Of a stretch of 35,063 nucleotides of DNA, positions 1 through 35,063 are shown one piece after another. The translations under genes and the position numbers were made by a program. Origin of the DNA: a virus; the IMG/VR virus record IMGVR_UViG_3300047562_000914, positions 1 through 35,063 of that record, one strand, 5' to 3'. The notes beneath the pieces are model-generated. The model did no database searches, was not told the DNA's origin, and was given only the letters and a program-made list of their open reading frames with translations. The stretch's first letter is position 1; each line of letters starts with the position of its first letter.

Positions 1-83
1 AAAGGAATAACTGTCAACCCCATCCCACATAGAAAGAGAAAGAATTGATTTGCTGCCAGTGTTTCTACAATGTGGAAAATCAT
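1..83 (-). CDS. Partial micro-ORF, membrane protein, runs off the window
   Basis: The reading frame opens at an ATG at 83 and is still open at base 1, giving at least 27 residues that start MIFHIVETLAANQF and continue into a hydrophobic stretch (FFLFLCGMGLTVIP) that looks like a membrane segment. Its ATG overlaps the stop codon of the gene before it in the ATGA arrangement, which suggests translational coupling. It is the last visible member of a chain of overlapping tiny genes. No family is recognised; the case for coding rests on the overlap pattern and the hydrophobic segment. Confidence 0.45.
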   Translation of the reverse strand, partial: MIFHIVETLAANQFFLFLCGMGLTVIP

Positions 84-151
84 TGAGAACAAATCCAAGA
101 CAACATCAGTATAGCATAGATGAGAGTGGAAAACAAGAGTGTTTTAAACAT
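80..151 (-). CDS. Micro-ORF of 23 residues, single membrane segment
   Basis: A 23-residue frame beginning MFKTLLFSTLIYAILML is almost entirely one hydrophobic helix after a short basic start. Its start overlaps the stop of the preceding gene (TGATG) and its stop overlaps the next start (ATGA). That chained spacing at both ends is the main evidence that it is translated, because length alone would not support a call. No family is recognised. It could be a small membrane effector or an unexpressed spacer frame. Confidence 0.35.
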   Translation of the reverse strand: MFKTLLFSTLIYAILMLSWICSQ

Positions 152-273
152 CACATTCCTCCGTCTCTAAAACCAACAATATACCCAATAATTATCCCAC
201 ACATAAAAGCAATAAACAAGTATAAGATGTGAGAGAAGAACTCAATGAATATGATCCAATCAGTCGTCGTCAT
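151..273 (-). CDS. Micro-ORF of 40 residues, membrane protein
   Basis: The frame starts MTTTDWIIFIEFF and carries a long hydrophobic region across residues 6-35, enough for one long or two short membrane helices, ending with a short polar tail (GFRDGGM). A GAGG ribosome-binding site lies just upstream, inside the 3' end of the preceding acidic gene, with which it overlaps by 14 bases in another frame. Its stop overlaps the next start. No family is recognised. Confidence 0.45.
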   Translation of the reverse strand: MTTTDWIIFIEFFSHILYLFIAFMCGIIIGYIVGFRDGGM

Positions 274-376
274 CTTCATCCTCGTATGTAGATGGTTCCT
301 CAAATAGTTCATCCATTTTTAGTTGTAGAACTTTTTGCTGAAGTTCTTTTAAATCCTCTTCTGTTAGAACAATCAT
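260..376 (-). CDS. Acidic 38-residue protein
   Basis: The protein begins MIVLTEEDLKELQQKV with a short amphipathic helix and ends in a run of Glu and Asp (EDEDDDD). Its ATG overlaps the stop of the upstream gene in the ATGA arrangement, so translation is probably coupled. It is too short for a domain call. A strongly acidic tail is common in small phage proteins that bind basic partners or mimic DNA charge, but no function is assigned here. Confidence 0.5.
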   Translation of the reverse strand: MIVLTEEDLKELQQKVLQLKMDELFEEPSTYEDEDDDD

Positions 377-552
377 TTATCCTTGAGTAGTTCTTCTATT
401 CGTTTACGCATGTTCTCACTATCTTGTTTGAGATAATCTCTCAAAGAATATCCACGCTGCCCTCGCATGATACATGTTCCTTGATAGAACATAGTGGCAG
501 CAAAAACCAACAGGAAAACAATTCCTATTATTTCAGGGTAATGTCTAGCCAT
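373..552 (-). CDS. 59-residue membrane protein
   Basis: The frame reads MARHYPEIIGIVFLLVFAAT and has one clear membrane helix at about residues 7-23, followed by a charged cytoplasmic-type tail rich in Arg, Lys and Glu (residues 30-59). It overlaps the gene before it by 25 bases and the gene after it by four bases. This pattern of one N-terminal helix plus a charged tail is typical of small phage membrane proteins; no family is recognised. Confidence 0.55.
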   Translation of the reverse strand: MARHYPEIIGIVFLLVFAATMFYQGTCIMRGQRGYSLRDYLKQDSENMRKRIEELLKDK

Positions 553-728
553 GGGAATACTGGTGGTATCACTCCAATGAGTCGAAGAAGACCTTCAGCA
601 AAAAGAGCAAGAACAACCCAACCAACACACATTGAAATAATCGAAGCATTACGATTATGTTGTCGTATGGCATCATCAATCATCTCCTGCACTTCAGTTC
701 TTGTAATAAATTCATCACTAGGTTCCAT
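528..728 (-). CDS. 66-residue protein with one or two membrane helices
   Basis: The protein starts MEPSDEFITRTEVQEMIDDA with a charged helical N-terminus (residues 1-28), followed by hydrophobic stretches at about residues 29-45 and 47-58. The ATG at 728 overlaps the previous stop in a TGATG arrangement, which favours it over a GTG one codon upstream. My impression is that similar proteins occur in cyanomyovirus genomes, without a known function. Confidence 0.6.
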   Translation of the reverse strand: MEPSDEFITRTEVQEMIDDAIRQHNRNASIISMCVGWVVLALFAEGLLRLIGVIPPVFPWLDITLK

Positions 729-877
729 CACTTCTCATCTCCCAAAAATTTTGCGAGAGGGTCTATTCTGGTTTTAACTATTTGTACTGCTCTCTTATAG
801 AACATATTGTCAGTATTACCAGATTCCTCAAAAGTTGCTTTAATACGGACCCAATTTTCGTAAGTGTGTTGGTCCAT
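728..877 (-). CDS. 49-residue soluble protein, first gene of the micro-ORF chain
   Basis: The frame begins MDQHTYENWVRIKATFEESG and is mostly polar and helical, with no membrane segment. It is the most upstream member of the overlapping micro-gene chain and is preceded by about 120 bases of non-coding sequence holding a possible -10 element, so transcription of the chain may start here. Its stop codon shares a base with the next start. No family is recognised. Confidence 0.5.
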   Translation of the reverse strand: MDQHTYENWVRIKATFEESGNTDNMFYKRAVQIVKTRIDPLAKFLGDEK

Positions 878-896
878 TTTTGCGATTCGTATTACT

Positions 897-902
897 ATTA
901 TA
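897..902 (-). promoter_or_regulatory. Possible -10 element for the micro-ORF chain
   Basis: Read on the minus strand this is a perfect TATAAT about 20 bases before the ATG at 877. A TTGCAT lies upstream but at a 21-base spacing, too far for a good sigma70 promoter. The rest of 878-1000 is AT-rich and shows no gene. Confidence 0.3.
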
Positions 903-1000
903 TACTAATTACAGGTATTTGAAATGCAATCAAATATCTTGATTCTGTAACACTACTATACAGAAAACGAAATAAAATATTAAATTGGTATTATATGAAA

Positions 1001-1085
1001 CGGAAAGGAGAGGATTCGAACCTCCGGAGGCTTTCACCTCTTTTGTTTTCAAGACAAACGCCTTAAACCACTCGGCCACCTTTCC
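1001..1085 (-). tRNA. tRNA-Ser (anticodon UGA)
   Basis: Acceptor arms GGAAAGG and CCTTTCC pair fully. The anticodon loop CTTGAAA gives UGA. A long variable arm, typical of serine tRNAs, separates the anticodon and T arms, and the T loop is TTCGAAT. CCA is not encoded. It lies eleven bases downstream of the small zinc-ribbon gene and reads UCA-type codons. Confidence 0.93.
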
Positions 1086-1095
1086 AATGTTAAGT

Positions 1096-1341
1096 TCAAC
1101 GAACTTCGAAGTCTAACCTACGAACTTTGCGTTGTCTTCTTGCCTCTTGCCAGGCAATATCTTGAGAAGTTAGAACGTTCTTTTGTTCTTTCTGTGTAGA
1201 GTTTACCATAACTACTCTACTTAAGTCAACAGCCGAAACACTATCACCTTTAACGGTCATCATATTAGGACAACCACAAACTTGAGTTTTATTTGTGCCA
1301 GTTAATTCTCTGTTGCAATCTCTGCATCTTACTATAATCAT
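1096..1341 (-). CDS. Small zinc-ribbon-like protein, 81 residues
   Basis: The N-terminal third carries Cys residues spaced as CRDC and, after a short loop, CGC (about residues 6-24), which looks like a compact zinc-binding ribbon. The C-terminal part is basic, with an ARRQRKVRR segment near the end. Small proteins of this kind are common in T4-like phages and often bind nucleic acid or RNA polymerase, but nothing in the sequence fixes the partner. It lies between the Dps-like gene (15-base gap) and tRNA-Ser, so it is probably cotranscribed with them. Confidence 0.7.
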
Positions 1342-1356
1342 AATTCATAAATCCTG

Positions 1357-1791
1357 TCATTGTGTAAATGACCTTAACATCCAGATAAATTTGCCGTGTT
1401 CTTCATTTAAATCATCAACAAGGTTTGTTGTTCCTCTCGACTTTTGTGTCTCTGCTTCTTCGGCAACTTGACCCAAAAGTTCCACAATCTTTTCATGACA
1501 TTTGATCAAGTCATTCACCATTCCCATAGCATCTAGTGAACTATTTGCCTCTTCAACCTGAGATACTTGAGTGATTCTTGTTAAAGTAGGAACTGGTTTA
1601 ATATTTAGATATCTCATATGTTCGGTCAGACGGTCTATCTGTTCGAACATTGCTTCATAATGAGCACCAAATAAATCGTGGAACTCTTTAAAGTTAGGAC
1701 CAACTACATTCCAATGATACACCCAAGTTTTTTGAAACAATACAAAAAGACTTGCTTGAGTATCAGAAAGTAATTTATATAGTGTTTCCAT
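1357..1791 (-). CDS. Dps/ferritin-like protein
   Basis: The 144-residue protein matches the Dps fold family: the block around YHWNVVGPNF (residues 25-34) followed by FHDLF and YEAMFEQID is the family's ferroxidase region. By alignment from memory with E. coli Dps, His26, His38, Asp53 and Glu57 correspond to His51, His63, Asp78 and Glu82. The position equivalent to Asp67 is Gly42, so one iron ligand seems to be missing. Family members form a 12-subunit shell that oxidises and stores iron and protects DNA. I chose the ATG at 1791 because longer frames run into tRNA-Val and would split the conserved start. A late-type CATAAATA motif lies 17 bases upstream. Confidence 0.8.
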   Translation of the reverse strand: METLYKLLSDTQASLFVLFQKTWVYHWNVVGPNFKEFHDLFGAHYEAMFEQIDRLTEHMRYLNIKPVPTLTRITQVSQVEEANSSLDAMGMVNDLIKCHEKIVELLGQVAEEAETQKSRGTTNLVDDLNEEHGKFIWMLRSFTQ

Positions 1792-1807
1792 TATACTTTT
1801 TTGTAAG

Positions 1808-1815
1808 TATTTATG
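1808..1815 (-). promoter_or_regulatory. T4-type late promoter, one mismatch (CATAAATA)
   Basis: CATAAATA on the minus strand differs from the T4 late -10 consensus TATAAATA at one base and lies 17 bases before the Dps-like ATG. T4 late promoters need only this element, recognised by the phage sigma factor gp55. Confidence 0.45.
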
Positions 1816-1819
1816 AAAG

Positions 1820-1891
1820 TGGGCGATGAGGGATTCGAACCCCCGACCTACTCCGTGTAAAGGAGGCACTCTACCACTGAGTTAATCGCCC
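1820..1891 (-). tRNA. tRNA-Val (anticodon UAC)
   Basis: Acceptor arms GGGCGAT and ATCGCCC pair fully, the anticodon loop TTTACAC gives UAC, and the T loop is TTCGAAT. Discriminator A; CCA not encoded. Length 72. The first pair of the anticodon stem looks mismatched (C with T), otherwise it is canonical. Confidence 0.93.
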
Positions 1892-1894
1892 GTG

Positions 1895-1966
1895 TCCTCT
1901 GTCTGGGAATCGAACCCAGTATCCAAGTGCATTGTCTGCCTGTCCTTACCAATAGACTACCAGAGG
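1895..1966 (-). tRNA. tRNA-like sequence, anticodon not assignable
   Basis: This 72-base sequence has an acceptor stem (CCTCTG with CAGAGG), a short D arm with TTGGTAA in the loop, and a perfect T arm (CTGGG, TTCGATT, CCCAG). The anticodon region does not form a normal five-pair stem with a U at position 33; the best pairing is a short GCA/TGC helix closing a GACAA loop. A second copy with the same oddity lies at 3000-3072. It may be a degenerate tRNA or a stable tRNA-like RNA. Confidence 0.6.
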
Positions 1967-1969
1967 AAA

Positions 1970-2070
1970 GGTGATGAGTGCCCATCACCAGCGGAAGACA
2001 CTTTCCGCGATTTTCACTGCATTAGAGGGCAGTGAAGATATGATAGAATCAGACATTTCCAACCCTATCA
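1970..2070 (-). ncRNA. Array of four consecutive hairpins between two tRNA genes
   Basis: Four perfect inverted repeats follow each other: ggtgatg/catcacc (1970-1989), gcggaa/ttccgc (1991-2008), ttcactgc/gcagtgaa (2013-2036) and tgatag/ctatca (2041-2070, loop 18). Arms are 7, 6, 8 and 6 pairs; the first three loops are 6-8 bases. Nothing here is coding. It is presumably transcribed with the flanking tRNAs and could be a stable structured RNA, comparable in position to the non-tRNA stable RNAs of the T4 tRNA cluster. Strand is assumed from the neighbours. Confidence 0.6.
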
Positions 2071-2071
2071 A

Positions 2072-2143
2072 CTCCCCAACCTCGATTCGAACGAGGGACA
2101 GCAAAATTAACAGTTTTGAGTTCTACCACTGAACTATTGGGGA
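2072..2143 (-). tRNA. tRNA-Asn (anticodon GUU)
   Basis: Acceptor TCCCCAA with TTGGGGA, anticodon stem CAAAA/TTTTG around loop CTGTTAA (GUU), T loop TTCGAAT. Discriminator G; no encoded CCA. Its 5' end overlaps the last ten bases of the HNH gene. Confidence 0.94.
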
Positions 2144-2439
2144 ATATTTACAAAAGAAGGTTTGTGATAGATTGTAAATCCAGCGTGGAGTTCTCTATGA
2201 CAATTGGCACATAACATATAACATTTATCTGCCTCTTTCTTTTGTTTTTCCAAAGATTTTGTAGAACCAGAAATTTGGAACTCTTTTGTAGTTTCGTCTA
2301 TGTGGTGAAACTCAAGTGCTTCAAAACATCTATTATAACCACAAAATTCACACTTGCCTCCTTTATATTCAACAAGCAGTTCTTTAGTTCTTTTTCTCCA
2401 GTTTCCTACATTTTTCTTTAGTTTTTGTTGGTCTCTCAT
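2134..2439 (-). CDS. HNH endonuclease, probable free-standing homing nuclease
   Basis: The 101-residue protein has a basic N-terminus followed by CEFCGY, the FHHID motif and CANCHRELH (roughly residues 30-86): a zinc-supported HNH nuclease with catalytic His pair and two CxxC pairs. Such small HNH genes in phage tRNA clusters are usually selfish homing endonucleases that cut phages lacking them. It has its own perfect late promoter 26 bases upstream, and its stop codon lies inside the 5' end of tRNA-Asn, so the two genes overlap by ten bases. A role in packaging, as for some phage HNH proteins, is less likely in this context. Confidence 0.85.
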   Translation of the reverse strand: MRDQQKLKKNVGNWRKRTKELLVEYKGGKCEFCGYNRCFEALEFHHIDETTKEFQISGSTKSLEKQKKEADKCYMLCANCHRELHAGFTIYHKPSFVNIPQ

Positions 2440-2464
2440 AGTGATTAACTTAATGCGTTAATCA

Positions 2465-2472
2465 TATTTATA
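2465..2472 (-). promoter_or_regulatory. T4-type late promoter TATAAATA
   Basis: Perfect TATAAATA on the minus strand, 26 bases before the HNH ATG at 2439. It gives the HNH gene its own late transcription inside the tRNA cluster. Confidence 0.65.
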
Positions 2473-2497
2473 AGAGAATAAGAACCAAAAGGTTCAG

Positions 2498-2568
2498 AGC
2501 GAAATACGGGATTCGAACCCGTGACACCAACTTGGAAGGATGGGATGTTACCACTACACCAATTTCGC
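2498..2568 (-). tRNA. tRNA-Gly (anticodon UCC)
   Basis: Acceptor GCGAAAT with ATTTCGC, anticodon loop CTTCCAA (UCC), T loop TTCGAAT with a GGG/CCC-rich T stem. Discriminator U; no encoded CCA. Length 71. Confidence 0.92.
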
Positions 2569-2573
2569 GTTAG

Positions 2574-2604
2574 GACAATCATAAACTATTTGAGTTTGAT
2601 TGTC
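2574..2604 (-). repeat. Inter-tRNA hairpin spacer, copy 1
   Basis: GACAATC and GATTGTC form a seven-pair inverted repeat in the spacer between tRNA-Gly and tRNA-Arg. Related spacers occur at 2685-2715 and 2964-2993 in the same orientation. Confidence 0.6.
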
Positions 2605-2606
2605 AA

Positions 2607-2680
2607 CGACTCAGGAGGGACTTGAACCCCCGACCAACTGCTTAGAAGGCAGATGCTCTATCCAACTGAGCTACTGAGTC
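2607..2680 (-). tRNA. tRNA-Arg (anticodon UCU)
   Basis: Acceptor GACTCAG with CTGAGTC, anticodon loop CTTCTAA (UCU), T loop TTCAAGT. Discriminator G; no encoded CCA. Reads AGA, a codon favoured by AT-rich genomes. Confidence 0.94.
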
Positions 2681-2684
2681 ATGG

Positions 2685-2715
2685 GACAATCTTAAGGCAG
2701 GACCTTCAGATTGTC
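2685..2715 (-). repeat. Inter-tRNA hairpin spacer, copy 2
   Basis: GACAATCT and AGATTGTC pair over eight bases, and AAGG/CCTT extends the helix after one mismatch. It lies between tRNA-Arg and tRNA-Leu and closely resembles copy 3 in sequence, including the trailing CAAGTG. Confidence 0.65.
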
Positions 2716-2718
2716 AAG

Positions 2719-2802
2719 TGGGGCGAGCGGGACTTGAACCCGCAAGGTCTAACGACCGACTGATTTTAAGTCAGTTATGTTTACCAATTTCATCACCGCC
2801 CC
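2719..2802 (-). tRNA. tRNA-Leu (anticodon UAA)
   Basis: Acceptor GGGGCGG with TCGCCCC (one G-T pair), anticodon stem ACTGA/TCAGT around CTTAAAA (UAA), long variable arm as expected for leucine, T loop TTCAAGT. Length 84. Confidence 0.94.
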
Positions 2803-2807
2803 TTAGG

Positions 2808-2880
2808 TGCTCCTTGCGTGGATCGAACACGCCTCAGGCGAATTATGAGTTCGCTGCATTCACCAGATTGCTAAAGGAGC
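2808..2880 (-). tRNA. tRNA with CAU anticodon (Met elongator or Ile2)
   Basis: Acceptor GCTCCTT with AAGGAGC, anticodon stem GCGAA/TTCGC around CTCATAA (CAU), T loop TTCGATC. The CAU anticodon could be elongator methionine, or isoleucine if the C is converted to lysidine by host TilS. The full first acceptor pair argues against an initiator. Since an Ile(UAU) tRNA is encoded next to it, methionine is the simpler reading. Confidence 0.9.
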
Positions 2881-2881
2881 A

Positions 2882-2954
2882 ATGAGACTGCGGAGAATTG
2901 AACTCCGTTCACACCGTTATAAGCAGTGGGCCTTAACCAATAGGCGACAGTCCC
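2882..2954 (-). tRNA. tRNA-Ile (anticodon UAU)
   Basis: Acceptor GGGACTG with CAGTCTC (one G-T pair), anticodon stem CACTG/CGGTG around CTTATAA (UAU), T loop TTCAATT. It starts two bases after tRNA(CAU). An isoleucine tRNA with unmodified-type UAU is rare in bacteria, which normally read AUA with lysidine-modified CAU. Confidence 0.92.
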
Positions 2955-2963
2955 GCGAACAAA

Positions 2964-2993
2964 ACAATCATAAGGCATCAACCTCAGATTGTC
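2964..2993 (-). repeat. Inter-tRNA hairpin spacer, copy 3
   Basis: ACAATC and GATTGT pair, with AGG/CCT inside the loop able to extend the helix. It shares the order and the CAAGTG tail of copy 2 and separates tRNA-Ile from the second tRNA-like sequence. Confidence 0.6.
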
Positions 2994-2999
2994 AAGTGT

Positions 3000-3072
3000 T
3001 CCTCTGGCTGGGAATCGAACCCAGTTTCCATGTGTGTTGTCCACCCGTCCTTACCAATAGACTACGCAGAGG
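3000..3072 (-). tRNA. Second tRNA-like sequence, anticodon not assignable
   Basis: Closely related to 1895-1966: same acceptor CCTCTG/CAGAGG, same D-loop TTGGTAA and same T arm. The anticodon region again lacks a normal stem and U33. The best local pairing, GTG/CAC around GACAA, differs from the first copy's GCA/TGC by compensating changes, which suggests the odd helix is selected rather than random decay. Confidence 0.6.
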
Positions 3073-3075
3073 AAA

Positions 3076-3155
3076 TGCCGTGTGGTTGTGAATCTAAATC
3101 AAAACTCTTTGATAATCGCCCCACTGCATCTTATCTCAAGTTTTGAACCACGGCA
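3076..3155 (-). ncRNA. Structured RNA between tRNA-like sequence and tRNA-Lys
   Basis: An 80-base non-coding block is closed by TGCCGTG..GTT (3076-3087, two-base bulge) pairing with AACCACGGCA (3146-3155). It can continue inward through CAAAACT (3100-3106) with AGTTTTG (3139-3145). A competing hairpin, ATCAAA/TTTGAT (3098-3113), uses the same bases, so two exclusive folds exist. No known riboswitch is recognised. Confidence 0.55.
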
Positions 3156-3229
3156 ATGGGTCTGGAGAGGCTCGAACTCTCAACTTCCAGGTTAAAAGCC
3201 CGTTACTCTACCATTGAGTTACAGACCCA
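3156..3229 (-). tRNA. tRNA-Lys (anticodon UUU)
   Basis: Acceptor TGGGTCT with AGACCCA, anticodon loop CTTTTAA (UUU), T loop TTCGAGC. Its first base directly follows the stop codon of the upstream gene, with no spacer, so it must be released by processing from a common transcript. Confidence 0.92.
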
Positions 3230-3730
3230 TTAGAATCTAAATTTTCCAGGTTCTGTTGGTGGTTTATCCCTCACCAACTCATTAATAATACCACTCTCAG
3301 ATTGCTCGGTCAATCCCTCTGTGCCACTTGTAGAGGTGTCTATGCAATCAGGAACCCATGAAGCACATAATCTCATTTCTCCACCCAATAAACTCTGAGC
3401 TTTTGAGCCATCTGGAGCCTTCTCTATGAACCTAGGCAAAGGTATTTTAGGTGGATCTAAACCTCGTGTCAAGTCCTCATACTCCCTAATTGCTCTATCA
3501 ACATCTCTTTCCACTCTCCTTTTGACTAGATTAGGATCTTGGAGTAGAACATCGTTGATTATGGTCTGTGGGAAGAACTCCCTCTGTACCTCGTCTAGGA
3601 GGTCCCAGAGCGCCTCCTGTGGCGCTCCTGTGCATTGGGAGAGGGTTGCTACGATAGCACTGAGTATGGCGCTTATAATGATTAACTGCTTCTTGTCTAG
3701 TCTCTTCTTACCGAAATTAAAATTGAACAT
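3230..3730 (-). CDS. Membrane-anchored protein of unknown function, 166 residues
   Basis: After a basic start (GKKRLDKKQ) there is a hydrophobic helix at about residues 16-31 (IIISAILSAIVATLS), ending near a Cys that does not fit a strict lipobox. The rest is soluble, charged and then Pro/Ser-rich, and would lie outside the inner membrane. No family is recognised. It lies downstream of the RlpA-like gene, separated by a hairpin and a late-type promoter motif. A role in the envelope or lysis is possible but unproven. Confidence 0.65.
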   Translation of the reverse strand: MFNFNFGKKRLDKKQLIIISAILSAIVATLSQCTGAPQEALWDLLDEVQREFFPQTIINDVLLQDPNLVKRRVERDVDRAIREYEDLTRGLDPPKIPLPRFIEKAPDGSKAQSLLGGEMRLCASWVPDCIDTSTSGTEGLTEQSESGIINELVRDKPPTEPGKFRF

Positions 3731-3761
3731 AAAAAAAGAGGAGTAGCAACCGCTCCCCTCT
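3731..3761 (-). terminator. Intrinsic terminator after the RlpA-like gene
   Basis: On the minus strand AGAGG..AG pairs with CTCCTCT (two-base bulge), followed by seven T residues that abut the ATG at 3730. It ends the RlpA-like transcript or acts in the leader of the next gene. Confidence 0.65.
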
Positions 3762-3768
3762 ATTTATT
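3761..3768 (-). promoter_or_regulatory. Late-type promoter motif (AATAAATA)
   Basis: AATAAATA on the minus strand, 31 bases before the ATG at 3730, one base from the T4 late consensus. Transcription from it would start within the hairpin at 3731-3761. Confidence 0.35.
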
Positions 3769-3785
3769 ATTCAGTTGTTAGATTT

Positions 3786-4148
3786 TCATACCCGCGAGTA
3801 GCAAATTCTAGCAACACCTTGACTGGGTGAAGCAATAGTAGAGAATGCGCCATAAGACAAGTCAAGGTCTCTACCCGCGATATAAGGACCGCGATCATTA
3901 ACTCGCACAACTACAGACTTACCATTGGATTGATTTGTAACTCTTAGTCTAGTTCCGAATGGTAGCCATTTATGTGCTACTGATTTACCATAAGCATTGT
4001 ATCTTTCGCCGTTGGCAGTTGTCTGCCCGTGATATCCATCACCGACTCCATAATGTGATGCGAGGGAACATCCGCTCGCTGCCTTTGCTTGAAGGGGTGC
4101 TAATCCTGCAGTGGCAATGGCAAGAATTGAAAGTGTTTTAAGTAGCAT
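3786..4148 (-). CDS. RlpA-like secreted double-psi beta-barrel protein
   Basis: A 120-residue protein with a clear signal peptide (MLLKTLSILAIATAGLAPLQAKAA) followed by an RlpA/expansin-like double-psi beta-barrel. The family signature is complete: ASHYG near the start, TANGERYN, AHKWLPFGT, VRVNDRGPY and DLSYGAF. RlpA proteins bind or cleave glycan strands of peptidoglycan stripped of peptides. I chose the ATG at 4148 because it begins the signal peptide; longer frames need a TTG start. A sigma70-like promoter lies at 4278-4306 and a terminator follows. A phage copy could act on the host wall during infection or lysis; this is inference. Confidence 0.85.
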   Translation of the reverse strand: MLLKTLSILAIATAGLAPLQAKAASGCSLASHYGVGDGYHGQTTANGERYNAYGKSVAHKWLPFGTRLRVTNQSNGKSVVVRVNDRGPYIAGRDLDLSYGAFSTIASPSQGVARICYSRV

Positions 4149-4246
4149 TAAAATTAGTTGAACTCTACATCCGTATAGAAAGGGGGTACACCCTCTTCTC
4201 AAAGGGCACTTTCCACGGCTCTAAATCAAAATCAAAGTCTCATAAC

Positions 4247-4275
4247 AAAAAACCCTGCTCATAACAGGGATTTTT
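4247..4275 (-). terminator. Strong hairpin terminator
   Basis: CCCTG/CAGGG with a seven-base loop is flanked by A and T runs on both sides, so it can work in both directions. It ends the transcript of the 4316-4534 gene, just after a promoter -10 at 4278-4283. Confidence 0.8.
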
Positions 4276-4277
4276 AC

Positions 4278-4306
4278 ATAATAAGTTAATATTTAGGATT
4301 TGTCAA
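4278..4306 (-). promoter_or_regulatory. Sigma70-type promoter for the RlpA-like gene
   Basis: TTGACA (4306-4301) and TATTAT (4283-4278) with a 17-base spacer on the minus strand. The start site would fall right at the hairpin at 4247-4275, so the transcript would begin with that hairpin before reaching the ATG at 4148. Confidence 0.65.
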
Positions 4307-4315
4307 GAGGTTGGT

Positions 4316-4534
4316 TTACCGAACATCAATCTCTTGCTCATCGGTCCAATCCTCATCCTCAAGGCAAAGATATTCAAGTTCTTCTACACCTTCGGGTAAA
4401 TTAATCCATTCATCAAACTCAGCAAGCAGTGCCTGAGCGTTCTTGTGTCGATCTGCTTCATGGAGAAGTTCAATCTTGTTGATTGCCCACTCACGAACTT
4501 GTGCTACAGGTTCGCTTTCAATCTCGGTTTCCAT
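4316..4534 (-). CDS. Acidic protein of unknown function, 72 residues
   Basis: The frame begins METEIESEPVAQVREWAINK and is helical and strongly acidic, ending in a Glu/Asp-rich tail. A longer version from 4750 would overlap the GIY-YIG gene by more than 230 bases and its added N-terminus has odd Ser/Thr-rich composition, so I prefer the ATG at 4534, which overlaps the end of that gene by only 17 bases. No family is recognised. A terminator follows. Confidence 0.55.
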   Translation of the reverse strand: METEIESEPVAQVREWAINKIELLHEADRHKNAQALLAEFDEWINLPEGVEELEYLCLEDEDWTDEQEIDVR

Positions 4535-4961
4535 AGTAATCTTTTCTGAAGTACCTGTTGAGGATGTTGCTATTGTAGAAGGCTGGTTCTCCGTTGTCAA
4601 GTGATTCGGTGAGGACATTATGGGTGAATAGTCTTCGGGTCTCTTCGAAGTTTGTTTTGCCCTTTGTTTTATGTAATGATAAGATAGATCGACTAAAATT
4701 TTGTCTACCAAATTTGATAATGTCTTCTTTAAGTTCTGGACAAGACCCATAATAGTTTTTCCAATCGGATTCGGATTTTACTTTTCGTTTTTTACCTTTT
4801 GGTGTTCTAAACGACCAAAGGTACTTCCTACCAATATATTTTTTTCCGTTGAGATTATTTTCTATCAGATAAACGAACCCAAAATAGTCCTCAATATCGG
4901 CACTGGTGAAAGGATTCCCATTATAGATCCAAGGGTTGTCATAGTCAATATCTGTACTCAT
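4518..4961 (-). CDS. GIY-YIG-like endonuclease
   Basis: The 147-residue protein has the order FVYLIEN, then KKYIGRKYL (about residues 30-48), matching the GIY and YIG strands of the GIY-YIG nuclease fold, followed by basic helix KGKKRKVKSESDWKNYYGS. An Asn-rich C-terminal part carries a late Glu (NGEPAFYNSN). Proteins of this kind recur in T4-like cyanophages and are annotated as putative homing or repair nucleases. The start at 4961 is ATG; a TTG precedes it. It overlaps both neighbours by about 17 bases, like a normal operon gene rather than a fresh insertion. Confidence 0.7.
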   Translation of the reverse strand: MSTDIDYDNPWIYNGNPFTSADIEDYFGFVYLIENNLNGKKYIGRKYLWSFRTPKGKKRKVKSESDWKNYYGSCPELKEDIIKFGRQNFSRSILSLHKTKGKTNFEETRRLFTHNVLTESLDNGEPAFYNSNILNRYFRKDYYGNRD

Positions 4962-5106
4962 CAATTATATCAAGGACTTCGTTGATGTATTTATGGGCTA
5001 GTCCTTTCATATCCATTTCTGGTCGAATATGATCTTTATGAAGTTTATCCTTTAATTTTAATATACGAACTTTTATTTCGTCTTTAGACAATTGATTCTT
5101 AGGCAT
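4945..5106 (-). CDS. Small basic helical protein, 53 residues
   Basis: The frame begins MPKNQLSKDEIKVRILKLKD and is a highly charged helical protein that overlaps the next gene's start by 17 bases. It is likely translated together with the GIY-YIG gene. It begins right after a terminator-like hairpin (5108-5132) and has no clear ribosome-binding site. My impression is that relatives occur in cyanomyovirus genomes; function unknown. Confidence 0.6.
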   Translation of the reverse strand: MPKNQLSKDEIKVRILKLKDKLHKDHIRPEMDMKGLAHKYINEVLDIIDEYRY

Positions 5107-5107
5107 G

Positions 5108-5132
5108 AAAAAAGAGGAGATTACTCTCCTCT
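5108..5132 (-). terminator. Intrinsic terminator downstream of nrdB region
   Basis: AGAGGAGA/TCTCCTCT, eight perfect pairs with a four-base loop, followed on the minus strand by a T run that reaches the next ATG. It closes the gp61-nrdA-nrdB transcript. Confidence 0.85.
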
Positions 5133-5137
5133 ATCTA

Positions 5138-5284
5138 TCAGCAATTATCTAACCACTCTTCAGTAAAGTTATAATCTCCAAACAAAAAGTCATCACATTC
5201 TGCTGCTTCTCTGTATGCGTTCAGGATTTCCTGTTCACACCATTCATCATAATTGGAATCCTGCGAAAGTATTTTTGGTAACAT
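5138..5284 (-). CDS. Small acidic protein overlapping the end of nrdB, 48 residues
   Basis: The frame begins MLPKILSQDSNYDEWCEQE and continues as an acidic, Cys-containing protein (DEWC, AAECDD, LDNC). The start lies 38 bases inside the 3' end of nrdB in a different frame, and a good GGAGG ribosome-binding site stands 11 bases upstream within nrdB codons, which decides this start. No family is recognised. In related phages a small redox protein often follows nrdB, but the CxxC glutaredoxin motif is absent here. Confidence 0.6.
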   Translation of the reverse strand: MLPKILSQDSNYDEWCEQEILNAYREAAECDDFLFGDYNFTEEWLDNC

Positions 5285-6437
5285 CTTGTTTTATGCCTCC
5301 TACCACGTAGGATTCTACCTCCGTTTCCTGGGGTGCAACCTGAAGACCCTTAGAAGAAATCCAGTGCTGAGTCCAAGGAAGTGGATTGTTGTTTGCTGAA
5401 ATATCGTATTGGGGTTTTAATCCAATTGCTTTAAGTCTTCTATTTGCGATCCACTCTACATATTGCTGAAGAAGTTTATCATTTAGTCCAATCATGCTTC
5501 CATCTTTGAACAGATAATCTGCCCAACGCTTTTCTTCATTTACAGCGCGATCAAACATTGCATATGTCCACTCTTCTTCTTCCTTCATTATTTGTTTCAT
5601 TTCTGGATCATCACCATCACGCCACTTATTCAGAATGTTCTGAGTGATTGCTAGGTGTTGGTTTTCGTCTCTTGCGATGAGAGAGATGATCTTAGCGGAT
5701 CCTTCCATAAGCTTAAGTTCACCAAAGGCGAAACTACAAGCAAAACTAACGTAGAAGCGAATACCTTCAAGAATATTAACGTTTGCGACTGCTCTGTACA
5801 GTTTTCGTTTGACATCATTGATTGTTTCCTTTGCATATGAAACTCCTTCAAGATTGTGCAACCAAGCATTGGATGCACCATAACCTTGTGCGGATTGAAT
5901 GAAGTCATCATAAGACTCTGTGACGCTCTTAGCACGCTCTAGAATGCGGTTATCACTGATGATAGTATCAAACACCTCAGATGGGTCTGAATATACGTTT
6001 TTGATGATATAAGTGTATGAACGACTATGAATCATCTCCATAAATCCCCATACCTCCATACATGCTTCCAGTTCTGGAAGTGAGCAGTATGGAATAAATG
6101 CCATACCAGGACCACGCCCCTGAACAGAGTCAAGCATAATCTGATACTTCAAGTTAGAACTATAGATATGCTTTTGCTCGGGGCGTAGTGTCTGATAATC
6201 TCCTCTATCTTTTTGGAGGGAGACCTCCTCAGGTCTCCAAAAATAACCAAGTTGCTGTGTAGTTAATTTATCGAAGATTGGATATTTGTATGAATCATAT
6301 CTTTGAACTCCTAACGGAGCACCAAAAAACATTGGTTGCTTTTTAGTATCTACTTTTTCTGTATTGAAAACAGTCATTCCTTTGATTTCTGTTTTTGAAT
6401 CTTCGGTTGAAGAAATTTTAAACTGCACAGGATTCAC
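5247..6437 (-). CDS. nrdB: Ribonucleotide reductase class Ia, small (beta) subunit
   Basis: The 396-residue protein carries the di-iron and tyrosyl radical site of class Ia NrdB: Asp103, Glu134, His137 and Tyr141 in MEMIHSRSY, Glu224 in LEGIRFYV, and Glu258/His261 in RDENQH. It generates the radical used by NrdA to make deoxynucleotides for phage DNA. The C-terminal tail, which in this family docks to NrdA, is present. It overlaps the end of nrdA by 20 bases, so translation is coupled. The radical Tyr is intact, as opposed to Tyr-less variants. Confidence 0.98.
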   Translation of the reverse strand: MNPVQFKISSTEDSKTEIKGMTVFNTEKVDTKKQPMFFGAPLGVQRYDSYKYPIFDKLTTQQLGYFWRPEEVSLQKDRGDYQTLRPEQKHIYSSNLKYQIMLDSVQGRGPGMAFIPYCSLPELEACMEVWGFMEMIHSRSYTYIIKNVYSDPSEVFDTIISDNRILERAKSVTESYDDFIQSAQGYGASNAWLHNLEGVSYAKETINDVKRKLYRAVANVNILEGIRFYVSFACSFAFGELKLMEGSAKIISLIARDENQHLAITQNILNKWRDGDDPEMKQIMKEEEEWTYAMFDRAVNEEKRWADYLFKDGSMIGLNDKLLQQYVEWIANRRLKAIGLKPQYDISANNNPLPWTQHWISSKGLQVAPQETEVESYVVGGIKQDVTKNTFAGFQL

Positions 6438-8715
6438 ACTCTCCCTCCTCTACTGAACTTAACTCACTAATCAAATCTTGAAGATTGGGTTTCTCTTCCA
6501 CTACCTCATCGGTCTTAATATCATAAGTGTTTTGGTAGTACGAAGTTTTCCACCCGTACTTGTATGTAGTTAAAAAGTCATTTGCCATCACCGACACTGG
6601 AACTTCATTGTCTGGATAATTCTCTGGATTATAGCTCCAGTTTCCAGAAATTGCTTGGTCAAAGAACTTTTGCATCATAGCAACAATATTAATATAACCG
6701 CGATTGGACTCCATATCCCAAAGAAGCGTGTAATTGTTCTTAAGAGATTGATATTGAGGGACAATCTGCTTAAGTGGTCCTTTCTTAGACTTCTTAATGG
6801 ACAAGTATCCTCTAGGTGGTTCAATTCCATTGGTTGCGTTTGACACAACGGAACTACTCTCCGATGGCATCTGTGCGGACAGTGTTGAGTGTCTGAGACC
6901 GTGCTCCAAGATAGATGCCCTAAGAGTTTCCCAATCATGCTCCAATCCAACAGAAGAAATTTCATCTACTTCTTTTTTATAAGTATCGATTGGAAGAATT
7001 CCATCAGCATACTTAGTGCGACCAAAGTATTCACAATGTCCTTTTTCCTTAGCAAGTTGATTGGATGCCTTCAGAAGATAATACTGGAATGACTCAGATA
7101 ATCCATGAACAGCATCCCATGCCTCCTGAGAATCATAATTGAATCCCAATTTAGCCAAATAGTGTGCTAACCCGATAAAACCCACACCAAGTGAACGACG
7201 CGCCTTGGTGGCGATTTCTGCCGCCTTTACGGGGTAATGCTGGTAGTCAATCAACTCATCCAGTGAACGAACAGAAAGATCACAGAGTTCCTCAAGTTCT
7301 TCATCTGATTTTACCTTACCCACATTAACTGCAGAAAGAATACACAGAGCAATTTCACCCACACTATCATCAATATGTTGAATGGGATCTGTAGGCAAAG
7401 TAATCTCCTGACAGAGATTACTCATATTTACCTTATCCTTAAAAGATGAGTGAGAGTTACAATGGTCGATATTCATGATGTAAATACGACCAGTCTCTGC
7501 TCTCTCTTTCAGGAGGTCCAGAATGAGTTCTTGAGCTCCAATAGTTTTTCTTGGAACAGATGTATCTCGTTCATAATCCACATATAACTCGTCAAATCTA
7601 TCAGTGCCAAAAGCATCATACAAACCAGGAACGTCGTGGGGAGAAAAGAGTGTGATTTCTCCGTTTTGGATGAAGCGTTCATAGAAGAGTTTGCTGATTT
7701 GAATAGAGTAGTCTAACTTACGAACACGATTATCTTCAGTTCCTTTGTTATTTTTTAATACTAAAATATCCTCTATTTCCTGGTGCCAGATTGGGAAGTG
7801 GACTGTCGCGGATCCACCTCGTATGCCATTTTGCGTGCAACAACGGACAGTTGCTTCAAACTTTTTGAGAAATGGTACAACACCCGTGTGTTGAACTTCT
7901 CCACCTCTGATTTTGCTGTTGATGCCACGGATTCGACCAGCGTTGATGCCGATTCCCGCCCTCTGTGCAACGTATCTGCCAATAGCCATATCGCTACTAA
8001 AGATACTATCGAGGGTGTCATCAACGTCAACAAGCACACAGCTAGCAAATTGTCTAAGCGGAGTCCGCACTCCCGCCATGATTGGTGTTGGGATGTTGAT
8101 TTTGTGTCTGGAGATTGCGTCATAATACCTCTTTACATATGACATTCTGGTTTCTTTTGGATACTCTGCAAAGATAGTCAGAGCAATCATCATGTACATA
8201 AACTGTGGGGTTTCATATACACCTCCACCGCTTCTATCTTGCACGAGGTACTTATCAACGACCTGACGTAAACCCGCATAAGTGAAGAGATAGTCACGGT
8301 CATGATCAATATAACCATTAGCTCGTTCAATCTCTTCTTTAGAATATTTGTTGAAAATATCATTATCATATACCTCTTGATTTACACAGTTATAGATATG
8401 CTGTTCAAGAGATGGGAGTTCTTTCATCTTACCGTAAAGTTGCTTGCGAACTGAAAACAGAAGCAAACGAGCAGCAACATATTGATAGTTTGCATGATCC
8501 AAATCAATGAGATCACTTGCACTGCGAATTAGGATTTCTTGAATCTCTGCCGTTGTGATGCCATCATAAAACTGAATGCCCGACTTCATCTCAACTTGAC
8601 TTGCAGAAACTCCTGCAAGACCTTTACATGCTTCATCAACCATCACATGCATCTTATCTAGATCAATACTCTCAACAGATCCATTTCTCTTTTGAACTTT
8701 TAAACCGTTACTCAT
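6418..8715 (-). CDS. nrdA: Ribonucleotide reductase class Ia, large (alpha) subunit
   Basis: The 765-residue protein is about the length of E. coli NrdA. It begins with an ATP-cone (VQKRNGSVESIDLDK), then has the catalytic cysteines Cys226 (FASCVLV) and Cys458 (EIALCIL), the Cys435 thiyl site with Asn433 and Glu437 in MSNLCQEI, the Tyr pair of the radical path in SYYQNTYD, and a redox-active C-terminal CESC. It reduces ribonucleoside diphosphates. The gene is uninterrupted, although nrd genes in phages often carry introns or inteins. It overlaps the primase gene by four bases. Confidence 0.98.
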   Translation of the reverse strand: MSNGLKVQKRNGSVESIDLDKMHVMVDEACKGLAGVSASQVEMKSGIQFYDGITTAEIQEILIRSASDLIDLDHANYQYVAARLLLFSVRKQLYGKMKELPSLEQHIYNCVNQEVYDNDIFNKYSKEEIERANGYIDHDRDYLFTYAGLRQVVDKYLVQDRSGGGVYETPQFMYMMIALTIFAEYPKETRMSYVKRYYDAISRHKINIPTPIMAGVRTPLRQFASCVLVDVDDTLDSIFSSDMAIGRYVAQRAGIGINAGRIRGINSKIRGGEVQHTGVVPFLKKFEATVRCCTQNGIRGGSATVHFPIWHQEIEDILVLKNNKGTEDNRVRKLDYSIQISKLFYERFIQNGEITLFSPHDVPGLYDAFGTDRFDELYVDYERDTSVPRKTIGAQELILDLLKERAETGRIYIMNIDHCNSHSSFKDKVNMSNLCQEITLPTDPIQHIDDSVGEIALCILSAVNVGKVKSDEELEELCDLSVRSLDELIDYQHYPVKAAEIATKARRSLGVGFIGLAHYLAKLGFNYDSQEAWDAVHGLSESFQYYLLKASNQLAKEKGHCEYFGRTKYADGILPIDTYKKEVDEISSVGLEHDWETLRASILEHGLRHSTLSAQMPSESSSVVSNATNGIEPPRGYLSIKKSKKGPLKQIVPQYQSLKNNYTLLWDMESNRGYINIVAMMQKFFDQAISGNWSYNPENYPDNEVPVSVMANDFLTTYKYGWKTSYYQNTYDIKTDEVVEEKPNLQDLISELSSVEEGECESCAV

Positions 8716-9680
8716 ATTTTCTTCCAGGTAGTAAATTTAAGTTTTGCTTCTAAACCAGAGTAAGTATTTAATTCTATCACAGACTGAACATCTAGTCCAG
8801 ATAAAATCATATCGTTAATGTCCTTCTCCTTTATTGCTGAAGGCCAGATGACAACTCTCTCTCCTCTATCGATAACTTTGGATATTCGGGAGTGGATTTC
8901 GGCATTACGAGGTTCGTTATCATAGATCCACACACAATTGCTAATACCCCACTTACTAAGATCACCGTCAGCTCCACAAAGAGCAATCGCGTTGCGAATG
9001 AAAGTTGAGTCGAAGGGACCTTCTGTAACATAGACAGTTTCGCTTTTTTGTATTTCATCGAGACCATAAATTTTTGGTGCATCATCATCAAACATCACGG
9101 TAATATATTTAATCTTGTTGGAAATTAGAGATCTACCCTGAATCCCAACTAAGTTTTTATTATAAAACAAAGGGATAATAATTCTTGGTTCATCAAACTT
9201 AGTGTCATCAAAAACCTCTTTTATGGAATTAACCCAAGTTTTAAATTTATCAGCATAATAAAATTTATTAGGATTTAATTTTCGATCTTCAAGGTATTTT
9301 TTTGAATCAGAATTTTCAGATGCCTTAGGTAGATCTAATCTAGTGCTAAACTTGGGTGCTTCAAATTTAAATTCTGGAATCTCTGTTGGAAAATTCTTTC
9401 CAGAATGACCCTCTTTAAATTTTTCAAATGTATATTGCTTATGAATTGTTGGATCAATTTGCTTTAAGAAATTATTAAAGGAAACATTGACACCACAATT
9501 GTGGCATTTAAAGTTTGTGTTGTTTTTTACCTGATACAAATATCCCCTTGCTTTATTCTTATTCTTTTGAGAGTCGCCACAAATAGGGCAACGAAGATTG
9601 TATAGGTTATTCTTTACCTTCTTAAACTTTTGAAAACGATGAGAAATCAAATTGATGTATTTTACATCAACAAAATCCAT
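8712..9680 (-). CDS. 61: DNA primase, T4 gp61 type
   Basis: The 322-residue protein has an N-terminal zinc finger (Cys31, Cys34, Cys59, Cys62) in CPICGDSQKN and CHNCG, and a Toprim catalytic domain with VYVTEGPFDS (Glu220) and WIYDNEP (Asp254 region). It makes RNA primers on the lagging strand and works with the gp41 helicase. A sigma70-type promoter ends about 25 bases upstream, making it the first gene of the primase-nrdA-nrdB operon. T4 gp61 is 342 residues, so length fits. Confidence 0.93.
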   Translation of the reverse strand: MDFVDVKYINLISHRFQKFKKVKNNLYNLRCPICGDSQKNKNKARGYLYQVKNNTNFKCHNCGVNVSFNNFLKQIDPTIHKQYTFEKFKEGHSGKNFPTEIPEFKFEAPKFSTRLDLPKASENSDSKKYLEDRKLNPNKFYYADKFKTWVNSIKEVFDDTKFDEPRIIIPLFYNKNLVGIQGRSLISNKIKYITVMFDDDAPKIYGLDEIQKSETVYVTEGPFDSTFIRNAIALCGADGDLSKWGISNCVWIYDNEPRNAEIHSRISKVIDRGERVVIWPSAIKEKDINDMILSGLDVQSVIELNTYSGLEAKLKFTTWKKI

Positions 9681-9704
9681 GACAAGACACTTTAGAGTCT
9701 CACC

Positions 9705-9732
9705 ATTCTAACAGATTATTTTACCCTGTCAA
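9705..9732 (-). promoter_or_regulatory. Sigma70-type promoter of the primase-nrd operon
   Basis: TTGACA (9732-9727) and TAGAAT (9710-9705) separated by 16 bases on the minus strand, with the primase ATG about 25 bases downstream of the -10. One of the best host-type promoters in the window. Confidence 0.75.
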
Positions 9733-9829
9733 GGCACAATGCTGTCATAATTCCCGTCCACTTTATAACAGAATTTGTGACTTTTTGAAGCGAGTAAAGG
9801 GTTGGTTTTCTTTTAGTTTTCATTGGCAT
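9716..9829 (-). CDS. Possible 37-residue basic protein
   Basis: A frame beginning MPMKTKRKPTLYSLQKVTNS fills the gap between the coiled-coil protein gene and the primase. A second Met two codons in is an equally good start. Its end overlaps the primase promoter. The start lies in a perfect hairpin TTGGCAT/ATGCCAA that could hide the initiation site. It has plausible composition but no recognised family, so this is a weak call; otherwise 9733-9850 holds nothing. Confidence 0.4.
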   Translation of the reverse strand: MPMKTKRKPTLYSLQKVTNSVIKWTGIMTALCLDRVK

Positions 9830-9850
9830 CTCATGCCAACACCCAATTAT

Positions 9851-10279
9851 TTATTTCAATCTATCTTCCGTAATACGATGATGATCTGCCATACCAGAAG
9901 GTGTCCACCATCCAGATGCTAAAGTTGATATTGAAGTTGCTAGAATTGCTAGTAGAACTCCAGTTCCAGCAGTCATCCACTTAATTTTACTTATTTCTTT
10001 AACTTCATTCTCAATCTTATCAATTCTCTCCGAAACTGCATCATGTTGATCTTTATTTTCTAACTTTAATTCTTCAATCAATCTTCCAATATAATCATCA
10101 GATCTATGGCATTGTTCAATTCTTTCCTCATGAACAGCCAACATCTTACTAATATTTTGACTCGTCTTTCCCATCAATTGAATTGCTTCATCAATTTTTT
10201 TCAACATCAATTCATACGATGAGAGTCTTTCTTCTAAGACTGCGATTTTAGTATCTGCCGGAACATTTTGGTTGAACAT
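9851..10279 (-). CDS. Coiled-coil membrane protein, XhlA/holin-like architecture
   Basis: Residues about 8-95 form a long heptad-rich coiled coil with many Glu, Lys and Ile, followed by a membrane helix near residues 99-121 (WMTAGTGVLLAILATSIST) and a short tail. The same order of coiled coil then helix is seen in haemolysin XhlA-type phage proteins that help lysis. The similarity is architectural only. The ATG directly follows the stop of the upstream gene and an AAAGGAAAGG ribosome-binding site lies before it. Confidence 0.6.
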   Translation of the reverse strand: MFNQNVPADTKIAVLEERLSSYELMLKKIDEAIQLMGKTSQNISKMLAVHEERIEQCHRSDDYIGRLIEELKLENKDQHDAVSERIDKIENEVKEISKIKWMTAGTGVLLAILATSISTLASGWWTPSGMADHHRITEDRLK

Positions 10280-10495
10280 TTACCTTTCCTTTGTTCTTAA
10301 GTATTTCAACCACTTCGATCTAGATCCTAAACCCATGTAAATATTTTTTTTACCCTTTACAGGAGGGTGATCACCTGCTTCTGCAGTGCCCGCAATCTTA
10401 CCGCCAGCAAGACTATTAGTCGGACCAACAACCATTCCTTCTTCTTTAATAAGATGGAAGTACTTAATTATTTTGTCTATCTTCTGATTTGTCAT
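10280..10495 (-). CDS. Conserved-type phage protein, 71 residues
   Basis: The frame begins MTNQKIDKIIKYFHLIKEEG, then has a Gly/Pro/Thr-rich middle (VVGPTNSLAGG) and a basic end (GSRSKWLKYL). I chose the ATG at 10495 because it opens the conserved-looking helix; upstream sequence belongs to the next gene in another frame. My impression is that similar short proteins occur in cyanomyovirus virion gene neighbourhoods. No function is assigned. Confidence 0.65.
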   Translation of the reverse strand: MTNQKIDKIIKYFHLIKEEGMVVGPTNSLAGGKIAGTAEAGDHPPVKGKKNIYMGLGSRSKWLKYLRTKER

Positions 10496-10868
10496 TGTAA
10501 ATTTTGTAAAGTTCCGACATACAAAAAAGATCAACCTGAATATCGTGTATCTTTGATTTTGGATATTCAGGAAATTTACCAAGAAATACTATAAAGCTTT
10601 TTAAAGAAGGCCAAAGTTCCTTTTCCAATTTGAAAAATAACATTGGAGTTGCCGCTTCCCCAAAAATATTATAAAGAACAATAAAGTGATTAAGCAAAAG
10701 GTGAGTTCTCAACTCACCTGAATTTCTATATCGCTTCAAAAGTCTTTTGATGTATTTGAAAAGATTCAAATCACGCTCAAAATCCTCTTTCGTAACAGAT
10801 TGTGGATTCTCATAATTTTTTATAGCAAATAATAAAAAATTATCTTCATTCAGTTCATTAAAAATCAT
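10464..10868 (-). CDS. Conserved-type phage protein of unknown function, 134 residues
   Basis: The protein is helical, begins MIFNELNEDNFLLFAIKNYE and has a middle resembling a helical DUF found in T4-like phages (LRTHLLLNHFIVLYNIFG). No catalytic motif is visible. It lies ten bases after the Ig-like virion protein gene and overlaps the next gene by 32 bases, so it probably belongs to the late virion operon. The DUF relationship is from memory. Confidence 0.65.
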   Translation of the reverse strand: MIFNELNEDNFLLFAIKNYENPQSVTKEDFERDLNLFKYIKRLLKRYRNSGELRTHLLLNHFIVLYNIFGEAATPMLFFKLEKELWPSLKSFIVFLGKFPEYPKSKIHDIQVDLFCMSELYKIYNDKSEDRQNN

Positions 10869-10878
10869 ATATTAATCA

Positions 10879-11730
10879 TCATGAAACGGTTAGTGTTGCT
10901 GCACTTGAAGTTGCACTTGCTCCACCGTCTGCAGTGATAACAACTCTATAGCGATAACCATCAAGAGATGCATCAGTATTAGTAACTCCAAGTCCAGTAG
11001 TTGCAGTTCCAGAATATGTAGAATCATCACTTAGATCAGTGTAGGCAATTCCAGTGCTAGAGAACTGCCACTGATAAGTTAGAGATGCTGATGGATAAAC
11101 GGATGCTGAAACGCTGAATGTTGCAGTTTCGGTTGTTCCAACACCAGCACTAGATGGTTGACTTAAAATAGTGATGAGTCTGTCTGGGAAAACAACATCA
11201 TCAGCAGCATCACCAGTAGCATCATAAGTTGGACCTTCATTTGTTGAAATTCCAGACATTGCGACTAGAGTTTCTGTTTTAACTCTTAGTGTTCCTTCAC
11301 TACCAACATATGTCTTAATTCCAACCCATCCAGCATGTGTAACTGCATACTGTGTTGTTACATTGGATTGAGCTTCATAGATGTCAACACCATAGATTGA
11401 AGCAATTGTTGATCCAGCACCAGCACCGCCATTTCCATAATTTGAATCTTCTAGTGTATAAACAGGACGCTGAGATAAAGTATATCCAATACCAGAAATT
11501 GCTTCACCACTCAGATATTGAGTTGTTGCAATAGAAATCAAAGTATCGGAAGTAATTCCAGAAATTACCGCAGATCCAAAAGTTCCACCCGCACCAATGG
11601 TAATAACAGTTCCGGCAGCAATGCCAGCAGCAGTGAATGAAGTGCCAGAACCAGTAATAGTTTTAGTGCCATAATCCACACTCACTGTTCCTGATGAGTA
11701 AAGACCGTCAGCTGTTCCCCAGAGTGCCAT
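10879..11730 (-). CDS. Virion-type protein with C-terminal Ig-like domain
   Basis: The 283-residue protein is rich in Gly, Thr, Ser and Ala with no charged helices, as expected for a beta-rich surface protein. The start MALWGTADGLYSSGTVSVDY resembles a recurrent cyanomyovirus structural protein. The C-terminal 95 residues form an Ig-like domain with the core signature LTYQWQFSS and a YRYRVVITADGG strand pair. Ig-like domains on phage capsids or tails are thought to bind glycans or host surfaces weakly. A perfect late promoter (11766-11773) precedes it. Comparable to T4 Hoc in having Ig folds, but not clearly homologous. Confidence 0.75.
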   Translation of the reverse strand: MALWGTADGLYSSGTVSVDYGTKTITGSGTSFTAAGIAAGTVITIGAGGTFGSAVISGITSDTLISIATTQYLSGEAISGIGYTLSQRPVYTLEDSNYGNGGAGAGSTIASIYGVDIYEAQSNVTTQYAVTHAGWVGIKTYVGSEGTLRVKTETLVAMSGISTNEGPTYDATGDAADDVVFPDRLITILSQPSSAGVGTTETATFSVSASVYPSASLTYQWQFSSTGIAYTDLSDDSTYSGTATTGLGVTNTDASLDGYRYRVVITADGGASATSSAATLTVS

Positions 11731-11765
11731 TCTTTTTTACCTTTAAAACTAATTAATCTAAAAAA

Positions 11766-11773
11766 TATTTATA
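11766..11773 (-). promoter_or_regulatory. T4-type late promoter TATAAATA
   Basis: Perfect TATAAATA on the minus strand, 36 bases before the ATG of the Ig-like virion protein. It directly follows the T run of the terminator at 11774-11796. Confidence 0.8.
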
Positions 11774-11796
11774 AAAAATGGGGAGTATAACTCCCC
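11774..11796 (-). terminator. Intrinsic terminator fused to a late promoter
   Basis: GGGGAG/CTCCCC with a five-base loop, then a T run on the minus strand. It ends the 11820-12005 transcript, and its T run merges with the next late promoter. Confidence 0.85.
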
Positions 11797-11819
11797 AAGA
11801 GAAGTGATCTTATTTTACT

Positions 11820-12005
11820 TCAGGGAGTAGGATCTACTGCACCTTTTTTCTTTAGATGCTGCTGAATTTGAATAAGAACAAATGAAACGAGTCCATTTGA
11901 CTTAAATTTAGGATTAGCACCTAAAAGTTCAGAAACAATTAAAAGAATCGTTGCAAATGCGGCTTCATTAGCCATAACCCACGCCCATAGAGCTGCAACA
12001 GACAT
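11820..12005 (-). CDS. Small amphipathic membrane-type protein, 61 residues
   Basis: The protein begins MSVAALWAWVMANEAAFATI; residues 3-28 are mostly hydrophobic, followed by a polar turn (GANPKFKSNG) and a second semi-hydrophobic helix with a basic end. A strong GGAGG ribosome-binding site precedes the ATG. It lies alone between a late-type promoter motif and a terminator in the virion gene region. Holin or minor virion component are both possible; my impression is that relatives are common in cyanomyoviruses. Confidence 0.65.
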   Translation of the reverse strand: MSVAALWAWVMANEAAFATILLIVSELLGANPKFKSNGLVSFVLIQIQQHLKKKGAVDPTP

Positions 12006-12032
12006 AATAACCTCCGTAAGAGTGTCTAAGAT

Positions 12033-12040
12033 TATTTAGT
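12033..12040 (-). promoter_or_regulatory. Late-like promoter motif (ACTAAATA)
   Basis: ACTAAATA on the minus strand, 28 bases before the ATG at 12005. Two bases differ from the T4 consensus; spacing matches the other late promoters here. Confidence 0.35.
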
Positions 12041-12042
12041 AA

Positions 12043-13710
12043 TCAGTCTCTTGCAGAATCGTATTTTGCTCTTGCTTGAGTTTCTCCTTTCTCTTTTGAT
12101 GTCAGACCGTGCTTTACAGCCCTAGCAACCTGACGATTTGTTAATCGACTTTGTATTTGCTCTGGAGTTTCTTTTGCTCCGGGAACTTTCTTAGGTTGGC
12201 GAGATCCAGGATGCTCTTTTTTAAACTTACTCAGTAAGTGTGGAGTCCTAGCTTTCTGAAACTTTGCTTCAATTTCAGCATTCTTTTCCTCAATAGGTTC
12301 AATTTCATAAGAATCCTTAAGAGGAACTCCCGACTGAACTTGCTTCATTTTTGCTGCAAGTTGTTGCTTTTGGATGTTTGCAAGTTTTCTATCTTGCAAA
12401 GCACTTCTCTGATTCTGCTGCTGAGTGTTTTGAGTATCCTGTTGCTTTTGAGCAACTGGAGTCATAGGAGCTGCTTCTTTAACTTCAGGCAATCCAGCGT
12501 GCTTAGTCTTAGCAAACTTTCTTGCTTCCTTTCCAGTTATTCCCTTTGCTGCTGCAGCAACTTCAGGAGATGCTGCAGGTTCCCCCTTCTTAGTAGCATA
12601 AACCATACCCATAAAACGCTGTTGCGCTTTACTTACTGCCTTCTCGTCAATCTGGACTTCTTCTTTATTAAGTTCTGCTGCTCTTCTTTTTGCTTTGCTT
12701 CCCATACCTCTATCTCTATTTCCACCCTCAACACTTGCCCAATAATCTTTATTTCTTCTATTTGCTTCCCCACCAATACTGCGTTCTCCTTCTGGAGCAC
12801 TTACCCCACCACGCTTTCTCACTGGTGCATCTGCTTCATCAAGTTCTTGAATTTCCTCTTCACCAACCTCAACCATCTCAAGCAGTTCGCCACCCATATT
12901 TTCAACTGCTTCCCTGAAGGTTATGCCACCTTTCAATGCACTAGTCCTGATATCGTTTTTTTGACCAGATTTCATACCAGTAATTTTCTTCTCATTATCT
13001 TGTCTATCAACAACATCCATCACTTCTGAAAGATCTTGTCTCCAATTAGAAAAATCCTCTTTTACATTTGAGGTATCCTTTCCATCTGGAGTTCCACCTT
13101 TTCTACGCTGGATGGCATTATGAACTGCACCACGATATTCTTTTGCTGGACTTTCTTTTTTACCATCTCCATCGTAATCTTTCTTAGCAAGACCCTTACC
13201 AGAAGCTACATCTGCAGTTGCCTCACCTTTCTTCTTCTCACCCTCATAAGGTTTGCCGTATCCAGTCATTTCAACAGATGAAATGTTTGGATTTGCTCTT
13301 AATTGATTGATCTTTTCACGAGTCGCAAAACGAACATATGATTTACCTGATTCTTTATCAGTAACTCTTACCTTGAACTTATTTGGTTCAACTGCTTCCT
13401 TAACTGGAGCAGCACCACCCCCATCAGTTAATCCAAGTTTCTCTTTAACTGCTGCCTTTTCGGGACCAGACATTGTTGCATTACCCATATACTGAGTGAA
13501 TGCCTGATCTAACTTAATATCTTCTCTTCTTGCCCTATAACGAATATCGTATGTTGCTTGACGAATTCTCTTTGCAGATGACTCGGCATCATCCTTACCC
13601 TTCTCTACTTTCTTAGCACCATCTCCACCTGGAGCAGATTTTCCGAGTTGGGGTTTGAACACCTCTTTAACATACACGGAAGAGATGTCATTAAGTGGAT
13701 TGATTGACAT
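12043..13710 (-). CDS. Large charged virion-region protein with an EF-hand-like loop
   Basis: The 555-residue protein is hydrophilic and rich in Lys, Glu, Gln and Ala. Residues 47-90 (RQATYDIRYRARREDIKLDQ onward) look like the most conserved block. Residues 178-184 read DYDGDGK, a calcium-binding-type loop followed by HNAIQRRKGG. A later block RRAAELNKEE recurs in the 16949-17950 protein, hinting at a shared module. The late promoter CATAAATA lies 34 bases upstream. Composition suggests a head-internal or scaffold-like protein, but this is inference; no T4 homologue is recognised. Confidence 0.7.
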   Translation of the reverse strand: MSINPLNDISSVYVKEVFKPQLGKSAPGGDGAKKVEKGKDDAESSAKRIRQATYDIRYRARREDIKLDQAFTQYMGNATMSGPEKAAVKEKLGLTDGGGAAPVKEAVEPNKFKVRVTDKESGKSYVRFATREKINQLRANPNISSVEMTGYGKPYEGEKKKGEATADVASGKGLAKKDYDGDGKKESPAKEYRGAVHNAIQRRKGGTPDGKDTSNVKEDFSNWRQDLSEVMDVVDRQDNEKKITGMKSGQKNDIRTSALKGGITFREAVENMGGELLEMVEVGEEEIQELDEADAPVRKRGGVSAPEGERSIGGEANRRNKDYWASVEGGNRDRGMGSKAKRRAAELNKEEVQIDEKAVSKAQQRFMGMVYATKKGEPAASPEVAAAAKGITGKEARKFAKTKHAGLPEVKEAAPMTPVAQKQQDTQNTQQQNQRSALQDRKLANIQKQQLAAKMKQVQSGVPLKDSYEIEPIEEKNAEIEAKFQKARTPHLLSKFKKEHPGSRQPKKVPGAKETPEQIQSRLTNRQVARAVKHGLTSKEKGETQARAKYDSARD

Positions 13711-13720
13711 TGTAATAATT

Positions 13721-15076
13721 TTACTTACTTTTTACCTTATACTTATTTATGAAATTCTTAATATTTGTCGTTCCAGTCATCTTCATTACATATTTTCTAA
13801 AAGCATCAGTTCCAACTTCTCTTTGATCTGCTGGAACACCAGATACCTCAGTCCATTCTTTCATCTTGAAGAACTTCGGTATGTTTTTTGCCTGAGGAAT
13901 AAATGCCCCATAAGGACCTGTTTTCTTATCATCAGTATCAACAAACCCATCAATGTTATCATCAGTTCTTTTAACTGCTTTTTTGACAAGTTTTTTAAGA
14001 TCTTTAGATGGAACTTCAACTTCAACTTTCTCAACAACATCATGTATCCAAGACTTGAACATAATATTATCTTCAGTGACACAAATCAAATAATTTGTTC
14101 CTCTACGAATAATCTTTCCAATTAAACCAGTATTTAAATTTTCAACTATATCATTAACTTTGAATATATTTCCATTAACATAGTTTTCTCTTAGATTTTT
14201 CCAATCAAACTTGGGAGCAATCTGCCATAGATTCCAACCCTCCTCAATACCCATAGATTTACGAAGAGTATTATAGATCTGCTTGGCATCCTTATCATCT
14301 AATGCCGAAGGAACACCAGTTCTAAAAGTTTTGAAATCTCCTTCTGCTGCTGCCTTACGGAGTTTGGATGCGGACATTCCTTCAACACCTTCTGCATCAG
14401 GATCTCTTGCTCCAGCAGAAACTACATTTAGTTCGGCAAAATCATATAGTTCTCCATTATATTGACCAGCAAGTTTTTCAAATTCTGCTTGACGATCAGA
14501 ACCAACTACAATATTGACACCCGAATATCCATCGGCATGTGCTTGCTTCAATACATCAAAGATTGTTTTTGAATTTGCATCATTAACAATTCTTTCGCCA
14601 TGCTTTGGATACATCTGACGCATAATAGAAATCTTAGTATCAGGATCTAATGGATTCTTTTTCTTATCATTAGATCTTGAAGGGTAGATTTTATATTCTC
14701 CCTTTCCAGCAACCTTAGCGACTTTATCTAAGAGTTTTTCGTGACCAGTTGTTGGTGGATTGAAACGACCAAAAGCAACGGTCAGAGTTCCCTTATCTTC
14801 CTTTGGTTCTTCTTCTGGTTGTTGTTCTTGTGGTGGTTGAGTTTGTGTAGCAACAGGTTGCTGATTTGCAGGAGTTCTTTGTTGTGGAGGATCTTGCTTA
14901 CCAGGAACTTGATTCTGATTATAAAACTTTAACTTCCCACCTACAGTCTTAGCAGTGAATTCTCCGTTCTTATCATACCACCCGCCGTGCCCATCTCCAG
15001 TCAAGCCAAGACGCTTCGCTTGCATTACTGCCTGCGACTCTGCTGCCTCAGATAAAAATCGTGAAAAACTCTTCAT
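13721..15076 (-). CDS. Virion-region protein with a nucleotidyltransferase domain
   Basis: The 451-residue protein has three parts. Residues 1-60 start MKSFSRFLSEA, a charged helical start similar in style to neighbouring virion-type proteins, then a Gln/Pro-rich linker (about 60-95). Residues 98-280 form a HIGH-type nucleotidyltransferase domain: GRFNPPTTGH is the TxGH nucleotide-binding motif, and GMSASKLRKA matches the ISSTxxR-type second motif. The remainder has an SH3-like segment (FKVNDIVENLNTGLIGKI) and a basic C-terminus. The family includes NMN, FMN and cytidylyl transferases; the substrate cannot be fixed. A late-type promoter suggests it is made late, possibly packaged. Confidence 0.8.
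   Translation of the reverse strand: MKSFSRFLSEAAESQAVMQAKRLGLTGDGHGGWYDKNGEFTAKTVGGKLKFYNQNQVPGKQDPPQQRTPANQQPVATQTQPPQEQQPEEEPKEDKGTLTVAFGRFNPPTTGHEKLLDKVAKVAGKGEYKIYPSRSNDKKKNPLDPDTKISIMRQMYPKHGERIVNDANSKTIFDVLKQAHADGYSGVNIVVGSDRQAEFEKLAGQYNGELYDFAELNVVSAGARDPDAEGVEGMSASKLRKAAAEGDFKTFRTGVPSALDDKDAKQIYNTLRKSMGIEEGWNLWQIAPKFDWKNLRENYVNGNIFKVNDIVENLNTGLIGKIIRRGTNYLICVTEDNIMFKSWIHDVVEKVEVEVPSKDLKKLVKKAVKRTDDNIDGFVDTDDKKTGPYGAFIPQAKNIPKFFKMKEWTEVSGVPADQREVGTDAFRKYVMKMTGTTNIKNFINKYKVKSK
13744..13751 (-). promoter_or_regulatory. T4-type late promoter, one mismatch (CATAAATA)
   Basis: CATAAATA on the minus strand, 34 bases before the ATG at 13710, inside the last codons of the preceding gene. Confidence 0.5.
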
Positions 15077-15096
15077 ATTTTGTGTTGATATACTTA

Positions 15097-15104
15097 TATT
15101 TATT
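15097..15104 (-). promoter_or_regulatory. Late-type promoter motif (AATAAATA)
   Basis: AATAAATA on the minus strand, 21 bases before the ATG at 15076, one base from consensus. Confidence 0.45.
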
Positions 15105-15117
15105 GTTTCTATTAAAT

Positions 15118-16863
15118 TTACTTAATGAATGCCGGATCAAAAGCATGTCTATATCCAAGTTTTCTTTTTGCAGCCTCCAAATACCTACTAAAATTAGTAT
15201 GAATAAAAACTTGGAATTGTGGATTATTAGTGATTGCTCCTTTATATCTCACTTCCAAATTAACAACAGGCAATGCTCTACCAGTTCTTCCAATTTTTAA
15301 GGTATAGAATAATTTAGCAGCAGAAGAATTTGGATCAAAAGCTTGATACTTACCTTTGGTAGTCTCAACAATAAAATCCTTATCAGTTAATCCATTTCTC
15401 CCAAACAACCCGGCAAAAACTTCATTCATCAATATTGAACTTTTTTCATTAGCTGTTTTTACATCTAAAGTTCCATCTGGTTTTAAATCTCCTGCTCCAG
15501 TAATTAAGCTGAAATGGAATTGTTTATTATCAACATAAGTGTCAATGTTTATTCTAAAGACAATATCTAAAAACTCTCTGAAATTTTCAGGACTTTTAAA
15601 TACTTTTCTAAATGCCTTATCTATTTCTTCAAAGTAAGTATTTTTAGGATATTTAATATTTCTATTAGCTTTTCTATCAAAAAATTCTTTACCGGTTAAT
15701 GCAGCATTTTTCTCGTCTCCACTTAATAAATTATCTAACTTTTTCATCCAAACTAATCTGGATCCTGTGGGATTTTTATTAAATTTTGCAAGATAGACTT
15801 TTGTCCAGAATTCTTCCTCCGCTTTAATTAAATTATTACCTTCCTCACCCAATTTATAAGTTAAATATCCATCCCTAGTTCCCTTTCCAGTAGAGGATTT
15901 AAATGACCCCTTTCCGGTAACTGGTTTATTAAGAAGAGTTGGGTCTGGTTCATTTTTACCAATACCCTTTTTCTTTAAAGAAAGACCCCAGTAATGAACA
16001 ATTTTTCCTTTTGAAAATTCAATAATCAAGTCAGAAGAATTATACGCTTTAATTATAAAATCTTGTGACTTTAATTGTTTAGGATTGAACCCTTCAAATG
16101 CTCTTACCTGAGCATCCCATCTAGAACCAGTTTGATATACATTATTTATTTTGTATCGATATTTATTTATTAATAAATCAACAACATAATTAGAGACTGA
16201 CAATGCCTTGGCAAGATTTACAAAATCTCCCTTGATTGCATCTATCTCCTTTTGCTTAGACCCTTTAACTTTAGAAGCATTTTTTGCTATTATTCTGGTT
16301 AATTTGTCTAAAGCATCTTCCCTTTCTTTGGATTTTTTATTATTTAATTGAGAAACATTAAAAACTCTACCCATCTTAATCAAAGATCCAGTCATAACTT
16401 CATGAGGATCTGCAGCATCATTTTTTAAACCTTTGAATGCAATAACAAATTTTTGAGGATTATTCGCTTCTTTTCCATTCTTTAATATAGGAAACATATC
16501 CATTAATATAGTATTAGATCCAGAAGACCATCCTTGATCTCTCTTCAATTCAATATCTTTAATAACAACTTCTATTCTATTATCAGAAAAAGCTTTCGCA
16601 AATATATTTCTTATTTCATCATTATTAGGTTCTAATGCATCATATATTTTTTTTGCAATCTCATTTCTTTTGGATTTGACTTGGACATTCAATACTGCAC
16701 CAAATCCAGTTCTGGGTTTTTGAACTTTTCCAACATCTTTGTAAGAAAGTGGAAAAGTTTGTGCTGCTAGATCACTATCCCTATTATGATCTATTATTAA
16801 TTCTTCAATGTCATATTTTTTCCATATCTCCTTTACAGCATCTTCCAAAAAATCGTATGCCAT
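15118..16863 (-). CDS. Large late protein of unknown function, 581 residues
   Basis: The protein begins MAYDFLEDAVKEIWKKYDIE and has mixed alpha/beta composition with many Lys and Asn. A central segment, SSDLIIEFSKGKIVHYWGLSLKKKG (about residues 275-300; positions given because of length), has the strand-Glu-strand-SLK order seen in PD-(D/E)xK nuclease cores, but the match is weak and no upstream acidic residue can be fixed by eye. It lies between two virion-type genes with a late-type promoter 23 bases upstream. It may be a virion-packaged enzyme or a structural protein. No family is recognised. Confidence 0.65.
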   Translation of the reverse strand: MAYDFLEDAVKEIWKKYDIEELIIDHNRDSDLAAQTFPLSYKDVGKVQKPRTGFGAVLNVQVKSKRNEIAKKIYDALEPNNDEIRNIFAKAFSDNRIEVVIKDIELKRDQGWSSGSNTILMDMFPILKNGKEANNPQKFVIAFKGLKNDAADPHEVMTGSLIKMGRVFNVSQLNNKKSKEREDALDKLTRIIAKNASKVKGSKQKEIDAIKGDFVNLAKALSVSNYVVDLLINKYRYKINNVYQTGSRWDAQVRAFEGFNPKQLKSQDFIIKAYNSSDLIIEFSKGKIVHYWGLSLKKKGIGKNEPDPTLLNKPVTGKGSFKSSTGKGTRDGYLTYKLGEEGNNLIKAEEEFWTKVYLAKFNKNPTGSRLVWMKKLDNLLSGDEKNAALTGKEFFDRKANRNIKYPKNTYFEEIDKAFRKVFKSPENFREFLDIVFRINIDTYVDNKQFHFSLITGAGDLKPDGTLDVKTANEKSSILMNEVFAGLFGRNGLTDKDFIVETTKGKYQAFDPNSSAAKLFYTLKIGRTGRALPVVNLEVRYKGAITNNPQFQVFIHTNFSRYLEAAKRKLGYRHAFDPAFIK

Positions 16864-16885
16864 TATTCAAATACCTATTTAAAAA

Positions 16886-16893
16886 TATTTATT
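16886..16893 (-). promoter_or_regulatory. Late-type promoter motif (AATAAATA) joined to a terminator
   Basis: AATAAATA on the minus strand, 23 bases before the ATG at 16863 and directly after the T run of the terminator at 16894-16925. Confidence 0.5.
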
Positions 16894-16925
16894 AAAAAAC
16901 CCCTCAACGAAGAAGTCAAGGGGTT
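16894..16925 (-). terminator. Intrinsic terminator with an 11-pair stem
   Basis: AACCCCTTGAC pairs with GTTGAGGGGTT (two G-T pairs) around loop TTCTTC, followed by a T run on the minus strand. It ends the 16949-17950 transcript. Confidence 0.9.
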
Positions 16926-16948
16926 GAATCAAATTCAGAGTTTATTTA

Positions 16949-17950
16949 TCAGAGACCCTTAGCGTGTCTGGTTTTACCACTCTCATCAGTCCAGGTTTCC
17001 CTTTCTTTTCTTGGAGTGACATAACCTACACCAGGAACAGCACCAGTCTTACCTTGTGCTCTTGCCTCGTTTCTTGCTGCTGCTCTTTGTGCTGCTCTCT
17101 TACGATTCTTCTCGTAATTGGTCATTGCCTCATCAAGCCACGCTTCAAACTCTTCTTTATTAATTTCTGCTGCTCTTCTTGCTGCTTTGTTTCCAGTTCC
17201 ATCATAGTTCTGTTTCTTAATTGGATTTTTAGCCATGGTTGGAGTCATTGGAGTTCCACCCAGACCTTCTCTATCAAAGCGACCTCTACCAGAACCACGA
17301 ATTTGTCTGATTTGAGCAACATTATCACCTTTACCTGGTTTTGCTCTACCAGAAGGAGTAGAACGCTTGGCAATCATTTCTGCTGCTTTTGCTTTACCCT
17401 TTTCGCTATAGATTGCTTCATCAAGTTCTTCCTCGCCAAGAATAATATCAATTGCTTCTTCGTCAATGATATTTGCCATCATCCACTCTGCCTCTTCCAG
17501 AGTTTCTGCGTATCCTTCTACACAGAGAAACTCCATAATCATATCAAAAAGATCAAAAGTCTCATCACCCATATTAAGTTGCTTTCTCTCATTAGGAGTC
17601 AGAGCACCTCTCTGAGCACCTCTTGCTGCCTGCTTTGCCTTTACCTTAGGATCATCAGACTTATGTGCATATCCATGAAGTCCAGGATTTGATGAAGCAG
17701 TCTTACGGAAATCACCTCTCTGCTTTCTAGCATAGGTTTGTCTTTGCTTTGTCTTGCTAGCATCACCGCCGAAGGTTGGTTTGTTCTCAAGTGCAGATGC
17801 TCTATCTGCTGCTTCACCACCACCAGCACGTTTGCGTAGTTTGGTTTCATCATAACCACGCTTTGCCATTGCGGTTGCTTCATCCACTTCTTGTGGAGCA
17901 TAAACTTCAGAATATGCTTCCATCAAACCTCTAAGTTCTTTGCTATCCAT
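16949..17950 (-). CDS. Charged virion-region protein, 333 residues
   Basis: The protein begins MDSKELRGLMEAYSEVYAPQ, then is very rich in Arg, Lys, Gly and Ala, with a central acidic block of about residues 127-180 (DETFDLFDMIMEFLCVEGYA) that has the pattern of a short helical domain repeated in cyanomyovirus virion proteins. The C-terminal third has RRAAEINKEE, shared with the 12043-13710 protein, and a basic tail. A perfect late promoter precedes it and a strong terminator follows. A DNA-binding or head-internal role would fit the composition; this is inference. Confidence 0.7.
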   Translation of the reverse strand: MDSKELRGLMEAYSEVYAPQEVDEATAMAKRGYDETKLRKRAGGGEAADRASALENKPTFGGDASKTKQRQTYARKQRGDFRKTASSNPGLHGYAHKSDDPKVKAKQAARGAQRGALTPNERKQLNMGDETFDLFDMIMEFLCVEGYAETLEEAEWMMANIIDEEAIDIILGEEELDEAIYSEKGKAKAAEMIAKRSTPSGRAKPGKGDNVAQIRQIRGSGRGRFDREGLGGTPMTPTMAKNPIKKQNYDGTGNKAARRAAEINKEEFEAWLDEAMTNYEKNRKRAAQRAAARNEARAQGKTGAVPGVGYVTPRKERETWTDESGKTRHAKGL

Positions 17951-17977
17951 TAGAAAATCGTTTTATTCTTCTATGGA

Positions 17978-17985
17978 TATTTATA
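17978..17985 (-). promoter_or_regulatory. T4-type late promoter TATAAATA joined to a terminator
   Basis: Perfect TATAAATA on the minus strand, 28 bases before the ATG at 17950. It starts where the T run of the terminator at 17985-18006 ends. Confidence 0.8.
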
Positions 17986-18006
17986 AAAAAAAGACCCCTA
18001 AGGGTC
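17985..18006 (-). terminator. Intrinsic terminator at the end of the mazG transcript
   Basis: GACCC/GGGTC with a four-base loop, then eight T residues on the minus strand. The stem overlaps the stop codon of the 18005-18190 gene. Confidence 0.8.
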
Positions 18007-18190
18007 AAACGCCAAGAACAGCACTAATACTATCATCAAGATCTTGAATTACATTACGAATATCAACCACACGAGGAGGAACACTCACTTCATCATATGT
18101 GTATCCTTTCTGGGCATCAAACAGAACTTGACGAACTGCTGCTGCACTACGAGTATTCATTTTAATTGCCACTTCGTTTTCTTCAGTCAT
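18005..18190 (-). CDS. Small protein after mazG, 61 residues
   Basis: The frame begins MTEENEVAIKMNTRSAAAVR and continues as a mixed helical protein without Cys or membrane segments. It overlaps the end of mazG by four bases and its stop lies in the terminator stem, so it is the last gene of the helicase-mazG transcript. No family is recognised. Confidence 0.6.
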   Translation of the reverse strand: MTEENEVAIKMNTRSAAAVRQVLFDAQKGYTYDEVSVPPRVVDIRNVIQDLDDSISAVLGV

Positions 18191-18591
18191 AGGTCTCCCA
18201 CTTTACGATTTTCAGAACGCTCAATACTAAATGCACCCTCAGGATAACGAGCACTTAGTTTCTCAAAGTTCATTTGGATTACTTCCTCAAGTGAAATATC
18301 AAGTCCAATACATGCCTGAGAAACGTACCACATAATATCACCAAGTTCACGCTTCAGGTGAAAAAGGTTTTCTTGGTTTACTGATTTTCCCTGAAAAACA
18401 ATTTTTTTTACAATCTCAGTAAATTCACCTGCCTCTGCACTCATACCTACAGCAGCAGTAAGCAATCGCTCGGTAGGAAACTCTTGTTCCCGTAGTTCCA
18501 TAAGGCGATTGATGAACGATGTGTGGTCTTTACTAGGATTAGAGGTAGTGGTATTAACGAACTCGACATACTTGTTCAAATCAATAGTCAT
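18187..18591 (-). CDS. mazG: MazG-like nucleotide pyrophosphohydrolase
   Basis: The 134-residue protein has the all-alpha NTP-pyrophosphatase signature: ExxE at Glu53/Glu56 in SAEAGEFTEI and ExxD at Glu82/Asp85 in RELGDIMWYV, which bind magnesium. MazG enzymes hydrolyse nucleoside triphosphates to monophosphates. Cyanophage MazG was proposed to lower ppGpp or to recycle host nucleotides; the true substrate is debated. Its ATG overlaps the stop of the gp41 C-terminal gene. Confidence 0.88.
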   Translation of the reverse strand: MTIDLNKYVEFVNTTTSNPSKDHTSFINRLMELREQEFPTERLLTAAVGMSAEAGEFTEIVKKIVFQGKSVNQENLFHLKRELGDIMWYVSQACIGLDISLEEVIQMNFEKLSARYPEGAFSIERSENRKVGDL

Positions 18592-19760
18592 TAGAATTTA
18601 AATCCCTCAAATGATTTTTTAGGTTTTCTTTCTTCATAATCATACTCTTCTTCTTTCCCATTGTCAAGAATGTCATTCTGAGCAGATTGTTCGCAATCAT
18701 AAAGACGCATCTTTGCTCTATCAATACCAATCACAAAACGCTTATGAATGGTAGGGTCATTATAACGATTCTTAAGTTGTTTTACAAGAATCTGCCCAAG
18801 TCCCTCAAGTTCCTCCGTAGAAATAAGAGCAAACATCAAGTCAGCAGTAGCAGGAAGACCAAACGATTCTGAAGTGTCAGTTAGTTCCACATCAGAAGAA
18901 CCATAACCGGAACGAGTTGTCTGAGTTGCACTTACGATAGGAACATTGAATTCCACGGCAAGACCACGAAGTTCTTCTGCGATTGCTTTTACAAAGGTAT
19001 AAGAGTTGATATTACTATTACCTTTATACCTACTGGAAGCACAGATGTTCAAGTAATCAATAAAGATAATATCAGGTTTGAATGATTTCTTAAGAGAAAG
19101 TTCATTCAATAGTGATTTGAAATGCCCCGCGTGAGCAGATGCGGTTGGATACTCTTTGATGATTAAAGTTCCTTGAGTTTTCTTCGCAAGGTTATTCACC
19201 TTAGTTTCAAAGATATTCTTAGGGAGATCCACAATATCTTGAATAGGAACATTCAGAAGGTTTGCATCAATTCTTTCAGCAATTCGCTCTTCTGCCATTT
19301 CAAGAGTGATGTAGAGCACATTTTTTCCTTGAAGAAGAACTGATGCTGCTACGTGACACATAAACAAGGATTTACCTACACCAGTATTATGAGAAGAAAC
19401 TCCATTAGTATAATACCTATGATTTGGATGATTTACATTAATATCAACAATAGGTATTTGATTTCCTGTTTTAAAAACACTACCAAGTTTATAACCATTT
19501 TTTGTTAGAAAATGATTTGTCTTGTATTTCTCATAAAGATGAGATGCTTTCATCCATCCAAGAGATGTTTGGAATAAATGATCGGCATTACATCTAATAG
19601 GTTCTCCACCATCAACCTTTAAAACATATTCATCATACATTCCTTTGTTGATAAAGAAATTGACTGGAACATATCCATCAGGCGAATCAACTTCTACCTC
19701 ATATCCATTATCAAGTAATGTTTTGATTTCAGCAATTGTTGTTTCTTTTTCAATCCACAT
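18591..19760 (-). CDS. 41: Replicative helicase gp41, C-terminal half fused to an intein C fragment
   Basis: Residues 1-125 are the C part of a split intein. They include block B-like CNADHLFQT (His61), block F-like IVDINVNHPNHRYYTNG, and the terminal His124-Asn125. Thr126 is the first helicase residue and would be the splicing nucleophile. From there TGVGKSLFMCH continues the Walker A loop, and LYITLEMAEERIAERI, IIFIDYLN (Walker B) and SATQTTRSGYG (motif with Gln) are DnaB-family helicase motifs. On its own this half lacks the first part of the P-loop, so it needs trans-splicing to function. No ribosome-binding site is obvious before the ATG. Confidence 0.93.
   Translation of the reverse strand: MWIEKETTIAEIKTLLDNGYEVEVDSPDGYVPVNFFINKGMYDEYVLKVDGGEPIRCNADHLFQTSLGWMKASHLYEKYKTNHFLTKNGYKLGSVFKTGNQIPIVDINVNHPNHRYYTNGVSSHNTGVGKSLFMCHVAASVLLQGKNVLYITLEMAEERIAERIDANLLNVPIQDIVDLPKNIFETKVNNLAKKTQGTLIIKEYPTASAHAGHFKSLLNELSLKKSFKPDIIFIDYLNICASSRYKGNSNINSYTFVKAIAEELRGLAVEFNVPIVSATQTTRSGYGSSDVELTDTSESFGLPATADLMFALISTEELEGLGQILVKQLKNRYNDPTIHKRFVIGIDRAKMRLYDCEQSAQNDILDNGKEEEYDYEERKPKKSFEGFKF
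19386..19760 (-). other. Intein C fragment (125 residues) of the split gp41 intein
   Basis: It begins MWIEKETTIAEIKTLLDNGY and ends with GVSSHN before Thr+1. No endonuclease domain is present. Compared with usual split inteins, where the C part is about 35-50 residues, this fragment carries most of the intein fold. Acidic residues outnumber basic ones about 12 to 5 in residues 1-60, opposite to the basic N fragment. Confidence 0.92.
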
Positions 19761-19764
19761 TTTA

Positions 19765-19772
19765 TATAAATA
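19765..19772 (+). promoter_or_regulatory. T4-type late promoter TATAAATA for the HNH gene
   Basis: Perfect TATAAATA on the plus strand, 21 bases before the ATG at 19794, with an AGGAAGT ribosome-binding site between. It is the only plus-strand late promoter serving a gene in this window. Confidence 0.75.
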
Positions 19773-19793
19773 ATAGTATTAGCAGGAAGTAAA

Positions 19794-20468
19794 ATGTTTA
19801 ATCAAATACATCATAACATAATAGAAGCAGGATGTAAAAGAAAACTAGAGTATAAGGAAAAAAGTGGTCTACATAAACACCACATCATACCAAAGCATTC
19901 TGGTGGTAGTGATAATGAAGAAAATTTTTCATACTTAACGGAAAGAGAACATTTCATAGTTCATTATTTGCTATGGAAAATAAATCATAATGTAAATGAT
20001 TTATGGTCTGCTCAATTTTTAAGAAAAAAATTTTATATCCCAAAAGACATAAGAAAGACTCAAGCATCTAAAGGAGGAAAAATTGGAGGAAAAAAACAAG
20101 CAGAACTTGGATTAGGATTTCATCAATATAAAAATAATAAAGAACTTCACAAAGAATGGGCATCTCTTGGAGGAAAATCGCACAAAGGTAAAAAAGTTAT
20201 GCATAAACCAGGAGATGCTACTTTTATAAGAGTAAATCCAAAAGATATTGATTTTTATTTAGAAAAAGGATACATTTTTGGATCACCAATAGAGAGTCCA
20301 AATAAAGGAATAAAAACCAATAAACCATCACCAAGAAGAAGAAAAGTTAGTGATGGAATAAACATTTATGATTCTATTACCGATGCGGCATTAAAAAATA
20401 ATATTACGGTTGGAGCAATGGTTCAAAGATGCAAATCAAAAAAATCTAAATGGCACTACATTTCCTAA
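19794..20468 (+). CDS. HNH homing endonuclease with NUMOD-type DNA-binding tail
   Basis: The 224-residue protein is the only plus-strand gene. Residues 27-60 hold the HNH nuclease core: HKHHIIPKHSGG, then NFSYLTEREHFIVHYLL, with His residues placed for metal and catalysis. The middle repeats Gly-Gly-Lys stretches (SKGGKIGGKK, SLGGKSHKGK) like NUMOD3-type DNA-binding elements. The C-terminus, INIYDSITDAALKNN to KSKWHYIS, is a NUMOD1-type helix-turn-helix. Such enzymes cut alleles that lack them. It lies between the two gp41 halves, antisense to them, and its last 23 bases overlap the end of the N-terminal gp41 gene. It has its own late promoter. Confidence 0.9.
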   Translation: MFNQIHHNIIEAGCKRKLEYKEKSGLHKHHIIPKHSGGSDNEENFSYLTEREHFIVHYLLWKINHNVNDLWSAQFLRKKFYIPKDIRKTQASKGGKIGGKKQAELGLGFHQYKNNKELHKEWASLGGKSHKGKKVMHKPGDATFIRVNPKDIDFYLEKGYIFGSPIESPNKGIKTNKPSPRRRKVSDGINIYDSITDAALKNNITVGAMVQRCKSKKSKWHYIS

Positions 20469-21084
20469 ACCTAATTTTAACTTTGGTTTCTGGATGAACA
20501 CAACCAGCAAGAGCGATATTGAGAGTCTTATTAGGTAAACCACCTTTTGTAATTTTGTTAAAGTACTCAAGGTCGAATTCAATTTTATCCTCCTTTTTGT
20601 GATAAGACTCGTATCGTTGTTCATAATCTTGTAGGTAATCATGCCCTACATGATTGTCAAAACTAACAGCAAGAGCATCAGAAAGAATAGTAGGAATGCT
20701 ATCCCTATTTTTCTTTTCATCATTTCCATCCGCAATATGAATAGATTCCATAAGAGCAAGATAGATTGCTCTATCACGACACCACTTTTCAGTAGTGGTT
20801 AGCAACCAATTCATTTCAACAGGAACATCTTCCAAACATCCAATCAGATGAATGATTTCTTTGAATGATTGTTCAGAAATATCCTTTCTATTTTCTACTT
20901 CAATACAAAGAATTTCCTTAGTTGTTGGTTTGTTATATTCTTGGACAAAGGAAAGTATTTCCTCAAACACAATCCTTTGATTTGTATCTTCAAAATATTC
21001 AGATTTTAGAAATGGTATTACTTTTCTAATATAGTCTTCATTGTGTAAAAGGTTTCTAAGGATTAGAAACTCAACCTTCTCCAT
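20446..21084 (-). CDS. 41: Replicative helicase gp41, N-terminal half ending in an intein N fragment
   Basis: Residues 1-194 are the helicase N-terminal domain and linker, starting [20 protein letters not shown] and ending [11 protein letters not shown], just before the P-loop glycines. Residues 195-212 are intein: Cys1 in [14 protein letters not shown] and a short end, stopping at a TAG that lies inside the antisense HNH gene. Joined to the C half (264 residues) the product is 458 residues with AGTGVGKS, close to T4 gp41 (475). It overlaps the end of uvsX by 14 bases. A simple frameshift or nonsense mutation does not explain it, because real intein termini flank the gap. Confidence 0.93.
20449..20502 (-). 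other. Intein N fragment (18 residues) of the split gp41 intein
   Basis: It starts with the catalytic Cys and a block A-type strand, [12 protein letters not shown], and stops after RKCSAI. At 18 residues it is far shorter than common split N fragments (about 90-120 residues) and similar in size class to the 25-residue N part of AceL-TerL. Net charge is about +4. The last seven codons are encoded opposite the HNH stop region. Confidence 0.9.
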
Positions 21085-22078
21085 AACTAAATTCCTTTCG
21101 TGCGATTTCGTCCAGTTGTTGCATTACTTCTTCAGTGAAATATACTTCAGGTTCTTTTAGAATCTGTTTAGCATAAATCTTCTTACCATCAATCTCATAT
21201 CGTCCTGCTACATTCTTCCAAAGTCCACCAATCTCACCGAGTTCAAGAAGACCATAATATCGATCAAGACCACGCTCATCGTAATACAAACGAATCTCAA
21301 CATCTTTATTTTCCTTACTCAAACGCGACTTAGCAGTCTTAGCTTTGATAATATTGCCGACCACTTCTGTTCCATCCTTTTCTTTCTTTTTGCTGAGATA
21401 AATGATTGTACTTGCTGCGTATTTGAGTCCAGAACCTCCCCCCATTTCCTTCGTTGGTACATAAGCTCCGATGACATCGTATGTATGATTTGTGACAAGG
21501 AGTGGAACATTTGCTTGACCTAGTTTGAGTGTGAGCATTCGGAAAGCACCTTTGACAAGTTGTGATTTAGTCATATCACGAACTTGCTTGTCATTTAGTG
21601 CATCAGTAATTTCTTTCTCGGTAGAAAGCATACCCAAAGAGTCTAGCACAAACATACAAGGTTTGCGACTTTCTACAGGTGCTTTCAAATACATATCTAC
21701 TGCCTTAAGTGCCTTTCCACGAAACTCTTCTATGGTGACAACATTAACCACGACAAGACGAGATGTGTCGATGCCTCGTGACTCCACGAGTGATTTGGTA
21801 ATAGCGGCTTCAGTATCAAAGTAGAGACAATAACCATCGGGATTAGAATCAAGAAAATTCTTAACAACGGCGAGGCTGAAGAAAGTCTTTCCAGTACTAG
21901 ACTCTCCAGCAATAGCAGTAATCTTATTCCCAGATACACCACCAAATATGCTACCTGAAACCAGTGCATTAAAAATGTATGAACCCGTATCAACATATCT
22001 TTCAGTTTCATCAATGTCTGCAGCAAGTTGTGTATACTCACCACCAATCTCTTTTACAATATCTTTAAGAAAGTCCAT
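21071..22078 (-). CDS. uvsX: UvsX RecA-like recombinase
   Basis: The 335-residue protein has Walker A GESSTGKT (residues 58-65), a Walker B-like [11 protein letters not shown], and the RecA-core segment [11 protein letters not shown], with a Gly-rich loop [12 protein letters not shown]. It drives strand exchange for recombination-dependent replication and repair, with UvsY and gp32. T4 UvsX is 391 residues; cyanophage versions are shorter. It overlaps gp41-N by 14 bases and a small upstream gene by 14 bases. Confidence 0.96.
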
Positions 22079-22205
22079 TATTTTTTTCCTTAATCAAGTA
22101 GTTAATTTTATAAGACCAAAGTTTAGCATAAATTTTACTATTAGTTCTTTTCAATATTTGAATTATTTCGTCTAATTCTTTTTCAGAAAGAGGTAGTTTT
22201 ATCAT
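22065..22205 (-). CDS. Small protein between gp43 and uvsX, 46 residues
   Basis: The frame begins [20 protein letters not shown] and is a charged helical protein. Its ATG shares a base with the gp43 stop codon (TGATG) and its end overlaps uvsX by 14 bases in another frame, so it is tightly coupled to both. It is too small for a domain call; my impression is that a small gene stands here in several cyanomyoviruses. Confidence 0.7.
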
Positions 22206-24712
22206 CAACAAAAAAACGATTCAAGGTTTGCTGTTTTTTCCACGTTCCACCCAATAGCATTAAGAATAATTCTAAGTGGTTCTAGGAATGCTTTCTCAAA
22301 TTGTAGATCATAGTCAATGTATTTGTCAATCTCAAGTTCTCGGGGGAAATCCTGAATAAATGAAATGATATTTTCATGTATTGGATTTGGTTTCTTTAGA
22401 TAGCAAAATTTAATCTTTTCACCATTCTGAATAAGTGAATATTTATTTGTTAGATTATTCTTTTTGATGTAGTAATTGAACAATAGTGCTCCACGAACTT
22501 GAATAGGAGTTCCTTTAACATAAATTGCAGATGAAGAATGATATTTTTGAACATCCGAAACTGATCTTGGGAAAGAAATAGATTCTGGGGGAAGTGATTT
22601 AAATTCTGATCGACATTTATCAATGTAATCCACAACGTCCTCTTCAGTTCCACTCATCATAATTTTAAATGTGTCTTTGAACATTTTACGACAAGGCGCT
22701 GGAGTAGAAGATTTGATTGCCTCAATGCCCTTGATTTTCAATTTGGGTTCTTCATAACGAACCCCCTCACTATCCCAAACACTCAGAATATATCGCTTCT
22801 TTGCGGTCCAAATACCGCGTTCAGCAACACACTCTCGCTTCATAAACATCTTCTGATCATATGCATTCACATATTCAGCCAGTTTTTCGTAAGAACTCTC
22901 AATATACTTTTCAAGTTCCACCTGACAGACCTTATCAAGGAACGAAACAATGCCTTCAGTAGTTTTTTCTCTTCCTTTGAATACAGTTTCCACCAAAGGA
23001 CCCATATTAACATAAAGGGAATCAGTGTCTGAAGCAATAACATAATCAACATCCTGCGTCTTTAGAATCTTGTTTAGATAAGAATTCATAGAATTCATAA
23101 TCCATTGAATAGAAACTTGCCCAGAAAGCGTGATTGCTTCAGCATTTGCTAGTTTGAAATATCGGAAATACTGATTACCAATGGCACCATAGGCAGAGTT
23201 GAGTTGAATCTTACGTGCCATCTGAATGTTATTACAGCGGGCAATCTCTTTCTCCAAGTCTTTAGTTTTCTTCTTTTCATACTCTTGCTCTGCAGCAAGC
23301 ATTTTCTTTTTGAAGACAACACGTTCATTGTATATTTTCTCCATCAACTCCGGAAGAAATCCACGAACATCTTTGCGATACATTGCGCCATTAGCACAAA
23401 TCGCATACTCCTTATACAACTCAAAATTCATCTCTTCATTCAGAATTTTATCCACATTTACTGTGGGATGCCTTTCATCAAGAAGAGTTTCTGGTGAGAT
23501 GTTATATTGCATGATCAAGTGAGGGTATAGAGAGTTCAAGTCAAAACTCACAACCCAGTCATAAACCCCAGGAATTGGTTCCTTTACATATGCACCAGCA
23601 TACTTTTCGTCTTTAGCAGAACGTTCTTTGGGTGGAATGACAATGTTTCTTTTCTTAAGATAGTTGTAGATAATAGTATCCCACATCCTGACCTGAGAAA
23701 ACACATCAGAATAATTTACTTTTGCGTCATATGCCATAGTAAGGGCAAGTTCAATCAGTTTCATCTTGTCTTCCATTCGGTCAACAAGTTCTACGTCAAC
23801 GATGTTATACTCTACGAACTTCTGCCAACCTTTGGTATAAAAATCTTTGAAAGTATCAAACTCAGAGTGGTCCAGTTTCTTTTGCCCAAGTTCTACCTCG
23901 GCAATGTAGTCTAAGCGATAGGTTTCCTGCGCCTTATAAGTGAATTTCTTATAAAGATCCAAATAATCTAACTGAGAAATTCCACCAACATCCATACAGA
24001 TCTGTTGGCGATTATTCGCAAAGACTTCATTTTGAGTCACAAGACCCCAAGGAGAAAAACTCTTCATTCTCTTCTCACCTAAAACCTTTGCCAATCGTCC
24101 ACAAATATATGGAATATCGTAAAACTGAATGTTCCATCCAGTCACAATCTCAGGAAGATGATCTGGATGATCCCAATAGTTCATAAAGCGAGTAAGAAGA
24201 TCATGCTCCGAACTACACTGGATATAATTTACATCCTTCCTCTTGTTATTGAAAGGTCCATTGCCCCAAGTGATAATTTGCTTTGTAGCATAATCCATCA
24301 TCGTGATGAGAAGGATTTCCTGGTCACAAGTCTTTGGGTCTGGAAATCCATTCTCAGATGCAACCTCAATATCAAGAGATACTAGTCTGATTTTATTGAT
24401 ATCAAATTTGATCTCATCACTCGGATATTTGTCAGAGATATATTGAAAAACATACCTATCATTTCCGTAAATTTTAAATCCATCTACATTGTCATACTTC
24501 TTATAGAACTCACGACAATCTCTAACTAATCCTGGTTTAATCGGTTCTAAAAAATCACCATCAAGCGATTTATATTTGGTTTCTTTTTTTGAAGGGACAA
24601 ATAATGTTGGGGAATATTCTTCCTTGAACATCACATGTTTGCCATTTTCATATCCACGAACGAGAAACTGGTTCCCGATCATTTGCACATTAGTATAGAA
24701 TCGCAAACTCAT
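22205..24712 (-). CDS. 43: Family B DNA polymerase, T4 gp43 type
   Basis: The 835-residue protein is complete, with all motifs in order: exonuclease Exo I DIE (114-116), Exo II NIQFYD (194-199), Exo III YNIVD (302-306); polymerase motif A DLNSLYP (391-397), motif B KIQLNSAYGAIGN (501-513) and motif C DTDS (562-565). The end, LESFFC, resembles the gp45 clamp-binding peptide of T4 gp43. It is the replicative polymerase with proofreading. T4 gp43 is 898 residues. No intein or intron is present, although polymerase genes are frequent targets. Confidence 0.98.
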   Translation of the reverse strand: MSLRFYTNVQMIGNQFLVRGYENGKHVMFKEEYSPTLFVPSKKETKYKSLDGDFLEPIKPGLVRDCREFYKKYDNVDGFKIYGNDRYVFQYISDKYPSDEIKFDINKIRLVSLDIEVASENGFPDPKTCDQEILLITMMDYATKQIITWGNGPFNNKRKDVNYIQCSSEHDLLTRFMNYWDHPDHLPEIVTGWNIQFYDIPYICGRLAKVLGEKRMKSFSPWGLVTQNEVFANNRQQICMDVGGISQLDYLDLYKKFTYKAQETYRLDYIAEVELGQKKLDHSEFDTFKDFYTKGWQKFVEYNIVDVELVDRMEDKMKLIELALTMAYDAKVNYSDVFSQVRMWDTIIYNYLKKRNIVIPPKERSAKDEKYAGAYVKEPIPGVYDWVVSFDLNSLYPHLIMQYNISPETLLDERHPTVNVDKILNEEMNFELYKEYAICANGAMYRKDVRGFLPELMEKIYNERVVFKKKMLAAEQEYEKKKTKDLEKEIARCNNIQMARKIQLNSAYGAIGNQYFRYFKLANAEAITLSGQVSIQWIMNSMNSYLNKILKTQDVDYVIASDTDSLYVNMGPLVETVFKGREKTTEGIVSFLDKVCQVELEKYIESSYEKLAEYVNAYDQKMFMKRECVAERGIWTAKKRYILSVWDSEGVRYEEPKLKIKGIEAIKSSTPAPCRKMFKDTFKIMMSGTEEDVVDYIDKCRSEFKSLPPESISFPRSVSDVQKYHSSSAIYVKGTPIQVRGALLFNYYIKKNNLTNKYSLIQNGEKIKFCYLKKPNPIHENIISFIQDFPRELEIDKYIDYDLQFEKAFLEPLRIILNAIGWNVEKTANLESFFC

Positions 24713-24978
24713 TCTTTAATAAGATCCTCGTATTTTTCAAGAAGCGTTGGTGTTGGTTCTGTCAAGGTAAGAATCTTGTCAGAACTAATCATAAAGGTTT
24801 TTTGTTTTGTATACCCATAAAGAAATGGTTCTAAGAACTTTTCTTGTTCGGTAATTTGATTATCCTTAACAATGTAAGGATCTGTTAATTTACAATCAGG
24901 TTCTCCTAGTTCCGATGGAGCTTCCTCAATCTTGCTTATCAGAATCTGATTGTTCAACAGTACTATCAGTTTTATCAT
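24709..24978 (-). CDS. Sm-like small protein, copy A, 89 residues
   Basis: The protein begins MIKLIVLLNNQILISKIEEA and ends with a helix containing LLEKYEDLIKE. The order of a start strand, a central PF/PY segment and a final Tyr-containing helix matches two other proteins in this window (24926-25315 and 27594-27881), all read here as one small beta-barrel family found near the clamp-loader genes of cyanomyoviruses. The function is unknown. It overlaps gp43 by four bases and the gene before it by 53 bases. Confidence 0.65.
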   Translation of the reverse strand: MIKLIVLLNNQILISKIEEAPSELGEPDCKLTDPYIVKDNQITEQEKFLEPFLYGYTKQKTFMISSDKILTLTEPTPTLLEKYEDLIKE

Positions 24979-25315
24979 TTACTTCTCCATTATTTTCGGA
25001 TTTTTCTTTGCTAAGTCTAATTCTCTTTGTCAGATTATCATACATTTCCATGACCTTATTAGTTGGTTCAAAAATGGTGACAACCCAATCAGAAGGAACT
25101 GGAATTTGGTGGTCTTTACTCAAAGGAAGCCAGTTAAACAAAGAAATTTCGAGTTGAACAGGAGCATCCTTATTAGTAATTAGTTCTGGACTTCTCAAAT
25201 GAATAACATATGGAAATTCAAAAAAGTATCCAATTACTTTTTCTCCAGAAACCATTTCTTTAATATCGCAAATGATTTGCTGGCCAGATTTTAATAGTGC
25301 AACTTTAACTGTCAT
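24926..25315 (-). CDS. Sm-like small protein, copy B, 129 residues
   Basis: The N-terminus MTVKVALLKSGQQIICDIKE matches copy C (27594-27881) in its VK-strand, SG-turn and I-x-D-strand; then FEFPYVIHLRSPEL, FNWLPLSKDHQI and a last helix VMEMYDNLTKRI. It differs in carrying a charged C-terminal extension of about 30 residues (SENNGEVNDK and so on). A sigma70-type promoter at 25337-25365 precedes it, so it starts the gp43 transcript. Function unknown. Confidence 0.7.
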   Translation of the reverse strand: MTVKVALLKSGQQIICDIKEMVSGEKVIGYFFEFPYVIHLRSPELITNKDAPVQLEISLFNWLPLSKDHQIPVPSDWVVTIFEPTNKVMEMYDNLTKRIRLSKEKSENNGEVNDKTDSTVEQSDSDKQD

Positions 25316-25336
25316 AATTACTCCATCACTAGATTC

Positions 25337-25365
25337 AGTTTAGCAGAAAAAAAAGGAGGAGTCAA
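25337..25365 (-). promoter_or_regulatory. Sigma70-type promoter overlapping a terminator
   Basis: TTGACT (25365-25360) and TAAACT (25342-25337) with a 17-base spacer on the minus strand, 22 bases before the ATG at 25315. The -35 lies in the terminator stem-loop of hsp20 and the spacer contains its T run. Confidence 0.6.
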
Positions 25366-25389
25366 CCTGGATTTTGCCAGGTGCTCCTC
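25347..25389 (-). terminator. Intrinsic terminator after hsp20
   Basis: A two-part stem on the minus strand: GAGGAG with CTCCTC outside and CCTGG with CCAGG inside, separated by small internal loops, then eight T residues. Confidence 0.88.
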
Positions 25390-25412
25390 GCGCCGACGAT
25401 ATTCAGTTATAT

Positions 25413-25847
25413 TTATAGATAATCTTTACGCTTATGGTGGTCGGGAACAATTTTCTTTAAGTTGACAGAGAGGAGTCCATCTTCAAAGGATACATCTGCG
25501 ACTTCTGTATCGTCTGCCAGTGTCCATGCTCTCTTGAAAGATCGTTGAGCCAGTCCCTTATGGACGTAGTTGGCATCAGATTCTTTGTCTTCTTTTTGTC
25601 CTTCGACAAATAGTTTCCCATCTTGTGTATAGACATAAACCTCCTTCTTCTTAAATCCAGCAAGTGCAAGTTCAAGTCGTGATTCTACATTGCTTACTTG
25701 AACTAGGTTATATGGGGGATAATTAGAGGTTGTTTCATGAAGATGAAACAGACGGTCAAAGTATTCATCCATTCCAATGCTATTGCGAGTAATCCTTTCC
25801 ATCAGTGCAGGAAGGTCCGCAGCAGTATACCTTGTGAGGTTAGTCAT
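25413..25847 (-). CDS. hsp20: Small heat-shock protein, Hsp20/IbpA type
   Basis: The 144-residue protein has an alpha-crystallin domain at about residues 40-138. It contains NVESRLELALAGFKKKEV, KLFVEGQKED and the conserved FEDGLLSVNLKKIVP. Hsp20 proteins hold unfolding proteins for refolding and are almost universal in T4-like cyanophages. I chose the ATG at 25847, preceded by an ideal AAAGGAG ribosome-binding site eight bases away; a longer frame has no such signal. It has its own -10 element upstream and a terminator downstream, so it is a single-gene unit. Confidence 0.95.
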   Translation of the reverse strand: MTNLTRYTAADLPALMERITRNSIGMDEYFDRLFHLHETTSNYPPYNLVQVSNVESRLELALAGFKKKEVYVYTQDGKLFVEGQKEDKESDANYVHKGLAQRSFKRAWTLADDTEVADVSFEDGLLSVNLKKIVPDHHKRKDYL

Positions 25848-25906
25848 TATAGTAGCTCCTTTACAGCGAGTTTGTGTTTTGTGGACCCTTTCGGCATCCA
25901 ATACTA

Positions 25907-25912
25907 ATTATA
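25907..25912 (-). promoter_or_regulatory. -10 element of the hsp20 promoter
   Basis: TATAAT on the minus strand, in a TATATAAT context, about 60 bases before the hsp20 ATG. No TTGACA-like -35 is seen; the upstream sequence is the regA terminator. Confidence 0.5.
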
Positions 25913-25922
25913 TAAGAAACAT

Positions 25923-25945
25923 AAAAAAGGGAGTGTGGAACTCCC
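25923..25945 (-). terminator. Intrinsic terminator after regA
   Basis: GGGAGT/ACTCCC with a five-base loop and six T residues on the minus strand, closing the clamp-regA transcript. Confidence 0.85.
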
Positions 25946-25952
25946 TACAAAA

Positions 25953-26393
25953 TCATTCGGTTTCCTGAACTTTTCCTTTCTTACCAATATTATATTTCTG
26001 TTCAAGGATCCAATCACCCTTGTCCTTATAAGAAAGAACTTTGATTTGATTGAGTGGCGCAATATCAGAAATAGAATCTTCGATCACCACAGTAATCAAT
26101 CCCCAATCAGCAAGAAGACGTGCAATGCGGTTGCGGCGCTGAACATCATTTACTGTAAGATTTGCGTGCTTACCATCGAGAGCAAACAATTCTTTGAAGT
26201 GGGTAATATAATACCTACCTTGCTTATGGAGAATATGGCAACTCTGATAGAGTTTTTTCTCTTTTCTGGATGCAACTCCGATGCGGGTCAAAGTTTCTCG
26301 CACCTTTAAAAAGTCGTCTGGTTCATTCAGAACAACCTCCACCATCATATCGGGAGTCCAGTTTACCTGTGGTTCAATAGTTTGATTAGTCAT
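25953..26393 (-). CDS. regA: RegA translational repressor
   Basis: The 146-residue protein matches T4 RegA (122 residues) across its length: EPDDFLKVRETLTRIGVA, LYQSCHILHK, YYITHFKELFALDGK and ARLLADWGLI. RegA binds the start regions of early phage mRNAs and blocks their translation. There is about a 15-residue N-terminal extension; the internal Met pair at residues 16-17 would give a T4-sized protein. It overlaps gp62 by four bases, the T4 gene order. Confidence 0.96.
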   Translation of the reverse strand: MTNQTIEPQVNWTPDMMVEVVLNEPDDFLKVRETLTRIGVASRKEKKLYQSCHILHKQGRYYITHFKELFALDGKHANLTVNDVQRRNRIARLLADWGLITVVIEDSISDIAPLNQIKVLSYKDKGDWILEQKYNIGKKGKVQETE

Positions 26394-26758
26394 TTCGTTC
26401 CGCCAATTTCAAGTCTTTGTTTAATAAAATCAAGTTGTGATTTATTTAGCAGTTTCAAAGCTTGAGATGCTTTTTCATTACTATAACCATAGTATTGTTT
26501 TACACATTCTAAGTCTTTGACCTTATCTTTTCGGATCCAGGGAGAAAACCTCTTCCTTTTCCTCAGACTATTTAGATAAAACGAATATTGCATATCTTTA
26601 TCAAGGTGGTGATTCATATTCATCTCATTGGCAAAAAGAACCGAATCAATCTGACCAGACAAACATTTATTGATGATATATGCAGGATATTCTTTAATAT
26701 CCTCAGATAAATCTTCTTTAGTAAAATTAATTGAGTTCAACCAATCCTTCAATTCCAT
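26390..26758 (-). CDS. 62: Clamp loader small subunit, gp62
   Basis: The 122-residue protein begins MELKDWLNSINFTKEDLSED and contains FANEMNMNHHLDKDMQYSFY and LRKRKRFSPW, blocks I recognise from cyanomyovirus gp62. With four gp44 subunits it loads the gp45 clamp. It is shorter than T4 gp62 (187). The ATG at 26758 begins the conserved start; the upstream extension is in the methylase gene. It overlaps the methylase end by 32 bases. Confidence 0.85.
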   Translation of the reverse strand: MELKDWLNSINFTKEDLSEDIKEYPAYIINKCLSGQIDSVLFANEMNMNHHLDKDMQYSFYLNSLRKRKRFSPWIRKDKVKDLECVKQYYGYSNEKASQALKLLNKSQLDFIKQRLEIGGTK

Positions 26759-27575
26759 AATTAAAAAGCAATAGTTCTTTACGTTGTTTTTGCTCTCGCA
26801 TATACTCACCAACAGACCTCATAGTGTAAGTAAGGTCAAACTCAGCGGCATTCCAGTTCTTAAATCGATCCTTTACCAGTTGATCCGAATTATAACTGAT
26901 TAATTGATGCATATTACAAGCATCGCAATCAGCAGCAAACTTATCGTGATCAAATCCTTTGTGCATTGATCCTTTGCGCCCATAGAGATTATCCTTAATG
27001 TCATAAGGAGGATCGAGATACACAAAAGCAGTAGTGTCTCCATCCATTAGATAATCATAGGAGTAATTAGTTATACGCCAATTTGCAATTAACTTAGAAT
27101 ACTCGGGAAGTTTTTCAATGCCTCTTATTGAAAAGTTAGAGTTGGATGCCTGTGGTGAAAACGATGAACTTTCGGTTAGACCACTGAAACTACACTTATT
27201 AACAATATAGAAAGCAGCAGCACGATCAATGCTAGACAAACTCGTGTCATTAATTTGCTCTTTTGCCTTAAGAAAAAGATCTCGTGCCAATTCTGGATTA
27301 TTATTTGTGGACTTTAAATCCACTAGTTTATCTTTAAGATCTACACCAAAAATCTGTAGTTGTTGCCAGAAGTTTACGAGAGGTTCATATAGGTCATTTA
27401 CCCAGATATTCAAAGAAGGATATTTTTTTGTAATATGAATTGCAACAGATCCTCCACCAAGAAATGGTTCACGGAACTCAGCATAGTTGCGAAGATCTGG
27501 AAAATAAGGATCCATTTTAGTGCAAGCACGAGACTTGCCACCAGGATACCGCAAACAAGTTTTCAAAGATTTCAT
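26727..27575 (-). CDS. dam: D12-class N6-adenine DNA methyltransferase (Dam-like)
   Basis: The 282-residue protein has RYPGGKSR (9-16), FREPFLGGGS (34-43, SAM-binding) and DPPY (188-191, catalytic), in the order of the D12/Dam class. Such enzymes methylate adenine, typically in GATC, although the site cannot be read from sequence. The ATG at 27575 follows a GAGG ribosome-binding site. It sits between the Sm-like gene and gp62, breaking the T4 44-62 order. It may protect phage DNA from host nucleases or mark it for repair. Confidence 0.93.
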   Translation of the reverse strand: MKSLKTCLRYPGGKSRACTKMDPYFPDLRNYAEFREPFLGGGSVAIHITKKYPSLNIWVNDLYEPLVNFWQQLQIFGVDLKDKLVDLKSTNNNPELARDLFLKAKEQINDTSLSSIDRAAAFYIVNKCSFSGLTESSSFSPQASNSNFSIRGIEKLPEYSKLIANWRITNYSYDYLMDGDTTAFVYLDPPYDIKDNLYGRKGSMHKGFDHDKFAADCDACNMHQLISYNSDQLVKDRFKNWNAAEFDLTYTMRSVGEYMREQKQRKELLLFNYGIEGLVELN

Positions 27576-27593
27576 AATATACCTCAACTAAAA

Positions 27594-27881
27594 TCAAATA
27601 ATAAGTTTCTTACTTGGGGGTTTGGAAATTGGTGAGAACATTTGCTCATAATTATCAATGATCTGTTCTTGAGTGTCTGCAATATACACCACATAACTTC
27701 TAGAAACTTTAATCTTCTCATCCTTACCCTTTAGAAGAGGCGACCAAGGAGCAAATCCAAGTTGCCCATTACCAGAAGGAATGGCAACGATTGGGTTTGA
27801 GAGGACAACAGAGTCATCTTCTTCAACCAGGTCTGCGATTACATCTTCACCAGACCACATACGAATTAGTTTTACATTCAT
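27594..27881 (-). CDS. Sm-like small protein, copy C, 95 residues
   Basis: The protein begins MNVKLIRMWSGEDVIADLVE, then VLSNPIVAIPSGNGQLGFAP and a final helix IIDNYEQMFSPI. This is the clearest copy of the family also seen at 24709-24978 and 24926-25315. A short AAAGGAAAAG ribosome-binding site lies after gp44. Conserved beside the clamp-loader genes of cyanomyoviruses as far as I recall; function unknown. Confidence 0.75.
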   Translation of the reverse strand: MNVKLIRMWSGEDVIADLVEEDDSVVLSNPIVAIPSGNGQLGFAPWSPLLKGKDEKIKVSRSYVVYIADTQEQIIDNYEQMFSPISKPPSKKLII

Positions 27882-27893
27882 TTTTCTTTTCCT

Positions 27894-28838
27894 TTAATTA
27901 AATTCACATTCAACCATAATTTCAGTTAGTGCTGCTAGGAGGTTAATTTCCTGGTCAGCAACGAACGCACATTGGTATTGATACTTAGCAATAACAAGAA
28001 CGGCAGCAGGGATAGATTGGGGTGTAAGGCAATCATAACAGGCGTCATAAACCCTGCGAAGAACGAGAGTAGAATCGTTATCCAAGTTGGAGACCACCCA
28101 CTTCCTGACTTCGGTGAAGTTCTTTTCCTTGAGATGTTTGATGAGTTCATTTACAGAGATGTCAGAGAAAGATGCAAGAATGCCCGCGTCGATTTTTCCT
28201 CCTGTAGAATATCTTTGGATTTCGTTAAGGACCCTACGAAAATCTGGGAAGTGCTTGGATACCAGTTCTGCAACGACTTTTTGATCATACTCAATCTTTT
28301 CTGCATCCAAGATTGATTGAAGTCGTTGGAAGAAACTACCTGCAAGTTGAACTCTTTGCTTCCCTTTGATGGTAAAGTCGATGACTGCACATCGGGAGTG
28401 AAGAGGTTCAATGATTTTGTTCTTGTAGTTGCAGGTGAAGATGAATCGGCAGTTGTTATAAAATGCCTCAATATTCGCCCGTAATAGGAGTTGAACGTCG
28501 TTGCCTGTGTTATCCGCTTCGTCGATGATGATGACTTTGTGTTTAGAAGATCCCGTAAGTGAGACGGTCGAAGCGAAGTTCTTTGCTTGGTTCCGTACAG
28601 TATCCAGGAAACGCCCTTCGTCGGATCCGTTGATGACATAATAATCTGCCCCCAGTTCGTTACATAATGCTTTTGCGATTGTGGTTTTACCAATACCAGG
28701 AGGTCCTGCAAGAAGGAGATTTGGAATCTCACCCTTCTCTACAAACTCCTTAAATGTTTTTTTAGTTTCATCAGGAAGAATACAATCCTCAATTACTTGC
28801 GGCCTGTATTTTTCGGTCAGAAGAAATTCACTTGACAT
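27894..28838 (-). CDS. 44: Clamp loader large subunit, gp44 (AAA+)
   Basis: The 314-residue protein has Walker A GPPGIGKT (45-52), Walker B VIIIDEAD (about 102-109) and the clamp-loader SRC motif (148-150), then the helical C-terminal collar. T4 gp44 is 319 residues. It uses ATP to open and load the gp45 ring. It starts four bases after the stop of the 28842-29354 gene. Confidence 0.97.
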   Translation of the reverse strand: MSSEFLLTEKYRPQVIEDCILPDETKKTFKEFVEKGEIPNLLLAGPPGIGKTTIAKALCNELGADYYVINGSDEGRFLDTVRNQAKNFASTVSLTGSSKHKVIIIDEADNTGNDVQLLLRANIEAFYNNCRFIFTCNYKNKIIEPLHSRCAVIDFTIKGKQRVQLAGSFFQRLQSILDAEKIEYDQKVVAELVSKHFPDFRRVLNEIQRYSTGGKIDAGILASFSDISVNELIKHLKEKNFTEVRKWVVSNLDNDSTLVLRRVYDACYDCLTPQSIPAAVLVIAKYQYQCAFVADQEINLLAALTEIMVECEFN

Positions 28839-28841
28839 AAT

Positions 28842-29354
28842 TTAGACCCAATCAGGTTTGCGTTGTGGCATACGAAGATAGTTTTCAGACACCCAAGGTT
28901 TGGATGCGATATACCTCTTATATGCTTCAAATGTATCAATAGTGTCGTCAAACTTCCATTCCTCAGGCATAGCACGAGCAAATGGAGTCACTTCTGTAAT
29001 CTTACCTTTGGGAAACAAATAGTATGCATCCACTAAGGTATTGTAGCAGGAGTGAGTTTTATTATACCGCAGGCAGTATTCATCAGACAAGTTCAATCCC
29101 CACTTGATTAACCAGTAGGCATTATGGATACTCTCCAGTGCCCACTTGGTGCAGGGATGATTGCGGAATGCTCCTTTATCGGTCTTGTAGGGGGTTCCAT
29201 CCGCCTTAGGGAGAGTGCCGTATCCGTGTCCCCACTTCTTTGATGCCACTATAGAGAGCATCTGACAGCACTCTAGAGGCATCTTGACAATGTGTTTGTC
29301 TGGAAGACAAATGGCGCTCTCGGCGGGAAATGGATTTGTGACAAAGATGTTCAT
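28842..29354 (-). CDS. Conserved-type phage protein between gp45 and gp44, 170 residues
   Basis: The protein begins MNIFVTNPFPAESAICLPDK, with DKHIVKMPLECCQMLS, then HPCTKWALESIHNAYWLIKW and FARAMPEEWKF. These blocks recur in a family of phage proteins I know only as hypothetical. The many conserved His, Cys and Trp residues suggest an enzyme or metal-binding site, but I cannot name the reaction. The ATG shares one base with the gp45 stop, so the three genes are translated as a block. In T4 nothing stands between 45 and 44. Confidence 0.75.
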   Translation of the reverse strand: MNIFVTNPFPAESAICLPDKHIVKMPLECCQMLSIVASKKWGHGYGTLPKADGTPYKTDKGAFRNHPCTKWALESIHNAYWLIKWGLNLSDEYCLRYNKTHSCYNTLVDAYYLFPKGKITEVTPFARAMPEEWKFDDTIDTFEAYKRYIASKPWVSENYLRMPQRKPDWV

Positions 29355-30019
29355 CAACCAAAAGTAGAATCAGGCTCCAGAGCAATATAATAGGTCACAT
29401 CAAATCCAGTATTCTTGAATCGTGACAGAAGTTTACTTGAGATGACCACCTCATAGTTGCCAGGGATAATCTTGATGTTTTCTACCTTGAAGTTGAAAGT
29501 GAATACTTCATCAGTTTCGCCAACAACCACAGAGAAATCATTAGATGTATCGTTCTTCTTATCACGAACAACGAGTTTCACCACACCTGCTTCACCAACC
29601 ACAGACAGGTCAGGAAGTTGATAAACAGCAGCAGCCTTAAGCAGTTTATCAAGTTCTTTGGTATCAAGAAGGAAACAAACATCTTCACTCGGTAAAGAAA
29701 TAGATTTATCAGGAGGAGTGATAATTACATTTGGATCGGCAAAGAAATATTTGGAACGGGATTTGCCTTCTTTAATAACCACAAATCCATCATTCTGAAA
29801 ATCTAGTTCAGCATTCTGATGTAGATTGAGTCCATTCAGGAACTGATTCAAATCATAGATACCAAAATCCTTAGGAAGTTCCTCTTCAATTTTTGCCTCT
29901 GCAAGAATATTCTTCATCACGGAAATCGTGCGAAGAGTGCTTCCCTCCTTAAACAAAATAGATTGATTGATAGAAGAAAAGTTCTTCAGCAGAGTCAGAG
30001 TTTTGTCGGAAATTTTCAT
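29354..30019 (-). CDS. 45: Sliding clamp gp45
   Basis: The 221-residue protein aligns with T4 gp45 (228): MKISDKTLTLLKNFSSINQS at the start, IYDLNQFLNG, PNVIITPPDKSI, TFNFKVENIKIIPGNYEVVI and the end IALEPDSTFG. It forms a trimeric ring that tethers gp43 and, in T4, activates late transcription with gp33 and gp55. That fits the late promoters in this window. The ATG at 30019 starts the conserved sequence. Confidence 0.96.
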   Translation of the reverse strand: MKISDKTLTLLKNFSSINQSILFKEGSTLRTISVMKNILAEAKIEEELPKDFGIYDLNQFLNGLNLHQNAELDFQNDGFVVIKEGKSRSKYFFADPNVIITPPDKSISLPSEDVCFLLDTKELDKLLKAAAVYQLPDLSVVGEAGVVKLVVRDKKNDTSNDFSVVVGETDEVFTFNFKVENIKIIPGNYEVVISSKLLSRFKNTGFDVTYYIALEPDSTFG

Positions 30020-30021
30020 AA

Positions 30022-30438
30022 TCAATAAGGGAAATCAGTGGTAGTTTTTTTGTGAAGACCAGCAAAGTGGTACAGAAGAATACAATAATGGATTGCTTTC
30101 AAAATGTCCATCTTTGATTTACCATTCTTCTTACCAAAGCGAGATAAGTATTTGATAGCATTTGAACGAGTAAATGCTTCAGCATCACCAATACTCTCAA
30201 TTAAATCAAGAGTCTGTGTTTTGGATTGTTCAGAAGTATAATGGGAATGGTAAGTACTGGAAAGATATTGTTCAATTTCTTTCAGAGTTTTATCTTCTTC
30301 ATATTTCCAGAATCCGTTCTTATTTGTATCTTCATTCATATTCACAAAACTGTACGGTGAGATAATATCATCTCCATATGAATTATATGAAGAAAAAGTT
30401 ATGGTATCAGTCGAACCAGTCTCAAAGTTTTTAGACAT
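30022..30438 (-). CDS. DUF3310/SaV-like domain protein, 138 residues
   Basis: The C-terminal half shows the family's core pattern: DLIESIGDAEAFTRSNAIKYLSR (positions 81-103; long motif) and KSKMDILKAIHYC, that is Glu/Phe, NAIKY-R and D-x-KA-x-xY. These small phage proteins are often called nucleotide-kinase-like, without firm proof. The N-terminal 50 residues are polar and variable. A promoter and hairpin lie upstream; gp45 follows after two bases, so this gene opens the 45-44-62 operon. Confidence 0.7.
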   Translation of the reverse strand: MSKNFETGSTDTITFSSYNSYGDDIISPYSFVNMNEDTNKNGFWKYEEDKTLKEIEQYLSSTYHSHYTSEQSKTQTLDLIESIGDAEAFTRSNAIKYLSRFGKKNGKSKMDILKAIHYCILLYHFAGLHKKTTTDFPY

Positions 30439-30461
30439 TTTATTTCATAGTAAAAGGACAA

Positions 30462-30484
30462 AAGAGGAGGCACTTTTTACCTCC
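30462..30484 (-). terminator. Hairpin between AAA+ gene and gp45 operon
   Basis: GGAGG/CCTCC with a nine-base loop, followed by CTCTTTT on the minus strand. A moderate terminator for the AAA+ gene, or a leader hairpin for the promoter at 30489-30517. Confidence 0.55.
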
Positions 30485-30488
30485 CCAT

Positions 30489-30517
30489 ATTCTATCAACT
30501 TTCCAGAGATTCGTCAA
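30489..30517 (-). promoter_or_regulatory. Sigma70-type promoter of the gp45 operon
   Basis: TTGACG (30517-30512) and TAGAAT (30494-30489) with a 17-base spacer, inside the last codons of the AAA+ gene. The start site would fall at the 5' edge of the hairpin at 30462-30484. Confidence 0.6.
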
Positions 30518-31586
30518 CGGGAAGTTGGAAATCAGCATCTACTTTATCATAAAGTTCGATAAAAGCAGTCTTGGTCTCGTCATCAAATCGTGCGGTGCAA
30601 ACATCGATTGCCTTTGCTTTGTTACCAAAGATGCTATAAGCACGAACGATATGAACCAAACGACGAGTGCTGATGATTTCCTCAATACCACCATCGTAAA
30701 ATGTCTTACGGATGATGTCAGCCCAATCTACAAGACGCTTACAGAACTCACGATCTTCCACTCCAAGATCCAGAGCAATCCCCTCAAGGATTTTCTGTTC
30801 GGTTGAAGGGTTGGGATAGGACTGCTCAAAGGTCACTGGGAAACGCTCTAGAAACGCCTCGTTGAGCACATTGGTGCCGATGAAGCGACCATCATCAGAA
30901 CCCTTACCTTTGGTGTTAGCAGTAGCAATCACGTTGAAACCAGCAGCAGGTTTCACCCAGCGACCAATCTTTTTCAGGAAGACACCCTTTCCCTCTAGAA
31001 TAGATTGAAGGCAGAGGATTTTGTTGGAAGCAAGGTCGATTTCATCAAGGAGAAGGATTGCTCCTCGTTCCAGTGCTTCAATGACGGGACCGTTATGCCA
31101 TGCAGTGTTCCCATCAACAAGCCTAAAACCACCGATAAGGTCATCTTCATCAGTTTCAATCGTAATATTTACGCGAATCAGTTCACGCTTGAGTTGAGCA
31201 CAAGCTTGCTCCACACTGAACGTTTTACCATTACCCGAAAGACCCGTAATAAACGTAGGATAAAAAAGACGGGACTGAATAATTTTCTTAACATCAGCGA
31301 AGTTGCCAAAGCGGACGAAGGTATCATCTTTGTCAGGAATGAGATTTTGTTCTACAGGAGGAACCACAGAAGGTGCTTGGAAAGTGCGTTCGATTTCTTC
31401 TACTTTTTGTTGAGTCACTTCAAGATTCCATTTACCACGACCAGTTTTAAATCCATCAATTTTCTTGGTTACAGTTTGATAGTTTGCATCATTCATATTA
31501 CACCAAGCACGAATATCTGCAGCAGTTACGTTGTTTCCATAAAGTGCCTGCAGAGAAGTACGGATGTAATCGGAGGAGAGTGCCAT
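30495..31586 (-). CDS. cobS: MoxR/CobS-like AAA+ ATPase
   Basis: The 363-residue protein starts MALSSDYIRTSLQALYGNNV and has Walker A GLSGNGKT (115-122), a DEDDLIGGF segment typical of the MoxR/CobS group, Walker B LLLDEID (178-184) and a sensor region VIATANTKGKG. In cyanophages this gene is annotated cobS, after the cobaltochelatase ATPase subunit, but the direct evidence is only for a MoxR-type ATPase. Such ATPases work with VWA-domain partners; one is encoded upstream at 31999-34212. I chose the ATG at 31586; a TATAAT lies 23 bases upstream. Confidence 0.9.
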   Translation of the reverse strand: MALSSDYIRTSLQALYGNNVTAADIRAWCNMNDANYQTVTKKIDGFKTGRGKWNLEVTQQKVEEIERTFQAPSVVPPVEQNLIPDKDDTFVRFGNFADVKKIIQSRLFYPTFITGLSGNGKTFSVEQACAQLKRELIRVNITIETDEDDLIGGFRLVDGNTAWHNGPVIEALERGAILLLDEIDLASNKILCLQSILEGKGVFLKKIGRWVKPAAGFNVIATANTKGKGSDDGRFIGTNVLNEAFLERFPVTFEQSYPNPSTEQKILEGIALDLGVEDREFCKRLVDWADIIRKTFYDGGIEEIISTRRLVHIVRAYSIFGNKAKAIDVCTARFDDETKTAFIELYDKVDADFQLPVDESLES

Positions 31587-31608
31587 GTGTGTTTGTCTTA
31601 ACTCTGTT

Positions 31609-31614
31609 ATTATA
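31609..31614 (-). promoter_or_regulatory. -10 element before the AAA+ gene
   Basis: TATAAT on the minus strand, 23 bases before the ATG at 31586, just after the terminator at 31619-31642. A TTCTTG at 17 bases is a weak -35. Confidence 0.5.
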
Positions 31615-31618
31615 GAGC

Positions 31619-31642
31619 AAAAAGGGGGTCTCAAGAACCCCC
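31619..31642 (-). terminator. Intrinsic terminator after the tandem small genes
   Basis: GGGGG/CCCCC with flanking A-T pairing and a nine-base inner loop, then five T residues on the minus strand. Confidence 0.85.
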
Positions 31643-31647
31643 AGTGG

Positions 31648-31833
31648 TCAGTTTGTCAACTGGTTCTTAAGTTCCTCAAGGTAGTCGGCACTGGCAATAC
31701 GACCAGTATAACCTGGATAATATTTTTCTACGAGTGCTGGAATGCCCATAGCAGTTGTGCTGCTATTACATTTAATCCAAACTTCTTTGGTGTCGTATTT
31801 GACGACATGTTCAAATGGAAATTTAGTTTTCAT
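31648..31833 (-). CDS. Small paralogue B of a tandem pair, 61 residues
   Basis: The protein begins MKTKFPFEHVVKYDTKEVWI and contains GIPALVEKYYPGYTGR. It shares the pattern FP-x-x-H-x-V and G-x-P-x-x-VEK-x-YPGY with the gene immediately before it (31823-32002), so the two arose by tandem duplication. It overlaps that gene by 11 bases and ends before a terminator. No family is recognised. Confidence 0.7.
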   Translation of the reverse strand: MKTKFPFEHVVKYDTKEVWIKCNSSTTAMGIPALVEKYYPGYTGRIASADYLEELKNQLTN

Positions 31834-32002
31834 TGTTGCAAAATTTATAAGAATATCCAGGATAAAACTTTTCTACATTATGAGGAACACCATACCTTCC
31901 AATTTGCCCATTATTATCCCAGTAAATAGTCACAATTTTATTTTTTTCATCAACAGTATGATTGTAGGGAAATTCATCCTTTGTTAATATAAATGTCTTC
32001 AT
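31823..32002 (-). CDS. Small paralogue A of a tandem pair, 59 residues
   Basis: The protein begins MKTFILTKDEFPYNHTVDEK and contains VTIYWDNNGQIGRYGVPHNV followed by EKFYPGY. The pattern matches the next gene downstream (31648-31833). Its ATG overlaps the stop of the VWA gene in the ATGA arrangement. It is two residues shorter than its partner and lacks the partner's C-terminal helix. Function unknown. Confidence 0.65.
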   Translation of the reverse strand: MKTFILTKDEFPYNHTVDEKNKIVTIYWDNNGQIGRYGVPHNVEKFYPGYSYKFCNNEN

Positions 32003-34212
32003 GCTACCAAAGAGATAAACTCACCAAGAACTTTCTTATTTAGTTTTTTAGTCTTAAGAGACTTCACGAAAGCAGATTTGATTTGAGATTTTGTAGCATC
32101 TTCAGAAACTTCAAACTCAGAATCTTGTGCGAGGGCAGTTGCAGACATTCCAAAGTATGCATCATATCCAGAGTTGGTAATCGTAAAACTACGAAGTTTC
32201 TTCCAATCACTTTGAATTTTTTCCCAGTTCTTATCAGTTTGGGGATGATAGAGTTGAATAAATCGAATCGCGGAGCGAGGTTCAAGAACGCGAATACCAA
32301 TAAAGTTCATAGAAGGAAACTTATCTTTCAGATTATGAAGGAGAGTGTCTGTAAATGCATGATATCCATAATCAACTTTATATGTTGTCCCAAGTTTGCG
32401 ATCACGTAGGAATGTGGTGTCAGGATAAACATAACCACTACCAAGAACTGGTTTATCAGAATAATGCCGATTCACTTCTTTATGATAAGTAAGTTGATTT
32501 GCTTCGCCATCAGTTAGAACAATACACTGAACCTTCTGAAGTTTATTCTCCTTTTGGAACTTGGGAAGAATCTGGTGAAGAGAAATCAGTGCCTCATTGA
32601 GAGGTGTCCCAGAAAGAGACATCCGATTTGAATATGTGAAAGGGGAACTATAAGTTCTTGCAAAACAGCAAGCAAGGCGCCAAATGTTAAGCATCTGATG
32701 CTCCAATTCATTACCATTAACTTTACTAGTAAGGATATTCATCATGGAAAAAGTTTCATCTACAATTAACAGACCCTCTTTCCTATCATAATGTGGAGTG
32801 CGATCTGCAGAAATATATCGTTCAGTTTGATAATCATACTCACAACGTCTCCACTCATTAGTGAAAGCATAAACTTCAAAAGGAATAGAAACCTTTTTAC
32901 AGAACCATACCAGATTGAAGAGTTGCTTACATGTATCAAGCATCACATCCGACATAGAACCACTCCAGTCCAGAACAAACACAAGACCATGATTCTTACC
33001 ATCAGGAATCACAGAAACCTTTTTAAAAAGATCTTCATTATATTTGTAAGTGTGGAGACGAGCAGTATCAAGAATACCAGTTCGAGCAGTTGATGCGCGA
33101 GCATATTGATCTGCTGCCTTACGGCACTCAAACTCCTTCACCAGATAATTAACTTCTTTCTGAGCAGAAGACTTAAACTTCTTGAATTCAGCATCAGATT
33201 CTTGGTAAAGATTTGCTGGGGTGATTTCTTTATCTTTTGCCCATGCGTTATGTTGATTTTGTTGTTGATCAAAAGATTGATCAATCTCTTTATGTACCTC
33301 AGAATTACTAGCAATAGTAGTATTAAGATTTAGTTGAGGAACTTCAACGTAAATGTTTTCATACGAAGCATTGTTGACAAGATCGCGGATTTTTTCATCC
33401 AGAGAATCTGCAGTGCGAACTTCGGGGTCATCTTTTTCACCACCAGACTTCACTGGAGTTTGTTCTCCCTGAGCAGTTCCACCGTAAGAACCTTCATCCT
33501 CTTTGGGTTGGGAGTTTTCACTCTCACCTTCTTGCTCGGAAGAGGAGTCATTAGTCTCCACCATTTCATTAGCAGGAGACTGAGAATTTCCTTGTTGCTG
33601 ATGAGAATCAAAATCAACAACTTTTTGTTCTTGCTCCTTTTCTTTCTTACAATACTTATAAAGTTCTTCTGCAGCAATCAAAACATCAGCAAAAGTTTCA
33701 GATGCAGAAATCAGACTGATGATTTCCTGTTCTTCTGGTTTGAAATCTAAAGTAATGAAGTTTCCAACCTTGAAGTAAAGATTTACACGGTCAGCAAGAT
33801 TGAATGTAAAAATATCCTCTTCTTCAATCTGAAAGAAATCATCCTCGTTCAGTTCTTTATAACCATTGAAAAAAGTCTTAGCAAGTCCAGCATACTTACG
33901 CTTCATCAATTTCTCAACACGAGCATCCTCAACCACATTCACAAACTGTGGGGGAACTTTTACTTTATCGGTCCAATCCTCATCGGGCGTAAAAAGTGCA
34001 TGTCCAACTTCATGACCTACCAGAAGATCATATACAGTATTGCTTGCTTTCTCCCATAGAGGTAGAGTCAAAACCCGAGTGTGGACATTGAAGCAGGCAG
34101 TAGAGACCTTCTTGTGCTCAACCACCAAATCCTCAGTGGCAAGCAGTTTGGCAAGTTGTGATTTGATTTCGTGGCGAACAGGCATTGGTTTCGTTTCGTA
34201 TGGACCTATCAT
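31999..34212 (-). CDS. VWA-domain protein with N-terminal HExxH motif (CobT-like partner of the AAA+ ATPase)
   Basis: The 737-residue protein has a gluzincin-like motif HEVGH (67-71) followed by VNVVEDARVE (Glu95 as candidate third ligand). An acidic, Gln/Ser-rich linker (about 195-265) follows, then a C-terminal von Willebrand A domain with a complete metal site: DWSGS (415-419), Thr536 in SGTPLNEA and Asp568 in LTDGEA. Cobaltochelatase CobT and MoxR-linked proteins have acidic linkers plus VWA domains. Cyanophage homologues are annotated as peptidase or VWA protein. The ATG at 34212 is not well supported by a ribosome-binding site; Met10 (34185) is an alternative. Confidence 0.85.
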   Translation of the reverse strand: MIGPYETKPMPVRHEIKSQLAKLLATEDLVVEHKKVSTACFNVHTRVLTLPLWEKASNTVYDLLVGHEVGHALFTPDEDWTDKVKVPPQFVNVVEDARVEKLMKRKYAGLAKTFFNGYKELNEDDFFQIEEEDIFTFNLADRVNLYFKVGNFITLDFKPEEQEIISLISASETFADVLIAAEELYKYCKKEKEQEQKVVDFDSHQQQGNSQSPANEMVETNDSSSEQEGESENSQPKEDEGSYGGTAQGEQTPVKSGGEKDDPEVRTADSLDEKIRDLVNNASYENIYVEVPQLNLNTTIASNSEVHKEIDQSFDQQQNQHNAWAKDKEITPANLYQESDAEFKKFKSSAQKEVNYLVKEFECRKAADQYARASTARTGILDTARLHTYKYNEDLFKKVSVIPDGKNHGLVFVLDWSGSMSDVMLDTCKQLFNLVWFCKKVSIPFEVYAFTNEWRRCEYDYQTERYISADRTPHYDRKEGLLIVDETFSMMNILTSKVNGNELEHQMLNIWRLACCFARTYSSPFTYSNRMSLSGTPLNEALISLHQILPKFQKENKLQKVQCIVLTDGEANQLTYHKEVNRHYSDKPVLGSGYVYPDTTFLRDRKLGTTYKVDYGYHAFTDTLLHNLKDKFPSMNFIGIRVLEPRSAIRFIQLYHPQTDKNWEKIQSDWKKLRSFTITNSGYDAYFGMSATALAQDSEFEVSEDATKSQIKSAFVKSLKTKKLNKKVLGEFISLVA

Positions 34213-34354
34213 AAAACGAAAGGTCGCCTTTTGGGCGACCCATGTGACGCTTTTTAAACTGGGCGAGTCGTGCTTTTGCTTGCCTCAGTGCTTGCGGTTT
34301 AAGTTTTCGTTTCTGTTCTTTCTTAGAATGGTGCTGCCAGTTTGGAGTGTTCAT
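34133..34354 (-). CDS. Possible basic protein overlapping the VWA gene start, 73 residues
   Basis: The frame begins MNTPNWQHHSKKEQKRKLKP and is very basic for the first 45 residues (QALRQAKARLAQFKKRHMG). The last part overlaps the start of the VWA gene by 80 bases in another frame and runs through the strong hairpin at 34222-34240, so the true end is doubtful. It begins 14 bases after the gp46 stop, which supports a small gene here. Composition suggests nucleic-acid binding; no family recognised. Confidence 0.45.
   Translation of the reverse strand: MNTPNWQHHSKKEQKRKLKPQALRQAKARLAQFKKRHMGRPKGDLSFYDRSIRNETNACSPRNQITTCQTACH
34222..34240 (-). terminator. Strong hairpin before the VWA gene
   Basis: GGTCGCC/GGCGACC, seven perfect pairs with a five-base loop, followed by TTTCGTTTT on the minus strand directly before the ATG at 34212. 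Could terminate the gp46 transcript; the T run is interrupted. Confidence 0.55.
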
Positions 34355-34368
34355 TGTTCTTTGGTGGT

Positions 34369-35063
34369 TCAGGCCACCATATGCGAAAAACCTTTGGACT
34401 TTTCGAATCGTATGACACTTTCAAATCTGTCCTCTAGTCCAGTCTTATGGGAGATGACAAAGATATTTGCATCTTTGATTACATAACGGATAATCTTAAG
34501 GAACTCTTCGGTTCCAAATCCATCAAGTGAGCTATCAAACACCTCATCCATAATTAGAAGATTTGTATTGACTGAGTTCTTCATTCTTGCAACTTCCCTC
34601 CAAGTGAAAAGAAGTGCTAAATCGATTCTCATTTTTTCCCCTTCACTAAAGGAAGCATATGAGAAATCTTCATGAATGGGAGACTGGACGGTTTCGTTAA
34701 ATTCCTCATCAAGAGTAAAGTTAATATAGAAGTCCATCATTTGCAAGTAGCGATTAACTTGCTGATTGATGAGAGGCAAATACTTCTTAATGATTTTGGA
34801 TTTTACTCCACCGTCTTTGAGCAAACTATACGAAAAATCGTAATAGTTGATTGTGTCTTTTTTGGAAGCGAGCTCGTCGTATGTAGTTTTTAAGTTTTTA
34901 TTGAAGGATTCTAACTTCTCATGTTCAGAATTTCGGTTTGCAAGTTGTTCGGTAATTCTTTGAATTTCCGATTCCAGACTTCTGATTTGCTTTTGGCATC
35001 CAGAAATCTTAACATTGTTTTGAGAAATGCCATTCGTTAGTTTTGAAATCTCCTTCGATAGAG
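34369..35063 (-). CDS. 46: Recombination endonuclease subunit gp46 (Rad50/SbcC-like), C-terminal part
   Basis: The frame is open from the right window edge to a stop at 34369 (about 231 residues seen). It shows the end of the coiled coil, then NYYDFSYSLLKDGG and KSKIIKKYLP, the ABC signature-like FSEGEKMRIDLALLF, Walker B LLIMDEVFDSS and the H-loop VISHK. With gp47 it forms the nuclease that resects DNA ends for recombination-dependent replication and host DNA breakdown. The start lies beyond the window, so this is a partial gene, not a truncation. Confidence 0.95.
   Translation of the reverse strand, partial: LSKEISKLTNGISQNNVKISGCQKQIRSLESEIQRITEQLANRNSEHEKLESFNKNLKTTYDELASKKDTINYYDFSYSLLKDGGVKSKIIKKYLPLINQQVNRYLQMMDFYINFTLDEEFNETVQSPIHEDFSYASFSEGEKMRIDLALLFTWREVARMKNSVNTNLLIMDEVFDSSLDGFGTEEFLKIIRYVIKDANIFVISHKTGLEDRFESVIRFEKSKGFSHMVA

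Follow-up and report, generated by a model that had tools for sequence, protein, structure and literature searches.

A candidate family of modular hairpin RNAs in the tRNA clusters of T4-like cyanophages

The four-hairpin element and its tRNA neighbours

We analyzed a 35,063-base viral record (IMGVR_UViG_3300047562_000914; the window) from a T4-like cyanophage whose relatives include S-SM2, Bellamy, S-SRM01 and other Kyanoviridae. The minus strand carries every tRNA gene of the window, and among these genes a single copy of a 105-nt, four-hairpin element occupies positions 1967–2071 (minus), starting directly behind the tRNA-Asn discriminator (2072) and ending at the base before a tRNA-like gene; these limits come from Rfam tRNA alignments, and the abutment is conserved. 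The upstream neighbour, tRNA-Asn(GTT) at 2072–2143 (minus), was called by Rfam (63.4 bits) and by ARAGORN. The downstream neighbour, at 1895–1966 (minus), was missed by ARAGORN and is supported by an Rfam tRNA match of 32.1 bits, in which the anticodon arm stays unaligned, by a covarying stem and by its fold.

Three near-consensus sigma-70-like promoters (TTGACA-N17-TATGAT or TAAGAT) lie between upstream tRNAs on the same strand as the element and recur in relatives. The nearest, TTGACA-17-TATGAT, is at 2578–2606 (minus), and the other two are at 2689–2717 and 2967–2995 (minus). The three are near-identical, each forming an inverted repeat TTGACAATC...GATTGTC. Between tRNA-Gly and tRNA-Asn, a small open reading frame (2134–2439, minus) overlaps the 5′ end of tRNA-Asn and has a weak, below-cut-off match to HNH endonucleases (E 0.0074); it is perhaps a homing endonuclease inside the tRNA cluster. 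A gene for a ferritin-like (Dps-type) protein (1357–1869, minus; Pfam Ferritin, E 2.5e-21) has a reading frame that extends into the tRNA-Val region.

The initial annotation had reported four perfect inverted repeats of 7, 6, 8 and 6 pairs at 1970–2070, and all four are present there. The arms 1970–1976/1983–1989, 1991–1996/2003–2008 and 2041–2046/2065–2070 form 7, 6 and 6 pairs, respectively, while the third repeat, with arms at 2010–2020 and 2029–2039, has the 8-pair perfect core but extends to 10 of 11 pairs, and the fourth is also longer than had been reported. The RNA strand is the minus strand, and the downstream neighbour is the tRNA-like gene. Since the RNA is read on the minus strand, the order of its hairpins is A (2070–2041), B (2036–2013), C (2008–1991) and D (1989–1970).

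The minus-strand minimum free energy of 2071–1967 was −43.6 kcal/mol, compared with −23.3 ± 3.1 for dinucleotide shuffles (z = −6.58), and none of 200 shuffles was as stable. The predicted minus-strand fold consists of exactly four consecutive hairpins; the plus strand gave z = −5.66. None of 1,998 stretches of 105 nt sampled over both strands of the window matched the stability of the element.

Hairpin A (2041–2070, minus) reads TGATAG-GG-TTGGA-AATG-TCTGA-TT-CTATCA, in which the inner stem TTGGA/TCTGA, capped by the loop AATG, stacks on the outer stem TGATAG/CTATCA across a GG/TT step. Hairpin B (2013–2036, minus; TTCACTGC CCTCTAAT GCAGTGAA) combines a covarying stem with the constant loop CCTCTAAY. 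In the cultured phage S-PM2 the same loop is carried by the stem AGGGGAGT/ACTCCCCA, and its B loop CCTCTAAC sits on an unrelated stem. Complements of the B loop were not more frequent in the window than expected: two occur on the plus strand besides the hairpin itself, and a shorter one on the minus strand. The analysis turned up no partner or target of the element. Hairpin C (1991–2008, minus) is GCGGAA AGTGTC TTCCGC, and hairpin D (1970–1989, minus) is GGTGATG GGCACT CATCACC.

Covariation and module order in relatives

We gathered relatives by BLAST and pattern scans, mostly from IMG/VR, together with two cultured phages, S-SRM01 and S-PM2. The scans differed in what they held fixed: the D-stem scan fixed the D stem; the hairpin-B scan prescribed the B loop together with some of the stem, allowing mismatches at the varying positions; and the C-D scan prescribed both loops plus GGTG, but neither the C stem nor the 3′ side of D. 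Among 89 distinct relatives, including S-SRM01, all four helices covary, and 17 of 32 pairs are changed on both sides. Among these are four pairs in the outer and two in the inner stem of A and four in C, alongside those in B and D. The initial annotation had held that arms varying in relatives without compensating changes would speak against a structured RNA; the arms do vary with compensation. Compensatory substitution, the hallmark of a conserved structured non-coding RNA, is thus found in the proposed helices.

Pairing in the 89 sequences was retained in 98.0% of cells for the outer and 99.7% for the inner stem of A, 96.5% for B, 99.6% for C and 99.0% for D (100% for D in alignment A2, where four of its pairs are changed on both sides). 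For every helix, the best of 500 shuffles fell below the real pairing, and slid registers gave 14–73%. Counted separately, an alignment of 53 B-C-D sequences had 98.3% of cells paired and double changes in 9 pairs and 77 cells; none of 500 shuffles reached the real values for paired cells, double-changed cells or covariation score. The sequences are related to one another and some are perhaps redundant, so that cell numbers overstate the number of independent events. On the tRNA strand we counted 208 G-U cells, against 8 A-C cells, which would be G-U on the opposite strand. This asymmetry indicates that what is conserved is an RNA with the same reading direction as the tRNAs.

The terminal loops are nearly constant, and more so than the stems. 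Because the feature search demanded AGTGTC, the complete invariance of the C loop in the 89 sequences is so by construction; the less biased figure comes from elements selected by hairpin B, in which the loop is AGTGTC in 63 of 65 and AGCGTC in the other two. The D loop, GNCACT, is complementary to that of C, with complementarity in 98.7% of cells, and the two loops may dock, within or between molecules. No covariation was seen for this docking, and AGCGTC, in its 2 of 65 elements, breaks one pair.

In 144 distinct elements the modules follow the order A-d-b1-b2-(c or e)-B-C/D-f, in which any module may be absent. Hairpin A is always first where it is present inside the element, B-C spacing is constant in nearly all elements, and the stretch from A to B or C holds either no extra module or one or more of them. 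The modules b1 and b2 are short hairpins; c, of about 100 nt, is a multibranch fold closed by GAAAA.../...TTTTC; d, of about 105 nt, has a T-arm-like hairpin; e measures 60–95 nt; and f can come after C-D. In S-SRM01 the element is A-c-B-C-D, flanked by tRNA-Asn and tRNA-Thr; S-PM2 carries A-b2-B after tRNA-Thr; and in one locus (L193) a d module stands outside the element, ahead of a tRNA-like gene. In module e of two loci (L176 and L159), at least three different side arms are mounted on a core GGAG.ATGGGA...GATACC.CACCTGCC, which by sequence is a second level of exchange inside the family. Such ordered modularity is unusual.

The genomic setting is equally regular. Of the 111 elements whose upstream gene lies no more than 30 nt away, 106 follow tRNA-Asn, usually with zero spacer. 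The downstream gene is tRNA-Thr in 40 elements, tRNA-Val in 29, and the tRNA-like gene in 28 plus 11 in which ARAGORN names this gene Leu; the distance to the downstream tRNA or tRNA-like gene is mostly 4–6 nt. The C-D pattern had no match in 84,980 prokaryote genomes.

Relation to known RNAs and possible roles

We compared the element with catalogued RNAs. Rfam 15, searched with all families, including manA, wcaG and abiF, left it below the gathering threshold everywhere. At E ≤ 10 for the element and E ≤ 1 for three relatives, Rfam returned tRNAs and chance matches only, and neither ARAGORN nor Rfam found a tRNA cloverleaf in 1967–2071. A weak mascRNA match (E 0.12) spanning the element and the tRNA-like gene was taken as noise. 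A search of the open literature found no description of the element. We judge it to represent a genuine new family of structured phage RNAs, as yet uncatalogued, that occupies an already known genomic niche.

That niche has other occupants. Cyanophage tRNA clusters hold the manA (RF01745), wcaG (RF01761) and abiF (RF03085) RNAs, and in S-CREM1 manA occupies the gap between tRNA-Leu and tRNA-Asn (PMC9964418, PMC2864571); the S-CREM1 study identified the non-coding RNAs of its cyanophage by Rfam matches. These RNAs resemble the element in being structured and in residing among clustered tRNA genes in phages of the same family, but their models matched neither the element nor the middle modules of the relatives scanned.

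The nearest analogues by place and length are two small, stable non-tRNA RNAs encoded in the tRNA cluster of T4, RNA C (139 nt) and RNA D (119 nt). Like them, the element lies in a phage tRNA cluster, on the same strand as the tRNAs and with similar length; T4 rnaD sits 1 nt from tRNA-Arg, and the element likewise abuts a tRNA. However, an A-B-C-D covariance model (R2), run against the T4 region with filters off, gave no significant match, the best being 7.6 bits (E 0.078) outside rnaC and rnaD. The T4 RNAs adopt other folds, and RNA D, unlike the element, is no more stable than its shuffles. Given the different folds and the absence of a model match in the T4 region, we treat the resemblance as positional and do not claim membership in T4 RNA C/D. 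Sequence evolution gives strong support to the initial proposal of a structured small RNA resembling those of the T4 tRNA region, through compensating arms and abutment on both sides, although no homology with rnaC or rnaD is detectable. To our knowledge, no modular family has been described for T4 RNA C or D, and what the non-tRNA RNAs of the T4 cluster do is still an open question.

We consider it likely that the element is a separate structured RNA set free from the tRNA transcript of a T4-like cyanophage. This reading draws on the fold z-score, compensatory changes, G-U strand bias, abutment on tRNA-Asn and fixed module order, as well as on the upstream sigma-70-like promoters of the same strand and on the T4 stable RNAs in a matching position. 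The element would be co-transcribed with the tRNAs. Since tRNA genes abut it, tRNA processing would free it: the enzymes that mature the 3′ end of tRNA-Asn, together with RNase P cutting at the following tRNA, would suffice, and the element would need none of its own. The product would be about 105 nt long, and up to about 210 nt in relatives, and its end-to-end hairpins would protect it. Action in trans is a separate step, for and against which we give about equal weight. Because the loops are more constant than the stems, a free RNA might well use its constant apical loops to bind a protein or RNA partner; the exchangeable middle modules could, more tentatively, adapt it to different hosts.

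The element might instead act only in cis, as a structured spacer that guides or protects processing of the tRNA precursor, with no separate RNA; it would then be a 3′ roadblock behind tRNA-Asn and a spacer ahead of the next RNase P site. The exact fit of the element between its flanking genes agrees with such a role, as does the free variation of the middle in length and content, but a generic roadblock would have no need of the constant loops CCTCTAAY and AGTGTC (63 of 65), and neither the large multibranch modules of relatives nor the other tRNA gaps of the same cluster, which are short and lack the element, are readily accommodated. We therefore regard this explanation as unlikely, though worth keeping in view.

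A special case of the released-RNA reading, whose decoy form was also raised in the initial annotation, would have the RNA bind an RNase of the host, or an RNA-targeting defence enzyme, as a decoy or inhibitor; it too seems to us rather improbable. Exchangeable domains between constant ends would suit diversification against varied hosts, and the neighbouring tRNA-like RNA is conserved yet has no normal anticodon loop, a feature that a decoy might show; other roles in trans, however, fit equally well. In its fullest form, which we offer as speculation of the same low probability, the elements would be host-tuned inhibitors or decoys of RNA-targeting defence, released by tRNA enzymes and built of constant end hairpins and exchangeable domains, that work alongside the GACAA tRNA-like RNA and whose C and D loops may dock.

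A transcription terminator or attenuator between tRNAs is very improbable: although a scan flagged hairpin D followed by TTTCC as terminator-like, and the element shares with bacterial intrinsic terminators a hairpin and a few T, the run is just three T long, the corresponding bases in relatives are TTTC, GTTC or CATC, with no conserved T-run after D, the next tRNA gene begins 4–6 nt later, and the three further hairpins and constant loops would be left unexplained. A DNA-level recombination or replication site whose hairpins are merely RNA-like is hardly credible either; middle modules do differ among relatives as if recombined at shared ends, but wobble pairs are retained on one strand only (the 208 to 8 asymmetry), the window has a single copy, and place and order within the tRNA operon are fixed.

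The separate-RNA reading can be addressed directly, since the family is well conserved, has dozens of natural variants and occurs in cultured S-SRM01 and, in part, S-PM2, where transcript, ends, partner and role are all testable. Our analysis suggests that annotation pipelines underreport the structured RNA genes of phage tRNA clusters.

The tRNA-like gene and a second structured gap

The tRNA-like gene, which we call T*, has two minus-strand copies in the window, at 1895–1966 and 2999–3073. It combines normal acceptor, D and T arms with an anticodon arm in which five covarying pairs and a bulged A carry a constant GAYAA pentaloop, with TGGAAA following; in the copy at 1895–1966, the bulged 5-pair stem carries the loop GACAA. 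Variants of this arm include AG-GCA/TGC-A-CT and AC-CCC/GGG-A-GT, among others. Matches also occur, without annotation of their own, in S-PM2, S-CREM1, S-RIM32, S-RIM8, DSL-LC03 and S-SZBM1. As it lacks the standard 7-nt loop, T* may not decode, and perhaps it is a decoy.

A second structured gap (3074–3155, minus) extends from tRNA-Lys to the second T* copy. It is closed by the stem TGCCGTG...CACGGCA, has a fold z-score of −3.71, and is kept in relatives with compensatory changes, for example as TGTCGCG...CGCGACA.

What the first reader, a model, noticed from the sequence alone, without database searches (positions are those of the whole stretch)
18591..21084. gp41 helicase split inside Walker A by an atypically split intein
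Seen directly: the gene at 20446-21084 ends LNIALAG then [12 protein letters not shown] and a stop. The gene at 18591-19760 starts with 125 intein residues ending SSHN, followed by TGVGKSLF. Joining them restores AGTGVGKS and a 458-residue helicase. The N fragment is 18 residues and the C fragment 125, the reverse of usual split inteins. Known phage gp41 split inteins (gp41-1 type) have a long N part and a short C part; short-N inteins such as AceL-TerL come from phage terminase genes. A short-N intein in the gp41 P-loop with Thr+1 looks new to me, and would be a trans-splicing pair with a very small N tag.
Basis: partly seen in the sequence, partly recalled or inferred. Interest (0 to 1): 0.95.

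Follow-up and report, generated by a model that had tools for sequence, protein, structure and literature searches.

The report
Phage helicase split by tiny intein
A virus related to those of marine cyanobacteria makes its DNA-unwinding enzyme from two separate genes whose proteins are probably stitched together by a self-cutting protein element with an unusually small first piece, while a selfish DNA-cutting gene sits backwards between them.

Summary
On the minus strand gp41 is split inside Walker A: the N gene (20446-21084) ends NIALAG|18-residue IntN; the C gene (18591-19760) starts with a 125-residue IntC ending VSSHN|TGVGKS. It is a VidaL-type (short-N, S1-split) intein: best PDB sequence match VidaL, E 4e-10; a contiguous relative's predicted fold matches VidaL best (TM 0.88). 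VidaL's native gene is UvsX, also split in Walker A, so the class is known; I found no account of the gp41 site or its antisense endonuclease in the one library I could search. Of 70 resolved alleles, 64 are split (4 with nothing between the genes) and 6 contiguous. IntN and IntC are under purifying selection; the intein is patchy among gp41 genes. Endonuclease types swap between near-identical inteins, and the contiguous clade looks re-fused from a split ancestor. Four relatives (two complete) also carry the canonical gp41-1 split intein: a helicase in three genes. Splicing itself is inferred.

The parts
20446..21084 (-). gp41 N gene: 194-aa N-extein plus 18-aa IntN, stop at 20446-20448
   Evidence: PF00772 DnaB N domain, 24.6 bits against a cut-off of 23; PHROG_19 profile 161-361
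20449..20502 (-). Int[19 protein letters not shown] (Cys1 first)
   Evidence: 14-residue core read in all 70 rows with an N-extein, 42 of them identical, omega 0.06
18591..19760 (-). gp41 C gene: 125-aa IntC plus 264-aa C-extein
   Evidence: PF03796 DnaB_C from residue 126; PHROG_19 from profile position 362
19386..19760 (-). IntC, with CNADH (block B region), VDINVNHPNHRYY (block F region) and C-terminal SSHN; Thr+1 follows. Block names recalled
19794..20468 (+). HNH homing endonuclease, 224 aa, antisense to gp41, with I-TevI-like C-terminal DNA-binding segment (that Pfam match is below its cut-off)
   Evidence: HNH core kept in the 53 antisense ORFs collected, the window's included (52 by pattern; L028 by eye)
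19765..19772 (+). TATAAATA, T4-type late promoter box (type recalled), 21 nt before the endonuclease ATG
   Evidence: present in 60 of 63 rows with antisense endonuclease similarity
19784..19789 (+). AGGAAG, Shine-Dalgarno-like, before the endonuclease ATG
20446..20468 (.). 23-bp convergent overlap of endonuclease 3' end and N gene 3' end
19761..19793 (.). 33-bp leader shared back to back by the C gene and the endonuclease; no SD-like site before the C gene

Best explanation
gp41 is made as two proteins. The 18-residue IntN at the end of the N half docks on the 125-residue IntC at the front of the C half, completing a VidaL-type HINT fold; Cys1, conserved His and Asp residues of IntC, its terminal Asn and Thr+1 carry out class-1 protein trans-splicing, releasing the intein and restoring the Walker A loop AG-TGVGKS in a 458-residue helicase. 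Because the break lies inside Walker A, neither half should be an active ATPase before splicing. The two intein halves flank a docking site for selfish genes: here an HNH homing endonuclease, inserted antisense behind its own late-type promoter box, which drives spread of the locus into gp41 genes or inteins that lack it. Shown here: gene structure, homology and predicted fold of the intein, conservation and selection, patchy distribution, endonuclease turnover. Inferred: splicing, endonuclease activity and target, late transcription.
For: Seamless helicase profile across the join. IntC matches VidaL (6vgv) at E 4e-10 over residues 3-123. AlphaFold model of the contiguous relative L041, pLDDT 94.9, matches 6vgv best: TM 0.88/0.86, rmsd 1.5, first of 50 PDB chains at E<=0.001; the split falls in the loop after strand 7-13. 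Invariant in 16 of 16 aligned IntC rows: C74, H78, D123, H131, H141, N142 in L041 numbering; Cys1 in all 70 rows with an N-extein. Pairwise omega: IntN 0.06 (37 distinct), IntC 0.28 (57) or 0.16 (34 close), exteins 0.09 and 0.11 (51, 49). IntN core net charge +3 to +5 in 70 of 70 rows; first 45 residues of IntC -6 to -11 in 79 of 79. IntC DNA identity exceeds extein identity in 968 of 1081 pairs of 47 loci; intein presence needs 11 changes on the gp41 tree, at least 7 forced by starred branches. TATAAATA on the endonuclease strand in 60 of 63 rows with antisense endonuclease similarity, 2 of 16 without; endonuclease omega 0.135 and 0.122 (36 and 4 distinct).
Against: No splicing has been shown. 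Pairwise omega counts related sequences many times, and many loci are near-copies. In 62 of 63 endonuclease-bearing rows the C gene has no SD-like site, so how it is translated is unclear, although 13 of 24 window ORFs that I picked, the C gene among them, lack one. L051, L071, L073 and L078 hit the endonuclease by tblastn but gave no ATG-started antisense ORF over 150 aa under my filter, and L020 keeps only a remnant. IntC omega is higher than that of the exteins. In the window alone five TATAAATA boxes are not more than chance gives (mean 2.1; 9 of 100 shuffles reach five); the promoter rests on conservation between loci.
Confidence: 0.92

Rival explanations
1. Genes in pieces without splicing: an endonuclease insertion cut gp41 in two, and the halves assemble non-covalently as in the Aeh1 NrdA case; the intein pieces are dead remnants.
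For: A precedent for endonuclease-made gene pieces that keep function is cited in PMC2988022 (reference list seen; details recalled).
Against: IntN and IntC are under purifying selection and keep the catalytic residues; the break is inside Walker A; 6 alleles have one contiguous intein with the same residues.
Confidence: 0.04
2. Broken gene or assembly error: gp41 is a pseudogene or the contig hides a continuous gp41 or intein.
For: The window itself is one 35-kb viral record.
Against: The same split recurs in 64 of 70 resolved alleles from contigs of many metagenome records, with exteins under strong purifying selection and the gene order uvsX-gp41-mazG of P-SSM2 kept, apart from one extra P-SSM2 gene.
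Confidence: 0.02
3. A rival to the endonuclease part only: the intein works as described, but the HNH gene does not mobilise the intein; it homes on the split junction of the intein itself (or is a bystander), and the intein spreads by ordinary phage recombination.
For: Nearly identical inteins carry different endonuclease types (L054 group against L055/L056; L068 against L065), and the window's type is 94% identical in inteins only 67-69% identical; 4 split alleles have nothing between the genes.
Against: IntC is more alike than the exteins in 968 of 1081 pairs, as expected if the whole cassette homes into intein-free gp41.
Confidence: 0.4

Closest known systems
VidaL split intein (PDB 6vgv, 6vgw)
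   Same: Homologous IntC (E 4e-10), same fold (TM 0.88 for contiguous relative L041), same S1 split, 16-residue IntN against 18 here, Cys1, inserted in a Walker A loop.
   Different: Native host is UvsX, split GESG|SGKS (Walker A x4/x5), Ser+1; sense-strand ORF, Vsr-like by eye, in L082/L083, none in L084/L085. Here the host is gp41, split after x2, Thr+1, antisense HNH.
gp41-1 split intein
   Same: Same host protein family; occurs in the same gp41 genes as this one in L012, L015, L045, L048 (L015 IntN matches 6riz at 7e-52).
   Different: Other site (after TRSGY/F), canonical split with 88-aa IntN and short IntC.
AceL-TerL, GOS-TerL and PolB16 OarG atypically split inteins
   Same: Naturally split near the N end: 25, 37 and 15 aa IntN (PMC11766414, PMC10189870, PMC13014065, passages).
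   Different: Terminase or PolB hosts; the TerL pair is split at S2, after the first helix; PolB16 uses Ser1.
Mycobacterial DnaBi1 intein
   Same: Inserted in the P-loop of a DnaB-type replicative helicase (PMC6195587, passages).
   Different: Contiguous mini-intein, class 3, the P-loop serine as +1 residue.
'Fractured genes' with split inteins and an endonuclease between (Dassa 2009)
   Same: Gene broken inside an intein with a homing endonuclease gene in the gap. Paper not held, seen only as a citation; content recalled.
   Different: Recalled: canonical splits and a Vsr-like endonuclease family; here a short-N split and an antisense HNH.

Membership tests
VidaL-type atypically split inteins | Sequence homology to VidaL IntC | tested here: met
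   E 4e-10, residues 3-123
VidaL-type atypically split inteins | HINT fold nearest VidaL | tested here: met
   Model of contiguous relative L041, not of the window's own halves: TM 0.88/0.86 to 6vgv, first of 50 chains at E<=0.001
VidaL-type atypically split inteins | S1 split, IntN about 16 residues | tested here: met
   18 here, 14 to 23 in the split relatives, 16 the commonest; VidaL 16
VidaL-type atypically split inteins | Catalytic residues Cys1, block B His, block F Asp/His, terminal His-Asn, +1 nucleophile | tested here: met
   the labels of the blocks are recalled
VidaL-type atypically split inteins | Trans-splicing activity | not testable with these tools
   needs expression
gp41-1 type (canonical) split inteins | Long IntN (88 in gp41-1), short IntC, site after TRSGY | tested here: not met
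   18/125 and AG|TG site; the gp41-1 site is unoccupied in the window
HNH homing endonucleases | HNH domain plus DNA-binding tail | tested here: met
   PF01844 23.2 bits, above its cut-off of 21.4; I-TevI_DNA-bd 21.6 bits, below its cut-off of 27; phrog_655 homing endonuclease 1e-13
HNH homing endonucleases | Cleaves an allele lacking the element | not testable with these tools
   needs a DNA cleavage assay

The most novel reading that the evidence does not exclude
The split inside this intein is a reversible, reusable docking site: different endonucleases and cargo genes enter and leave between the halves, the gene persists split without them, and at least one lineage has re-fused a split intein into a contiguous one by deleting the insert (the IS residues of L041's RKIS are left over from the endonuclease's 3' end). 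Some of these phages build one helicase from three genes by two different split inteins, this one and gp41-1.
Probability: 0.55. Interest if true: 0.75.

Novelty: new variant of a known kind. Interest (0 to 1): 0.62.

Why it matters
It puts a natural IntN of 16-18 residues, with Cys1 and Thr+1 and mostly +4 against -7 charge, beside VidaL as a candidate protein-ligation tool with many natural variants. More broadly, contiguous, split, endonuclease-bearing and endonuclease-free alleles of one intein coexist at one site, so how inteins become split, and whether splitting can be undone, becomes directly testable. T4's own endonuclease genes run with their neighbours except segD, for which no promoter was found (PMC2988022, passages); a conserved antisense endonuclease with its own late-type promoter box inside a replication gene differs from that.

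Tried and rejected
Group I intron or other RNA element in 18000-22300: the only Rfam match at E<=1 was a snoRNA model below its cut-off, at 22147-22213. Bacterial homes: no relative confirmed in GTDB genome contigs (two short peptide patterns, 140 stretches matched, none encoding a relative). Isolated phages: 294 records match IntC, none at 60% identity or more (the tool says records very near the window may be left out); the best, 11 PA5oct-like records at 36%, are UvsX genes where annotated by function or read here. The 22-aa IntN end alone found nothing in the PDB. I set aside the ankyrin-repeat matches of IntC. The MIJ3 paper's PolB split intein (PMC6892783, passages) is a different, canonical one. 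My first HNH pattern was too strict (37 of 53); a looser one gave 52 of 53, and L028 keeps the core by eye. In one search contiguous or split was called by open-frame length: L075 was wrongly called contiguous (it is split), and most UvsX rows called split were not checked for their N gene, so from that midpoint-rooted tree I use only the places of the contiguous gp41 rows L280, L259 and L041. Not settled: whether an intein named T4Lh-1 (recalled from Neugebauer 2017, seen only as a citation; three unrelated papers hold the string) belongs to this gp41 set. Absence from print rests on the listings, in one open-licence library only.
Full report
What is there. On the minus strand the order is uvsX (21071-22078), gp41 N gene (20446-21084), gp41 C gene (18591-19760), mazG (18187-18591), the order uvsX-gp41-mazG of Prochlorococcus phage P-SSM2, whose gp41 is a single gene and which has one extra gene before mazG. 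The N protein ends [24 protein letters not shown]; the C protein begins with 125 residues ending VSSHN and continues TGVGKSLF. PHROG_19 covers the N protein to profile position 361 and the C protein from 362. In the gap, on the plus strand, lies a 224-aa HNH endonuclease with an I-TevI-like DNA-binding tail, preceded by TATAAATA and AGGAAG. The record is a 35,063-base virus record that is the window itself. Its polymerase is nearest to Synechococcus phages (76% at best) and its gp41 C part to a marine single-cell virus contig and Synechococcus phages (85% and 83.5%).

What it is. IntC matches the solved VidaL intein (E 4e-10). A contiguous relative (L041, 142 aa) folds with mean pLDDT 94.9, and its best match in the PDB is VidaL, TM 0.88, rmsd 1.5. 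The window's break corresponds to residues about 14-18 of that model, a loop after strand 7-13: the S1 position described for VidaL in PMC13014065 (passages). The IntC residues that I take for catalytic are invariant among 16 aligned rows, and Cys1 in all 70 rows with an N-extein.

Where VidaL comes from. Scanning viral contigs with VidaL's IntC found five loci. In L082-L085 the host is UvsX: the N gene ends VFAGESG|CLPKEAVVQIRLTKKG in L082 and L083 (one IntN residue differs in L084 and L085), 16 residues; the C gene runs VSHN|SGKS, read in L082, L084 and L085. L082 and L083 have a sense-strand ORF of about 380 codons between (interrupted by a stop in L083), L084 and L085 only a 55-nt gap, and L086 (58% identical) is contiguous. 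Pseudomonas phage PA5oct carries the short-N arrangement in UvsX with an ORF of about 480 codons between, annotated only as separate genes. Wider relatives sit in other Walker A loops: contiguous in gp41-like genes L280 and L259, in a DnaB-like gene L268 and in what reads like a UvrD-type helicase, L257 (the gene names of L257 and L268 are my reading of the sequence). So this is a family of Walker A inteins, known from VidaL, of which gp41 is one branch.

The gp41 branch. A scan with IntC found 85 stretches, 81 encoding a relative, 80 kept. Of these 80 loci plus the window, 11 hold no usable N-extein (the contig begins inside the gap or the gene); in the other 70 both IntN and IntC can be read: 6 contiguous (L037, L039-L043), 4 split with no gene between (L026, L027 with 8 nt; L053 and L070 with overlapping stop and start), and 60 split with 592-1575 nt between. 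Of those 60, 53 have an antisense ORF over 150 aa of the HNH type; the other seven are L020 (endonuclease remnant) and L045 (no endonuclease match), both with a sense ORF, L051, L071, L073, L078 (endonuclease similarity but no such ORF under my filter) and L069 (endonuclease on the sense strand). Some loci also carry a sense ORF between the N gene and the endonuclease; of 13 such gap ORFs read, 8 resemble window ORF 16949-17950 by eye. Many loci are near-copies: 57 distinct IntC sequences stand behind 79 rows.

Selection and spread. Omega by pairwise counting is 0.06 for IntN, 0.28 for IntC (0.16 in the close clade), 0.09-0.11 for the exteins and 0.12-0.135 for the endonucleases. IntC is more alike between phages than the exteins in 968 of 1081 pairs of 47 loci; nine pairs have exteins under 78% and IntC at 97% or more, such as L029 and L030 (74% and 100%); no pair had exteins at 90% or more with IntC under 80%. 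Among 133 gp41 proteins (47 of the 70 with the intein, those with both exteins complete; 86 without), presence needs 11 changes, at least 7 forced by starred branches; an intein-free gp41 92% identical to the window's exists, L186.

Endonuclease turnover. The window's endonuclease type is 94% identical in L055, L056 and L065, whose IntC is only 67-69% identical, while L054, with IntC nearly identical to L055's, carries the other type at 40%. A scan for close relatives of the window's endonuclease confirmed six loci, all at this site: three read directly (L283, L287, L288), the other three (L284-L286) being the contigs of L065, L055 and L056. L057's endonuclease joins the front of one type to the tail of the other, by eye. 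TATAAATA lies on the endonuclease strand in 60 of 63 rows with antisense similarity and in 2 of 16 without; the background in these loci is 0.11 per kb of strand. In the window alone five boxes are within chance.

Re-fusion. On the IntC tree the contiguous rows sit inside a supported clade (100/100) of 15 rows whose nine other members all show endonuclease similarity; branches inside it are near zero and weakly supported. Their junction reads RFRKIS|WWIEKE, and the DNA for IS is part of the GATTTCTTG that ends the endonuclease gene in neighbours such as L030 and L032; L026 keeps a longer stretch, GATTTCTTGATTATGGAATTT, as in L032. The simplest reading is deletion of the insert from a split ancestor. 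Contiguous L280 and L259 branch at the base of the gp41 part of a midpoint-rooted tree, so the gp41 branch may have begun contiguous, been split, and been re-fused in L041's clade. This is inference from few sequences; the six contiguous contigs are near-identical and may be one event.

Three-piece helicase. L015 and L045 (complete) and L012 and L048 (5' cut) also carry the canonical gp41-1 split intein at the TRSGY/F site; L015's IntN matches solved gp41-1 at E 7e-52. There gp41 comes from three genes. L041 carries gp41-1 beside the contiguous P-loop intein, and L040, L042 and L043 show the same break.

Mechanism. IntN cores carry charge +3 to +5 and the first 45 residues of IntC -6 to -11, fitting electrostatic docking followed by class-1 trans-splicing; the unspliced halves lack a whole Walker A loop. 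With nothing between the genes, L070 and L053 have IntN's own AGGA codons as a possible ribosome site for IntC; with the endonuclease, 62 of 63 rows have none within 18 nt, which remains unexplained, though 13 of 24 window ORFs that I picked, this C gene included, lack one within 20 nt.

Known or new. Short-N split inteins and P-loop inteins are known. I found no account of a short-N split intein in gp41, of its antisense endonuclease or of re-fusion in the listings named under Tried and rejected, in one open library; Dassa 2009, Bachmann 2015 and Burton 2020 were not held, Thiel 2014 and Neugebauer 2017 were seen only as citations, and I recall, without a call to support it, an intein named T4Lh-1 that may be a helicase member.

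Noticed in passing
L087 (NC_071039.1 PA5oct) 760-3766: UvsX of cultured Pseudomonas phage PA5oct is split by a short-N VidaL-type intein (GESG|CLPETAKVKIRLSKKQS stop; IntC|SGKS) with a ~480-codon ORF between; annotated only as separate genes.
   Followed up: partly
L015, L045 (complete); L012, L048 (5' cut): gp41 in three genes: this intein plus the canonical gp41-1 split intein in the same helicase.
   Followed up: partly
gap between N gene and C gene in L001-L008, L011, L013, L018, L020, L022, L025, L031, L045, L050: Sense ORFs between the gp41 halves; of 13 gap ORFs read (L069 and L078 included), 8 resemble window ORF 16949-17950 by eye, and some follow TATAAATA boxes on the sense strand.
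   Followed up: partly
window 2465-2472, 11766-11773, 17978-17985, 25410-25417 (minus): Four further TATAAATA boxes, three of them 25-35 nt before ORF starts (2439, 11730, 17950); the number in the window is within chance, the placement was not tested.
   Followed up: no
window 2134-2439 and 4518-4964 (minus): A small HNH ORF (Pfam match below its cut-off) and a SegE-like GIY-YIG endonuclease (Pfam E 2.9e-54).
   Followed up: no
L257 4001-4366; L268 4001-4297; L253 290-706: VidaL-type intein matches in Walker A of what reads like a UvrD-type helicase (L257) and of another DnaB-like lineage (L268, L253).
   Followed up: partly
L083 294-1421: The sense ORF inside split UvsX has an in-frame stop, unlike L082; possibly a decaying endonuclease.
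   Followed up: no
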